Below, piece by piece: positions 1-64,000 of a stretch of 64,000 nt of DNA. This stretch comes from Bryoerythrophyllum caledonicum (taxonomy: Eukaryota > Streptophyta > Bryopsida > Pottiales > Pottiaceae). Positions within the stretch are counted from its first letter, which is position 1. Each line of letters begins with the position of its first letter. The notes under the pieces are model-generated. The model was not told where the DNA came from. It made no database searches and worked only from the letters and a program-made list of their open reading frames with translations. Position numbers and translations under genes: made by a program. The stretch spans positions 5,740,168 through 5,804,167 of the forward strand of contig OZ020522.1 of NCBI GenBank assembly GCA_963971425.1, written 5' to 3'.

Positions 1-134
1 AAAACTTTCAAAGCTGTGAGTTATATGTTTGCAATGTGTTGATGGCTGTGCATTTCTTATGGATATGTATTTCTGAAGAGATCATTCGTGTTAAGAAATT
101 AGTACATGACCTGAGTACAATGCATCACTATCAT
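1..134. other. Left edge, no feature seen
   Basis: No coding frame or repeat that I can support lies here. It is probably the 3' flank of the minus-strand exon that follows. Confidence 0.4.
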
Positions 135-416
135 CTAGATACTCCTTCGAACCGAGGCTTGCTCTGGATCCATGGTCGGCACTTGCATGTCTATGTAGTC
201 GTCCACATCCAAAGCGCCCTTCTGCTCCTCGCAAGACATGACCTGCCAGTTCCACAGCCCATCTTCTTCCAAGAACTCTGGTGTAGGTTGAAACTCTGTT
301 TCTGCAATGCTCGGTGATTCCTCTGCAATTTGAGGGTCGGTGCTTATCATGTCTGCGAATTGCTGGACCAGCAAATCGCTCAGATCCTCAAAGTTGCGGA
401 GAGGAAACAGGTCCTT
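135..416 (-). CDS. Possible C-terminal exon of an unidentified acidic protein
   Basis: An open minus-strand frame of about 94 codons ends at position 135. Its upstream limit looks like a 3' splice site (…AATTCAG followed by AAGGAC, near 416-417), with stops in frame just beyond. The product is acidic, with a tract around FLEEDGLWNWQ, a feature often seen in the C-terminal activation region of plant transcription factors; that comparison is only by composition. It lies 66 bp downstream of the glycosyltransferase stop on the same strand, so it could be an extra 3' exon of that transcript or the last exon of another gene. I do not recognise the family. Confidence 0.3.
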   Translation of the reverse strand, partial: KDLFPLRNFEDLSDLLVQQFADMISTDPQIAEESPSIAETEFQPTPEFLEEDGLWNWQVMSCEEQKGALDVDDYIDMQVPTMDPEQASVRRSI

Positions 417-481
417 CTGAATTAGCTAGAAATTAGCTGGAAAGTGGCTGGAAAAATTGATGAGGATGCGTGTGTACCGGA

Positions 482-1647
482 TCAGTAGCCGAGTTCTTGA
501 GGTTTCAGCGAAATGAGAGCCTTGGTCTGCGATGCCGGGAACTTGCGAGCGAAGAGGAAACAAGGTGATGGAGAGACGCCGTCGTGAACGCACGCGTAGG
601 TGGTGTTGTCAAACGCAGTGTCATGGCGCTCGCCATCTGTGTCTCGCTCGCGCAACTGCAGGTCGAGGATCGTGTCCGCTGAGAGAGCGTTGGGAGAGCC
701 GCCGTGCGGCTCCGTCCAGTTCACGTACATCACCGTCCGCTCCGCGATCCCCGCGCGTCGCGCAGATGCAGCAGCGTCTGCACGTACTGCTCGTCCCAGG
801 TGCACCACCAGGTGCACCCGTCCTGAAACTTGAAGTAGATTTCCATGTCGCTTACCACAACCTTCGCGTGGCGGCGATGGAGCGCCATCCAGAGCTCGCC
901 TTTGCGCAAATCGGAGGCGTTAAACTCCGGTGCCGTCGTCCAGCTGTGGTAGCGGGAATTCGGGAAGAACGACTCCACGAAGCTCACGTTCGACCGCATC
1001 AGGTAGTCGTAGGCGTACAAGAACCCACGGATCGGCACGGTGCTCTCGCACACGTTGACGAACCACGCGTTGTTGCATCGCGGATCGAGGAGCGCCTGGG
1101 CGAGCAACCGCCGCAACGCATCCACGATGCCACGGGAGAATCGCGGACAGTGCTTGCTCGGAACCTCCCGCCCATAGAAGAGGGAGCCCCTGGGATACAC
1201 AAACCCGGGCGTCGCGTGCATATAGAGCGAGTACTTCTCCTCGTGCCCATAAAAGAATCTCCTCCACAGCGCCTCATGCGGAACGCCACCACGCACAAGG
1301 AACAGAAACGCGATGCGCGCTCCGCCGGCTCTGATACTTGTGTTCGCTGCCTCATTCAGCAGCTGCGCATCCGTGAGATAATTCTTCGGCTTGTAGCCCG
1401 AGTACTGCTCTACCTCCAAAGTGCTGCTGCTTCTGTACCCTGAACGAATCTGCTCCAACGATCTAGTGCCCACAAAGCCTGCGAATGTCGAAGCGATGGA
1501 GATAATCCCTGCCAGACTCACCGCCACAACAAAGACTCCCAGCCATTGCGACTTGATATTGCTCAGGTCAGCTCTCCCACGCTCACAAGCACGCAATTCC
1601 ATGGACCATGGACTCATCTTCACGAAGCATGAACACGGAAAGCTCAT
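482..1647 (-). CDS. DUF266 / GT14-like (Core-2/I-branching type) glycosyltransferase, with one reading-frame change
   Basis: This is a plant-type type II membrane glycosyltransferase of the DUF266 / Core-2-I-branching family, expected in the Golgi. Substrates of most family members are unknown. The protein starts at 1647 (a second Met lies 11 codons in). Residues about 35-59 (WLGVFVVAVSLAGIIS…) form a signal anchor. The family blocks follow in order: ARIAFLFLVRGG, LWRRFFYGHEEKYSLYMHA, FYGREVPSKHCPRFSRGIVDA, RRLLAQALLDP, FVNVCESTVPI, SFVESFF, GELWMALHRRHAKVVVSD and WCTWDEQYVQTLLHLRD. After this the frame shifts by one base at about 745-755 and continues as IAERTVMYVNWTEPHGG… to the usual C-terminal block CFLFARKFPAS, ending at 482. 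The total, near 390 residues, matches the family. It is intronless and far more GC-rich than the surrounding DNA. The frame change may be a real lesion or a sequencing error; the rest of the protein is undamaged. Confidence 0.85.
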
Positions 1648-2054
1648 TGGAGGCCTTGTGTGTGCACAATTCTAAGCTAACGTGTGTTTTCTATTAACCT
1701 TGAACGTCCACTTACAATTGAATCTAACACAAACTTTATGGTCTTGTTAGAATATCCATCCTGTCATGCACCTGAGGAGACTTCGTTGATACACACCGAC
1801 GAATCATGACATGTCTCTCGATCGAACTACCTGTAACACTCAAATGCACCAACTACAGTAGCACAAGTGGGTACTCTGTTTTGGATACTCTGAATTTACA
1901 CTTTTTTTTGGTGAAGAGTTAAATTGAGGATGTTTGTGCACATTTATATCTGTTTTGAGGTTATTTCTCACATCTGCACTTTCAAATTGTGGAAAGCAGC
2001 CACGATCATCGTTGACGATGATATTAATGCTGCAGAGGCTTCAACTTGAGGACT
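1648..2054. other. Upstream flank of the glycosyltransferase gene, no distinct element
   Basis: AT-rich non-coding DNA that should contain the promoter of the minus-strand glycosyltransferase. I see no clear TATA box at a convincing distance and no repeat. Confidence 0.35.
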
Positions 2055-2677
2055 CACTACTACAGTCGACCCTCTTTAAATGTTAATGGTCGGGAGCGGC
2101 CAAAAACATAACACTTATCGAGGTATAACACATATTGAGTTCTGACCTAATTTTTGAGCCATTTTCCATCCATTTTCCATCAAATTTTCATCCACCAATA
2201 TAGTTTACATTCATTTTTTTCATCCATCATGACATTTTCATCCTAAATAATCACCATAAATCCTAATTTGCATCGTACTTGGCCAATTTTACTACCTTGT
2301 ATTACATTTTACTAGCCTTGCTTTTATTTACTACCCCATACTTTCTCCAATTTTACCAACTTTAACATTTGTAGAGGTGAAATTAACAAAGGAGGGAGCG
2401 GAGAATGTGTTAACACTTAACACATAACACTTAGTAGTGTTAATTTTTCGGGAGCGAGATTTTTCATAACATTTTTCGAGGAATAACACTTATAGAGGTA
2501 TCATTTAAAGAGGGTCGACTGTAGCAACCCTGTCGCCCCTCACTTACTATTTGAAGCATTTTACAAGTGGATGAGTCAGTCGGGTGACAAAAGACAAGAA
2601 AAAGTTCCCTTTTCCACATTCTACATAAGTGAAGGGCGACACTTTTTGAGTGAGGAGCGATAGGGTTTCTTGTAGTG
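2055..2677. mobile_element. CACTA-type MITE, split by a nested pogo-like MITE
   Basis: The left end begins CACTAC at 2055 and the right end closes GTAGTG at 2677. With the nested element and one TA removed, the terminal inverted repeats agree at about 25 of 30 positions (left CACTACTAGCAACCCTGTCG, right complement CACTACAAGAAACCCTATCG). The flanks carry a 3-bp target duplication, ACT at 2052-2054 and 2678-2680, as expected for the CACTA superfamily. There is no coding capacity, so this is a non-autonomous element. About 165 bp of its own sequence remain. Confidence 0.8.
2063..2521. mobile_element. Tc1/mariner (pogo/Tigger-like) MITE nested in the CACTA MITE
   Basis: The ends are perfect inverted repeats of at least 20 bp (CAGTCGACCCTCTTTAAA … its complement) and are flanked by the TA dinucleotide on both sides (2061-2062, 2522-2523), the target duplication of Tc1/mariner elements. 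CAGT termini are typical of the pogo/Tigger group. Sub-terminal repeats of the type CATAAC…TCGAGG…AACACTTAT recur at both ends in opposite orientation. At 459 bp with no open frame it is non-autonomous. It sits only 8 bp inside the host element. Confidence 0.85.
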
Positions 2678-2757
2678 ACTCGGCTACATGGCGCCTGCAC
2701 TTGAGAAGTGGTCCTCAGACAACAATGTAACCCTTCACTACGCATTGGTCACCTTGG

Positions 2758-3144
2758 TTCACAATACCGTAGGTGAAGGGCACCTTCGGCTATAATTAAT
2801 TCAAAAAAGGCATGCCGAATTATTTGGGAAATTATTGAGTGAAAATGCCGAATTGAAGAAAATATTAATGTACAAAATCTTTGGACACCATGGACATCAA
2901 TGGGGAGTTATGGCTTGGAAAGCCTTGATTCTTGGAAGTGTGTGTGTAAGAGCTCCAAGTAGGGACCTTGAGGTCTTAGGTTCAATCCCCTTGGCCGTCA
3001 AAATAGGCTAATTATAGTAATCCACGAACTCTTGCCGAAATCTGATAAGATTTCTTCTAAAATGCCGAACCCACTTGTTTGATTTTAATTCATTATTCGG
3101 CGTCCACGTGCCGAAGGTGCCGTTGACCTATGGTAAGTTCACTA
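2758..3144. mobile_element. Small TIR element, superfamily not assigned
   Basis: Perfect 12-bp inverted repeats GGCACCTTCGGC (2779-2790) and its complement (3110-3121) are extended outward by imperfect inverted repeats (…ATACCGTAGGTGAAG against …TTACCATAGGTCAAC). The interior is non-coding and contains further GCCGAA/TTCGGC motifs. No clear target duplication was found, so the superfamily is open. Its right end lies inside the 146-bp tandem duplication. Confidence 0.5.
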
Positions 3145-3360
3145 TGCAAAATGTCCAAAAAATTTGGAAGATTTTAAATATTTGTCTAGGTGATATCATA
3201 TAATGCCTAGGTGAACCCACTTGTTTGACTTTAATTCATTATTCGGCGTCCACGTGCCGAAGGTGCCCTTGACCTATGGTAAGTTCACTATGCAAAATGT
3301 CCAAAAAATTTGGAAGATTTTAAATATTTGTCTAGGTGATATCATGTAATGCCTAGGTGA
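3068..3360 (+). repeat. Tandem duplication, 146-bp unit, two copies
   Basis: The unit starting AACCCACTTGTTTGA at 3068 recurs at 3214 with only a few substitutions and runs to about 3360. The second copy is followed by further CCTAGGTGATA-type short repeats to about 3410. The high identity argues for a recent duplication, and it copied the right terminus of the neighbouring TIR element. Confidence 0.85.
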
Positions 3361-3484
3361 TACTTGTGCAATGCCTAGGTAATATCCATGTGATACCTAG
3401 GTGATATTCATTGTGTCAGAAGAACTATGATTTTGAAAAATCAATAATTTGGTAGGAAGGTGCCAAAAGTGACCGATGCCTACG

Positions 3485-3592
3485 GTAGCAACCTTGTCGT
3501 TTCTCACTCATAAATTGACGCCCTCGAATCATTGAGAATGTAGAAAACATATCTTGTCCTTTGTGAACAAGTTGACTCATCCCCTCAAATAA
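3485..3592 (-). mobile_element. Degenerate fragment related to the CACTA-type MITE at 2055-2677
   Basis: In reverse complement the right part of the CACTA MITE shares several blocks with this stretch (for example AGAATGT-GAAAA, TCTTGTC, GACTCATCC). The left end resembles the terminal repeat (GCAACCTTGTCG). The copy is old and has no recognisable complete ends. Confidence 0.4.
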
Positions 3593-5772
3593 TCCTCAAA
3601 TGTGTATCACCTTGTGCATAATTTTTTTAATCATTATATTTCCTTTCAGCTCTTAGTTTCCAGCCTTGGTTCCGACACATGGTTCTTCGCAATTATTCCT
3701 TGGAACTCATCAGTTGAAGTGAGCTATGTTGTTGTAGAAATCTAGGGTTTGAATATTCTACTATGAAGCTGCTTTGGTGATACATTAGTTTCTTCAATCA
3801 ATGATCCATTATAGTTTAGAGTACGAGACATAATTCAATAATTCCATTTGATGCAATTTAATTGAATGGAAAAGAATTCATGTCAAGTTTTTGCCATGTA
3901 TATGTTAAAAGGAGACAGTGATTTATTACCAACAACTGTTATGTCGGTATGGGTATTGAGAGTTTAGTCCAAATGACTTAATGGATATTTTTTGAAATTA
4001 GACTGTGCATGACAAGTATTGCAATTGGTGTGCAAAGTCCACCAGGGACGTTTTATACAACAATTTAGGGTCCGTGATGGGTACTTATATTTAAATGCCA
4101 ACCTGGGTACTTTTAAAATGACATTTTTTGTGCTTGACTGGTATTGTTATATGAAACTAGGGACTTCTTTATCAAATTCTTTAGAGTGTGACAAATATTT
4201 ATTTCATAAAACAAAGGAACTAAGGAAATGTTTTACGTATTTCCTCATTCTGATGGGTGTTGCTTTTATATATCTTCCTTTGTTCACTTATAACCACTTA
4301 ATCCAATTTTATTTCAAATATATTTGTTCTCATCTCTACTGCATTGAAAAAAAGAATTGTTGTATACTCTCATTCACCTTTTGAGCTCTAAATTACTTTA
4401 GCTTTGCTTATTCAAATTTTTATTCTCACATTCCATGTTTTTGGTATACAGTTCAACATGAAAAAGACACAAAAGATTATCAATGTCCAAAATCCTCCCA
4501 CTCAACCTATTTCATTCCATGATATTACACATAACCATGCAAGTAGATAAAGATGGGGGAATGCAAGTGCTATCGTGCACCCATACATTGCTAATAGAAG
4601 AGTGCAAGATTTCAATTAAAGTCATATTTGTGAAGAAGGCTCATTAGGTGGCTGGAATGTGAAGGAGTAAAAGAAATGGGAAGTGAAGGAGAGGCCGATA
4701 ACTTCTTTATTTATTGAGCATTTGTAGTACGAACGTGCATATGGCCCAAAAGATCATAGGAATGATCCATGGGTTGCAAAGTTCCATAAACGTGAATGCA
4801 TTGCTGAGTTTTTGGTAAATGCAACTATATTCAGATGTTGCCGAAGTCACATACTATCACATGGATCACACACGAGAAGACGAAACTCCAGCTCATGGTC
4901 TTGGTGATCCAAAGTCCATTGGGAGAAAAACCGCATATCAATCGTAAATCAATGCCGACATGAAGACTTGGGTTAAGAGGAAACTAAACACATTATTTAC
5001 ATCTCTTTAAATTTTTGAAGAATATCCAGAGAATTGGAATGACTAGAGAAAAACAAATGTATCTCATACCAGAGATGACTTCATCAAGCTCAAAGACATT
5101 GAATACCTAGAGTGCCAGAAAATGTAAGATTTCTTGGATCGTACAAAGAAAATTAGTAAAATTCTTTTCCAATAATTCCATGTGGAAAAAATTGAAAATT
5201 ATTTCAACACTCACTACAAGCATCAATTTTTCTTTTATTTCACAATTACAATATACTTTATTATGCTAACAATATTATAATGATAGTTTATGAGTTTGAG
5301 GTGTTTTCTTCAAATTGTTACAAATTTATATTTCATTGGTCACCCTCAACATCATCACTCAAATCAAGATACTTAGTCAAGTATTGAAGGTTACCATGGA
5401 GCACTTAAGCAATAAATGTTGGTCAATAATCAAGATAGGCCTGGGAGGAGTATTGATTTTCTTGTACGGCGGTTGACAACTATGGTTGTCAACCACTAAA
5501 TATATATACAAGGGCAAAAGGTGAACATATACATTCCTAACAAGTCCGTGGAAGAGAGAGGAATCGTACAATCAAAGAGAATTTTCATTCAAAATATTCT
5601 ACCCCTAAAAGAAGGTGAAATTTTTTGGAAAGCAAAATAGCAATCCATTGAAGACCGTTGGTATGTCATTTGAGAACCATTCACTTTGTATGCGTGTTGT
5701 TCATGTGAATGGAACATACCGGATAATTTATGTAAGTATCAACTTGCCGTCCCAAAAATCCCGACTGAATAA
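3593..5772. other. AT-rich gene-free stretch
   Basis: A plus-strand frame of 121 codons at 4019-4384 is AT-driven, with no domain or compositional sign of a gene, and I treat it as chance. I see no ends of mobile elements here. The last 150 bp may be the leader of the RING-finger pseudogene. Confidence 0.4.
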
Positions 5773-7471
5773 TTGTCAAACAAGTGGCACGGGGAGATTA
5801 GTAGGAGAGACCTTAAAAAGATGTCCGAAATGATGAATGTGTTGGTACCTGAGGTGGATGTGGTAGTCATTGAGGGCATCGCCAAAACTTTAGATGACCT
5901 TTTTCTTTCCAAGTTTGAAAGGAATGATGGAGAGGATGCCTCTAGACCGGCCGAGCCTTCTTCTGTTGAATTGGCAGTACAAATTGGGAGTAGCCAAGTA
6001 CGGCCAGAAGTGCACGGAAAATGGAAGGCAATAGTGGAATGTGAGGAGGAGATGGAATCAGTGTCACAGAAGTTGAAGGTGGCAAATAAGGAGAGGGACG
6101 AGGCACGAGCCGAAATGGAGACATTGCGGAGGGCATTAAGATCGGTGGACGACACATCATGCAACGATATTATAATGCCTTGGTTGAGTTGGGTTCATCG
6201 CCTTCAGGACAGGGAGACCATGGTCTCGAAAGCACAACATGATCTCAAAAAATTTGCTGCCGAATCACATGAATCATGTGAACTCGTGGATACCTCATTG
6301 GAGAAATTCAAGAAATTCATTGGACAACATGGACATGAGCCCAAAAAGGTTACTATTTGAGATGATGTACCGGAGATGATGGATTGCACAAACTATCATC
6401 GGAAGGGAAAGAGCAATGGTATTGACTGTGCTTTGGAAGTGGAAGAAGAATGGACGGCCTACAATATCTTCTCATCACATTTTGCAGAATCGGAGCGAAG
6501 AGTAATCCATGCTTGCGACACTGTGCCGGCATTCCTCAACCACAAATGCAGCTTGTGCCAAGAATATTTCGGTCCGGAGGGAGCATATACGTTGGGCCAA
6601 TGTGGCCATAACTTTCATATAACTTGCATTTCCGCAAGCTCTATGATACAATCGGTATGTTCCATGTGTTGCTCTCCAATTAGCACAAGATTCTACGAAG
6701 TGATGGGGATACGAGATGTTATGCCACTGAGGCACAAGTTCAACTCATGGAATCTCCTCTTGGATCGACTTCCAAAGAAATCCCAGAACTATCGTGACTG
6801 GGGAAAACCACTTATTTAGAGTAGTGAGTTTTCTTGTTACCAACTATACAATGAGTATGAGATGGAATGTGATTAATTCTTTTGGATGACTCAGAACTAT
6901 GAGGTGGAGATAAGGGCACGAGAGATTGAAGATGACGAGCAATAAAAGTTGTTTTGCCGCAACTTTGGGGGCCATTGGAGCATTGAGCACAAGCGTTTCT
7001 TCCGATTTCCTCCAAAGAGAGATGAAAAGAAAGAAGATGGTTTGTGGCATGAGGTAGACGATGGCATTGAGTTGGGAGATGAGTACAAGAAGTACAATTG
7101 TACTCTGGTTGGAAGCCCTGGTCCTTGCAAAGTTGAAAGTGGCCGCAAAACTACGGTGTTCAACAAAAGAGGTTTCTTTTGAAGACGTAGAATATTCTTG
7201 TTGGGATGCGGTGAAAGCATTTGATCGGAGGATTGAGGACGTCATTGGCTTTTGGATGAATGTGCTACAGAAGCCCCAAGGGGAATTATTAGTGTCATTC
7301 CTAGAGAATGACGGTTTTTTGAATAAAGTGGTGGAACAAATTGAAAAGGCCATGGAAATCTTTGCGGCGAAGAAGGTGGATCTTGGCGGGAAGCGGAAGA
7401 GGGATGATGGCAATGACATCGACGATAGTTGGGGTCCGGAGATGCATAGGGAAATTACAACCGTAGATTGA
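5773..7471 (+). pseudogene. Decayed coiled-coil / RING-H2 finger gene
   Basis: A gene-like plus-strand reading runs for about 560 codons but is interrupted by several in-frame stops and one frame change near its 3' third, so it is not translatable as it stands. Residues about 75-125 are a charged helix likely to form a coiled coil (EEEMESVSQKLKVANKERDEA). About 6546-6660 encodes a RING-type finger: CSLC, then CGHNFHITC, then CSMC, giving the C-x2-C…C-x-H-x2-H-x2-C…C-x2-C ligand set of RING-H2 ubiquitin ligases. The tail contains a basic tract (GGKRKRDD), a possible nuclear signal. Coding-like composition stands out from the AT-rich flanks. The family appears plant-specific, but I cannot name it; it might have been carried by a transposon. 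Confidence 0.6.
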
Positions 7472-8334
7472 GAGTACAAAGAGGGGGGAATGATTGCCAG
7501 TCCAAGCCAGAGACCGCGGACTCGTAGTAGCACACGAACAAATCATACGAACGAGCCTTCTTCTTCAAGGCAGTAGAATGGGGTAGATGAATGTAAAGTT
7601 TAGCGTAGTTGTTGAAGGAATGATGTGGTAAGAAGTTGGAAGCATGCCGTGGTGGGGCATACTTTTTGAAATAAAAGTTTACAATTTTGTAAGATATAAT
7701 GTTCACTTGTTAATTCTTCAGTTGTATGTGGATGTTAGAAATGTTGTAGTGCATCAGGTGAATGCGAAGCAGTGAAACAAATAGAAGTTTGCAAACTCGA
7801 AGTACATTCGGTATACAATAAATATGTCATGTTTAAGTCATTTTGTAGGGGATGACTAAATCCAAAACAAAACACAAGACAATAGAATAACAAAAGAGAT
7901 GGATATAAAACTTGTGCATACATGAAATATTTTTATTGATATTCGGTATAAATCCAAAAATCAATTGAGACAATAGAAGCTTTCAATGCATCCGCGGTAC
8001 GACTATAAAGTTCCATGAACTTAAACTACACTGTTTGCAATAAAAATAAGTGCGGTGAACGCATACTACGTAAATGGGCCAAATTTCCTACTCATTCACG
8101 TCGGTAAGAAGTTTGTAATCGCTGGCTCCTTTGATTTCAGCTCCACTAGATCCTGAAGGATCGTCTTCATAATTGGTGGTGGCTTCTTGTTTGATTCTCC
8201 ATTTGATCGACAATTTTTGAATGTCTTGCAAGTTTCAATCACATCAACGGGATTACTAGGTCGCGTGCGAAGAAATGGATGCATGGGAGCTTTATGTTTC
8301 TTCGTGGCGTTTGTAGGCCGCTTAGGTTGTAATC
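7472..8334. other. Intergenic; short minus-strand frames of no clear meaning
   Basis: AT-rich DNA. A 62-codon minus-strand frame (8096-8284) is Lys/Pro-rich and could belong with the frame at 8335-8694, but there is no domain evidence. Confidence 0.3.
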
Positions 8335-8694
8335 CTAAACCTCCCTGAACCTCGGAGTGATGTAGAAGAGCTTAGACAGAGGTACATCCCCATCACTGGG
8401 TATGCCGTTGGATTGGCGTTGCGGTGTTCGGGGTTGCACATGTTTTGAAAAGGACACCAAACCATAAAAGGATTTCAAATTGGTTGTAGTGACCCTTGCA
8501 AGAGGGGTTCCAAATACAGACCGCGACGCATGACCATGCAAGGACGGTTGATCCTTAAAGTAGGACGCCTTCTTCTCTGTGACGTGAAGGGGACTTCTTG
8601 TACCACCGTTAGTATCGCCCTCCATAGTTTTCTCCCCGAGAACAACCGTGTCGTCTAGGAATGGCTCTTTTAATGTTTGCTCGAGATTTTCCAC
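8335..8694 (-). CDS. Unidentified 119-residue frame downstream of the hAT remnant
   Basis: The frame has coding-like composition (MENLEQTLKEPFLDDTVV…), is hydrophilic, and has no membrane segment or motif that I recognise. It lies on the same strand as the hAT transposase, immediately after it, so it may be a passenger or a second ORF of that transposon. It could equally be an exon of a lost host gene. Confidence 0.25.
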   Translation of the reverse strand: MENLEQTLKEPFLDDTVVLGEKTMEGDTNGGTRSPLHVTEKKASYFKDQPSLHGHASRSVFGTPLARVTTTNLKSFYGLVSFSKHVQPRTPQRQSNGIPSDGDVPLSKLFYITPRFREV

Positions 8695-8790
8695 AAGTGC
8701 GAGATCGTGGTGCTTGCCTTTTAAGTGTGAGACCGAAAGCCCTTGTGTTTTTTGCCCGTGTAATGCCGTTGCACATCAGGATGATAAATC

Positions 8791-10963
8791 TTATTCTCCC
8801 TTGTCCTTCGTGTCTTCCGGTAGCCGAGCTGGTCGATGATAAAAGATATTACTGCTACTGACCATGCCGTCTCCATTCAAGTACCATGCTATGGGCAACA
8901 AGTCATCTTCTTTCTCTGCAAGAACGTCGCCTTCCACAAAATCATACTCGGTGATTGGAGCATTGTTAGTATTATCCATACGTAGAGGGCGGCTACTGTG
9001 GATGTCATCGTCTAGATGCTCTGCATCGTAATTGACAAGGGCACCGGTGCTTGAATCGTGAGAGGATTCCGGGTCATCCGACTCATGTGGTTGTGGTTCC
9101 TCTAAATCCAAGTTCTCCACGTACCACCTCTTCTCATCCGTCAACTTTGCATTTGCGAGCAACTTCGAGTTCGTATACACAAAGACCAAGTCATCAACCC
9201 TTCCCGGTAGTAACCGATTTTGTTTCTTGTCATGGACAAAAGAGTAGCTACTCTAATTGCGTTCGCAAGAAGAAGATGACACTGTTTGCGCTAATATTCT
9301 CTTTGCAATTGGTGCAAGGAGTTTTCAACAAGCACCTTCAAAATCCCACCAAGCATACGAGAACATTTTTGGTCCTTAGGATCCAACATGTCATAGAATG
9401 GTACATCCTTGTTTCGAAATGCTATGAACTCGTTCACCACGTCCCGATAAGTCTTAGGAGTACATAGCTTTTGTAGTACTTGTTTGCATGCTGAAAAGTA
9501 TGTTTGCATGCTGAAAAGTGATTCAGTACACACTTGAACAATGTTGTGGGGACCAACTTGTTCAATGAACTTGAACATGATAGATGTCATGTACGCATCG
9601 ATCTTTTTTTTTCTCGTAGTATCTACGGCTCCCAAGAAGAGCTCTCCAGCGGGAGACACAAGCATTGCATTGCACAAAGAACGACTAGTCACAGATGTCC
9701 ACTCATCCAAGGCTAGAGTTCCTCCAAACTTCTGAACACTCTCGAAGAATTTATTATTAAATTGTGCTTCCAAATCAGCCTTTGCTTGTCCCAACAACCT
9801 TGTCCAAATGTCATGGTAAGAAGGTGGGACCCATGGTTTTTTGAAAGAGGCATTCTTCGTCATGGCTTCCTTGAACGCTGCATTTCGTGCTACAGCAAAC
9901 GACACGTTTGTTTTGTAGAAAAACTTCGCCCACACTTTGTCTAGCTCCCGCCGCACCACTTCTTGAAAGCCCTCTTTGATCACGGATTGTCTCACCAATT
10001 TGGGGAAGGTGCCACCTACACTCCCTTGTTCAGTGGACACTACGGGAAATCAAGGCATCAATGACTAGCGATTTTAGTCATTGTTGAGTCATAAATGACC
10101 TGTATTACTAGGGAATGACTAATTTTTTTTAGTTTGGGCACACTAATAGTTTTGAGTAATAGATTTTTGTAGTCATTCTTTTTGCCACGTGGATTTCTCA
10201 TCCATCTACAGATGTGGCCCATCATCCTCAAAGATTGATGAAGTGGCTACTGACGTGGATTTGAGTGTGACATGGAATTTAAGGTGGATAATGATGTCGA
10301 TTTTAATGTGTGACTTGCCACGTCAACACTACCGGATGAAGTATGGATGAAAATACTGGGATGACGTTATGAACAATGTTGGGCATCACATGGTCTTCAT
10401 CACCTCTCTATCCCCAAAAACTTAAATTACTGTAAAATGACTAGGGCAGCTAACTAGCTAGATCCGAGCAGCGTCTGCAGATCCTGAGTAATTATGTAGT
10501 AATTGTTTTTTGGCTAGTCATTTGTGCTGTAGTCATTTATAGGCCGATTTCCCGTAGTGGGAGTCGTGGAAGGTGGGGGTCGGTTCAACCATAATTGTTG
10601 ATAAGGGAAGAACTTGAGTGGACCCTACATAAGAGTCTCCACCAGTGGACTTAGGCGTGCTATATATTCTGAGGCAGACGCAAATTTCAATGATGGGGTG
10701 GGGCAATGTTCGGAGAAAAGTTCTCCATTATGTTTCAGGTAGTGGCCACGACAATTTTTAAATAAAGTCTGTACGCGGATTGTCAATTTGGTGCAGAGGC
10801 CAACACCGCTATTGCGCTTGCAAGAGAGTTCTTCGTACCCGACATGACTAAGTTGTCGTTCTAGCCTTCTTGCAAAAATGCAATGACAAAGATTGCATTG
10901 GAAGAAGTCGGTCTTTCTGCCTTGTACTTTAGTGATTTCCGTATACCAAGGTTTGGTGGCCAT
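8791..10963 (-). mobile_element. Decayed hAT DNA transposon (BED finger, DUF659, hAT dimerisation parts)
   Basis: Three blocks lie in transposase order on the minus strand. At 10625-10963 is an N-terminal BED-like zinc finger (FFQCNLCHCIFARRLERQLSHV) behind a clear start Met. At 9291-10037 is a DUF659-type catalytic region with FGGTLALDEWTSV, AGELFLGAVDTT and VGPHNIVQVCT, matching the family pattern of hAT transposases. At 8791-9189 is the C-terminal dimerisation segment starting MVFVYTNSKLLANA, with an acidic tail. Much of the region between DUF659 and the dimerisation segment is absent and the frame is broken there, so the copy is inactive. A CACTA-type MITE (10038-10559) splits the coding sequence between the BED finger and DUF659. 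Terminal inverted repeats were not located. Confidence 0.8.
10038..10559. mobile_element. CACTA-type MITE inserted in the hAT transposase
   Basis: The ends are perfect 14-bp inverted repeats, CACTACGGGAAATC and complement. A 3-bp target duplication (GGA at 10035-10037 and 10560-10562) matches CACTA elements. The interior is non-coding and rich in AATGACTA/TAGTCATT sub-terminal motifs in both orientations, the kind of sites CACTA transposases bind. The flanking hAT reading resumes on the other side, which shows it was inserted into coding sequence. Confidence 0.85.
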
Positions 10964-12439
10964 TTTGATGGATAAAATATCTAGAAATGAACAAACGTGA
11001 TAGGTAGTATGTGGAAAAATATCAAGAGTTCCTAAAGAAACTTTGATATTGAAGACTTCTGAACTTGATGATTAGCAAGCAATGGATACATAGCGCAGCT
11101 CAAAGCTCTTGGGAAACAAAAGTTCAGAAGTAAAGTGAGGCTCCGTGTGCTATTTTCTTTATACTCACGGAGATTATGACGGTTGGGAGACGGGAGGATG
11201 TCAATCTACCAGCGGACGAGATCGGGGGAGCGGTCGGCGGGGTGGACGGCGAAATGGCAACCGCTGGACAGTCAACCGCACGGACGGTCGCGCGATCGCC
11301 CCAAGCGGACGGAATGGCCGTCCGCAACGCGGTTGCCTCCGGTGGTGGACGCCCGGCGTCGTCTGCCGGGCGGTCGTCCGGGGTAGCAAACGGCTATTTA
11401 CCCCCACGTAAACTGACCAAAGTCAGTGATGCCACCGGACGTCCTCATGGGGCCAAGGACATCCTCCCTTCAGACGACTAGACGTCATGGACGTCGAGCG
11501 TCCTGACAACTTTGGTCTGACGTCCATCATTTGTCGATTCCAGTAAGATTTTGGGATTCTTCATTTCGTCTTGGTTTCTACGCTGGCCTACTGATCTACT
11601 CTGCTGGTCTGGCAAATTTATTCAATGGCGACTCCAGGATTTTTGCAGTATGGAACTCATTATATCCATATCCATGACGTGCAACGCATTGAGGAAGGAA
11701 GGGATCTACAAATGCAGCGTCGGTGTCGGTTGAGGGTTCACGTACTGGTTCCATGTGTTCTCACAACATTGAGGAACCGAGAAAGGTCCACAGGATAGGG
11801 GGAGTACATCACAGAAGCTACATCCTAGGAACTTTTCAACCCCATAAGCAATGAAGTTTATATGCTGAATATCTTCAGTAGAGGAGGATCATCTATGTAC
11901 TCCAGAATCACGTTGGCCGCCAACAACATGGGAGATCTCATCTTAGCTCTGTACAGAGAGGTTGGTGAAGCCAGAAGCTTGCGCTACATTGTGCACCACA
12001 CTGCTAGGAGGAGATTGGACCTCATACCACGCGGCCCCCGACCCAGAAGTCTAGACCTTGTTGCCTTGGATGTGACGCCTGATCTCCCCGTCTAGACTTT
12101 TCTTTGGAAGCTCACGGCTGACAAAGTCCATTGCCTGCATAAATTTGACTCGATGGTTGGCTATTGGATTGTCGAAAACAAACTGGAAGTTGGTTTTTTT
12201 GGCTATATCCCATTGTCAATGGTTATTATGGACGGTGTAGTCTACACATTCTTTCAGCACATCGACTAGGAGGGTTGCCTCAAGCTCATCACCTATGATG
12301 GGGATACCGAGGTTGGTTGGATAATCAATTTTGCTAGTTGGTCGGATTTGAGATTGTGGCGCTCGGAATTGGGGGGTGCCGCTGGTCATCTCTTCCTTGT
12401 GGCATATGATACACATGCAATTGCCAGGGTTGTCTACAT
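10964..12439. other. Unassigned; GC-rich patch at 11.2-11.5 kb
   Basis: 11176-11481 is GC-rich with open frames in several phases on both strands, which is usual for GC-rich repeats and not evidence of a gene. It contains repeated GGACGTC/GACGTCC words. Further on (11860-12420), plus-strand pieces have coding-like composition (MLNIFSRGGSSMYSRITLAANNMG…) but no recognisable domain. They may be remains of an unidentified element. Confidence 0.3.
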
Positions 12440-12665
12440 AGACGGATAGGGGCCCAAAGACAGTAGACAGATGGACAGTCGGACAGACGGACAAGACGGA
12501 CAACACCCTTACCGGACAGATGCCTGGAATATTCCAAAGAATATGCCCCAAATATAAAGGAATATATCCGAATATACCCAAATATTCTAGAATATTCTCT
12601 ACCGGACGGACAACAGCCTCTATCGGACAGACAGCCGGACGGACAAACACTACCGTATGAACGGA
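12440..12665 (+). repeat. Degenerate CGGACGGACA-type short repeats
   Basis: Words of the form GGACAGACGGACA / CCGGACGGACAA recur at least eight times across this stretch. They flank an AT-rich core (about 12525-12600) made of AATATTCC/GGAATAT words. The structure is a decayed minisatellite. Confidence 0.55.
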
Positions 12666-13440
12666 CGCCGGAACAACCCAAGCAATTGCCGACAGGCTTA
12701 CCGTCACCATCTGAGAGGTATCTCCAAGGGATGGGAGGGTGACCTGGAAGACCAAGTTCTCCAGGTTCTTCAACCATCCTGACTTTCATCGCCTTGGGAT
12801 AGCCAAAGCCCATGCGGTTGGATGTGGTGCTTCCATCACTGTTTCAACTCTCGCTGGGTACCGTGCGACGTGGGATGTGCTCTGCAACGAATCGCAACAA
12901 GTGCTGCCTTTTGTCACAGAAATTGGGCGTTTTGGTTCATACTGCAACTTCTTTGTGGCGGAGTTTCATCTTTAGATGCATCATATGGGTCCACAATAGA
13001 TTCAGTAGTGAGTTGTTGTGAGTAGTAGACATGAGTTGTTGTTGACGAGTAGTTGTTATCGATAGAAGACTAGAGCATTGTTGCTCAGACTTTGGCTTTG
13101 ATGAATAAAAGAGGTTCAAACCTTCCATTCTCTTTGTATTTATGTCTTCTAGGATTCTCCAAATGTTGGTATTTCTTTATCTTTCTGATATGCGTGGAGA
13201 ATCCACAATTGAATCCACAAGTCCGTGAGTCGCCGAAGCGGTCAGATTCTTGTAGTAAAGTGGGAAAAATTAATCCTGATGTTGTACCACGAATTTTCAA
13301 AACTTTTTAGTTAGTTAATTATGAGTGGTTAGTTTACACAAAATAGTTTAGCTGGAAGGTTAGGATTAAATCAAGTGTTAATCTTTAGATAGTATTAGCC
13401 TAAGAAAAATAAAGAGAAAGTAGAAACCATTAAGATCGAT
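12666..13440. other. No gene recognised
   Basis: Short chance frames only. An AATAAA word near 13105 and AT-rich flanks would suit an LTR or transcript end, but nothing decides it. Confidence 0.3.
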
Positions 13441-13679
13441 AAGTACCGACCCGAGGCCGTACCTTAAAACCGGGCCATCCCGAGGATTCTAGTTCAAGGG
13501 ACCGAGCTCTAGGGACCAAGCTCAAGGACACCAATTGACGGGCCATGAAGCACACCGAGTCTCCAGTCCAAGCCGGGACTCGAACCGACCACAAATCAAC
13601 TCAACGACATTGGGAGACACCCGGATGACCGAGGAAGGTAGAGAGGGGACAAGTTGACTTGGAGAAGGAAGTTGTTCCG

Positions 13680-14790
13680 AAGGACCCGAAGACTCGAAAG
13701 GCGGAGGCTGAACAAAGCCTGGAGCGGAACCCGTACGCGGACCTCTCAAGTAGGCTGTGCGCGGAAGCTCCAGACAGGTTGTGTGCAGAAACCCCGCAGC
13801 AGGTGATCATGAGCGGAACTATCTGAGCAAGCCGAGTGCGGAATCTAGCTGGTGCAACCGTGTGTGGATACCGGGGAGCGGAACTCACTGGAGAGGAGCT
13901 AAGTGCGGAAAACTTGGAGGGGAGCTCGTACGGAAGCTCTCGGCAAGCAAGTGCGGAAGCTCTTGGCAGGTAGGAGCGGAAGCTCTTAACAGGCCGTGTG
14001 CGGAAACCCAGCAGATGGCGGCCGTGTGTAGAAACCCTTTTGGCGACTATGTGCGGAGACTCAAGGCGACTGTGTGCGGAAACCCAAGCAGCGGCAAGGC
14101 GAGCGTGCGCGGACCTCTTAAGCAGGTGTGTGCAGAAGGCCGGAGCGGAAGGCCGAAGCGGAACCTGGTGAGCCGACAGCTGAGCAAGACATGGAGCGCG
14201 GAAACACCAAGGTCAAAAGTGGAAACCTGAGTACGGAAGTCCTTAGGGAGCAAGTGAGGAAACTCGACGCGGAAAGGGTGGCACCCATAGGCCAACTGAG
14301 GCGGAGTAGGTGCGGAACCTAACGAGAAGAGTCCGTGCGGAAACCAAAAGGCGGGGTCATGCGGAACTTGTTGGACGTAGACAGAGCCTAATCACACGCG
14401 AGGCAAAGCTCACACGACGGTACCCTCAGCGACACTCACCGCGCGGCGGGGACAACACCTACACGACGGGCAGGGCATCACCTGCAACGACACCCTCATA
14501 GCCGGAGGCAAGTGAATGAAGAACCTATCTAGCAGGTTGAGTGCTCAACATGTGTGAGGTGAAAGCGTCTGCGGAACCCACTGTGTGGAGCATACACAAG
14601 GACTGGACAACAACACCAGGCGGCATCCACAGACAACTGAGGAGAGCAGGTACGGAACCCAACTGAAGAGAGCAAGAAAAGAACCATTTAGCGCGAGTGT
14701 CTGAGTGGAAACCCTCGGCAGGTAGGCCGGAGAGGAAACCTGTGTGAGGAAGGTCGGAACGGAAGGCGTGTGCGGAAATCCAAGCAGCGG
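13680..14790 (+). repeat. Degenerate GTGCGGAA-core tandem array
   Basis: A core of the form (G)TGCGGAAnCC / GAGCGGAAGCTC recurs roughly every 25-40 bp for about 1.1 kb, with much divergence between units. GC content is well above the flanks. It lies just beyond the probable start of the 3' LTR of the methyltransferase retroelement and may be an LTR-internal minisatellite. A few similar words (AAGGCCGGAGCGGA) reappear at about 34.2 kb. Confidence 0.65.
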
Positions 14791-17700
14791 CAGTGTCGTA
14801 TCTCTTCATGTCATCAATAGTATGTGTCGTATAGCCACTTTACTACTACATATACTCATGATCTATGCAAATCTCATAAGAACTACCCTATCATAAGCAT
14901 ACATAACATGTAACTATCAGCAAATCCACACTATACAAGGCAACCATGTAGAATTCCACAATTCCCCCCTAGTTGAATATAGCGCCCATGCAACTTAGTT
15001 AGCAAAAGAAAACATAGCTACTGAAGTAAATAACTATCTACAAAATATACTATTACAAATATGAAGTTGAAAATAGTCCATTTGAGTCTTCAAACCAAGT
15101 TGTAAAGAGAGGGATAAGCTAGGTACAATTGAGCCCCATCCTCATTCGCTTCCAACGCCATTTTTGTGGTTGGACTCTACTTTCAACTTAGCAGTACTCT
15201 TGATGACAGTATATTCTCACTCCATCCACGCAACATAGGATTACCTTGATTTCTTACACCGTGGGCAACTCCAATTTCCTTCAGGAAGTGTTGCCAGAGG
15301 AGGACGAAGACATGCCATATGCCACCCTCTCTGGCATTAGTCACATAACAACACAGTTGCTGCGCCCTTGATTTCTCTACAAACAAAACATCTATATCCA
15401 GCTGGAACCACTACCATCTCTGGATGTATTGATCCTTCAATAAGCAAATGACAAGGTGCACAATTCTTGGTATTGTCCCTTGTCCATCTATTCCTTCTAA
15501 AAGAACGACCCCACTTTGCAAGATCTCCTTGACCCGCAAGATGGTTCTACCTACTCGAACATCCAAGGTCGTGGGTGCCTCACATTGTAAATATACGTAA
15601 TCACCCACTTGAGAACGTCGAAGCTGAGGTTTGTAAGCCCCACTCCTAATACGTGCATAACGCAACCTATCTCTATGTTGCGCTATTGCCAAGTTCTCCA
15701 TAGCGATAGGCATGGCCCTCTGAAAATATTCAGCATGATCTTGTAGCACTTGTGCCCAAATCTTCGGATCATCCAAGTCCACAACAAGGTTTAGTTTCTC
15801 TCTTACTGCCAAAGGCAATATTGGCTCTCTGCCATAGAGTAGCTGATAATGACTATAACATGCCAAAGAAGCTTGCCGACTGAAGCAATAACCCATTGCT
15901 ATCCACGGTAGCTTGAGGTCTCAATCTCCATGATTGCCTGCTAGCAATCCATATTTGCGCAATCCACGTTTGACTGTCTGAACCACTCTCTCTGCCAATC
16001 CATCTGCCTTTGGCTGGTCTCTAGAAGTTGTTGGATGATCAATTAGAGCTTTAGTGCAAAGCTCTTCAAAAGACCCAAGGAACTCCCTTCCTTTGTCTGT
16101 CAACACCTCTATAGGGGCTCCAAACCTAGCTAGAACTCGATCTAGGAATGCCGCCGCTGCTAGCTCAGAGGAATTTTGCGGTAAAGCCACCAGCTCAATC
16201 CACTTGCTGAAATGCTCTACCATAACAAGTTCATACTTAACACCTCTTTTGTGGTCATCAATGGTCCAGCAAAATCAGGACTCCACCTATAGCCCAATCC
16301 CATAATTGGTAATGGTTGTAGTTGGAGAGACAAGGTATTGAAGCTTGATCTAACCCAATCGCAAACTTCACACCACCCACATAGGTTGCCACCTCTTGTT
16401 GCATGCCCATCCACCAATATTGACCACGCAACATTGAGTGTGTGCGTCGTACTCCAAAATGTCCCAAGTCTTCATGCATTTGCTGTATCAACTGAAGATG
16501 TTGTTCTGGCCTAGGAACTACCCTCCGTGTTCCATCTTGCCATCTCCGAAATATAGGTCTACCCTCCCAATGAAATCTAGCCACTCTATGAGCTATCCGG
16601 TCCCGCTCTTGAGGTGTGGTATTAGGAAGAAACCCCCCATATTGTAGACGATACAAAATCCCTTCATCTCGCCACACAGCAGTGGTGATTCCCTTTTCTG
16701 GATCCCTTTTCATCTGATTGTTCATCCACAACATATCCCAAAGCTTCTTCAATAGTTTGGCCAGATTTCCCTTCCATCCATGCCAAATAAGCTGAAGCAT
16801 GCCAACCTGGCACTGCCTCTTGGTCAGAAGTACCGTGCCACCTGGCACCAGTCAAGTCTTCTTGCAATGGGCTTGGATTACGGCTCAAGCCATCTGCATC
16901 CAAATTTTGCAACTTTGCCTTATGGACTACTTCAAAATCATATTCTTGCAATAATAATGCCCACCTGGCTAACTTTCCTGTAAGCTTGTCTGATTCCATC
17001 AACCACTTAAGAGGTTGATGGTCAGTTACAAATATAAAGTTTTGCCCACAAAGGTATGGACAAAAATACGCCACCGCCCATACTACCGCAAGACATTCTC
17101 CTTCATAGGATGATTACTTGGCCTTTGCATTATTGTTACTTCGAGAAGCATATGCAATGACATACTCCTTTCCATCATCATCCATTTGAGTTAAAACAAC
17201 ACCAATTCCCAACATACTCAAATCTGTATGGAGTTGGAATGGCCGTCTTGCATCTGGCCTTCTCAACACTGGTGCTAAATTTAGTACTCCTTTCAAGGCC
17301 TCAAATGCTTCTTCTTGAGCAGGGCCCCACATTCATTCTTGATCAGAGTGTGTCAATAGAGTCAAAGGTTTAGCCAAAAGACTAAAACCACGAACAAATC
17401 GACGGTAATAGTTTGTTAAACCCATGAAAGCTCTCAACCTTGACACATCTCTAGGAATTGGAATTCTATTTAAGGCTTCCACCTTCGCTTGTTGTACACC
17501 TAAACCTCCTAGCGTGATCATATGGCCCAAATAAGGTAATTCATTATGAAAGAACCTACACTTTCCATGATGCAAGCGAAGACCCCATTGTTGCAGCCTT
17601 TCAAATACTTGTTGCAAATGTTTTACATGCTCTTGTCGTGTATCACTAAAGATAATATCATCTATGTAACACCGAGCAAATGACAAACCTTTTAAGACTT

Positions 17701-18779
17701 GATCCATCACACGTTGAAATTCTGTTGGAGCATTCTTCAATCCAAAAGGTAAAAACTTTCAATGAAAGAGCATATCTCTTCCATCATCATCTACTCCCCA
17801 AAATGTTGTCTTCACCCGATCTTCTTTTCTCAATGGCAATTGGTGGGACCCTAACCTCAAGTCCAAAGTACTAAAGACTCTTGTTTTTTCAACTGCATCA
17901 AATAACTCCTCAAGTGTAGGCATAGGGTAGTGATCCGATTTGGTCTTCTTCTAAACTGGCCGGTAATCTTGACACATACGCTTCTCCGTCCAATTTCCAA
18001 GAATGTCCTTCTTTGTTGGCATGACCGTTGCACATGCATATTTACCATATGAGAGCTCCACCAAACCTCCATCAAACAACTCCTTGCATCGCACTTTGAT
18101 CCCATCTCTCTTAGAAATACTCAACTTGTATGGACGTCTAAATATTGGATAATCGTCGTCCAATTGTATTCTTACCAGCTTGCCCTTATAGCCCTCTAAT
18201 TCAGTGAGCTTGAAAGCAAAACAGGCCTTGTACGAGCGAATGAAAGCTCGCACATTCCCTGCCTCTGCACCTGTGAGTCCCATCCCTATGTCCATCTCCC
18301 AATCCTTCTGAATTGGCAAGATTACATTCTTTCTTAAGGACTCCAATATAGGTGCTCACACTCCTTCTAGTTGCTAGTTGGATGAAGATGCACCATTGCC
18401 CTTTTCCAAGGCAATAGATGCTATCATTTTATCATGAACATGAGCCAAATGAGGTGCTTTCTTTACAAAAAATACCTTGTTAAAAAGTTCCCTGGCATTC
18501 TCCTTACCCAATTCTTGGGCCAATGCTGCCAAGACCCTTTGACCTCGTAGTTCATCTTCTACAACCCATTCAAAGGCACCTCCATCCCACGTCTTCATTC
18601 CTCTAAGGGTTGTATCCCAGGCTTGCTTACTCTCCAGCCACACCTCTACATCTGGATGATCATCTTTTGAAATATCATGAGATGTCATTCCACCTTGTGT
18701 CCCCTAGCTTGAAGACTCTGCCCCCAGCTGTCCATCCAAGCCACCAATTTCATGCGCTTGAGCTGCTAGACACACCCCT

Positions 18780-19970
18780 AGAAATCAAGTTATGGAGTTT
18801 AAATCCATGGCTTGTCCAAGGATGTGGCGGCGTTGAGACTCTGTAATTCCAGGGCGAGCTGTTGTATCTATAAGAAAGCCCATGGCTCTCTCCCGTTCAT
18901 CAACACAAGGCTCACGAAGACTTTGTGTGCTAGTATCAAATACTAAGCCTAGTTCTCCTTCACGAAATGCGAAAGATCTAGGATAACTCATGAATGTAGG
19001 CAAAGCCAAACGAGGTTCCGCTACATTATTTATCAAGGCAAATGGGGCTGAATCTGCATGCACCACTTGTTGAGCAAAGCGACCAACATCTAAAATGTGG
19101 TCAACATGCCTTCTTTATGGACGTGTAAGTTGCCTCAATATTGACGAAATACCTAGTACGGAAGCCAAGTTTGTCCATTTCTACCGCAACCGATGTGCAT
19201 AAGAACCAAGAGCTATTGCATCCACTAGTACTAGTTCCCCAAGATGTAAGCACACCTCTGCTGCAGCATTTCGCAATTGTGCATTGACCACCCCTAATGG
19301 TGGGACATTCTCAAAGATATTGGCCACAAGAGTGGCTTGAAGGCGTTGACACCACTTCAACAACCGCAATAGCTTCCAAAATAGAGTAGATCGGGGGTCT
19401 TGGAGGCCTTGACCTGGCCCAACTCGGGAATGCCCTTGGCAAGGCCATCCAGCCATCACAAGGTCCACTCTTTCTAACCTTTGAAGATTCTCTTGGCCAA
19501 TCAAAGAAATGTTCGATGGTAAACGTGACATACAACCTTGTATAGCACTTGCGTGTAATTGCGTTGGATATCTCATCTGCAAGTGTTGAAGATGATGCTT
19601 TGTTGTTGTGCTGATAATGACATTATTATCCACATATGTATAACTTTGTATAGATAATCGAGCTTCTAAAGCAGCAGTCAATCTTGTACCAAGTCCAACA
19701 AAAAGTTCTATGAGAACTATACCCCCAGCCTCTTTGTGAAGCTCCACAAGCTTTTGCAGAGGAGGCCTTGTATATTTTGGCTCCCAAAGGTGTTGATCAA
19801 CCTTTTTCACTAATTCTTGGCATTGATCCATCAAGCCTTTTGATGTAGTCCAAAGTAGCGTTGGATCCTTTGGATGCCCAATAAACTTGCCCAATTGAAT
19901 TGGCACTTGCATGTCTGATTGTGGAGGTGAATCCAATGAAGACATATTTCCCTCAAGTAGCATATCACTA
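18780..19970 (-). mobile_element. Methyltransferase part of the Ty3-type element (C5-cytosine DNMT)
   Basis: This is the part of the element between protease and reverse transcriptase. Motif I is seen as LIELFVGLG (SAM binding), motif IV as AGWPCQGHS (the PCQ catalytic loop), motif VI as FENVPP, and motifs IX-X as ERERAMGF followed by RRHILGQAMD. The blocks are in the order and spacing of the C5-methyltransferase catalytic domain (Pfam DNA_methylase). There is no sign of BAH, chromo, UBA or other host regulatory domains, so it appears as a compact catalytic cassette. Retroelement-borne DNMTs are known, from memory, in the charophyte Klebsormidium and in dinoflagellates. The part is broken along with the rest of the element. 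Confidence 0.85.
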
Positions 19971-21917
19971 GATGCAAATCACTCGGCAACGCATCCATAC
20001 ATCGCTACTAGTCCATATACTAGGTCTGCACTGGCACCAAAGGTGACAGAGAGTATTTCCTTCCTTTCATCTCTTTGAGATCAACCCGGTGTAAACCATG
20101 CTTCCTCAGTTGAGCAATCGTGACCAAACCAATGGGGTACAATGCCTATTGCCCTATAAGTATATCATAAGTGGTGGCACCCGTGATCACACATCTTATA
20201 GATATGTAAGTATATGCATCGTTGCCCACCTTGAATTGTAGCCTTAAATATTCTTTTGTAAGCCCTATTAGATGTTCTGTGCCCCCAACAGATGTTACAA
20301 TCATAAAAGGACATGGATCAAGGTCTTCTACTTTAATACCTAGGCTCTCTATTAAGTTCTTTTCCAACATAATTGGTTGAGCCCCTGTATCAAGTAAAAC
20401 CTTTTGTGGGTACACCTTAGAACCATTACGTCCAGCCACAGAAAATACATGGCCTGAATTGGCCAATTTAACCATCCATGGCTTCATCTGCAAGCGCTCT
20501 CGAGTTGACTTGGCTGGAATATTAGCCAAGTAGCTTTTAACAACCTTCATATCATCTCCCAAATCAAAATGATTCTCATTCAAATGTAGGCCGTTATCAA
20601 ACACTACTGCCAAAGGAGGTTCCTTCTTCCAATCCTTCCAACGCTTGAGTGCATCAGTTGCCTCAGAAGCAAGTTGTTTCTTTTTGCCTTCTATATCTTC
20701 AATCACAGTAGCCTCTTCTGTTTTCTTCACGGCCACATTTGCATGTAATTGCACTTTTCCTTGCAATATCTTTCTAGCCATATAATAGACCATAGGTGCA
20801 TCAAAGTTCAAACTCTGCACTTGCATGCCTGAAAACAATGGGATCTCTAATACCTTAAGCGCCAATTTCTTGATCATATCCTCCTCCAAAGATGTTTTGT
20901 CCTCATTGGGACTTTGATTGTGAAGTGGTTTGGTTGCCACATCTGCAAGACCAAATATCAAGGGCAATCGTGATTGTCCAATATTGTCCGCAGGTCCTTT
21001 GTGGCGTGCACCAAGCTCATTATCAACCAACACGGGATCTTGAAGTACATCTGATGCATGTGATGGTGTCTTCAACTGTGACCTTGTTGTTGTAGCTGCC
21101 ATCAACTCTCCTTGGGCTCCATACTCAAATCTATCATACCCTAGTTGTTGAGGGACACTATGTGCCGGTCTTGATTTAGAGGTTGCAGGTGCTTGTTTAC
21201 TTATTGCTGCAAGCAAGAACACTAAGCTATTTTGCAATTCACCCATACGTGCCTCGAAACTGTTAGTTCCAAAGGTTGATCCCCTCCCTTGTGGTTGAAA
21301 AGATTGAGGCCTCAACTGTGGATTCTTAATCCAACATTGAGCCTCAGTATGCCCTATCCGTCCACAAGTAGGATGAGAGTATTTAGCAGGAGAGTTGGCA
21401 GGCTTGCCTTGACTATATGTCTTTGTTTGTTGACTCTTGTCAGCTGCTTTTCCTTTACTTCCACTTGCACCACCTACACTATCAGAAGGCTTTGGGCAAT
21501 CCTTCTTGCTATGGCCCAATTCTCCACATCCCCAACACCTTATACAAAAATTTACAGGTGTTGCCACTTCTGCAGCCATTGCAACTTGCTTAGGTAGCTT
21601 TGAATTTACATGGCCTTTGCTTGGACCTCCAGTAGTAGCCTTAAGTTGACTTGTTGTTGTTGTTGTTGTCATAATGGATGATAAACTTCCAGCTTCTTCC
21701 ACGCACAACACTCGTTCAAATTGCTCTACTATTGTAAATGTTTGAGCTAAGGTAGCTCGACCTCCATACATCAATAGTATATGAGGATGTGCCATCTCTC
21801 GAATCTTCTTGTCTTGTTTTCCCATATAAAGCTCCACCAATTGTCGCTCTGTAAATGCATCTCCACTTTCACGAGCAAACCTTGCAAGGCGTACATACAA
21901 AATTCGTGTAGTATCTT

Positions 21918-24900
21918 TGTGGGAGTCTAAAACTCCCATTTGGTCGCCCCTACCAAAAAAATTAGTTAAAATAGGGTTTTTAGTATTAGTTAATTAGAAA
22001 AGTAGTTAGTATTGTGTGGAATTAGATTAGATAGTGGATAGGGAAAATAGGAAAATGCTTAAGTAGTTAATTAGGTTTATAGTGGTGATAAAACCGGGTC
22101 TTGAAATCACTAATTTAAGTCCCAAGAAACAATTTCAAAAGAGTCCTGGGAGAGATCCCGGGACGTAAGTCTAAAATCACCACTTAAATCTAAATTAACT
22201 AGTTAAGTTTGGAAGGTAGTTAGAACCAGTTGAGTTCTAGATACTAATTCTTATTTGAATTAGTAGTAGTGGTAGAAAAAAGAAAAGAAAAGACAGAAAA
22301 GAAAAATATAAAAGAAAAAGAAAAAGAAAAAAGAAAAAAATATATTCCAAAAAATTTAAAAATAAAAATAAATTAAAAATTAAAAAAATATATATACCCG
22401 GGTATCAACCCGGGTATGAACTAGCCCGGGTACCAACCCGGATATGAACTATCTCGGGCACCAACCCGGGTATGGGCTGATACCCGGTTACCCGGGTATC
22501 ACCCGTGCATCAGCCCGAGTATCTCCAGCCATCTTGGCCAACCCCCTCTCTCCGAAATTTTCTTCTTCTCTCCAGAAACTCTTCTTCCCCCCTCCAGAAC
22601 TCTTCTCTCTCCCCCTCCTTCTCTAAAATCTCCCCCCCCTCAAATTTTCTCCTCTATCTCCCTCTCTAGTTCTCTCTCTCTCATAAGTTCTCCATCCCTC
22701 TCTATTTGGTCTCTTTTTGGAGTTGGGGTTTGAAGAAGTAGTTGAAGAAGTGGAAAGGAGATGCAACTAGGATTTCAAGAGAAGGTAGCGCAAGAGGTTT
22801 GAAGAGGAGGTGCGCGAGCTAAGGTTTGGTGGAAGAGGGCGCAAGTTAGGATTTGGTGGAAAAAGCGCGCAAGCTAGGGTTTGGTGGAGATTTCTAGGGT
22901 TTGTGGAAGTGGAGGAGATTTGTGGCCGAAACGAGAAGATAAAAGAGACAAAGGAAGGAGGTTGCGGGTGCAACAACAAAGGTGAGTCTTGCTCATATTG
23001 GGTTTCTTTTGTTTGTGCAAAATTCTTGTTTGTGAATCTTTTCCTCTCTTGTCTACCGGGTGACTCCCCCGGTAACATCCTCCCCGGTCTAGAGAAAAAG
23101 TCCCTCGGGGGACTTCATCTAGACCTTATTGTTTACATGTGTAGTTGTTGTCGATTGTCCTAGCCTTGTTGCAAGTTGTTATTTTGAGTTGTTTCCCTCC
23201 TCCTATCATTTTAGGTCTTGCCCCCAATTCCTATATTTTTCTCGGTCAACCGGGCAACCGGGAAAAACCTCTTTCTAAGTCCTTGTCTCCAAAGTCCTCT
23301 CCTCGTTATCATTATATGTGACCTTGTGTTGTTAGTATGTTGCTAGATGTGTGAGACACCCATATCCACATACTCTAGCAAAGTGTTCCAGAGTTGTTTA
23401 TCGGTTGACCGGTAGACTTGTGTTTCCGGGCCAGACCGGAGTTTGTGACAAGTTAATAGGGAGATTGGTGGAAGTACAGGCATTTTGAGGATTTTGTCCA
23501 CCCAGGACAACATGGCTCTCCGGTGAGTTGGGTGGATTTTCCATCCTCCAAGAAGTGGGGCTTGAAGGTCTATGAGAGAAAAAAAAGCCTCCCGGTAACT
23601 TCTACCAGGAAGGAACCGGTAGACCTCCCTTCCTCAACCCCGGAGTCCTTGGTGGAGTCCTCTGTGGCTAAATTAATCGAGCTTAAAGAGACTCCGCATG
23701 TATCTATAGATACACCCAACCTCTCGGTGGATATTCCCAATCCACTGGTAGACCTCCCGGTTGAGACATCCAACCTCCCGGGGATTTTCTTGACCATATT
23801 GGTACTTCCAGACGTAGTGACGATCCCTATATGTCTCAATCGGAAGAGTCTTCTGGTTGAGTCTTCGTTATATGTTATGTGTTGGTTTACCTCACCGGTT
23901 GGTGAGATGTTGTTTTAAGTTGCTAGAATTACACACTAAGGTGAGAGTAGTGATGTCGATGGGGCCCCATTGCGCACCCGGTCACTACCACTTGAGTGGT
24001 TTCTCCGGCTACTTAGTTTTGTTAGGGAAAGGTTCACCGGTCCCGGGACCGGGAGTCTTCCAGTTTACCGGTCTACTGGTAATCCGCCGGTGACTAGGCT
24101 ATCCTTGATTTTAGGATCTAGACGTCGTTTTGTCCTGTATTGGATGTACTTTTGGAGGGTAGCTATTGACTTTAGTGCACTCCCTAGATGTCGTTTTGTC
24201 CTTTTAGGGTTTAGTTTTGGGGCGTAGCTATTGACTTTAGTACACTTTTTAGATGCCATTTCCACCTTTTGGGGATCTAGTTTTGGAGGGTAGCTACTGA
24301 CCTTTGTGTACTTAAGGGCCTTGGGCTCTTGTGTTATGTACTCTTCTCTTTATTGATCTCCTCGTGTCTTACCTTCATTGCTTGTGTCTAGAGTCTTTGT
24401 TGAGCTTATATGAGTAGACCGGGAGAGGGTTGAGTCCTCCTAGTGTGTCTTTGCTAGGTGTGCAAGGTTGTGACTTGTTGTGTGTTAAGTGATTGAGTGT
24501 GAGTAGAGACATCCCGAGGGGCTAGGATATCCGGGTTAGATAAATAGAGTGAGGTCCGGGACTTATGCTCTAGACTTTTTACCGGTGGGACCGGGAAGAG
24601 TTGCTTTACCGATGGGACCGGGAAGAGTTGCTTTATCAGATGGGATCCGGGAAGCCCATGGCTATTTATGATAGCCTCCCTTAAGTGGGAAGTGTTTGGA
24701 TTGGTGGGGAGTAGGGGGTGACATCCCCCTTCTCTCGGTACACCGAGAGACATCCCAGCTAAGCCTGAGTCCGGTGAATTCCGGGAATATTACCCTTACA
24801 TTGGATTAGTTCCAACGATCCCCGTGGAAGGTTGTTTCGCTCATATGATTTGTTTAGTACTAACTTGTTGTGAGTCTTGTATCTTCTTGCTTTGATTCAT

Positions 24901-25335
24901 TGGGTGTGGTTGTAGTTGGAATCCGGGCTTGCGTGACCGGTTTACCGGGACAAGTTCCCGATAGATTGTGAAGACCGGTAAACCGGCTACGACCTTTATA
25001 ACTCTTTCAAGGTGTAGGGTTAAATTGTGGTTATTGTAGCCTCTAGACTGTGAGAACGGAGGGCAGTGACTTTCCGGGCACTGTAAAAACTTACCGGAAA
25101 TCTACTCTGACGCTCAACAGAGTTTAACTAAAACACATGTAGTTACTTGTTACCGGTTACTAAGGTACCGGGGAAGCCATCCTCCGGGATGTGCCGAGGT
25201 ATTATGTGTGATTTGTTGTTAAGATTTAAAGAGTTTGATGCACGATAAAAATCCCTGGAAACGATCTGGTAAGGTGGGCTTGCTTAAGATTAATTTCGGT
25301 TAATTTTGAGAGTAACGAACCACTAGATTACGACA
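21918..25335 (-). mobile_element. Solo LTR (3.4 kb) of a large-LTR retroelement, inserted in gag of the methyltransferase element
   Basis: The boundaries are TGTGGGAG…TACGACA on the plus strand (TG…CA), with a perfect 5-bp target duplication ATCTT at 21913-21917 and 25336-25340. The gag coding sequence of the host element lies on both sides. No gag or pol lies inside, so this is a solo LTR left by recombination between two LTRs. It is rich in ACCGGT/CCGG words (23.2-25.2 kb), has an A-rich tract at 22.27-22.39 kb and a CT-rich tract at 22.55-22.70 kb. Short frames inside (for example 23523-23918) are chance. The second copy at 43060-45917 is in the opposite orientation. Confidence 0.92.
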
Positions 25336-26105
25336 ATCTTCAACTTCTTTCTTGAAATCCTGAATGTGGCGCATACAATCACGTGTTATCCCACCAAACT
25401 CAACCTCGAGGTGTTCAAAGAATAATACCAACGGATCAAAGTGAGGCGGAGGTCCAACAGTGGCTTTGGCCTCTGTGGATCATCTAGACAATCTAGATAT
25501 GAATGTGACTGTTGTCCCTAGGGCGGCACTCTCTCTAGTTCCACGAGCCGTGGCTGTTGCAGCTTGAAGCCTTGCTGTCCGTACTGCATCCCCACTTGTC
25601 GAGACTTCTTCATCATCATCACCATCATCCAATGCTCTAGCTGCAGGAATAGCAACACCCTCTTTCAATGTTGTAATCAACTCCACGCGTCGCGTCCAGT
25701 AGTCCTCTATAACACCAAGATCTTCCATGTGCTCTTCAAACCACGCATCATATGCTTGCAATGTCTCAAACTTCAAATGGTTCGGAAATTGCTCAAAAGC
25801 CCACCAATCATTAAACAATGGATTACGTTGCTTCATTGTTCTTTGCCATGATCGAAATCTGGTCTTCCAGTTGTTGAAGGCTACACCTTCAGCTCTCCCT
25901 GAGTATCGATCTCGAACCATGGATCCACCACTGTGGTCATCCTGTCCTCAAAGGCACTAAATCCCCAAGGTTTCGGTAGATCAACCGCAAAGAGGGGCGT
26001 ATGTGCACCCTCTTCAAGTTCTTCGTCGTCGATGTCCTCCAAATATAGCTTATCGGATACCGATGAATTCTTTGGTGACCTGTAGTCTTTCTTACGTGTT
26101 TGTAA
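25336..26105 (-). mobile_element. 5' gag part of the methyltransferase element, between the two insertions
   Basis: This minus-strand segment lies between the solo LTR and the Tat-like element. It is acidic, aromatic-rich gag-type sequence (FNNWKTRFRSWQRTMKQ, WWAFEQFPNHLKF) in the orientation of the rest of the element. It shows that the solo LTR sits inside gag and that the Tat-like element landed near the gag 5' end. Confidence 0.75.
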
Positions 26106-26472
26106 TGTTAGCGTCTAAGTTAGTCTAGGTGTCATGGTTACAGTGAGTCATGTAGTAACAAGGTCATTGAACACGTGGTAGTCGACGTCGAGATAACTAC
26201 ACGACCAGAGCAGTTATAATCTGGGCAAGCCATCTTGTCGGTTAGCACACTACAAGAAGAAAAGTACAACTGACTGGTATGTAACTACCAGTACAAGGTC
26301 CAGCCTAGTACAAAAGGTCCAGTAGAGAGCAACATCGGTCTCAGTCGTCATGAGCAAGTCAGGAGACCATATACAGGAATCAGGTAGAAATCATGGCATG
26401 TTACAGACGTTGGCTCGATCAATAAAATGACACTTGATTGAATCGACTTAAGAAAAATTTGCCACTTTTACA
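26106..26472 (+). repeat. 5' LTR of the Tat-like element
   Basis: Begins TGTTAGCG and ends CTTTTACA. An AATAAAATGA word near 26422 may act as the polyadenylation signal. It differs from the 3' LTR at six positions, five of them transitions. Confidence 0.95.
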
Positions 26473-27289
26473 TCTAGTTCCGTTGCCGGGACCCGATTTG
26501 TCCAAGGGTGAAAGCTGAGCGAGAATTTTGAAGCAAGAACGGTGAAAGAAGTAGATATATTATCCGACGTCTGTTTATCGCGGTGTGTTTTTTGAGTCAT
26601 GTTACGACCTGAAGTTGTTTGTGAACTGTAGGCAATTACAAACTGGTATTTGTGAAGTGGTACATGAAGTCGTTTATATTTTCCATAACCAGCATCAAGT
26701 TTGAATTCGTTCCAAGGAAACGTGAAGCAATTACGAGTAATTTCCGATTTTGATTGTATTAAGTCAGATAATGATATTGAAATATCAAAATCCACCGAGA
26801 AATCCAGCCGAGCTAAGGAACTTTGTATTGCATGTTATAAAATTAACGTACAAGTATCCTGAGCTCAGGGGAGACAAATTTAGACAACATCTTTTCATTT
26901 TACAAAACATGGAATGGGAAAGGAAGTGGACCAGACAAAGTGATCAAGCCTACTGTGGAATAGTAAAAGAATTAAACGACTTAGCCAGCATCAACTTATC
27001 AATGATATCTCAAGATACTGGGAGGTTAACGCCAAATATTTGAGGAAGTGAAATCGACGTCACTCCCAATTTCGCAAGTCTTTGCTCAAAATAAAATTAG
27101 ATATCAAGTGCAACCGCACCAGTCAGCTTGACGCAGCATGAAGCCCTGGAAGCTAGGAGTAACGAGGCGTCGCCAGTTAACAACACGAGGAGGCCACGTG
27201 AAGGATACGTGAAGGCCGACTAAATGAAGACGGAGGATCATCCATAGATCTACTGTAAAGTTGCATGCGTAATAAAGCCTCTTGCCGGA

Positions 27290-27720
27290 AACGATCGATA
27301 TCGACATGGGAGGTCGGAGCCTGGTAGTGTCGATGCATACTTGGAAACTCTACTTCGACGGCTCCTGTTCCAAAGTTTCGGGATCGGGCGCTGGAATAGT
27401 TTTAATCAGCCCTTTAGGAGAACAAGAAATATTTCATCAGGACCTGGGTAAAGGATTAACTTGTAACGAGGCTGAGTATGCCGCTCTGATTACTGGCTTA
27501 GAGATCGCCAAGAGTAGACAAATTAGAAATTTATAGATTTGTGGTGATTCGAAACTAGTTTGCCTTCAAGTCGCTGGAAGTTGGGAGGTACGAGCAGTGA
27601 ACTTACTACCTTATTACGAAGCTGTAAACAAATTGAAACATAACTTTCAGTCAATAAAAATTTCTCACATCCCGAGATATATGAACCAGCAAGCAGACGA
27701 AGCTGCTCGAAACAGTTAAG
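27290..27720 (+). mobile_element. Extra RNase H part upstream of gag in the Tat-like element
   Basis: The translation shows the plant/archaeal-type RNase H pattern: WKLYFDGSCSKVSGSGAG, then CNEAEYAALITGLEIAKS, then GDSKLV, then HIPRYMNQQADEAA, giving the D-E-D-D acidic set in order. Tat-lineage elements are known for an additional archaeal-like RNase H, but it normally lies next to the pol RNase H or integrase. Here it stands between the 5' LTR and gag, while the ordinary pol RNase H is present at about 31 kb. Confidence 0.8.
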
Positions 27721-27763
27721 CTGCTAGCACCGAAAGGTTCAAAGTATACACAAACGCTCTTGG

Positions 27764-27868
27764 TTTCTTGGCACTTGGAGAAGGTTTCTTCACAGTTGGC
27801 GGTGATTTCTTGACAGTTAGCGGTCGTTTCTTGACAGTTAGCGGTGATTTCTTGACACTTAGCGGAGG
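27764..27868 (+). repeat. Five 21-bp tandem repeats between the extra RNase H and gag
   Basis: The unit TTTCTTGACAGTTAGCGGTGA is repeated five times with no length change. As 21 is a multiple of three, one frame reads a heptapeptide repeat of the type FLTVSGD. A sixth, weaker unit follows. Confidence 0.85.
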
Positions 27869-30800
27869 TTCTTTTACGGTTACCAACATCCTCTACAGAA
27901 GTTAGCAGTGACTCATACTTGCAGAGGTTTCTTAACAAGAGATTTTTACATTGATAGAGGATTATATTTAGTTTCACAATAGAAATACTCACTGATGCAC
28001 AACAGGTTTAATCTTGAAAGAGAAGAGTCTTTGTCAGATAATTTTGAAGAGACTTTATGGTCACAATTCTTAGAACAGTAGGAGCAAAAGCCAAGACCAA
28101 TATTTGACAGAAAGAGACCAGTCAACCTAAAAATGGTTTCTATTCCAGTGTTTACTGGAAAAGAGAGAGAAGATCCCGAGAGGTTCCTGAAACAATTCAA
28201 GCGAGCTTGTATGGCAAACGGGGATAGAACTGAGGAAAGTTGGCTCGAATTACTACCAATTCACTTAGACGATACGGCCTCCTTTTGGTATGACAGACAG
28301 TCTACCTCAACCAAGTCATCATGGAATACCTTAACATCGGCTTTGGAGAACAAATTTCAAGAACATGAGAGCTACCAGAGTCTTTTAGGAACTCTGAGTC
28401 TGATCAAACAACAACATGAGGAAAGTGTTCGTCAGTTTAGTGAAAGAGTCAGAGAGCTGCAAGCTCGCATACAACGCAGCCTCAACGCAATGCCAAATAT
28501 GCGTAGCGAGAGCAGCTCAGGATATCAGGAGTCATCTATTGATAACATACGAAGCATTGATGCATTAGCATTGAGAAGTTTTATTAGTGGCCTGAAGCCA
28601 TCGATCCAAGAAATTGTTGCCTGGAAAGAACCAGGGACATTTGAGGCAGCACTCGCTTTAGCACAAAAGAAAGAACTGAACTTAAACAGTATTAGCCAAC
28701 CTCAAATCATAACTGCAACAATAACTCCCATGGTGACGAAGCTGGTACAGACTTCACCGGCAATTACAGAAGTTATAGGAGAAACGTCAAATCCAAACCT
28801 GGAAATTTCTCAACTTATCTCTGATATGAGAGACTTAAAGCTCTTCTTACTACAAGGACAAAGCAACAACCGATCCAAGAGTCCAGGCACCGATAATAGA
28901 GGAAACGCCACAAGAACTGTTCAATTTATCACCTGTCATGGATGCGGTAAAAGAGGACACTATCAGCGCGACTGCCCGGAACAAGACAAGCAAAACACTT
29001 TACCAACAGCCAAATTGGCGGAAGTAAACCTCTTGCAAATGTTTGATGATTCACGAGTCCAAGAGCGTGAACCTGAAGTTATGACCACGAAGCGAGGTCG
29101 ACCTCCCAAAGATCCTGAAGCTCACCACAACAAGCGGATTAAAGCCGACAGAACTAGACGTCCACGTAGGAAGATCGGCATCGACGATATGATCATGAGT
29201 CAGGGACAACAGGAATATTCGATTTTACGAGACTTAGGATGACAAACAGCGAGGATAACAGTCGGACAATTAATGGCAAAATGTCCGTCATTACGAAAAG
29301 AACTGCGACAAGGAATAAGCACCCGTCGAGGGAATGGAACAGCCGAAGTGCATGTAGCAGATAAAGCTCGAGGGGATTTAAAATCGCCGCAAGTTGTTGC
29401 AACTGTGAATAATCATGAAGTTAGTGGCTGCTTGATCGACAGAGGTGCCGCGGTTAATGTAATGTCTCGCTGGTTTATGGAGGATGCTGGTTTGGTTCCA
29501 AGTAAATCTTCCACATTACGGTTGAAAGTTGCTGATCAACGTTGTGTCCGATCACTTGGTCAGATCAGTCAAACTCCTATAACCGTTAACGGTGTCACCG
29601 TCAAAGTAGATTTTCATGACCTTGATATATCCACTACGAAAGGAGGATATCCATTAATATTGGGCCGTCCCTGGCTTAGTCAGGGAGTTCCGACGATTCA
29701 ACATGGAGTTTTGACCCTTCTTTTGAATCAGATGAAGAATCTGAAAGTTCTGAAGCGGAACTTTATGCTTTGGACGTACTACCTCAGATGATTGCCGACT
29801 CCATGCGACATCTAGAAGACACCGAAATCTCACCAACACGTTGCGAAGAAGTGCTCCGAACGGTTAAATTTGGTCCCACACTTTCAAAAGAAGAGCGAAA
29901 CCAACTGGAGGCACTAGTTGCCGAGTATACCGACTTGTTTGTATCAAGGCACATCGATTTACCTACGATATCACTAGAGGAACATAAAATAGAGCTGCTG
30001 CCTAATGCAAAGCCGATCTGAGCACGTCAAAAGAGAATGGCTCCCGATAAGATGTCGGTATTGAGAGCTGAACTCGACCGGTTACTTGAAGGCGGATTCA
30101 TCACCGAAGTGAGAAACACAGAATGGGTGTCACCCGTTGTGATTGTGCCAAAAAAGGGAGGAAAATGGCGCGTATGTGTCAATTACAAAGCATTAAATAG
30201 TTTTACCAAGAAAGACCGCCAACCTTTGCCTCATATAGACGAGTTGCTCGATGAAGTTGCAGGGCATGATATGTACTCATTTTGTGATGGATACGCTGGA
30301 TACCATCAAGTAAGAGTACATCCAGATAGTGTGTTATATACAACTTTTACACCCCCGTGGGGAACGTATGCATATCTCAGGATGCCTTTCGGTCTTTGCA
30401 ACGCTGGAGGCACCTTCCAAAGACTTCAACTCAAAATATTTGGCCCGCTTATAGGAAAATTTATACGGGTTTATTTAGATGATTTTGCGGTATATGGGTC
30501 AAGAGAAGATCATGTTGAGAATGTGCGCATTGCTTTCCAAAGGTTACGTGAGTACGGATGTTCTCTTAGTCCAGAAAAATGCCAGCTTGGATTCGAGGAG
30601 GGCCCATTACTAGGTCATGTAGTTTTCAAAGGCGGTTTAAAAGTAGACCCTGGAAAGGTTCAACGGATCTTGGATATGGAAAATCCGACGTTGCGCGAGC
30701 AGGTATCACACTTATGGGGAACTACCATCTATCACAATAGATTCATTCCCAACTTAGCAGGCATTGGACGACTGATAAGCGCTTTGATCAGTAAATCGAA

Positions 30801-32649
30801 TCCATTTATATGGAGTGAAGAGCATAACCAAGCATTCAATTATATCAAAACATGATTAGCGAGTGATCCTGTTGTGAAAAATCCAGTTTGGACAAAACAA
30901 TTTATCATCAACCTGTCCGCTGCGGAGCATGCTGTAGCTGCTGTGTTAATTCAAAAGGATGATGCCGGTAGAGCCCATCCAATTATTTACGCAAGTAGAT
31001 TAATGACAAGCGGTGAGTTGAAATATTCTCCTTTGGAGAGGGTAGGAGCGGCTTTATTATTTGCATGTTTGAAGTTCAAACATTATTTATTATCGAGTCT
31101 TCATCCTATACTCGTACAGTGTGAAACTGAAGGTTTAAAACATCTAGTTCAACAAACTGATCCAGAAGGCCGAGCTGCTCGCTTAATGGCTGCACTTCAA
31201 CCTTTTGACCTCGTGATTAAGTCGATAAAAGGCACAAGAGCTACACATGCAGATTTATTGTTGGAATTGGGAAGACCACCTAGAGATGAGATCGGCGCTC
31301 TCTCAGATGATGCAGACTGTTATATTCTCGCAGGAAGAGTCGACTCTTCACATTCTCCATATGAAGAGATTATGAACTATCTTCGAGATCTGGGGTTACC
31401 AGAAGGTGCCACTGCACAACGGCGACGAGATATACGGCGCCGCAGTCAATCTTACACCTTGATAGGGGAGGATCTTTACCGAGCTGGAAAAGATGGCGTG
31501 TTACGTAGAGCCTTGAATTCCGAAGAAGTTGAGTTAGTACTACACCAAAGCCATGAGGGAGTTTGTGGCGGACATTTTGCCACGGATATAACAGCAAGGA
31601 AGATTATTCAATGAGGTTACTATTGGCCTACGCTCTTTGCTGATTGTAACAAATATTGTAAGACTTGTCCACAGTGCCAAGCTTACAATAAGCGAATCAT
31701 TCCACATACAGAGTTCTTCCCAATATTTCCTACTGGAATTTTTGAGAAATGGGGTTTGGATTTCGTCGGACCTTTACCAATCACACCAAACGGAATGAAT
31801 ATTTGCTGGTCGCGACCAACTACTTATCTAAGTGGGCTGAAGCTGTACCCGTGAAAAGTTGCAACAAGAAAGCTGCAGTGGATTTTATATTCAATCAAAT
31901 CATATGCCGTTATGGATGTCCCTTAGAAATCGTCACAGACCAAGGAACACACTTCATTAATGAAGTAGTATCAGATCTCTTAAAAAAAATGTCGGTCAAA
32001 CATCGCAGAGCAAGTCCGTATTATCCCCAAGCAAATGGTTTGGTGGAAAGGACAAACGGGATCTTGACTAATATCATCGGCAAAATAGTGCTAGAAAAAC
32101 GAAAGCAATGGGATCTACATGTCGGTGAAGCCCTTTGGGCGTACCGAACTGCATACAAGACAGCTACAGGTCATACGCCATTCATGTTAGCCTTCGGGAT
32201 CGAAGCAACTGTACCAGTAGAGTTGGAGTTAAAATCTCTGCGAACTGCTATTAAGCATGGTCTAGACCATGAAGAATCTAGAAGTGCTCGAGTCATCATG
32301 CTGGAGCGGTTAGATGAAACTCGTCGAGCAACGCTTCAACGATACGAAAACATACAGAAGAGACGTAAAGCGGGACGTGATCCTTCACGAAGACTAATAA
32401 GATTTGAGAAAGGTGATTTGGTCTTGATGGTAGACCATTGGTTAATGAAACAACATGGACAGAAATTCCGACCTAAATGGTTAGGACCATACGTAATATA
32501 TAAAGACTATGACAACGGTTCATATAAACTCGATACACCAAATGGAGAAATCATGAAGAAACGATATAACGGCACAAAACTAAAATTGTATCGAGAGCGT
32601 ACATTACAGGCTAGAATCGTTCAAAATGCTCACCAGCCTGGGGAGGAGA

Positions 32650-33016
32650 TGTTAACGTCTAAGTTAGTCTAGGTGTCATGGTTACAGTGAGTCATGTAGT
32701 AACAAGGTCATTGAACACGTGGTAGTCGACGTCGAGATAACTATACGACCAGAGCAGTTATAATCTGGGCAAGCCATCTTGTTGGTTAGCACACTACAAG
32801 AAGAAAAGTACAACTGACTGGTATGTAACTACCAGTACAAGGTCCAGCCTAGTACAAAAGGTCCAGTAGAGAGCAACATCGGTCTCAGTCGTCATGAGCA
32901 AGTCATGAGACCATATACAGGAATCAGGTAGAGATCATGGCATGTTACAGACGTTGGCTCGATCAATAAAATGACACTTGATCGAATCGACTTAAGAAAA
33001 ATTTGCCACTTTTACA
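32650..33016 (+). repeat. 3' LTR of the Tat-like element
   Basis: Begins TGTTAACG directly after the purine tract GGGGAGGAGA and ends CTTTTACA. It is the same length as the 5' LTR (367 bp). Confidence 0.95.
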
Positions 33017-34750
33017 GTACCATCAACTAATAAAATATCATAGCTTGATGTGCATGCAACAAACCATTCTTGAAACGAAGCAATGAGTAGAAAATTATTC
33101 ACTTCTAAGTCTTGAACATTACCAAGGCTAGTAGAAGCCGGTTAGAGGTTGTTGAGAACCTTGAGGTTAAGCGGGATGGGGGAGGAATAGGACTTGGATG
33201 GATGACCAAGGGAACTAGGTCGAAATTTCCTAGATCTTCTTGGCTTCGCCTCGCGAAGCTCGCGGAACTCGGGAACTCAGGAACTCGGAATGCCTTCCGC
33301 CTTCGAGCCCTACCTTTTCTGGCCCCCGGTTACTTCGTAATTTTTTATTATAGTAAACTAATTACAGCCACAGTAACTTAGTTACTATTTATCCTCGCAG
33401 TAATTGCCTAGTTATTGAACAGTAATTACCCTCATGGTAACTAATTACCAGTTACTATTATCCGACAGTAATTATCCAATTACTATTGCCCGACAATTAC
33501 TAATTACAACCTATCGTGTCACTTATTCGGTCTAGTCACCCTTACCTCCAAAGTCAACTTCGTCTCTCCCAAAATTTCTTCTATCAACGTTGCAACTCCG
33601 ACAACAACTCCAAAATACCTCCAAAAATGACCGCTCCCAAATACAAGCGCTCTAAAAACCTCCGACGCTCCACTGTCTTTGCTGCCACTCCAACTGCTGT
33701 TGTTGCCGTTGTCGCCACACCTCTGCAGCACCTCCGCAGTGTCTCTAGAGCGTCGTCTTTCGCACTAAATTCCAACAACTAAAACAAACTAGATTCTTGT
33801 CAAGTAATGAAGATCACATCCCTTCTTCTTACTCTATTCCTATAGAATTAGTCCAGAAAAGTGAAGAAAGAGAAGAAACGGCGACTAAGCTTTGTATTAC
33901 ATGGCAAACCGCCAACTTCAACAAGCCTCCAAGCCACATCCTTCCAACTCTCCCTTCTATACCCAAATTTGAACTTGACAAGAATGAAGGTGACATGGGC
34001 GGCTTGGGGTTACAACCACCGCAAACCAGCCCTGAAATACCCCTTTCACACTTCCGACTCGCCTAGTGTTAATTGAGCCCTATTAAGTGACTTTAAGTCC
34101 TAACTAGGCCCCGGTTAGACTATACTAACAATTAAACTATACTACCAATCCCTAAAGAGACACTTAATCTTCACCGTTGCCATATGCCATGACAGCAAGC
34201 AAGCCGGAGCAAAAGGCCGGAGCGGAACCAATGCGCAGAGCGACACGACTGAGATGACGACGAGCAGCATCTACACGGCGGAGTCGTGTAGGACATATCG
34301 GTGGAGCTAGGACCACGAGCTAGGACGGCGAGGGCAAGGAGAGCCGGCAACGATCTCCCGGGCTTGGCTTTAGAATGGCTCTCTCTGTGGTAAGAGATAT
34401 CTCTCCTATCATTTCAAAGGATCCTCTTGAACTTACGGAGCCCAAGGAGGACCTTCTCCGCATGGGATGTCTCTCTCTCCTCGATTTCTGTTGGGGATTT
34501 TGTATCGAGTCCACGGTGCAAGAGATACGTCACGAGCCCTTATCAGAGCCGGAGGAAGATAGTATCCGAGCTTGCCCAGAAAGACCATGGTCCACCTTTC
34601 CGGGCAAGGGTTGTCATACTGGACGGACGTCTGGTTTGCCCGTCCGTCCGATTCGCCCGTCCGGTAGAGCTCTCGCCCGTCTGATACAGTCAACAGAGGG
34701 TTGACTTACCCGCAAGATAAAAAACAAGCGACGTGGCAGCCATGTTGGCA
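33017..34750. other. Unassigned, probably 5' flank or LTR remains of the methyltransferase element
   Basis: At 33340-33510, GTAATTA/TAATTAC words repeat in both orientations. From 34180 a GC-rich tract shares words with the array at 13.7-14.8 kb (AAGGCCGGAGCGGA), which would fit an LTR, but no end was found. Short open frames (33516-33782, 34375-34704) have no domain and are treated as chance. Confidence 0.35.
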
Positions 34751-34809
34751 CCACATCGCTGCCACGCAGGACATGGACATGTTTGAGTATGGGCGGGGAC
34801 TAATGCGAA

Positions 34810-34972
34810 GAGGGAGGTGGGGCGGAGACGTCTCCGCCTTGCCCAGCGCAGGGGTGGGGACGTCTCCACCCCTGCCCGTGTGGGTCGTGGACGTCTCTGC
34901 CCCTGCCCGGGTGGGGCGGGGACGTCTCCGCCTCTACTAGTGCAAGGGCGGAGACGTCCCCGCCCCTTCATG
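34810..34972. repeat. GC-rich palindromic minisatellite, cluster 1
   Basis: Four to five units of about 35 bp are built on the self-complementary core GGGGACGTCTCCGCCCC. Each core could form a hairpin, and it contains AatII-type GACGTC sites. Related clusters occur at 36.22-36.34 and 38.07-38.15 kb. Confidence 0.8.
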
Positions 34973-35139
34973 GGTTAGATTATAGTGTTTAGGGTTACAG
35001 TATATTGGTAGTGAAAACTGTGGAATTTAGAGGGTGTACTACTTAAACTATCAATAGAATCTTGCAAGAATTTTTTTACTTTGAATTAGAGCGGTTCATA
35101 TGTGCACTAGGTTGATAGCCTCGCATTGACATATTATAT

Positions 35140-35965
35140 GTGAAGAAAATATTTATACCCAATTATTTGTGCTTGAAGAAATGCAAATCTGGTGTGATTA
35201 TGGATGTACTTGAGCCTCATGAGGATTTGTGCGTTTGTATAAACAAAAATGGTGTGGACCAATTTTTAAACCTCCAAACATTTTTAATTTCTAAAGGACC
35301 AAGGCATTTTTGCACCAAAAACACTTCAAAACTGCCCGGCTATAGTATAATGCCTAAGAAGGGAGACAAGTCCTTTTTATTTCTACATCTAACCGATGGA
35401 TCTCAATAAATACTTCTTTGTTAATGTCCCCACAAAATTTCATAAATTTTAACCGCACAGATTGAAAGACTTGCATAGCTCCCATGGTATTCACTACTTG
35501 GTATCAAATTTCTGCACTACATAAGGCCTAAATCCATTACTAATGGTAGCTTAGGATGATGTTAGTTCCTTATACACCAATTGTTAGAGGTAGAAAAAGG
35601 GTGTAGCGCAATTCAAGTCAACTATGCTAGTATTGGAAGCTCAAAAATGGGCAACTAACGTTTTAGTGTTTAGATACTTGATATGTTTTAGATTGATGAT
35701 CCAAACGATCAATATGAAGGTCTTCACCACATATTGTTGTGGAAAAAATCAAAAGTATAAAAAATTAAAATCTCTAAGTTTTATGTGGTATGATGTTTTT
35801 GTTTTTGGTACCTTGTCCGATTTATTTTTGGCAATATGTGAAAATCTTTGACTTGGGTTGAAGCGTTATTTTCCACTAAAGACAAGATTTTTTTTAAATT
35901 TGAAAGGAAATAATTTTCTATACTCTTATGTTCGCTCCAAAACTAATAGGGAGCTAATAAAGGTG
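35140..35965 (+). repeat. Dispersed repeat family, copy A
   Basis: Shares ordered blocks with 60380-61075 (plus) and, in reverse, with 58360-59070: CACCAAAAACACTTC, TTTATTTCTACATCTAACCG, CACAAAATTTCATAAA and TTTTCCACTAAAGACAAGA. It is non-coding and old. The family type is not known. Confidence 0.75.
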
Positions 35966-36340
35966 TTCCTTATTGGAGAGCATGCCGTCAAAGGACAAAT
36001 CTTGTACTTTCCATTTCGCCTTCCTCCCTAGACCTAGGGAAAGACATAATCTGCGTGTTATTTTAAGAGCAACACGATCTTGTCGGAACCAAAAATAAGG
36101 CACCCCATATTTAATTGTGCACCCGCCTCATGGAGATGAGGATTGCCTCGGCCAAGCAACAATGGCCTCAAATGCCTCCTTCAAGAGTTAGGTGGGGAAG
36201 TTCCCCCCCCAAAAAAATTTCTTTCAAACGTCCCCGCCCCTGCCTTGGAGGGGCGGGGACGTCTCCGCCCTACCCGAATAGGGGCGGGGACGTCTGCGCC
36301 CCTACCGAGGCAGGGGCGCAGACGCCTCCGCCCCTACCGG
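35942..36340 (+). repeat. Direct repeat, copy 1, ending in GC-rich palindromic cluster 2
   Basis: The sequence from AATAGGGAGCTAATAAAGG onward matches 37840-38150, including the terminal GC-rich cluster (here 36222-36340) with the GGGGACGTCT core. Together the two copies bracket the unidentified gene at 36.5-37.1 kb and the 164-bp array. Confidence 0.8.
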
Positions 36341-36486
36341 ATTACTATTTTTATGGAGAAACTCTTCATTTGTCCCCGCCTCACATACTCCTATCCATCC
36401 ATCTCTTCATTGAGCTGGATGTTGGCGTCGTGCGAGGTCTTCATTCATCCATCCACACTAGATTTTTCCGAGAACACGTGCAAACC

Positions 36487-37143
36487 ATGTCTTCACCCGG
36501 ACAATTGGCCAAGGAGGAGCGAGACAAGACCCGTGCACGAGCGGGGAACGCCCATCGGAAGCGGTTGCACGTTCTTTATAATCCCGCAAAGTTGGCTTTT
36601 CGAGGTTGGAAAGACGTATAGGAGCCATGGAGTTTTGATGATTGCGCGAACTTCATCGAGTGGTGCCACATCGACAATGCTTTCCCAGAGGAGCGACACA
36701 ACTATCACCAACACTTCCACAAGTCAAACTTGAAACATTGCGTCGACGAGGCGTTTAAAAATCGATGCATCGAAGTTTATCAAGTGTTGTATGACGTCCC
36801 ATTCGTCAAACGCAACGAAGTAAATCTCTTCATTGCGCGGGGTGTTCATGCGGAGGTGAAGTTGGGTAAGAGAGTGGATTAGTCCACTTTGAAGTCGATG
36901 CCGGGGAAGATTAAAATTCCTTGCCCAAAATATGGAATAATTCCAATGGGATGGCGCAAGTATCCGGAAGGTGGATTGGGCAAGTTCATGACTGTGATGG
37001 ACGACACACCCAGCTACGATATTGACACGTCGAGTTCAAATGTTGACTTCGACGGAACCCACGTTCAAGTCGCAAGCAAAAAGGCACAACCACGTGGTAG
37101 GCTGAGGAGGACCGAACGAGCCCTTCACCAATGTTACTACTGA
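36487..37143 (+). pseudogene. Broken gene of unknown family
   Basis: A plus-strand reading of about 215 codons starts MSSPGQLAKEERDKTRARAG and has coding-like composition throughout (WSFDDCANFIEWCHIDNAFPEE, VNLFIARGVHAEVKLGKRVD). It is interrupted a small number of times, so no protein is expected. There is no recognised domain; a basic tail (RGRLRRTERA) closes it. It sits between long direct repeats, so it may be the cargo or core of an unrecognised mobile element. Confidence 0.4.
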
Positions 37144-37253
37144 CTAGGAGTATTTAAAGGTTTAGGACGTAGCAAAAAAAATTTGCGAACAATACTTTTG
37201 CTCTAAACATTATATGATTTTAAATATCCTTTTTGTTTGTAATGGTACGTTTT

Positions 37254-37838
37254 ATTTAGAGAACTTGCACATTACATTCTACTAGAGGCTTATACTCCGC
37301 TTTATGGATGGAGACTTGCACAACTCCCATGCTATTCACTACTTGATTTATTTTTTTCTTTAATGGTATGTGGTACATTCCTAATCTTTTGTAAGGCACT
37401 TGTGTTTAAAGTATTTATTTAGAGAACTTGCACATTACATTCTACTAGAGGCTTATACAACCCCTTTATGGATGGGGACTTGCATAGCTCCCATGCTATT
37501 CACTACTTGATTTATTTTTTTCTTTAATGGTATGTGGTACATTCCTAATCTTTTGTGGGGCACTTGTGTTTAAAGTATTTATTTAGAGAACTTGCACATT
37601 ACATTCTACTAGAGGCTTATACAACCCCTTTATGGATGGGGACTTGCATAGCTCCCATGCTATTCACTACTTGATTTATTTTTTTCTTTAATGGTATATG
37701 GTACATTCCTAATATTTTGTGGGGCACTTGTGTTTAAAGTTTTTATTTAGAGAACTTACACATTACATTCTACTAGAGGCTTATACAACCCCTTATGGAT
37801 GGGGACTTGTATAGCTCCCATGCTATTCACTACTTGTT
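37254..37838 (+). repeat. Tandem array, 163-164-bp unit, about 3.6 copies
   Basis: The unit starting ATTTAGAGAACTTGCAC begins at 37254, 37417, 37581 and 37745 (the last is partial). Units differ at only a few positions, so the array is recent. Part of the unit (TGCATAGCTCCCATG…TTCACTACTTG) also appears once at about 35473, inside dispersed copy A, the likely source. Confidence 0.9.
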
Positions 37839-37839
37839 T

Positions 37840-38155
37840 TAATAGGGAGCTAATAAAGGTGTTCATTATTGGAGAGCATGCCGTCAAAGGACAAAAGTTG
37901 TACTTTCCATTTAGCCTTCCTTCCTAGACATAATCTGCTTGTTATTTTGAGTGCGTCGCAATCTTGTCAGAACCAAAAATAAGGCACGCTATATTAAAAC
38001 CTCCACCCTCCTCATGGAGAGGAGGAGTGCCTAAGAACCCAAAATGCCCCAAAGGCCTCCTTCTCCTGGGTTGGGGAGACGTCCCCGCCCAAGCCCGGGT
38101 AAGGGCGGGGACGTCTCCGCCCCTCATGGAGATGTCCCCGCCCTAGTGCCACGGT
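37840..38155 (+). repeat. Direct repeat, copy 2, ending in GC-rich palindromic cluster 3
   Basis: Matches 35942-36340 in the same orientation, including AAAAATAAGGCAC and the closing GGGGACGTCTCCGCCCC palindromes at about 38070-38150. Confidence 0.8.
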
Positions 38156-38199
38156 GGCGTGACACGTCCGAATGTGACGTGGCCATCACAGTAAAAATT

Positions 38200-40125
38200 T
38201 CTTACTTGCAAAAAATTATTTGGCGCACTTCAGACAATCCGTCCGAACCGTCTATCCACGCGGTCCCGACCGCCCGTCCGGTTGTCCCGTCCAATCACCT
38301 CAACCCGTCCGTTATGACAACCCTGGACCATGGGGAGATGGTAGGAGGTGTACGGATTTCCACGCTAGGGCGCGGGATGGACGAGTTTAAAGAAAGAGGA
38401 GTACGCCAAGGGGAGGTTCGGGCCCAAGGACGCCAAGAATGGCTATGCCTTGCAAGATTACCTGGAACCCCGTGCCAAATGGGTAGATTCTCATTCCTTG
38501 TACCAATCTTGTATCCTGAGAGATCCACTCGGGTCACTGTCACCCTTGCTAATACATTGTATGGAGCCTACCTGGGGGAGAGGACAGTGAATTGTGCCAT
38601 CATTATGAAGGACGTAGTGCTGAGGTTGACCAAGAGTGTGGGGAGCACCAAACGCTCTCTCATTTGTCCATTCCTGGTCCATCTCTATCCCCACTTCAAG
38701 GAGACTACCCAGGACAAGGACGTGGTGTATGGGACCCAACTCATGTTGAGGAAGCTTGAGGGAACGGAGTCGGAACCAGAGCCAGGATCGGAAGGAGGGA
38801 GCAACGCATCCCAATCGGAGGAGGAAGCATTACCACCCCCCTAGCGACAAAGGCAGTGGCAAGGCGGAGCTCCTTTCATACAGACCAGTGCGGCTCTTCG
38901 AGCGGCAGCCACCAAATCAGCTCTACTCGGAGGTAAGACTTACAAGGCCTCCGAGTTGGTAGAAGCTCTCCGGGTATATGTCGACGACATGGATAGGACT
39001 TTGGGGCGGGTGAGCGGCTTGGTGGGCAATCCACCTAGCCATGGATTGGTGGCAGCAGTCAAGGAGAAGATGGAAGGTACTAGTGACCTCCGCCTCATGG
39101 AGTAGAAGGTTGACCGAATCAACCTCAACATGGCAAAGATAAAGAGTTGGACGGTGGAGGCACAGAAGAGTTGGAAGGGGGCGCTTCTCCAAGCCAATGC
39201 CTCAGCATTAGCGTTACAGCAAGTGGAGGAGGCATTATACTTTCCAATGGATGCAGTGATGAAAGCCAAGATGTTTGATGCCAAGTTCAAGAGAGATGGC
39301 TATATTTCTAGTAAGAGGGTAATTGCTTTTATGGTGGAGCAGACGGTGAAGCTGGAGACAACTTATGCTAATATGAGGATGTTGGTGAGTAACCTCATCC
39401 ATATCCTGCCCAAGGTTGTGGAGGATTCGGATTGCTCAGGCAAGGATGCCGATTGTGGCTTGGAAGCTAATTTGGAGAAGCAAGACTTGGGTGACCAAGA
39501 CCTTCCAGCTAGGAAGGATGTGATTGATCTAGATAGCCCGGTTCTTCCCTCGCGGACTCCACTTATGGGAGTTACTGCTTGCCATTCCCCTTTGGATATC
39601 ACCACGTAGATGCAGAGCGGGAGGAAAGAGAGCACGGGTGCCACGATGGAGCCTCCGTACACAACTCTCCCTCGCCAATTTTTCCTTGGAGACCCCGTTA
39701 GCACCACACCAACCGTTGCTCCTTTGCAGGATATGTCTCCTTTTGGGAAGACCACGAGTGAAAGTTTGGCTTACTTGCACCTTCTAGTGCGGATTGAGGT
39801 CAAGTTCAGACACACCTCCGTACAGGAGACCTTCATTGGGACTCCGAGCCTGGTACCCGCCCTTCCGACCCGGTCCGAGCCCCACCGGAGCACGACTTCC
39901 GTGCTACTCACTCCGAGCGGCCCGGATGCCTCTTTGACTTTGATGGAGGCCTTATCTCGGTCATCCATAACCGGATCGGCACCCTCTTCATCTGCAGATT
40001 TGTTATCACCTCTTGTGACGTTGGCGAAGGCCGCAGCCAATCCGACTTTGAGCAAGAGCACGAAGAAGCGGAAGAGGAGGGAAGAAAAGAGAACACTTGA
40101 GGAGTTGACCCGAAAGGAGGGTTAG
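38200..40125 (+). pseudogene. Broken transposon-associated gene (plant mobile-domain-like N part, coiled coil, basic tail)
   Basis: Three coding-like blocks lie in order. At 38.3-38.84 kb a region with ERSTRVTVTLANTLYGAYLG, MKDVVLRLTKSVG and KRSLICPFLVHLYPHF resembles the 'putative plant transposon protein' domain found in Ty3/Tat-type elements and their derivatives; this is recognition from memory. At 38.93-39.6 kb is a helical, probably coiled-coil stretch (WTVEAQKSWKGALLQANASA). At 39.6-40.12 kb is a Ser/Pro-rich tail ending in a nuclear-signal-like KKRKRREEKR. The gene is interrupted a few times. No LTR or polymerase is attached, so whether it is an element remnant or a former host gene is open. 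Confidence 0.5.
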
Positions 40126-40311
40126 AATCTTAGTTTGTAGGTCACTGTTCACTCTCGGACTTGGCCCCGGATTGAACATGGATTTGACTTGGTTTTGCCT
40201 TGGAATTTGTGTAGATGCCTTTTGACTTGGTGCGTAGAGTTGGTGGGACGGTGGCTGCACCGTCAAGGGTAGTAATGCCGCCATGTTTAGTAGAAGGCAT
40301 CATTTGCTTTG

Positions 40312-40357
40312 GACGTTTGTGTGTGTTTGCTTTCAGTTGCAAACACACACAAACGTC
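40312..40357. repeat. Perfect 19-bp inverted repeat (hairpin)
   Basis: The arms GACGTTTGTGTGTGTTTGC (40312-40330) and complement (40339-40357) are perfect, with an 8-base loop TTTCAGTT. It lies about 190 bp after the end of the preceding gene-like frame, where it could form an RNA hairpin. A partial echo of the loop (TTTGCTTTCAGTT) follows at about 40388. Confidence 0.85.
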
Positions 40358-40499
40358 TTGGCACCTCTCTCCACTGCTTGATGTGTGTATTTGCTTTCAG
40401 TTTAATTTTAAACCTACGCTCTCAAAGACTTCTATAATTGGAGAGCTCGAATTCTATATATGACTGTGAGTACCATTTCAAGTAGTCCGCTCCTCAGTT

Positions 40500-41150
40500 C
40501 GTTCTAACCTTCTCGTTGTTGTTTCCTTGCTCCATCAGTTAGAATAGTTAGATAGGATGGGAATAACAGGTGAGACAACGGGAGGGTTGGAGAGGCGTGA
40601 ATCTGAAATTAATCATTTGTTGTTGTTTCCTTGTGCCATCACCTAGAACTAGTTAAAGTAGGATGGGAATAACAGGTGACACAATAAATGTTTAACAAAT
40701 GACGAGGGAGGAGTGACGGGTGAGGAAGGAGTCTTGATATGTCTTGTGTAACCTATCGGTGGCAAGATGTAGCCAATTGTGAAGACGAATTCTAGATCCC
40801 GGATGCATCAACCTTTGGTCTGATGGTTGATCCATAGAAGTGTGACATTACTTTAGCGTCAAATCTGGTTTCAGCCTTGCCCTTTGTGCGGATGTCTATT
40901 GGGGAGGAGTGAACCCAAGACTACATGTGTTAAAGACTAAGTAGGACCTGGTTTGACCCCTTGTGCGGATATCAATGCGGCTATAACCGATAACTACTCT
41001 AAGAGCTTGGATTATCTTAAAAGAAGGAAGGAGATCCAACTATCCCCTTTGTGCTGATGTCTATTGGAGTAATAGGAGGAGGACTTTGTTCACTAAAGGA
41101 AAGGAGTAGAGTCGGTGGCCCCTTATGCTGATGTCTATGTGGACCAACTA
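40500..41150 (+). repeat. Degenerate short repeats
   Basis: TAGGATGGGAATAACAGGTGA occurs near 40552 and 40661. From 40880 a phrase of the type CCCCTTTGTGCGGATGTCTATTGG recurs four times at about 75-80-bp spacing (near 40880, 40960, 41043 and 41119). There is no coding signal. Confidence 0.6.
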
Positions 41151-41475
41151 GATAATACTCTTTTAGCCGTTCCGAGGTAAAGAAAGGACTAACAGCTCGA
41201 ATGGTAGGTAAGTAAACCACGTGCTTGCCACGAGAGTAGTATTAGTCCTTAAGGCCCAAGCCTTATCCTCCTTAGGAAAGAGAGCCCAGTGAAACCACAA
41301 CCATCCCAAGTGAGTGAATAGTAGTAATCGGAGAGAATGTGAGGAAGAATCGTCGTCACCCATGCAAACACTAAAAATCTCTTTGAGTCGACGGACCATC
41401 GTTCATGGTGATTAAAATCCCTCAGGATACTAAGGTATCCTGAATGTCCATATAGTACTATAGTACATAGGTGTA
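41151..41475. other. No feature seen
   Basis: Unique-looking non-coding DNA between the degenerate repeats and the minisatellite. Confidence 0.4.
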
Positions 41476-42130
41476 GAGTTTCCGTGTTGAGTTTCCGTGT
41501 CGGGTTTTTGTGCTGAGTTTCCATGTTGAGGATCCATGTTGAGGATCCGTGTTGAGGATCCGTGTTGAGGATCCGTGTTGAGGATCCGTGTTGAAGATCC
41601 ATGTTGAGGATCCGTGTTGAGGATCCATGTTGAGGATCCGTGTTGAGGATCCATGTTGAGGATCCGTGTTGAGGATCCGTGTTGAGGATCCGTGTTGAGG
41701 ATCCATGTTGAGGATCCGTGTTGAGGATCCATGTTGAGGATCCGTGTTGAGGATCCATGTTGAGGATCCGTGTTGAGGATCCATGTTGAGGATCCGTGTT
41801 GAGGATCCATGTTGAGGATCCGTGTTGAGGATCCGTGTTGAGTTTCCGTGTTGAGGATCCATGTTGAGTTTCCGTGTTGAGTTTCCGCGTTGAGGATCCG
41901 TGTTGAGTTTCCGTGTTGAGTTTTCGTGTTGAGTTTCCGTGTTGAGTTTTCGTGTTGAGTTTCCGTATCGGGTTTCCGTATTGAGGATTCGTGTCGGATT
42001 TTCGTGTTGAGTTTCCGTGTTGAGGATCCGTGTTGAGTTTTTGTGTTGAGTTTCTGTGTTGAGGATCTATGTTGGATTTCCGTGTTGAGTTTCCGTGTTG
42101 AGTTTCCGTGTTGAGGATCCGTGTTGAGGG
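41476..42130 (-). repeat. 13-bp minisatellite, about 50 units
   Basis: The unit is GAGGATCC(G/A)TGTT, with a second unit type GAGTTTCCGTGTT that dominates towards both ends; the GGATCC type fills the middle (about 41528-41850). The array keeps a strict 13-bp period. Because 13 leaves remainder 1 on division by 3 and the unit has no stop on the minus strand, all three minus frames stay open over much of the array and read the same 13-residue peptide repeat (NTDPQHGSSTRIL) in shifted phase. These long frames are a by-product of the repeat, not evidence for a gene. Confidence 0.95.
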
Positions 42131-43059
42131 TCTCCCCTACGTTCGGGCCAAGTAGGGTCCGCCCTGAGAAATGTTTACCCCTTTGTAACGGTGAATGGGG
42201 TAGTTGGTGAAGATAAACCTAGTTCTTGGAATCTAAACCTTTTTTTTCTTTCTCTTTATGTATCTATTGTGGTATGTTTAGCATTGTATAGATATAGGCT
42301 TGTTGTTAGTCGTTGTAGTTCTCCAGGATTCTCTGTGGGAACGAATACCTTAAGGTGTCTTTTGTATTAAGATGTGAATACTTGCCAACGCGTACTACGA
42401 CACCTAAAAACCAGCATTCACGTAGTATAGAGAAGTAATATGGAGGGAGTCTAGAGATGGTAGAGACTGACTCACAGCTGCCAAGTGAACATCAACACAA
42501 CATGACATGAGATCCCATATAAAGAGATCACCAACTTATAGAATAGATATAGGAACAGATAAGTCATGAATAAGAACACCATATTGTTTATATTATTCAT
42601 TCTATTGTGAAATTTTGGCATTGGAAATAGCCTGACTTAATTGTAGGTACTTTTCATGGCTTCTAACGTGGCCACTATAATCGATATGCCTATTAAGCAA
42701 TTTCGCTAAGAATTCATAAACAAAAACCACTAGTCTTTTGATAATTTTGAAGATGTAGGAAGGTGCATGACGAAGAACCCTCTTCACTCTGTTCATCAGA
42801 GAATCTTGGAACGCATTGCAAATTTGCAGAAGACACCTATATCAAAATTTGGAGGACCATCAAAGAGGCAGTTCCTTATCTCTACTGATCTTTGATAGAT
42901 ATTTTCGACAGATACAAAAAGCCATAGAAAATACGGAATGCTCTTTCTCTAGAAAATGTGGTTCTTTTGTAGTCAAATCTATATATAAGTACTAGAATCC
43001 TTGTCTATTCAGACTTGTGAAATAAAACATAGAATAGACAATTGAACTCACTTGCGAGC
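42131..43059. other. Gene-free flank of the solo LTR
   Basis: A 64-codon minus-strand frame (42602-42796) has no domain. GGTGTC (about 42355) and GACACC (about 42400) bracket a short stretch but are too short to call an element. Confidence 0.35.
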
Positions 43060-45917
43060 TGTCGTAGTCTAGGGATTCGTAATTTTCAAAATTAACCGAA
43101 ATTAACATTAAGCGAGCCCACCTTACGAGATCGTTTCTAGGGATTTTTATTGTGCATCAAACTCTTTAAATTTTAACAACAATTCACACTTAATACCTTA
43201 GCACATCCCGGAGGATGGCTTACTCGGTACCTTAGTAACCGGTAACAAGCAACCACATGTATTTCAGTTAAACTCTGTTGAGCGTCATAGTAGTTTTTCG
43301 GTAAGTTTTTACAGTGCCCAGAAAGTCACTTCCCTCCGTTCTCGCAGTCCAGAGGCCACAATATCCACAATCTAACCCTATACCTTGAAAGTGTTAAAAA
43401 GGTCGCAGCCAGTTTATCGGTCTTCACAATCTACCGGGAACTTGTCTCGGTAAACTGGTCACGCAAGCCCGGGTTCCAACTACAACCACAACCAATGAAT
43501 CAAACCAAGAAGTTAGTACTAAGCAAATTATATAAGCAAGACAACCTTCCACGGGGATTATCGGAACTCATCCACTGCAAGGGTAACAACCCCGAAATTC
43601 TCCGGACTCAAGCTTAGCCGGGATCTCTCTTGGTGTACCGAGAAGGAGGATATCACCCCTCCTTCCCACCAATCCAAACACTTCTCACTTAAAGAAGGCT
43701 ATCAGAAATAGCCGTTGGCTTTTTGGATCCCATCCGATAAAGCAACTCTTACCGGTTCCACCGGTGAAGGGTCTAGAGCATAGATCTCAGAATCTCACTC
43801 CACCTATCTAACCTGGATATTCTACACCCTCAGGAAGTCTCTACTCACACTGAATCACATAGCACACAACAAGTCACAACCTTGCACACCTAGCAAAGAC
43901 ACTCTAGGAGGACTCAACTCTCTCCCGGTCTACTCACACAAGCTCAACAAAGACTCTAGACACAAGCAATGAAGGCAAGACACGAGCAAATCAACAAAGA
44001 GAATAGTACTAAACACAAGAGCCCAAGGCTGCTTAAGTACACAAATGCTACTAGCTATCCTCAAAAACTAGATCCCCAAAAGGTGGAAATGGCATCTAGA
44101 GAGTGCACTAAAGTAAATAGCTACCCTCTAAACTAGATCCCCAAAAGGTGGAAATGGCATCTAGAGAGCACTAAAGCCCATAGCTACCCTTTAAAAGTAG
44201 ATCCACTAAAGAACAAAATGGCATCTAGATTCTAGAATCAAGGGTTGCCTAGTCACCAGTGGATTACCGAAAGACCGGTAAATCGGAAGACTCCCGGTTC
44301 CGGGACCGGTGAACCTTTCCCTAGCAAAAGTAAGTAGCCGGAGAAACCACTCAAGACTCAAGTGGTAGTAACCAGGTGTGCAATGGGCCCCACCGACATT
44401 ACTACTCTCACTTTCGTCTACAAGTCAAACAACTCAACATTATTTCACCAACCGGTGAGACACACACCACATAACATATAACAATTAACACACAACAAAG
44501 ACTCAACCACAGAACTCATCCAGTTGAGTAGAAGACACATAAGGGAGATCCGGAGGAGAGATTGGAAAATCGAGTTTAAAAACTCATCCACTCTCCATAA
44601 ATCTCCCTATTAACTTATCACAAGTTCCGGTCCGACCTGGAAAACATAAATTTACCGGCCAACCAATAAACTTCTCCGGAACACTTGTAAGAACACGTGG
44701 ATGGGAGTATCTCACGTTTCTAACAACACATAAACGAGTCAACACACATGTGGTTTCACAAAGAAGGAAACAAGAAGTAGAAATACAATTTCTATGTGAC
44801 CGGTGAGACCGGGAAATGGATAGAAATTTTGGGCATGACCTAGGGAGGATAGGAGGGTGGAGAAAACTTAAGAGAACTTGCCACAAGGCTTCACAAGATG
44901 GCAAACAATTATAAAGACACACACGTGGAGTCACATATACAAGAACTCACATAAACGGGCTAGATAGAGTCCACCGGGGGACTTTTTCTCTAGACCGGAA
45001 ACATGTGACCCAAATCTTCCCGGGAAGAAAATATGAGGGAAGATCAAACAAGGAGGTTGTGCAACACAAACAAAGGCTAGAGTGTGGCAAGAATCACCTC
45101 TAGATCTTGCTTCTTCCGTGTTGTGCCACCTCTTCTCCAAAAATCCTAGATCCTTCTTGATGTGCACCACTTCTTCTTCTTCTTCTTCTTCCAAAATGTC
45201 CGCCTCTTCTTCTTCATCACAACTCCACATTTTCTTCTTCTTCACGTCCACCTCTTCTTCTTTGCACAAAACCCCAACTTCCTCTTCACAAGACCCTCGA
45301 AAACGATGGATCTTGTGCTCGCAGCACACTCCACCTCCTCGTCTTTTCATCCGAGCTCGTCATTTCCATCCTTGCCGTCGACTTCTCCATTGTCTCTTCA
45401 TCTCCTCACTCGATACCCAATTGATGCCGGTAGCCTGGTGATACCCAGTACCCGATTGGTACCCGGTACGAACCATTGAAATTTTATTTTTTTCTTTATT
45501 TTCATGTTTTTCTTCTTTTTATATTTTGTTCCATACAATTAAATCCTTACTCTTTTGAATAAGAATTTATGCTACAACAACAACAAAAGAAATATCTAAC
45601 TAACTTCTATCGACTCTAACTACATTCTTGACTTAACTTAATTAATTAGAATTATGGTGATTTTAGAAATACATCCCGGAATCTCTTCCGAGTGTGTAAT
45701 ATTTTGTTTTCCGGGATTTAACTAGTGAAATTAAGACCCGCTCTTGTCACCATAATTAACCTAATTAACTACTTAAGTTTTTTTCTAATTATGCTAATCA
45801 CTATCTAATCTAATTCTACCCAACTCTAACTACTTTTCTACTTAACTAGGGCAAAAATTACTAATTTAACTAATTTTTTTGGTAGGGGCCACCCAATGGG
45901 AGTTTTAGACTCCCACA
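43060..45917 (+). mobile_element. Solo LTR (2.9 kb), same family as 21918-25335
   Basis: The boundaries are TGTCGTAG…ACTCCCACA, with a perfect 5-bp target duplication CGAGC at 43055-43059 and 45918-45922. In reverse complement it aligns with the 22-kb copy from end to end, including the terminal TAGTCTAGG/CTAATCTAG block and the closing GGGAGT…ACTCCC hairpin. It is about 560 bp shorter, by internal deletions or expansions. A TTC-rich tract lies at 45.15-45.30 kb. There is no internal coding sequence of a retroelement. Confidence 0.92.
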
Positions 45918-45922
45918 CGAGC

Positions 45923-48700
45923 CATTCTAATTTTCAAGCCTTTGTAATGCACCACCAAACCAATAGTCATCTCACCTCATGACGCCTGTAAAATAGATAA
46001 GTTTTAGTACGTACATCAATGACAGAAGATCGGCTCACAAACCTAAACCACACGTTACCATTAATTTGACTAATAGGTGAACCATTTCAAGATAAAGGTG
46101 TAGGGAATCCATGGACGTTTGAGAGTTGATACTCGAGCTTCAGAACACTACCTGAGAAGATCATCCAAGAAGTTTGGTCGATCCGTGAGTGAGCTCTTCA
46201 GCAGTAAAGCCTTTGTATTTGTCACCAAGTTGCCCACTCAAATGATCCGGCGGGACATCTGTCGTGATCAAATAGCATGCTCGGTAAAAACAAGGCTACA
46301 TTCCAAAATAGGATGAAATGCTGTCTACATTTCCCAAGCTCAACTAAGCTTATAGATTCGATTACCTCACTGGCAACCCAATGCACAGGACTCCTTGGCA
46401 CAATCCCAAAGAAAGCTCCTAGGCACAAAAAACATCATACAGCTTTTGAAGACAAATGGAGGTCCTTACAAAGCCCAAATGCATTAATCTTTTAAGACTT
46501 GAACTTCATAATTTCTTTGCTCCGGCCACCAACACCAGCCAATACCTGCATATTTAAAAGCAAGGTTACAAAAACTATAATCTAAACGTCATCTGAATAC
46601 CAACACATGTAAATCGACAGTGGTGTATTGAGTCCGCGGATTGTGTTCTGGTTTTCAAGCCTAGAAGTGAACAAAACTTTCCATATCTAAAGGGACATAA
46701 ATCACAAGAATGAAGGGGAGAAAAAGATAAGCTGTACCTAGAAAGAAGAACTTGGATCTCCCTAATGTTCATTGATATTACTCCAAGAGAGTTGCGTTGG
46801 GAATTCTAAGCCTGTTTTGGGCTCTAAAACAATCGCTGGAGAGTTGCAGCCCTGTAGGCCAAAGACTGCTCCATTGCAAATGTTGACTCCAAAGGCATCT
46901 TGGCCTTGCTGGGACAATGCAAGACAATTGGTGTAGAGCCAAAATGTCAAAGTTGTTAATTTTCAAAAATTTAGAGCTTAAAAGCTATAGAAACAACTTC
47001 AAAAGAATAAAGTAAAAGTAAAAGTAGAAGTAAAATTTAAAATAAATAAAAACGACTAAAATAAGTAGAAACTATTAATAGAAAGATGTGGAGAAAAGAC
47101 ACAACTCCTAGTTACATGAAAAGGTTTTGAATGAATTCGAAAGGGTGATAGGAAAAGCCATTAGGAAGGTGGTGCCTTTTCATAATAAAATAGTATAAGT
47201 GAATAGAATTATGTGAAGAATTCACCACATTTGAAGAAATCATGTGCGTCTCACCTTGGAGCTAGTTGTGGAATTCTGACAAGTGGTTGTAAGAAACTTG
47301 ATGAAATAAATTTATTTGCTTGAAGTATGTATAAATCTAACAAGTGTTAGTTACATAATTGCATGCATTGTGTGTATTTAGAGCATGTGTAAGGAGACAC
47401 ATTAAATAAAGAAATAAATTCAATTGTGGATTGTGAAAGTTAATTAGAAAGAGAATTGTAGTAAGATTACAAAATTCACTATAAAAAATTTATAATAAAT
47501 AATTAAAATTAGTGAAACTTGGAAATAAAATTGGTTAGAGTAATTATTGAATAACTACAGTATCAAATTGTAAAGCTATAAAAATTAAATTAAATTACTA
47601 TAAAAAAACAAGAAACATGCAGGACAAATGATGCATGGAAGTGAAGCAAAATTGATTGGAGTAGGAAATGGAACGAATTCGTGATGAGAAGGAATATGTT
47701 GTATGTTGTAAAGAATCTCACACTTGTGTATGGTGTGATTCAATTCTAAAAAAACAAATATAAATTGCTTATTTATAAACACTTAAATTGTTAAAGCAAT
47801 TGTGAGGAAACTAATGTTGAACTTAGAAGTGAGTTGCATTAGCAATTAAATAAATTATCATTGGAAATTGAATAGTTTTTACATAAATTGTTAGAAAATT
47901 TAAACATTTTTAAATTAAAGCATCTATTCGAAGAAGAGAATAACTATCAATTGCGAGATTGGATAAAAGTAATCAATAGTGGAAGTGATTACTTTGAATA
48001 GAATTTGAAACAAAAATTAGTATTAACTCTTAACAAGTGGATGTGGTTTGTGAGTTAATGTGTGTAATTGTTTAAGTAAAAACGCCCATGTGGAGCTAGA
48101 GATTAGTAGTGGACGGACGAGAATAAAGAAAGAGCGAATTGCTAAAAGGTTAGCATTGAATATGCTAAATTCAATTGAATTAGAAGAAATGGCAATGAAG
48201 CTAAATGGATAGAATCCATTACCCAAGTGGGTTAAGATTAGAAGTAGTCAAACACTCACAAGTTGAAGACATTGAGCAAGGCTCATGTCATAATTTCACA
48301 TGTTTGGTGAACTTGCATTCATAAGTTTAAAACCTTAGAAAGTGTACATTGGAGTGTATTGTTCTTACTTCTAGATGATAGAATCCTTGAGAATTGGATA
48401 AACACCTTATTTTAACATCGATATTTGAAAGAACTACCTTAAGATTGGACGCCAAATCATCCCCTAGAACAAACCTAGCTTTGGATGAATCCTGGGTGTT
48501 TTGTAAGTTGACCCAAGTTAAAACCTTACACTTGGCATGATGTAAACCACATTCTCAGAAGCGCAAGAACAAATTATGATACAATAATCAACTTGAATAT
48601 CAGCGAATAAAAAGACTATCAACAACAAACAATTTACACCATTCTATAGAAACTTACCTTGGAGGTAACTGTAACACAGTCATTGTAGTAGGTAGCAAAG
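45923..48700. other. Gene-poor, AT-rich stretch
   Basis: At 46222-46428 (minus) a coding-like frame (LGAFFGIVPRSPVHWVASEVIESISLVELGKC) could be an exon or relic, but I cannot assign it. From 47.0 to 48.7 kb the DNA is very AT-rich with only chance frames. No repeat ends are seen. Confidence 0.35.
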
Positions 48701-49915
48701 CTTCATGGCATGTCACCTTGCTCTACCCGTCTTTTAGAACGGATGAAAGGCGAGAGAGAAATAAGGATGTCAGACCTCCATTGGTGAACATGGTAAAGAT
48801 GCGAGACTCAGGCATACAACTGGCTATCTTGAGAACAAGTTCTGATTTAAGCTTTTCCTTGTTTCTATGCCGTCGTTTGTCACCATCTGAGTGCCTTAGT
48901 AACCGTAAGAAAGTCCCTGTGGAATGAAGAACCGCAACCATGCTATTTCCAAGAGCTCGCTTATCGGATTACTAGTTCGAGAGTATAATAGAGGCATGAT
49001 ACCTGCAAAAGAAGAGGGCCCAGAACTTGAAGCGGACATCGAGTGGCTACCATCTCCAAGTGCTTTACAATTGACATTTCCAACGATAAACACTAGCGCC
49101 CGGAAATCCGGCCATCCTCCTTGCATTGTGTATGCACGAGTCTTACATCAATACCAATTTCATGAGAATCCTATAAATGATCCCCTGAAGTTGCAAGAAG
49201 GCCAATTTGAGTGTACCCCATTGTACATGATTATCCTCAAAAGTTTCCATACCAAAGACTACTAGGTTAGCGAAGGGATGACTATCAAAAGAGCAATTGT
49301 TTGAATGGATTATGGTACTGGGACTGCATACGACAGTAATGTACAAATCTTACATGAATTATAGAAGTGGAATGTAGCTAGCCGGACCCAGGATGGTGAC
49401 TTACAATTTTTCCAATAGAATGTACTCAAAAGCAGATGGTGCAGCTATCATGTGCGCGGTCCGATCGATGCCTCTTGACTGCCGTTCACAACATGGGAAA
49501 CGATCAGTATACATGGGGGGATTTCTCCTGATCACCATTGAATTGATGTCTTCATCAGATCCTTATGATCACACAACCAACTAAGGATCGTAAAACATAC
49601 CATCCATGATGAGATGATGACATGCGCTTTTCTTGAAGACAATGCTTGGATTGCATCCACGTGCTTCACTTCGGGCCCACTGAGACCTTGTGCTCCATTG
49701 TCCGTCGTTGTCACTCTCACCACGGGGTCCCGCGAAAGTATAGATTCATAAATGTCTGATAGACAAATCATTCACGATACAAAAGCCACCGCAATTCTGA
49801 CTTGGTTCTCATGTAATGGCCAAGACAGAAACCTGTTGAGATGATGGGCCAGACCATCACTGCTGGCATCCACCTACATCACAACCAAATTTAGATTCTC
49901 TGTTGGACTGCATTT
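48701..49915. other. Unassigned, possible relic exons on the minus strand
   Basis: Minus-strand frames at 48896-49126 and 49532-49771 (VVRVTTTDNGAQGLSGPEVKHVDAIQALSSRKAH) have balanced composition but no domain that I recognise. A competing plus-strand frame at 48924-49265 (113 codons) overlaps the first. Neither strand can be preferred. Confidence 0.25.
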
Positions 49916-50145
49916 TAGCCGGGTATCACCAGGGTCTCTGCGGGGCGTCTGTTGTATGGTATCTCCAAGATCTCTACTGGACTTCACTTCCGCAAGGTAT
50001 CGCTAGGGTATCTGCCAGACTTCACTCGAATAGAATATCGCCAAGGTATCTGCCGGACTTCTTCTATTTGTGACTGTCTACAGTTGTCTGTGGCTGTCTG
50101 CAATTGTCTGTACCGTCTGCAGTTGTCTACACTGTTGTGTTGCTG
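49916..50145 (+). repeat. Two adjacent degenerate tandem repeats
   Basis: Four units of about 37-38 bp follow the pattern GGTATCGCCAAGGTATCTGCC-GGACTTC (49920-50070). These are followed by about three units of a GTCTGCAGTTGTCTGT pattern (50075-50140). Confidence 0.65.
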
Positions 50146-51600
50146 CTTGATCAGCCACTGCCTGCTACCCTCCAAAAGACTGTTGCCTTGCGTTGCGGGT
50201 CAACAAGAGCCACTTGATTCAAACTCATGCATGGTCGCCAATGTTAAAGAGAGATTTCACCTCAAGCTCAAGTGGAAGAAAATCTTCTCTACGCTCAATC
50301 AAACTGATGTTTCAAGGCAGTAAAACAAAAGTCCGGGACCGAACTTTTACTGGGTCTAAGACTCAAGATTTGATTAAGATCTAAATCTAGATCTGAACCT
50401 AGATTTAGTTGGAACTTGATTTCTACTGTTTTCTTGGATTTAACTCACAGATCTAGAGTTTTTACACTAGATTACAACAAAACAGATTGTGTCCACCACA
50501 AATTGGGACGAATTCTAATTCTAATCTACTAGTAGTGTGTAGGATTTTGTAGATTGGGCTAGATCTATCTCAGATCTAGTGTATTCAAACCGGATCTACA
50601 ATACCCACAACCAAGTTTTCCCACAAATGCTCTTTTAACAACAAGATCTACTCACATCTTCACAACATAACACAAATACACAATAAAGAGTAGCAAGTTT
50701 TGCTTCACTTCCTCAACCTTCCATATGCCACTTCCATATTCACTACAACTCAAGATCCACACAATACCTTCACTTCCTAGCTCTCTAACCACACCTACAC
50801 ACTCTAAGTTGCAACACACCAAGAGACCAGAATAAAGAGAGAGCTCCCAAGTCCAAGAGGGCGGCTCTCTACCCCCTCCAAACCCTAAACCTCCACAATG
50901 GATGGAGGTGTCCGGACGGATGACATGCCTGACCGGACAGTTTCATCCAAAGGTCGTCGCCTTCCAATGTGCCTACATGACAGAATTTTTGGAGAGTTTT
51001 GGTGCCAAGGCGACGGACTCCCAAGCCAAACTTGGATCACCATTTTTAGTCGACCCAAACTTCCTTCGAGAGTCTGTCGATTTTTTCAATAAAATAATCA
51101 AAATCTGACAAGATATGGACTATTAGATGAAAGATACCAATTTTTTTGGCTGATTTTTTTTGGCGTAAGGATATGGGGTTTGGACTTTGGACTTGGGCTT
51201 TGGGGCTTCACACCACAGCCGCCCAAAGGCTTCAATATATATATATTAATTTTTTTTTTTAATCCAAAAGTTTGGACTCTCGCCATAGTTTGGGCAGAAC
51301 TTTTGACGGATGGACTCTCGACTCAGTTGGTGTGAAGCGGCCCTTAGAGTATAAGAGTTGCTTATAGTTTTTACGGCATTGTAAATGGTTGAGGTAGATA
51401 TAGAGGGGAAAGAAAAAGGGGAGAAAATGGAGAGAGGTGAAAGGGACTTGAAGTAGGACGGTTATGAGTCCCAGAAGAAGATGAACTCCGGTCCTTGATA
51501 TTGGCCGAAGTGAATAAAGTGTTTGTTTGTTCCACCACTAAATCCATGTCCACCAAACATAGGTTTAGTAGCATGGAACTACTCCCCCTTCTTGAGGATA
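50146..51600. other. Unassigned; possible LTR end at about 50242
   Basis: TGGTCGCCAATGTTAAAGAG around 50230-50250 could be a minus-strand LTR terminus (…TTAACA) followed by a primer-site-like TGGCGACCA, but no partner LTR or coding part confirms it. The AT-rich tract at 51.24-51.27 kb (ATATAT then poly-T) is low complexity. No gene is seen. Confidence 0.25.
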
Positions 51601-51612
51601 GACACTATGTAA

Positions 51613-51652
51613 TCAATAACCAATAACCAATAACCAATAACCAATAACCAAG
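51613..51652 (+). repeat. (CCAATAA)5 microsatellite
   Basis: Five near-perfect copies of a 7-bp unit CCAATAA. It does not match the plant telomere repeat TTTAGGG. Confidence 0.85.
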
Positions 51653-51799
51653 GACCAATCCAAGCCACAAGGCTCAATTCTAAGTAATGATCTATTAAAG
51701 ATAATTGTCTGTTTTTGAGAGATTTTAAGGAGTATCATGTGATTTCGGGAGAGGTTGGTTATTTTTTATTTTACGTTTGTGTAGGAGTATGGACATGGC

Positions 51800-53720
51800 A
51801 TGTTGGATAGTAATGGTGTTAATTTTTGTGAATGTCTTTTTAATTGGATTAATAGGGATATTGAATGCTTTTTAGAGACATTTCATAGAGGGGATAAAGG
51901 TAGTAGCTCTAGCACGAGCAGTGATGACAATAAGGGAGCAACTTTCCATCCAAGAGCTGCAATGTCATTAATAAGTGGTTGGTATTTGTTTAAAAATTCA
52001 ATTGCTTATGGGGAAAATATGTCATTACAATACTTGAATTCAATAAATTGGATAGTAAAGCTTGTGTTTATGCAGTCCAATGGGAAGTCTTTATATTGTA
52101 GTCCTTTCATGCATAGTATGTCTAGTTTAAATCTAGCATTAGAATGACATCTTTGGATTGCACATGTGCATGGAAGTAGCCATGGAGGGACCGTGTTTTC
52201 TTGTGGATTGATGTTGAAGGTTCCGGCGTTCAAAAGTATAAAGCATCGGGATTTTTTGACGAAACAATTAGTTTCCGGATTTCCCATACCGCTTTGTTGG
52301 TCTTTTGACGATTAGGGAATGTATGTGATGGTTTTGGCATTCGAGGAGTACGTGTAACCGTATGTCTAGGTCCGTGGAGGTATATATTGGGCATGTTATA
52401 GATGGAAATTGTTCTATTTCAAAGAAGAGTTGTTTTTGGGCATTTCCTATGTATTGTCCAATATGGAATTTAGTAAAGCATGTTTTTTGTGAAATTTTTG
52501 TAATTGTAAGATTTTTCCAAAAGTTTATTAAGAGTTCTTTTTCAATGCTCTTGTTACCGGTCCACTTCTCTATGTTAGAGAAAAATTTCAAGATTAAATT
52601 TAGTTTGTTAGTTAGATCTTGTTTTTTGAGATATTTGTCCAAAAACGTGATGGGCCCTTTGTCTGAGGTGTCTTCTATGGAAGACCAACTTTCCCTTTGA
52701 AAGTAGTATGGGGTTGCGTGGACATGTTCATGCGTTTGTTTGGCATTTCTATGGGATTTACCAAGTCCTTTAGCTAATTTATCCGCTTGTTTGTTTCCCT
52801 CTATATTGACATGTGCTCTAACTTTATGGAGGGGTTGTAATCTGTGAGGGGTTGTAATCTGTGTGGGATTCTAAAGCATTTGGACCATAGATGTTAGTAT
52901 GGCTTGGTCGGGGTGGCTATTGTGGAGGGTAGGATGTGTTATGTGTGTGTTTAATAGGTATAATACGTTTATACAATTTGTGAAGATGTGCATGGGTTCA
53001 TCAGCATATTGTGTAGTGATAATTTGGAGGGTTTTATCGAGGGCCATCATTTTTGCTATGAGGATATTTTGAAGTCCATGTAGTCTTTTGGATATTTTTA
53101 TTTCTATGGTTGAGATGTATATGCCATATCCAGCTTTTTCTTTATGCCAATGTCTCGGGCTGACTTTTGTTGGTTTTTTGAAAGAACCATCTATGTTGTA
53201 GCTATATGTAGGGCCAAATTTTAATAAGATATGGTCTAAATATTTGGGGAGGGGAGGCGGTGAGATAAGGTGATTTTGTGTTGTATTTACATATTTAAGT
53301 TTTGACCATTTTTTGTTGTGGTTTACTAGGATTAGAGAAGGTGTAGGTTGGGCTATTTTTGTATATAATTGGTGTATGTTGAGATTGTTTGTTATAGAGG
53401 TGAGTTTGGCAAGATGTTCAGTGGTGCCAAAATTGATTTTTTGTGGTGGTCTATGCATAGTATTTGTATAGTGGATGGCTCAAGTCTTGGTTTATTTCTT
53501 AGTTCGGGTGGTAACGTGGATTCTTTATATGGTACCATGTATGTTTCAAATAGTGCAATAATGTGAGAATTTGGGAATAGGCCTAAAGGTGGGTTAAAGT
53601 TTTGGTACATGTTGTTGTCTGGTGTGATAATAAGAGTGGAAGTATATTTTGGGTCATTTTTGGCCGCAAGTCTTGCCCAATGTACTATAATGCTTGTTGT
53701 GTTTCTTCTATATTGTGGGG
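51800..53720 (-). mobile_element. 5'-truncated LINE: RNase H, Cys/His finger, possible restriction-like endonuclease
   Basis: Coding blocks lie in order on the minus strand. At 53.3-53.72 kb is a linker (IIVHWARLAAKNDPKYTST, FNPPLGLFPNSHIIALF). At 52.75-53.25 kb is an RNase H domain: YSYNIDGSF, then KMMALDKTLQ, then KVRAHVNIEGNKQADKLAKG. At 52.27-52.40 kb is a finger-like CPIY…RLHVLLECQNHHIH. From 52.27 down to about 51.8 kb is a C-terminal segment with LDILCMKG and FIEFKYC, a D…ExK arrangement like that of PD-(D/E)xK nucleases, then KYQPLINDIAALGWKVAPL. Breaks are a frame change near 52.27-52.29 kb, where the two frames overlap, and in-frame stops (one at about 52.005 kb). No reverse transcriptase is found upstream, so the copy is 5'-truncated, as is usual for LINEs. 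A poly-A tail was not located. Confidence 0.75.
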
Positions 53721-54229
53721 TGCACTATACCGTTTCCAATCCATTTGTGGTCAAAGGCATTTTCTAGTTAACCAAAGATTTTTTCTCTTTCAAAAGGTGA
53801 GTGGAATTTGGTGATTTGGATGAAGCATGTGTCGGAGGATGAGAAGTACAAGTGTTGGATGTTGAAGGATGAGATTAGTGAGTTTAGAATGGGTGTAAGT
53901 AATATTTATTGTGCGAGTTTGAGCCAAATTATTTCAATTGATGTTACCTAGGTGTGAAATTGTCAAGGAGCTATGGCTAATGTTTATTGTGTTAGTTTGA
54001 GCCAAATTATTTCAGTTTCTTTGGTATAGCCAAATTATTTTAGTTTTGAATGGTTGAGTTATTGGCTTTATATATGTGGGAGTTTTTAATTTGTTATGGT
54101 ATTGGTTCCATAGCCATTGGAGTCTAGTGACAAGGATAGTGATTAGATGTCTTCCATTGTCTTCATATGATTAGATGTCTCCCATTGTCTCCATTTAGGT
54201 GTAAATTGTCAAGGAGCTATAGGGGTTAA
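53721..54229. other. No gene; duplicated phrases
   Basis: The phrase GTTTGAGCCAAATTATTTCA occurs twice (near 53918 and 53996) within AT-rich DNA; nothing else is seen. Confidence 0.4.
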
Positions 54230-54655
54230 TCCTAAAAGGACCAGAGTATTTTAGTAGAATTTCTACTCCATTGATAAAAATCTACCAAGATAATTTTTTT
54301 TGGGAATGTCACCGTAGGATCTTCTCCTAAACTCTTACAAGAAGATTTGGTATAAAATTGTGAATTTCGATCACACATAGTGAAAGATAATTATAGTGAA
54401 GAATTTGTCCTCCTAAGGGACACTTGGTCCTTTAGCCCCTACAAGACCAAGGCATTTTAGAGGAATCTCTGCTCCATCGCTTAAAAACTACTAAAACGAA
54501 CTTTACAAGAATGTAATTGTAGGATCTTTTTCTAATTTACTCATACAAGATGTTGTGGTAAAAATTTTGTGGATTAAGATTTTACGGACTAAAAGATGAT
54601 TACAGTCGAAGTGAAATATTTTGTCCTCCGAAGGGACACTTGGTTCTTTAGGGTT
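54230..54655 (+). repeat. Imperfect tandem duplication, about 200-bp unit
   Basis: Two diverged units share ACCAGAGTATTTTAG / ACCAAGGCATTTTAG, GAATCTCTGCTCCAT-type and GTAGGATCTTCTCCTAA-type blocks, ending GGGACACTTGGT in each (near 54418 and 54634). The wording resembles the dispersed family at 35 and 60 kb (ACCAAGGCATTTT). Confidence 0.6.
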
Positions 54656-55544
54656 AACCCCCAATTGTTAAGGATATATTGTTATTGGATAAGTTGAAAA
54701 TCCTTGTTAGAGGCATGAATGAAATCAGGCACAAATTTTGCACGATGAGTGCGTTTGAGAGTTGGGCCCCTACTTCCCAGCCAGGAGGGGGCACTGGTGC
54801 CCCAGAAATGACAAACTTACTTCTAAAAATGCCAAGGACAAACACTGCCAAGCAGTGAATGCCCTGAACCTAAAAATGGGGCCCAAGAATGAGTGCCAAA
54901 CACAGATGGCTCTACAGAGATGTGGAATGTTGAGTCACCCAATCTACAAGCCGCTCTAATGAACAGCCCATTAGGGGTTGCGCAGAGGCGACAACATAAG
55001 ACCAGAGTGCCATGAGCACCCAATAATAAACCACCTTGCAGTGTGGGCAGACGACAATTAACAACGTGGGCCTACTAAATCTAAGGCAAGGCCAACATTA
55101 GCCGCTGCCACAAAGCGTGCTCTAGCAACGCCATTCCAGGCACCAACCCTTCGATTCATTACCAAATACAGTCCCTGTTGATGCCTTCAATCACAACACC
55201 TCAACGACATTCCCTATCCACCACCAGCTGGACATGGCCCCCACATGGGAACTCTCCGAGAACACCATGGGAACACGGCGGGCAGCTCTCGTCGGCTGCC
55301 CATAAAACACCCATGGTCCCCGCCCACTCTTAACAAGTTGCACCCGCTTGCGCTTCCCTCCTCGATCAGTTGCTTTTCGAGGCCTGCTCTTGTTGTTGTT
55401 GTTGTCGCTGTTGTTATTGTTGGTGGTGGTTCCATCTGCTAGACTGGCTCACCATTGTGTGCTAGATTAATCTCTCCGAAGTTGTCTTGTGTGTTTTCTG
55501 TGCGTGTACTGTCGAAGGAGATCGATCGACAGCTACTCATCATC
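54656..55544. other. Presumed upstream region of the metallothionein-like exon
   Basis: GC content rises towards 55.2-55.5 kb. A TTG/TTGTTG-rich tract at 55.39-55.43 kb would lie in a 5' leader or promoter. There is no TATA box at a clear distance. Minus-strand frames here are low complexity (poly-Thr) and rejected. Confidence 0.3.
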
Positions 55545-55603
55545 ATGTCTTGTGGAAATGGATGCGGGTGCTGCCCCAAGTGCGGCTGCCGGGCGACTTG
55601 CAC
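55545..55603 (+). CDS. Possible first exon of a metallothionein-like Cys-rich protein
   Basis: ATG at 55545 opens MSCGNGCGCCPKCGCRATC, with eight Cys in 19 residues in C-x-C and C-C arrangements, followed at 55604 by a consensus 5' splice site (AC/GTGAGT). Metallothioneins bind Cu/Zn through such clusters in the cytosol, and plant genes typically have a short first exon of this type. A matching second exon was not identified with confidence; a candidate after an AG at about 56058 (56059-56162) has only a few Cys. The exon could also be an intact relic of a duplicated gene. Confidence 0.45.
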
Positions 55604-58340
55604 GTGAGTTCCTTCGTTTTGTTCTGGTGTGAGTACGTGGGGATCGTTTTTCACGATGACTAGATTTTGTGATGATAGGAGGGTTTGATGGTGATCCGGG
55701 CTTGCAGAGCAGTTTACATGTGGATTTGTGGAGAGATGAACTAGTGCACGGTATTTGTCGGTGTGAGAATCTGAGTGGGTTTTGGTATGTGGTGGTGTCG
55801 CAGGTGCAATCAAAGTATGTGGTTCGACGAGAGCCCCATGGGTGACTTAAGGTGCACATGAGTCTGGTTCTTGATGAGATGGAGTTAGGAAGGGTTTGAG
55901 ATCCTATGGTATTGAGGGAGCAAGGTGTAGTGGTTTTTTTTTTTCTCGTTCATGTGTTTTGTGCGTGATCTTGGAGTGGGGATCTCATGTGCGATGTCTG
56001 GCGTGTGGCGCAGTTATAATGTCATGGTAATGGCTTGCAAGGATGGGAATGAGCGCAGTCACACTAGTGCTGCCTCCAAGTGTGTGTGCTCCGCCGCCAG
56101 TGAGCGGTTCTCTTGCGGATGGTTCTCGGAGGCCGCCGCGTTCGCTGCGTATTACGGCTGACGGACGTTGGGGAGCTTGTGACACGATGCATGCGATGTC
56201 GAAGAAGTTTAGACCTCTTGTACCATGATTACAATGTCATTACGAGGAATGTGCGAAACTTGAGTGTAGATCTAGAGTTTTGGTTTTCTTTTTCTCTACA
56301 CCAATAATCAGTTAGTGAAGTGTAACCGCTAGCTAGGAGCAGAGCAGCTACTGGATCCTCCTCACACTTTTGAACTTGGTATTTACGGATATGCCAGCCG
56401 GTGTGCCGACGTCCGGCTTGGACTGATCTTTACTTATAGGTGTGCTAAGCCACATTACAGAATTACAGTTACGTACGCCCAGGGAGACTAACTTCGTGCG
56501 CACATATGTGTTGTGCCCTACCAGTAACAACATACAGTTCGTGTCGCGGCAGTCACATCATTCGCTGTAAGGACACTACTGAAGTTGGTTATGAATGTGA
56601 GAATTTTGTTTGAGCGTGACACACATATAAAGTACTGAGCTTGCACTTGCATAATGCGTGACGGACATTTGAATCATGGCGAAACGATCCGGAACTTTGG
56701 GATGTCGTGGATTGTTGCTACTGGTACTTAGAGAGGCGCGATCCAGTTTTGGAGCAGATCCTCTGCCAGCGTGAGCGGGACGGAATGACTATATATAGCA
56801 GGAACCTGACATGTCGCTGTGTTACTGTCCGTCATTCCATCTGTGAACAGTCGGATTTCCACGCTTGTACAGTTTCTGGCGCCCGGTTTAGTTGAACTGC
56901 ATTCGGAAAGTCTCACACCACGAAGCTCCCATGACATTCCTTGCATGTGATCGGCCGTGTGGCCATCTTGCTAAATCCCAGAAAACTCCATTACTGATGG
57001 ACCCTACAAGGTTGTAAGACCACATGCAATAAGCACTGGTACCCCCGGTGTCTGTCTGTATCGAACCTTCGCTTCTCACCTTGATTCCTTCTGCAGCACT
57101 AGCGTCCAAGAGACAATATCCGCCGTGCCCCCTCCCCAAATGGGGATTGGGGATAAAGCCAAGCTCAGGTCTTCTTCCGTGCTACAAAGGCGGGGGCACA
57201 CTCTCCCATTCTTAAACTCGCATGTTTCGTGCCGCAGATGATTAATTGATAATTACCAGCACTTGGGTAAATGTGCCGGTAGACCCCAGAACTCCGAGCA
57301 TTGTTATTGTAACTCCTTCACGTGTTGCTCATGAGGAAATATCTCTCTTGGAGTATAAACGATATATTTTCTAGCCTAGCATTTTTCCTTTGAAAAAACG
57401 GAAGCAGCAGGATTCTTGCGTGACGATGTCGACGTGCGAACGACCGGCGACACGCGGAATCTATGAGTTCTGGTGCAGCCAGTGAGAAGCCAATGATTGG
57501 TATTCGACTCCACAATTCTTGTCAAAGTCTGCCTTTGACGCTTCGTCGTTCCAAAGGCCCGGGTTTCATGTTTTGGACCTTTCTGGATCAAACACAAATA
57601 AGATAAGCTGACAGCCCCCTAATCAACGTCTTCTGTGTGTGGATCCACTGTACGAGCACTGACTTCTCACTAACTAGTCTAGTGCCTCGGTGGAAGAGTA
57701 GAACTAGACAAGCTGTGTTTGTCAGCATGTGTGTCAATTGAAATCCGATCTTCCTGGATTCAAATTGTTTGTGTGTTGATGGCATCCACAATGTCGACAT
57801 TGACTTGGCCTGGCCACGAACAATGGGTGTCCTGGCCGTGTCAACAGGACGCAGGCAAAATGGACAGATGCATGGCCTGGAATTAGATATTCTTTGTACA
57901 GTACCTTGCACATCAGAAGCAGCCATACTTCAGAAACTGGTTTCATTTTGTGCAAGCTTGCAAGGTCAATGAAGTCTTGACACCTAGACTGGGTGCCTTG
58001 GAAAATCTGCTCAACTTAGGGACAAGCACAGGTCTGATTAAAAAGAAAGAAAGAAGTTTGCATAAAGTAGAGTTGTTTGGAAAGTCTGGTGACAACACCA
58101 TGAGTTTGGTCCTCTTTTTTAATAATATTGAATCGTTAAAATTAGTCTTAAATAGCTATAAGTTTCTATAATTAACCCCTAAATTACCAAGAGTCGCCTT
58201 TGGGAACTCTTGAAGGTTCGGGCAGGTTCCTACTATGTCAATTTATAACATTGTTTTGTGAAATTTTAATGAAGATGGACATTACTAAATGCTATGTGCG
58301 AGTCCATTTTTTTCCTAAATCCGACATTTCATGAAAAAGT
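55604..58340. other. Intron or intergenic; no assignable gene
   Basis: The first part would be the intron of the metallothionein-like gene. A TATA-box-like GACTATATATAGCAGG lies at 56788-56803 on the plus strand, with no recognised gene behind it. Several frames of 60-112 codons on both strands (56.9-58.0 kb) show no domain. Confidence 0.3.
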
Positions 58341-58359
58341 TACAGGTTTAAAAAGTTCA

Positions 58360-59070
58360 AATGGGGAGAGCCGGCACGTCGGGCAACTCCAAAAACTTTT
58401 ACTAGACACTCTATTGAATGTGAGATTTTCAATACTTGCAAATAGTATTATCTCCTTTTATATTGTAAAAAAAAATTCTCTTGTCTTTAGTGAAAAATAG
58501 CATATTAACCCAAGTCAAACATTTTCACTCATTGTCGCACATTGTCAAGGCAAGTTGCCAAAAAATCTTCTTCCTTTCCACATAAAACTTAGAGATCTTC
58601 ATATTATTACTCTTTATTTTCTCCATGGCATCATGTGGTGTAAAACCTTCTTATTGACCATTCAGATTTTCATTCTAAAGCATATTAAGTTCACCAAAAG
58701 CATAATGTGAATTGACAATTTTTGAACCTCCACTCCTTGCACAATTTTTTACACCCTTTCTTTACAACTAAACATTGGTGTACAAAGAACCAACATCATG
58801 CTTAATATGATGGTAATGAATTTAGACCTTGTGCAGTGCAAGAATTAGACACCAAGTGAACTTGTCAAAGTCTATTGATCCACTAAACGCAAGGAGGAAA
58901 ATGAACCCTTTTCTCTACTTCAAACACTATAATATTTCAATCCATGCAGTCAAAGTTTATGAAATGTTGTGATCATGTTACTCAATAAGTCATAATTAAG
59001 ATTCTACGGTTAAAATGAGAAATAAAAGTTTTTTTACCTCACTTATTGCACTAAAATAGGCAATCTTGAA
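58360..59070 (-). repeat. Dispersed repeat family, copy B (inverted)
   Basis: In reverse complement it matches 60600-61075 block by block (ATGTGCAAGGAG…TTCAAAAATTG, ATGAAGATCTC…AGTTTTATGT, CATTACCATCAT). It then continues directly into TATTGAAAATCTCACATTC…TTGCCCGACGTGCC, which in the plus copy is displaced to 61669-61733. Confidence 0.8.
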
Positions 59071-59334
59071 ATATTTTTGGTGTGAAATAGTCAAAGCAAT
59101 TTAGAGGTTAATTCAAAGAGAAAATGATGGTTCAGATCCATGACTTATTCTTCCTTCTCAAAGGCGGCTAAAGTTGATTTCTAATTTGGGTTTGGAGACC
59201 ACCGAGCTCTTCCACACAAGTTATAGCACCTCCACTTAGCACTCCAGTTTGGCTACATTGAGCTGTGTGAGGGAGGCCTGCTCTATGGTCAAGCTGTTGG
59301 CTTGAAATCCACAACGCTGGCTGGGGTCGAGGTA

Positions 59335-59440
59335 CACTACAACATAACTTATCCATTAGCAACGTCTCCGGCATAGCTAACTACACTAAAATTGATCCCC
59401 TGAAATTTTTTCAAACGTCGTTTTTGAGCTGGCCTAGACG
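59335..59440 (+). mobile_element. Possible single CACTA-type terminus
   Basis: CACTACAACATAACTTATC at 59335 is followed by CG-containing repeats of the type AACGTC / AACGTCG / GACGTC. This matches the look of plant CACTA ends with sub-terminal repeats. No opposite end with GTAGTG was found, so this may be a truncated copy. Confidence 0.35.
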
Positions 59441-60370
59441 TCATTATGAAGGTAAAACGTTTGGGGAGGTGTTTTCTATCCACATCATGGGAAAAAAGTA
59501 GAATGCAAGTTCTCACTTTGTATTGCCATAGCAGCACTTCCACATGGCACTTCCAACTAAGGTAGAGACGCCTAATTCCGGTCACTCAAGCCAGTTTGAG
59601 ACTCAAATGACATTGTATGTCAAAAACATTTATGTTGAAAGATGCGGAATTAGGAATGAAACTCAACAAATATTTTTTCAAATTCTATCACAAAGATTTG
59701 GAATTGATATAGATTTTAAAAGCCCAAAAACCATCGGAGCCTATAATCAAACTGTAGAGCAGGTGAGATTTGGTGCCCTCCTTTGCCCAATGCCAACAAG
59801 TGAGAGTGAGTAAAAGAGAGAAGACATGCCATGGATAACCAACTCATGGAGGGTACCCAATGCCAATCGGCCTTGTTCGACTTTCTAGGCAAGGCCACCA
59901 ATGAGAGTTCAATTGAGGTGGAGCAACCCAAAATTGGGCACTTCATGACCCAATGCTGATAGTGACTGGTGTTTTCAGATTTTGAGTTATATGTTTTGGA
60001 TCACTTCATGCACCATTTCAAGCATTTGCCATTTTCATGTACCATACCATGCATACTGTACTCATCGGAATTGGGTGGCCGATCGGAATTGGGTGCCTCT
60101 ACCTTACTGCAACTAAAAGTTTGCTTTTACCTATTTCAAATTCCCATGTAAATAGGCAAACGTTAGTTCTAAATTAGGCATGTTATAAGTTACTATGATG
60201 TGATGACTCCAATGAGCCTTGTTCGCTGACTCACCTGTGTGGGTCCCGCAAGTCATCCAAGTCATCTTTAGGTGGTATATTTTTAGACCTTCTTTTTATA
60301 TTTAGTTTAATAGTCACTAAAAACATGCTCCTGAATATTTGGGATGCTCCCTTTTGTTGTTCCCGATTCT
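59441..60370. other. No gene recognised
   Basis: A 90-codon plus-strand frame (59544-59813) has no domain. GGAATTGGGTG is repeated at 60067 and 60084. Otherwise the stretch looks unique. Confidence 0.35.
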
Positions 60371-60379
60371 CCATTCCAG

Positions 60380-61735
60380 ATTTAGGGAGTTCTACTCTCT
60401 ACTAAACCCCTAAAGACCCAAGGGATTTTCACACCAAAAACACTTCGAAACTCCTCGTTCTAGTGCAATGAGTAATGAGATGATTGAAACGTTTTATTTC
60501 TACATCTAACCGTAGGATCTGAATTAAGACTTATTCATTGATGCCCTCACAAAATTTCATAAACTTTGACCGCACAAATTGAAAGATTAGAATGTTTGAA
60601 GTAGAGAAAACCGTTTTGTTTCTTACCTGCATAGAGTGGATCAGTAGACTTTGACTTCACATGGTGTCAAATTTTGCACTACACAAGGTCTGAAAAACAT
60701 TACCATCATGTTAATCATGATTTTATTTCCTTCAACACCAATTTTTAGAGGTAGAGAAGGGGTGTAGCGTATTCAAAACAAATGTGCAAGGAGGGTAGGT
60801 TCAAAAATTGCCAATTCACGTTATATTTTTTTGTGAACTAAATATGTTGTAGAATGATGATCTGAATGGGCAATATGAAGGTTTAGACCACATCTTGTAG
60901 TAGAGAAAATAAAATGTAAGAAATATGAAGATCTCATAGTTTTATGTAGAAAAGAAGAATTTTTTTTTGGTACCTTGCCCGACAATGTGTGAATATGTTT
61001 GACTTAGATTATTATGCTATTTTCCACTTAAGACAAGAGATTTTTTTGACAATATGAAAGGAAATTATATTATTAGCTAGTATTCGAGTTATTTATAAAG
61101 GAAACTGGTCTTTTGTCCTCCTTTTTTCATGGAAATGAAAATCTAACATGTATTTGATATATAGCCGCAAAGTAATCTGGTGAAATAAATTCAGGATTTG
61201 AGGGTTTTATAGAGGTGAAAATCTAACTTGTATTTGAATATAGCCGCAAAGTAGTCATGAGAAATAAATTCAGGATTTGAGGGTTTTATGGAGGAGTCAG
61301 TTACCACAAATGGCAAATCTCCCAAAAACAAACAAGAACAGTGGTGAACAATGTTGGCTGATTGGACCAGTGTCGTATGCATATTGAGCAAAGTTGCTGA
61401 CATGGCTGATTGAACAAGTTTGTCACATACAAATGCAGAATGTTGCTGACATGGTTGACTTGAACAATGTGTACCATGTGACAACACTCGGCGCTCAATA
61501 AAAACCAGGCTCAAACTGGAGTTTGGGAATTCTGGGGCTCAAAAACTAATCTGTCAAGTGTTCTATTCAAGGTCTATAGTAAAACCCTGCCAGTGGACTC
61601 GGCAACCCTGGCTTTTCCATTTTACAGGTTATAAACTGAATATTTGGGATATTTTGCAGATAACTCTATTGAAAATCTCACATTCAATAGATTGTCCTGT
61701 CAAAAGTTTTTGGAATTGCCCGACGTGCCACAACG
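60380..61735 (+). repeat. Dispersed repeat family, copy C, with an internal insertion
   Basis: Collinear with copy A (35140-35965) to about 61075. The family sequence resumes at about 61669 (TATTGAAAATCTCAC…GCCCGACGTGCC), so about 590 bp (61.08-61.67 kb) are extra relative to copy B. This extra piece contains the 80-bp tandem duplication. Confidence 0.75.
61137..61295 (+). repeat. Tandem duplication, 80-bp unit, two copies
   Basis: The unit beginning GAAAATCTAAC at 61137 recurs at 61217 with few differences (TAGCCGCAAAGTA, AATTCAGGATTTGAGGG). Confidence 0.85.
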
Positions 61736-61739
61736 TAAC

Positions 61740-62330
61740 ACAACCTCAGAGACCAAAAATCCACCAATCAACATGAAATCAAAGACCGCTCAAATTGAAT
61801 TGGTTTTCTGATATGATTTTTTCATATATCTTTTATTAGAATTGCAATTGTTTTTTTTTCACAACATTTCATTCATATTTTGCCCCTCTTCCCTTTTTAT
61901 TGTAGAATTTAAATTTTTTTTTTTTAATGTTTACTATTACTATTGTTTTTATTTTTATTATTGAATTATTGTTGGTAATTGTACTCTTCATTTTTTCAAA
62001 TGTTTTTTATGCCTCCAATTCTTTTACTTCTTATTGTAGATTTACATTTTATTTTCTGTGACATTGTTTACGCTTTCAGAATATAATTCTCCACCAGTTC
62101 TCTTTTTTCTTAAATATTTTTTTAATCTATTTTTCTTTCTTTCAAAAAAAATTAATCTTATCAATTTCTGTACACATAATTCCTTTACGTTTCCATTTTT
62201 TTCTACTTTGCAATTCCCTGGTGTTCTCTACTTGGTGTACCTTTCTTTTTCCTTTTTAGAAAACAAAAGCGAATATTTCAAATTCTTGGCATTCTCATGT
62301 TGCACGTTTTCCTATTTTTTGGTTGGGATT
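61740..62330. other. T-rich low-complexity stretch
   Basis: Long T-rich runs (61.85-62.3 kb) give a spurious Phe-rich frame at 62058-62333. No gene is seen. Confidence 0.5.
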
Positions 62331-62399
62331 TAGTCCACCCGGACGCTCCTTCTCTCTTGTTCTTTCCAAATTATGTTGTACTGGCAACTGGAATATGCT

Positions 62400-63260
62400 A
62401 CTTCTGTGCAACTACAAAATGACTTGGAAATGACTACTCCATGACTACTGTAATGAATTAGACTACTGTGTACATACCATACTACTGATGCACCTGGACA
62501 AAATGTGATTCCGTGGGCTACCAAATTACAAACCTGCTATGCACTCACCATCAACCTTTTCCTACATGAACTCAGGCGAGCTAGCAAAAGTGCAAACAAC
62601 CTTTTCTTTTGCTAGCACCTAAAGGACTTTAATAATCTTAATTCTGTGATCTTAATTAAGATATGACTTCCGTTGATTAATTAGAGGACTATCAATTGAT
62701 GAATTCATTGCAATAACTACATAATGATTTCTAAATGATTTCTAAACTACTACTAAATGACTTCAGAATGACTTTTGAAGTTTGATTTGTAACACAATTC
62801 CTATGTTTACATATCCTACATGCTTTATCTTGCCTTCTACTACTCCACTTGTATAAAGGGCTTGCCATTTCTTCTCTTCATACTCACACATTAAGTGGCT
62901 TGAGGAGCTATGTGACACATTAGTCAAATATGTTGTATGTTGTATGGTGTATGATGGATGATGTATGGTGTATTGTTGTGAAATTTAAAATATATTCATA
63001 TGCAACTAAAATCCACGTACTTTAGAATGACTTACCATGTGTTAGTCCATCTTAATGGCACAAAGACTCCATCACAACTTCTAAATGATTGCATAATGAC
63101 TTGTGACGTGGTTGTCCATGTCATATGTAAAATGGGTCTACTGTGACTTCAAAATGACTTGCAAATGATTGCATAATGACTCCCTGAAACAACTGCATAA
63201 TGGCTAAAGAATGACTTTGAAATGATTAGTCATGTCAGCGTCCACGTCAATGGATGGCAT
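62400..63260. repeat. Cluster of AATGACT/AATGATT words
   Basis: AATGACTT, AATGATTT and AATGATTG recur about fifteen times in loose spacing (for example 62735-62780 and 63085-63215). Similar words form the sub-terminal repeats of the CACTA-type MITE at 10038-10559, so this may be a decayed relative, but no CACTA ends are seen. Confidence 0.4.
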
Positions 63261-64000
63261 CAAATACAATGGAAAGAAATGCCACATCAACGGACACTAG
63301 TCATATTTTTATTGGCAAAATAGTGCCTAATAACAAAATTAATTTATATCAAGCATCATTACTATAAGAAAAATATTAAAATTCAAAATATCCCTTGCCA
63401 AACTATTGTCATAATGTTTTACAACCATGCTAGCAAGCACCACATCTCAAAGTTTAGGTCCAACGGATTGTTAGCAATTATCGTATAGTAATTATTGTTT
63501 CATGGGTGCGTACATTAATTTGTAAATTATCACATCGTTACAATGCACATGATTACTGCAAAGAAATGGCACTACTTTAAAATTTATATTAACTATGTAA
63601 CTTCTATACATTAATCACAAGTGCACAAAAGACACAAATTATGCATGAACATTTACATTCTTTATCGTGCATTTTTTGTACAGTGAAGGACATGAAAAAT
63701 TCATGACAACAATGTCATTGGAATCATCACTGCAATAATGCTTATTAATTGGTATCAATGTTCCAAAAAATATTGTCAATGTTCAATTGTTGATCATCAT
63801 TTCAATTTTTTTTAAATTCTTAATTAAATTTCTAGCATTTTGAACTAAATCCATCATTACTGTAGGTCATCAAATTTAGGCTTGAACTAAATCCATCAAT
63901 AGGCTACCAAGAAACTTGATAGCATAGTGAAAGAGTTACTTCAATGTAGCTTGAATTGCTTCTATGAGTAGGCCACTAAGAAACTTGGTAACGTAGTGAT
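63261..64000. other. AT-rich right edge
   Basis: No gene. Near the end a phrase TAGGCTACCAAGAAACTTGATAGCATAGTGA-like (about 63900) recurs at about 63970 in diverged form, suggesting a tandem repeat that runs out of the window. Confidence 0.4.

Follow-up and report, generated by a model that had tools for sequence, protein, structure and literature searches.

A DNMT3-like cytosine methyltransferase ahead of a conserved stop codon in a Ty3/Gypsy-type retroelement family of Bryoerythrophyllum caledonicum

Plants silence retroelements by cytosine methylation. Why, then, does a plant retroelement carry a cytosine methyltransferase of its own? Given this use of the mark by the host, selection to keep the enzyme in an element is a paradox; conceivably, the element puts the host's own silencing signal onto its DNA. 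The question is raised by a stretch of 64,000 nucleotides, the whole of which was analyzed and is called the window here. A first-pass annotation had claimed a C5-cytosine methyltransferase within a Ty3-type element, flanked by its protease and reverse transcriptase (RT).

The element occupies 14794–34195 on the minus strand, as delimited by an order-and-strand alignment with another genome copy, L041, and by its border sequences; two later insertions lie within. Features below are on the minus strand unless stated otherwise. Terminal repeat A at the 5′ end (33801–34195) starts with TGTCA and is recognized by this border and by 92% identity to the A repeat of L041. The 5′ untranslated region (33017–33800) is 84–94% identical to L041 piecewise. 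A separate Ty3/Gypsy element on the plus strand (26105–33016) is the first later insertion, recognized by self-comparison, Pfam matches to gag, RT, and rve, and 368-bp long terminal repeats (LTRs) that are 98.4% identical; this young element sits in the 5′ part of the methyltransferase element. The N-terminal part of gag (25336–26104) gave 44–48% in tblastn with the intact relative L019, and its DNA is 91% identical to L041. The second insertion (21917–25335) was recognized by self-comparison and as a gap against L041. It is one of two diverged copies of another repeat (the other at 43060–45917), about 77–88% identical in pieces, and sits in gag. The C-terminal part of gag, a CCHC knuckle, and the protease follow at 20146–21916, assigned by Pfam and by tblastn with L019. 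The knuckle lies at about 21490–21540 (zf-CCHC, 1.5e-4) and the protease match at about 20272–20409 (Asp_protease_2, 3.7e-4, under that family's curated cutoff).

Further downstream lies the DNMT3-like C5-cytosine methyltransferase domain (18785–19740, upper border approximate; PF00145 and alignment to L019). It is followed by a linker (18377–18703), which aligns with P0031, P0020, and other proteins, and by a stop in the putatively leaky context TAG CAA CTA (18368–18376), found at the same place in 20 fetched copies and in pattern searches. RT and RNase H, with stops, occupy 16664–18304 (RVT_1 6.7e-19, RT_RNaseH 1.1e-17; 72% identity to L019). The integrase, H2C2 plus DDE core, is frameshifted (15480–16851; Integrase_H2C2 8.3e-13, rve 7.6e-11; 58–81% to L019 in pieces). 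A C-terminal PHD finger with one in-frame stop (15247–15480) was found by tblastn, with 70.5% to the PHD region of L019 and an E value of 1.8e-31. Repeat B (14794–14962; 93.5% identity to the B repeat of L041) closes the 3′ end.

The domain order is gag-CCHC-protease-C5-methyltransferase-(TAG)-RT-RNaseH-integrase-PHD. The methyltransferase lies, as annotated, between the protease and RT; all of these domains share one strand, with RNase H and integrase following RT. The annotation had also noted a lack of host accessory domains; the element does have a chromatin-type domain, the PHD finger. The window element is one decayed Ty3/Gypsy-type copy, split by two later insertions. It carries 13 distinct in-frame stops (14 rows, with one stop appearing twice) and several frame changes, and is therefore dead. 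Its ends are TGTCA and CGACA, with the flanks TTGC and CTGC alike in three of four bases. At the 3′ end, the comparison with L041 revealed no second A or B, although both were expected. A conventional LTR pair was rejected for this copy: the search for repeat pairs came out empty, and split repeats account for the absence. Scanning the window for Rfam families and tRNAs gave no hit. We regard this anatomy, and the family membership described below, as virtually certain.

The methyltransferase was recognized in two pieces. The piece at 19181–19978 (minus strand) matches Pfam DNA_methylase (PF00145) with E = 4.1e-9 and 36.7 bits against a cutoff of 22 bits. The piece at 18785–19114 (minus strand) has no Pfam match of its own and aligns over its full length to the C-terminal half of the domain in relatives. 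In L019, a single frame corresponding to 20143–18467 covers the protease end, the methyltransferase, and the linker. All 325 of 325 methyltransferase positions of the window align to L019, with 49% identity and no frameshift inside the domain; three in-frame stops lie at 19181–19183, 19115–19117, and 18785–18787. These alignments bear out the presence of a C5 methyltransferase inside a Ty3-type element. The motif letters ELFVG, WPCQG, ENV, AHRLR, and GQA are kept. The methyltransferase changes more quickly than RT, with 49% identity between the window and L019 against 76% for RT. Of 22 rows, 19 keep both PCQ and ENV (exceptions L035, L040, and L051; L043 is altered beside PCQ), and eight, all from subfamilies A or B (see below), have an altered AHRxR.

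Profile scores were highest for DNMT3A (54.6 bits), followed by HaeIII (33.4), HhaI (26.8), 4onj, which we take to be a DRM (24.2), DRM2 (19.0), and DNMT2 (15.6). The nearest fold is also that of DNMT3A/3B, so by sequence score and fold these are the closest kin among the C5 enzymes, at about 20–25% identity between their catalytic domains and the element enzyme; our tree of methyltransferases was built from family members alone. In frame 1 of L019, Pfam at E 0.01 gave no family beyond the protease and DNA_methylase. A close bacterial or phage source is unsupported: viral and bacterial contigs found with the profile (L019 apart) align piecewise only, with 24–63% identity. A search with P0016 alone returned no viral relatives. 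We consider it likely that the intact copies encode an active DNA methyltransferase.

The window's own assembly comprises 437,360,962 bases in 894 contigs. A 265-residue methyltransferase piece gave at least 146 matches in it, a lower bound, with 144 of 1440 candidates scored. Rough identity to the window separates three subfamilies, between which some copies are intermediate: A at about 77–86%, B at about 60%, and C, to which L019 belongs in type, at about 45%. Twenty copies were fetched (12 A, 2 B, 6 C). The methyltransferase lies upstream of RT in all 20, and the PHD finger was reached in 18 of the 20 stretches, L033 and L035 being the exceptions. The converse test started from the best 90 of 150 scored RT matches (4221 candidates; the scored rows end at about 80% RT identity). 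A methyltransferase match lay within 4.5 kb upstream in 81 of these 90. The upstream DNA of the remaining nine contained methyltransferase sequence, sometimes partial, in eight cases; L056 had lost the domain through an internal deletion. Thus, 89 of the best 90 RT copies retain methyltransferase sequence, some in part only. The first-pass annotation had suggested looking both for copies with the same order and for family copies without the domain; the former are seen throughout the fetched set, and L056 is the one instance of the latter. The methyltransferase is a family trait, fixed among the copies examined. Many copies have long open frames.

Between subfamilies and sources, the methyltransferase is under purifying selection, with median dN/dS values of 0.075–0.146 that lie somewhat above those of RT and come from pairs that share ancestry and so are not independent. 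The medians for the methyltransferase and RT were 0.131 and 0.076 for A versus B (26 pairs, dS 1.73), 0.146 and 0.121 within C plus L019 (21 pairs), and 0.075 and 0.062 for C versus L019 (six pairs). Within A, with the window copy included, the values rose to 0.68 and 0.51, and the sole B pair gave 1.23 for the methyltransferase at a dS of 0.027 and 0.32 for RT. These high values are expected from the decay of copies after insertion.

Relatives were also found in other sources. The 265-residue piece retrieved 31 proteins (E 2.7e-94 to 1.2e-8). A profile search that scored the 7996 candidates with most shared words gave 122 proteins with an alignment at E ≤ 0.001, 120 of them listed. With the genome matches added, these numbers exclude a chance resemblance. 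Named relatives among the matches listed are from Sphagnum troendelagicum (P0068) and Closterium sp. NIES-54 (P0102) and NIES-53 (P0114). Klebsormidium nitens does not appear by name among the 120 listed, most of which are nameless, with long proteins excluded by length. Of 138 collected proteins, 19 run from the protease, or from an earlier point, into the methyltransferase. A search with the protease part gave 15 proteins; by reading, eight continue into the methyltransferase, seven end or break earlier, and none goes straight to RT. P0066, P0030, P0050, and P0067 form an alga-like group of the same enzyme; the methyltransferase adjoins an integrase zinc domain in P0066 and a PHD finger in P0030.

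L019 itself is a 9285-base contig labelled Synechococcales AVDCRST_MAG81, with 127-base identical ends, that holds a whole element with open frames, including the PHD finger (PF00628, 4.3e-10). The genome copies L046–L049 share about 89% of its protein sequence in frame 1 and 93–97% in frame 2. On these identities, the best reading of L019 is a plant or algal retroelement that was sorted into a bacterial bin. A likely mis-binned sequence of this kind is also P0016, which bears the label Obscuribacterales.

Two features alter the picture: the stop between the methyltransferase and RT, and the split terminal repeats. A single frame of L019 encodes gag, protease, and methyltransferase and closes with TAG; RT follows directly, in phase, with no base between. 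The first Met of frame 2 is residue 117, and the RVT_1 match starts at 128. The stop codon is TAG in 19 of the 20 fetched copies and TAA in L032; L050 has an insertion just before the stop. The next six bases are CAACTA in 12 copies, CAACCA in two, and CAATCA in six. Tobamoviruses have UAG-CAR-YYA as their readthrough signal, classed as type I (PMC3542737), and the same source lists UAG-CAA-CUA for Providence virus and UAG-CAA-UYA for pomoviruses. By this definition, 19 of the 20 copies have UAG plus CARYYA, the other one having TAA. The YY of UAG-CAA-YYA differs by subfamily (CU, CC, UC), always within the consensus. In a reporter assay built on a UGA stop, each of the six following bases seemed to matter (PMC4132726). 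Within the window, CARYYA follows three of 1891 TAG on both strands, the element's stop included.

Pattern searches extended these counts to the genome. C-type junctions, with the codon left free, gave 203 matches (control 1). Among 100 listed, 94 have TAG, four TTG, one CAG, and one TAA; with TTG or CAG at five of the 100, no stop parts the frames in a few copies. A/B-type junctions gave 41 matches (control 18), with TAG in 33, TAA in two, and six others, maybe chance. Of 42 proteins that reach the linker, 32 end at the stop position, as judged from their tails, and 10 end earlier or diverge. RT follows the methyltransferase in none of the 138 proteins; P0078, which looks like an internal deletion, P0066, and P0030 join the methyltransferase to integrase or PHD sequence. 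Judging from the sequence context, expression of RT and integrase by readthrough of UAG is quite likely. If the stop is read through, the methyltransferase would probably be made at the level of Gag, with RT, integrase, and PHD reaching a small fraction of that level. The placement of the domain inside pol, proposed in the first-pass annotation, holds in the sense that it lies between protease and RT; it does not simply belong to pol, as the conserved and putatively leaky TAG groups it with gag and protease.

The termini were examined at both ends in eight copies, and seven have split repeats in the order A-coding-B-A-B; the eighth, L034, has its B pair, but a search of the 800 upstream bases yielded no 5′ A. 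A measures about 365–400 bases, and B measures 106–107 in C or about 170 in A. The seven copies start with TGTCA, end with CGACA or TGACA, and are all flanked by perfect 4-base target duplications, which, with the termini, points to probable placement by the DDE integrase. The divergence of A-repeat pairs in five copies was 0.005–0.05 (pairs partly cut by stretch ends). In L041 and L046, B stands after a purine-rich tract, and the B-A junction GACAGCTGTC is a palindrome. The B-A repeats may arise in reverse transcription; the ends would then join, and the integrase would act on the palindrome to yield permuted ends. No tRNA-iMet primer site beyond chance was found in the window or L019. The Pfam matches of both L019 frames include no phage-integrase family, which would denote a tyrosine recombinase; they include the rve and H2C2 integrase instead.

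With canonical Ty3/Gypsy LTR elements, the family shares the PR-RT-RH-INT order, TG..CA termini, and 4-bp target duplications. Two full identical flanking LTRs are absent, with split repeats instead; the family would therefore work in a Ty3/Gypsy-like way, but is no canonical LTR member. The repeat order is similar to that of DIRS, but the element is without a tyrosine recombinase. Among known elements, KnitGypsy-Dnmt3 of Klebsormidium nitens comes nearest (de Mendoza et al. 2018, PMC5890265), compared here by description. Its coding region likewise combines Gypsy-type domains (protease, RT, RNase H, DDE integrase here) with a Dnmt3-type methyltransferase; it also has DIRS-like repeats A-coding-B-A-B as stated in the legends of that paper, and purifying selection (Ka/Ks < 0.2). 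The host lineage differs. The layout, compared from the text rather than the figure, may differ too: PMC5890265 places the KnitGypsy-Dnmt3 domain in the Pol polyprotein ORF; here it shares one frame with gag and protease before the UAG. The term 'PHD' is absent from the main text of PMC5890265, and 'stop codon' appears there once, about Symbiodinium. SymbioDIRS-Dnmt3 and SymbioLINE-Dnmt of Symbiodinium are also retroelements with a cytosine methyltransferase, and SymbioDIRS shares the split repeats; unlike the present family, they have other RT classes, a tyrosine recombinase or endonuclease for the DDE integrase, and dinoflagellate hosts (PMC5890265). DNMT3 within retrotransposons was noticed later too (PMC12344493).

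The element class was thus already known from PMC5890265; added here are the predicted dose via the stop, the selection, and the copy number. The first-pass annotation had put such capture in very few lineages, a charophyte and dinoflagellates, which agrees with the named reports in PMC5890265, but records of Sphagnum and Closterium contain relatives as well. Methyltransferase, PHD, and readthrough were looked for by term in a plant survey (PMC6317226), with no hit. Titles and abstracts in the literature, with subscription journals and preprints mostly outside, revealed no such land-plant element and no CARYYA stop in one. The stop and the six next bases are those of tobamovirus replicase readthrough (type I, PMC3542737), placed here, by sequence, between a retroelement methyltransferase and RT. 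An in-phase UAG also regulates the dose of RT and integrase in gammaretroviral gag-pol, as predicted here; that signal is of type III, with a pseudoknot (PMC3542737), whereas here protease and methyltransferase precede the stop.

How would the element use the enzyme? We favor, with somewhat better than even confidence, a methyltransferase packaged at the Gag level, a leaky UAG, and methylation of the cDNA before integration as the best explanation of the whole. Most translation would halt at the UAG and yield Gag-protease-methyltransferase in bulk, and a small readthrough fraction would supply RT-integrase-PHD. The protease would free the methyltransferase inside the particle, where it would mark the new double-stranded cDNA, which would enter the nucleus already marked. 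The PHD finger may read histone H3 and steer integration. Methylation of cDNA before integration was proposed by de Mendoza and colleagues for their elements; the KnitGypsy-Dnmt3 domain gave no detectable methylation in yeast, a result that the authors call inconclusive (PMC5890265). The conserved UAG-CARYYA, not seen in the parts of PMC5890265 consulted here, would uncouple the enzyme dose from the RT dose and is a clue to use. That self-methylation of the cDNA is the main use of the enzyme we hold to be possible, at slightly less than even chances. CpG values are 0.38–0.48 in A and B, a strong depletion, versus 0.79–0.85 in C, where it is weak. The depletion in A and B is a possible trace of self-methylation, yet host methylation would give the same; as proof of self-methylation it was dropped, with subfamily C being without it. 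A wider picture is offered tentatively, at low probability: through a plant-virus-type leaky stop, an old green-lineage family may package as much methyltransferase as capsid protein, and as much of a chromatin reader as polymerase. Its pre-methylated DNA would integrate by way of an intermediate, circular or permuted, that is cut at the palindrome between the split repeats. Such a self-contained writer and reader would set its own epigenetic state.

A different target is conceivable. The host genome, or other elements, could be the main substrate of the methyltransferase, which would then alter host methylation, blur silencing marks, or restrain competitors. The high predicted dose of an enzyme on the gag side of the stop would suit this role, as would a copy number in the hundreds (203 junction matches) and the long open frames of many copies. 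A particle-bound polyprotein, on the other hand, is aimed at cDNA, and the global methylation pattern of Klebsormidium is described as land-plant-like (PMC5890265). We judge this role unlikely. The same grade applies to the view that the domain owes its retention to something other than DNA methylation: binding of nucleic acid or a structural task in the particle, or methylation of RNA. This view would fit the gag-side position and the alteration of AHRxR in 8 of 22 rows, and RNA methylation was raised by the authors of PMC5890265 for the LINE type. The intact PCQ and ENV in 19 of 22 rows and the nearest fold, DNMT3A/3B, argue for the DNA enzyme.

The UAG could instead be an ordinary terminator, with frame 2 expressed through reinitiation, an internal entry site, or a spliced RNA. 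The CARYYA fit that speaks for readthrough is one of sequence, which leaves some room for this reading. Against it stand the direct, in-phase junction of the two frames, the lack of any Met before residue 117 of frame 2, and YY changes between subfamilies that stay within the consensus; we find it quite improbable. The idea that a methyltransferase gene of the host or of a bacterium landed by chance in a single copy, to which the stops in the window copy alone could have pointed, has practically no probability left and is rejected, with the domain in 89 of the best 90 RT copies and in 20 of 20 fetched ones, under purifying selection.

Hundreds of copies including young ones, three subfamilies, and a relative from another source make this genome a test bed for the paradox. 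Methylation of an element's cDNA by its own enzyme, and the benefit to the element, come within reach of experiment.

Some minor observations concern decay and the remainder of the window. The repeat pairs of the five copies differ by 20 transitions versus two transversions, and the in-frame stops in the RT of decaying subfamily C copies are, by eye, mostly TAG; this is the pattern that decay of methylated cytosines would give. Outside the element, the window contains a piece of a Core-2/I-branching enzyme gene (730–1671, minus strand; PF02485), probably of the host, and a DUF659 piece (9291–10049, minus strand), which we take to be hAT-transposase-like. Tandem repeat arrays lie at 37250–37841 and 41471–42129, the second being open in several frames, with ORFs of 202–295 aa.
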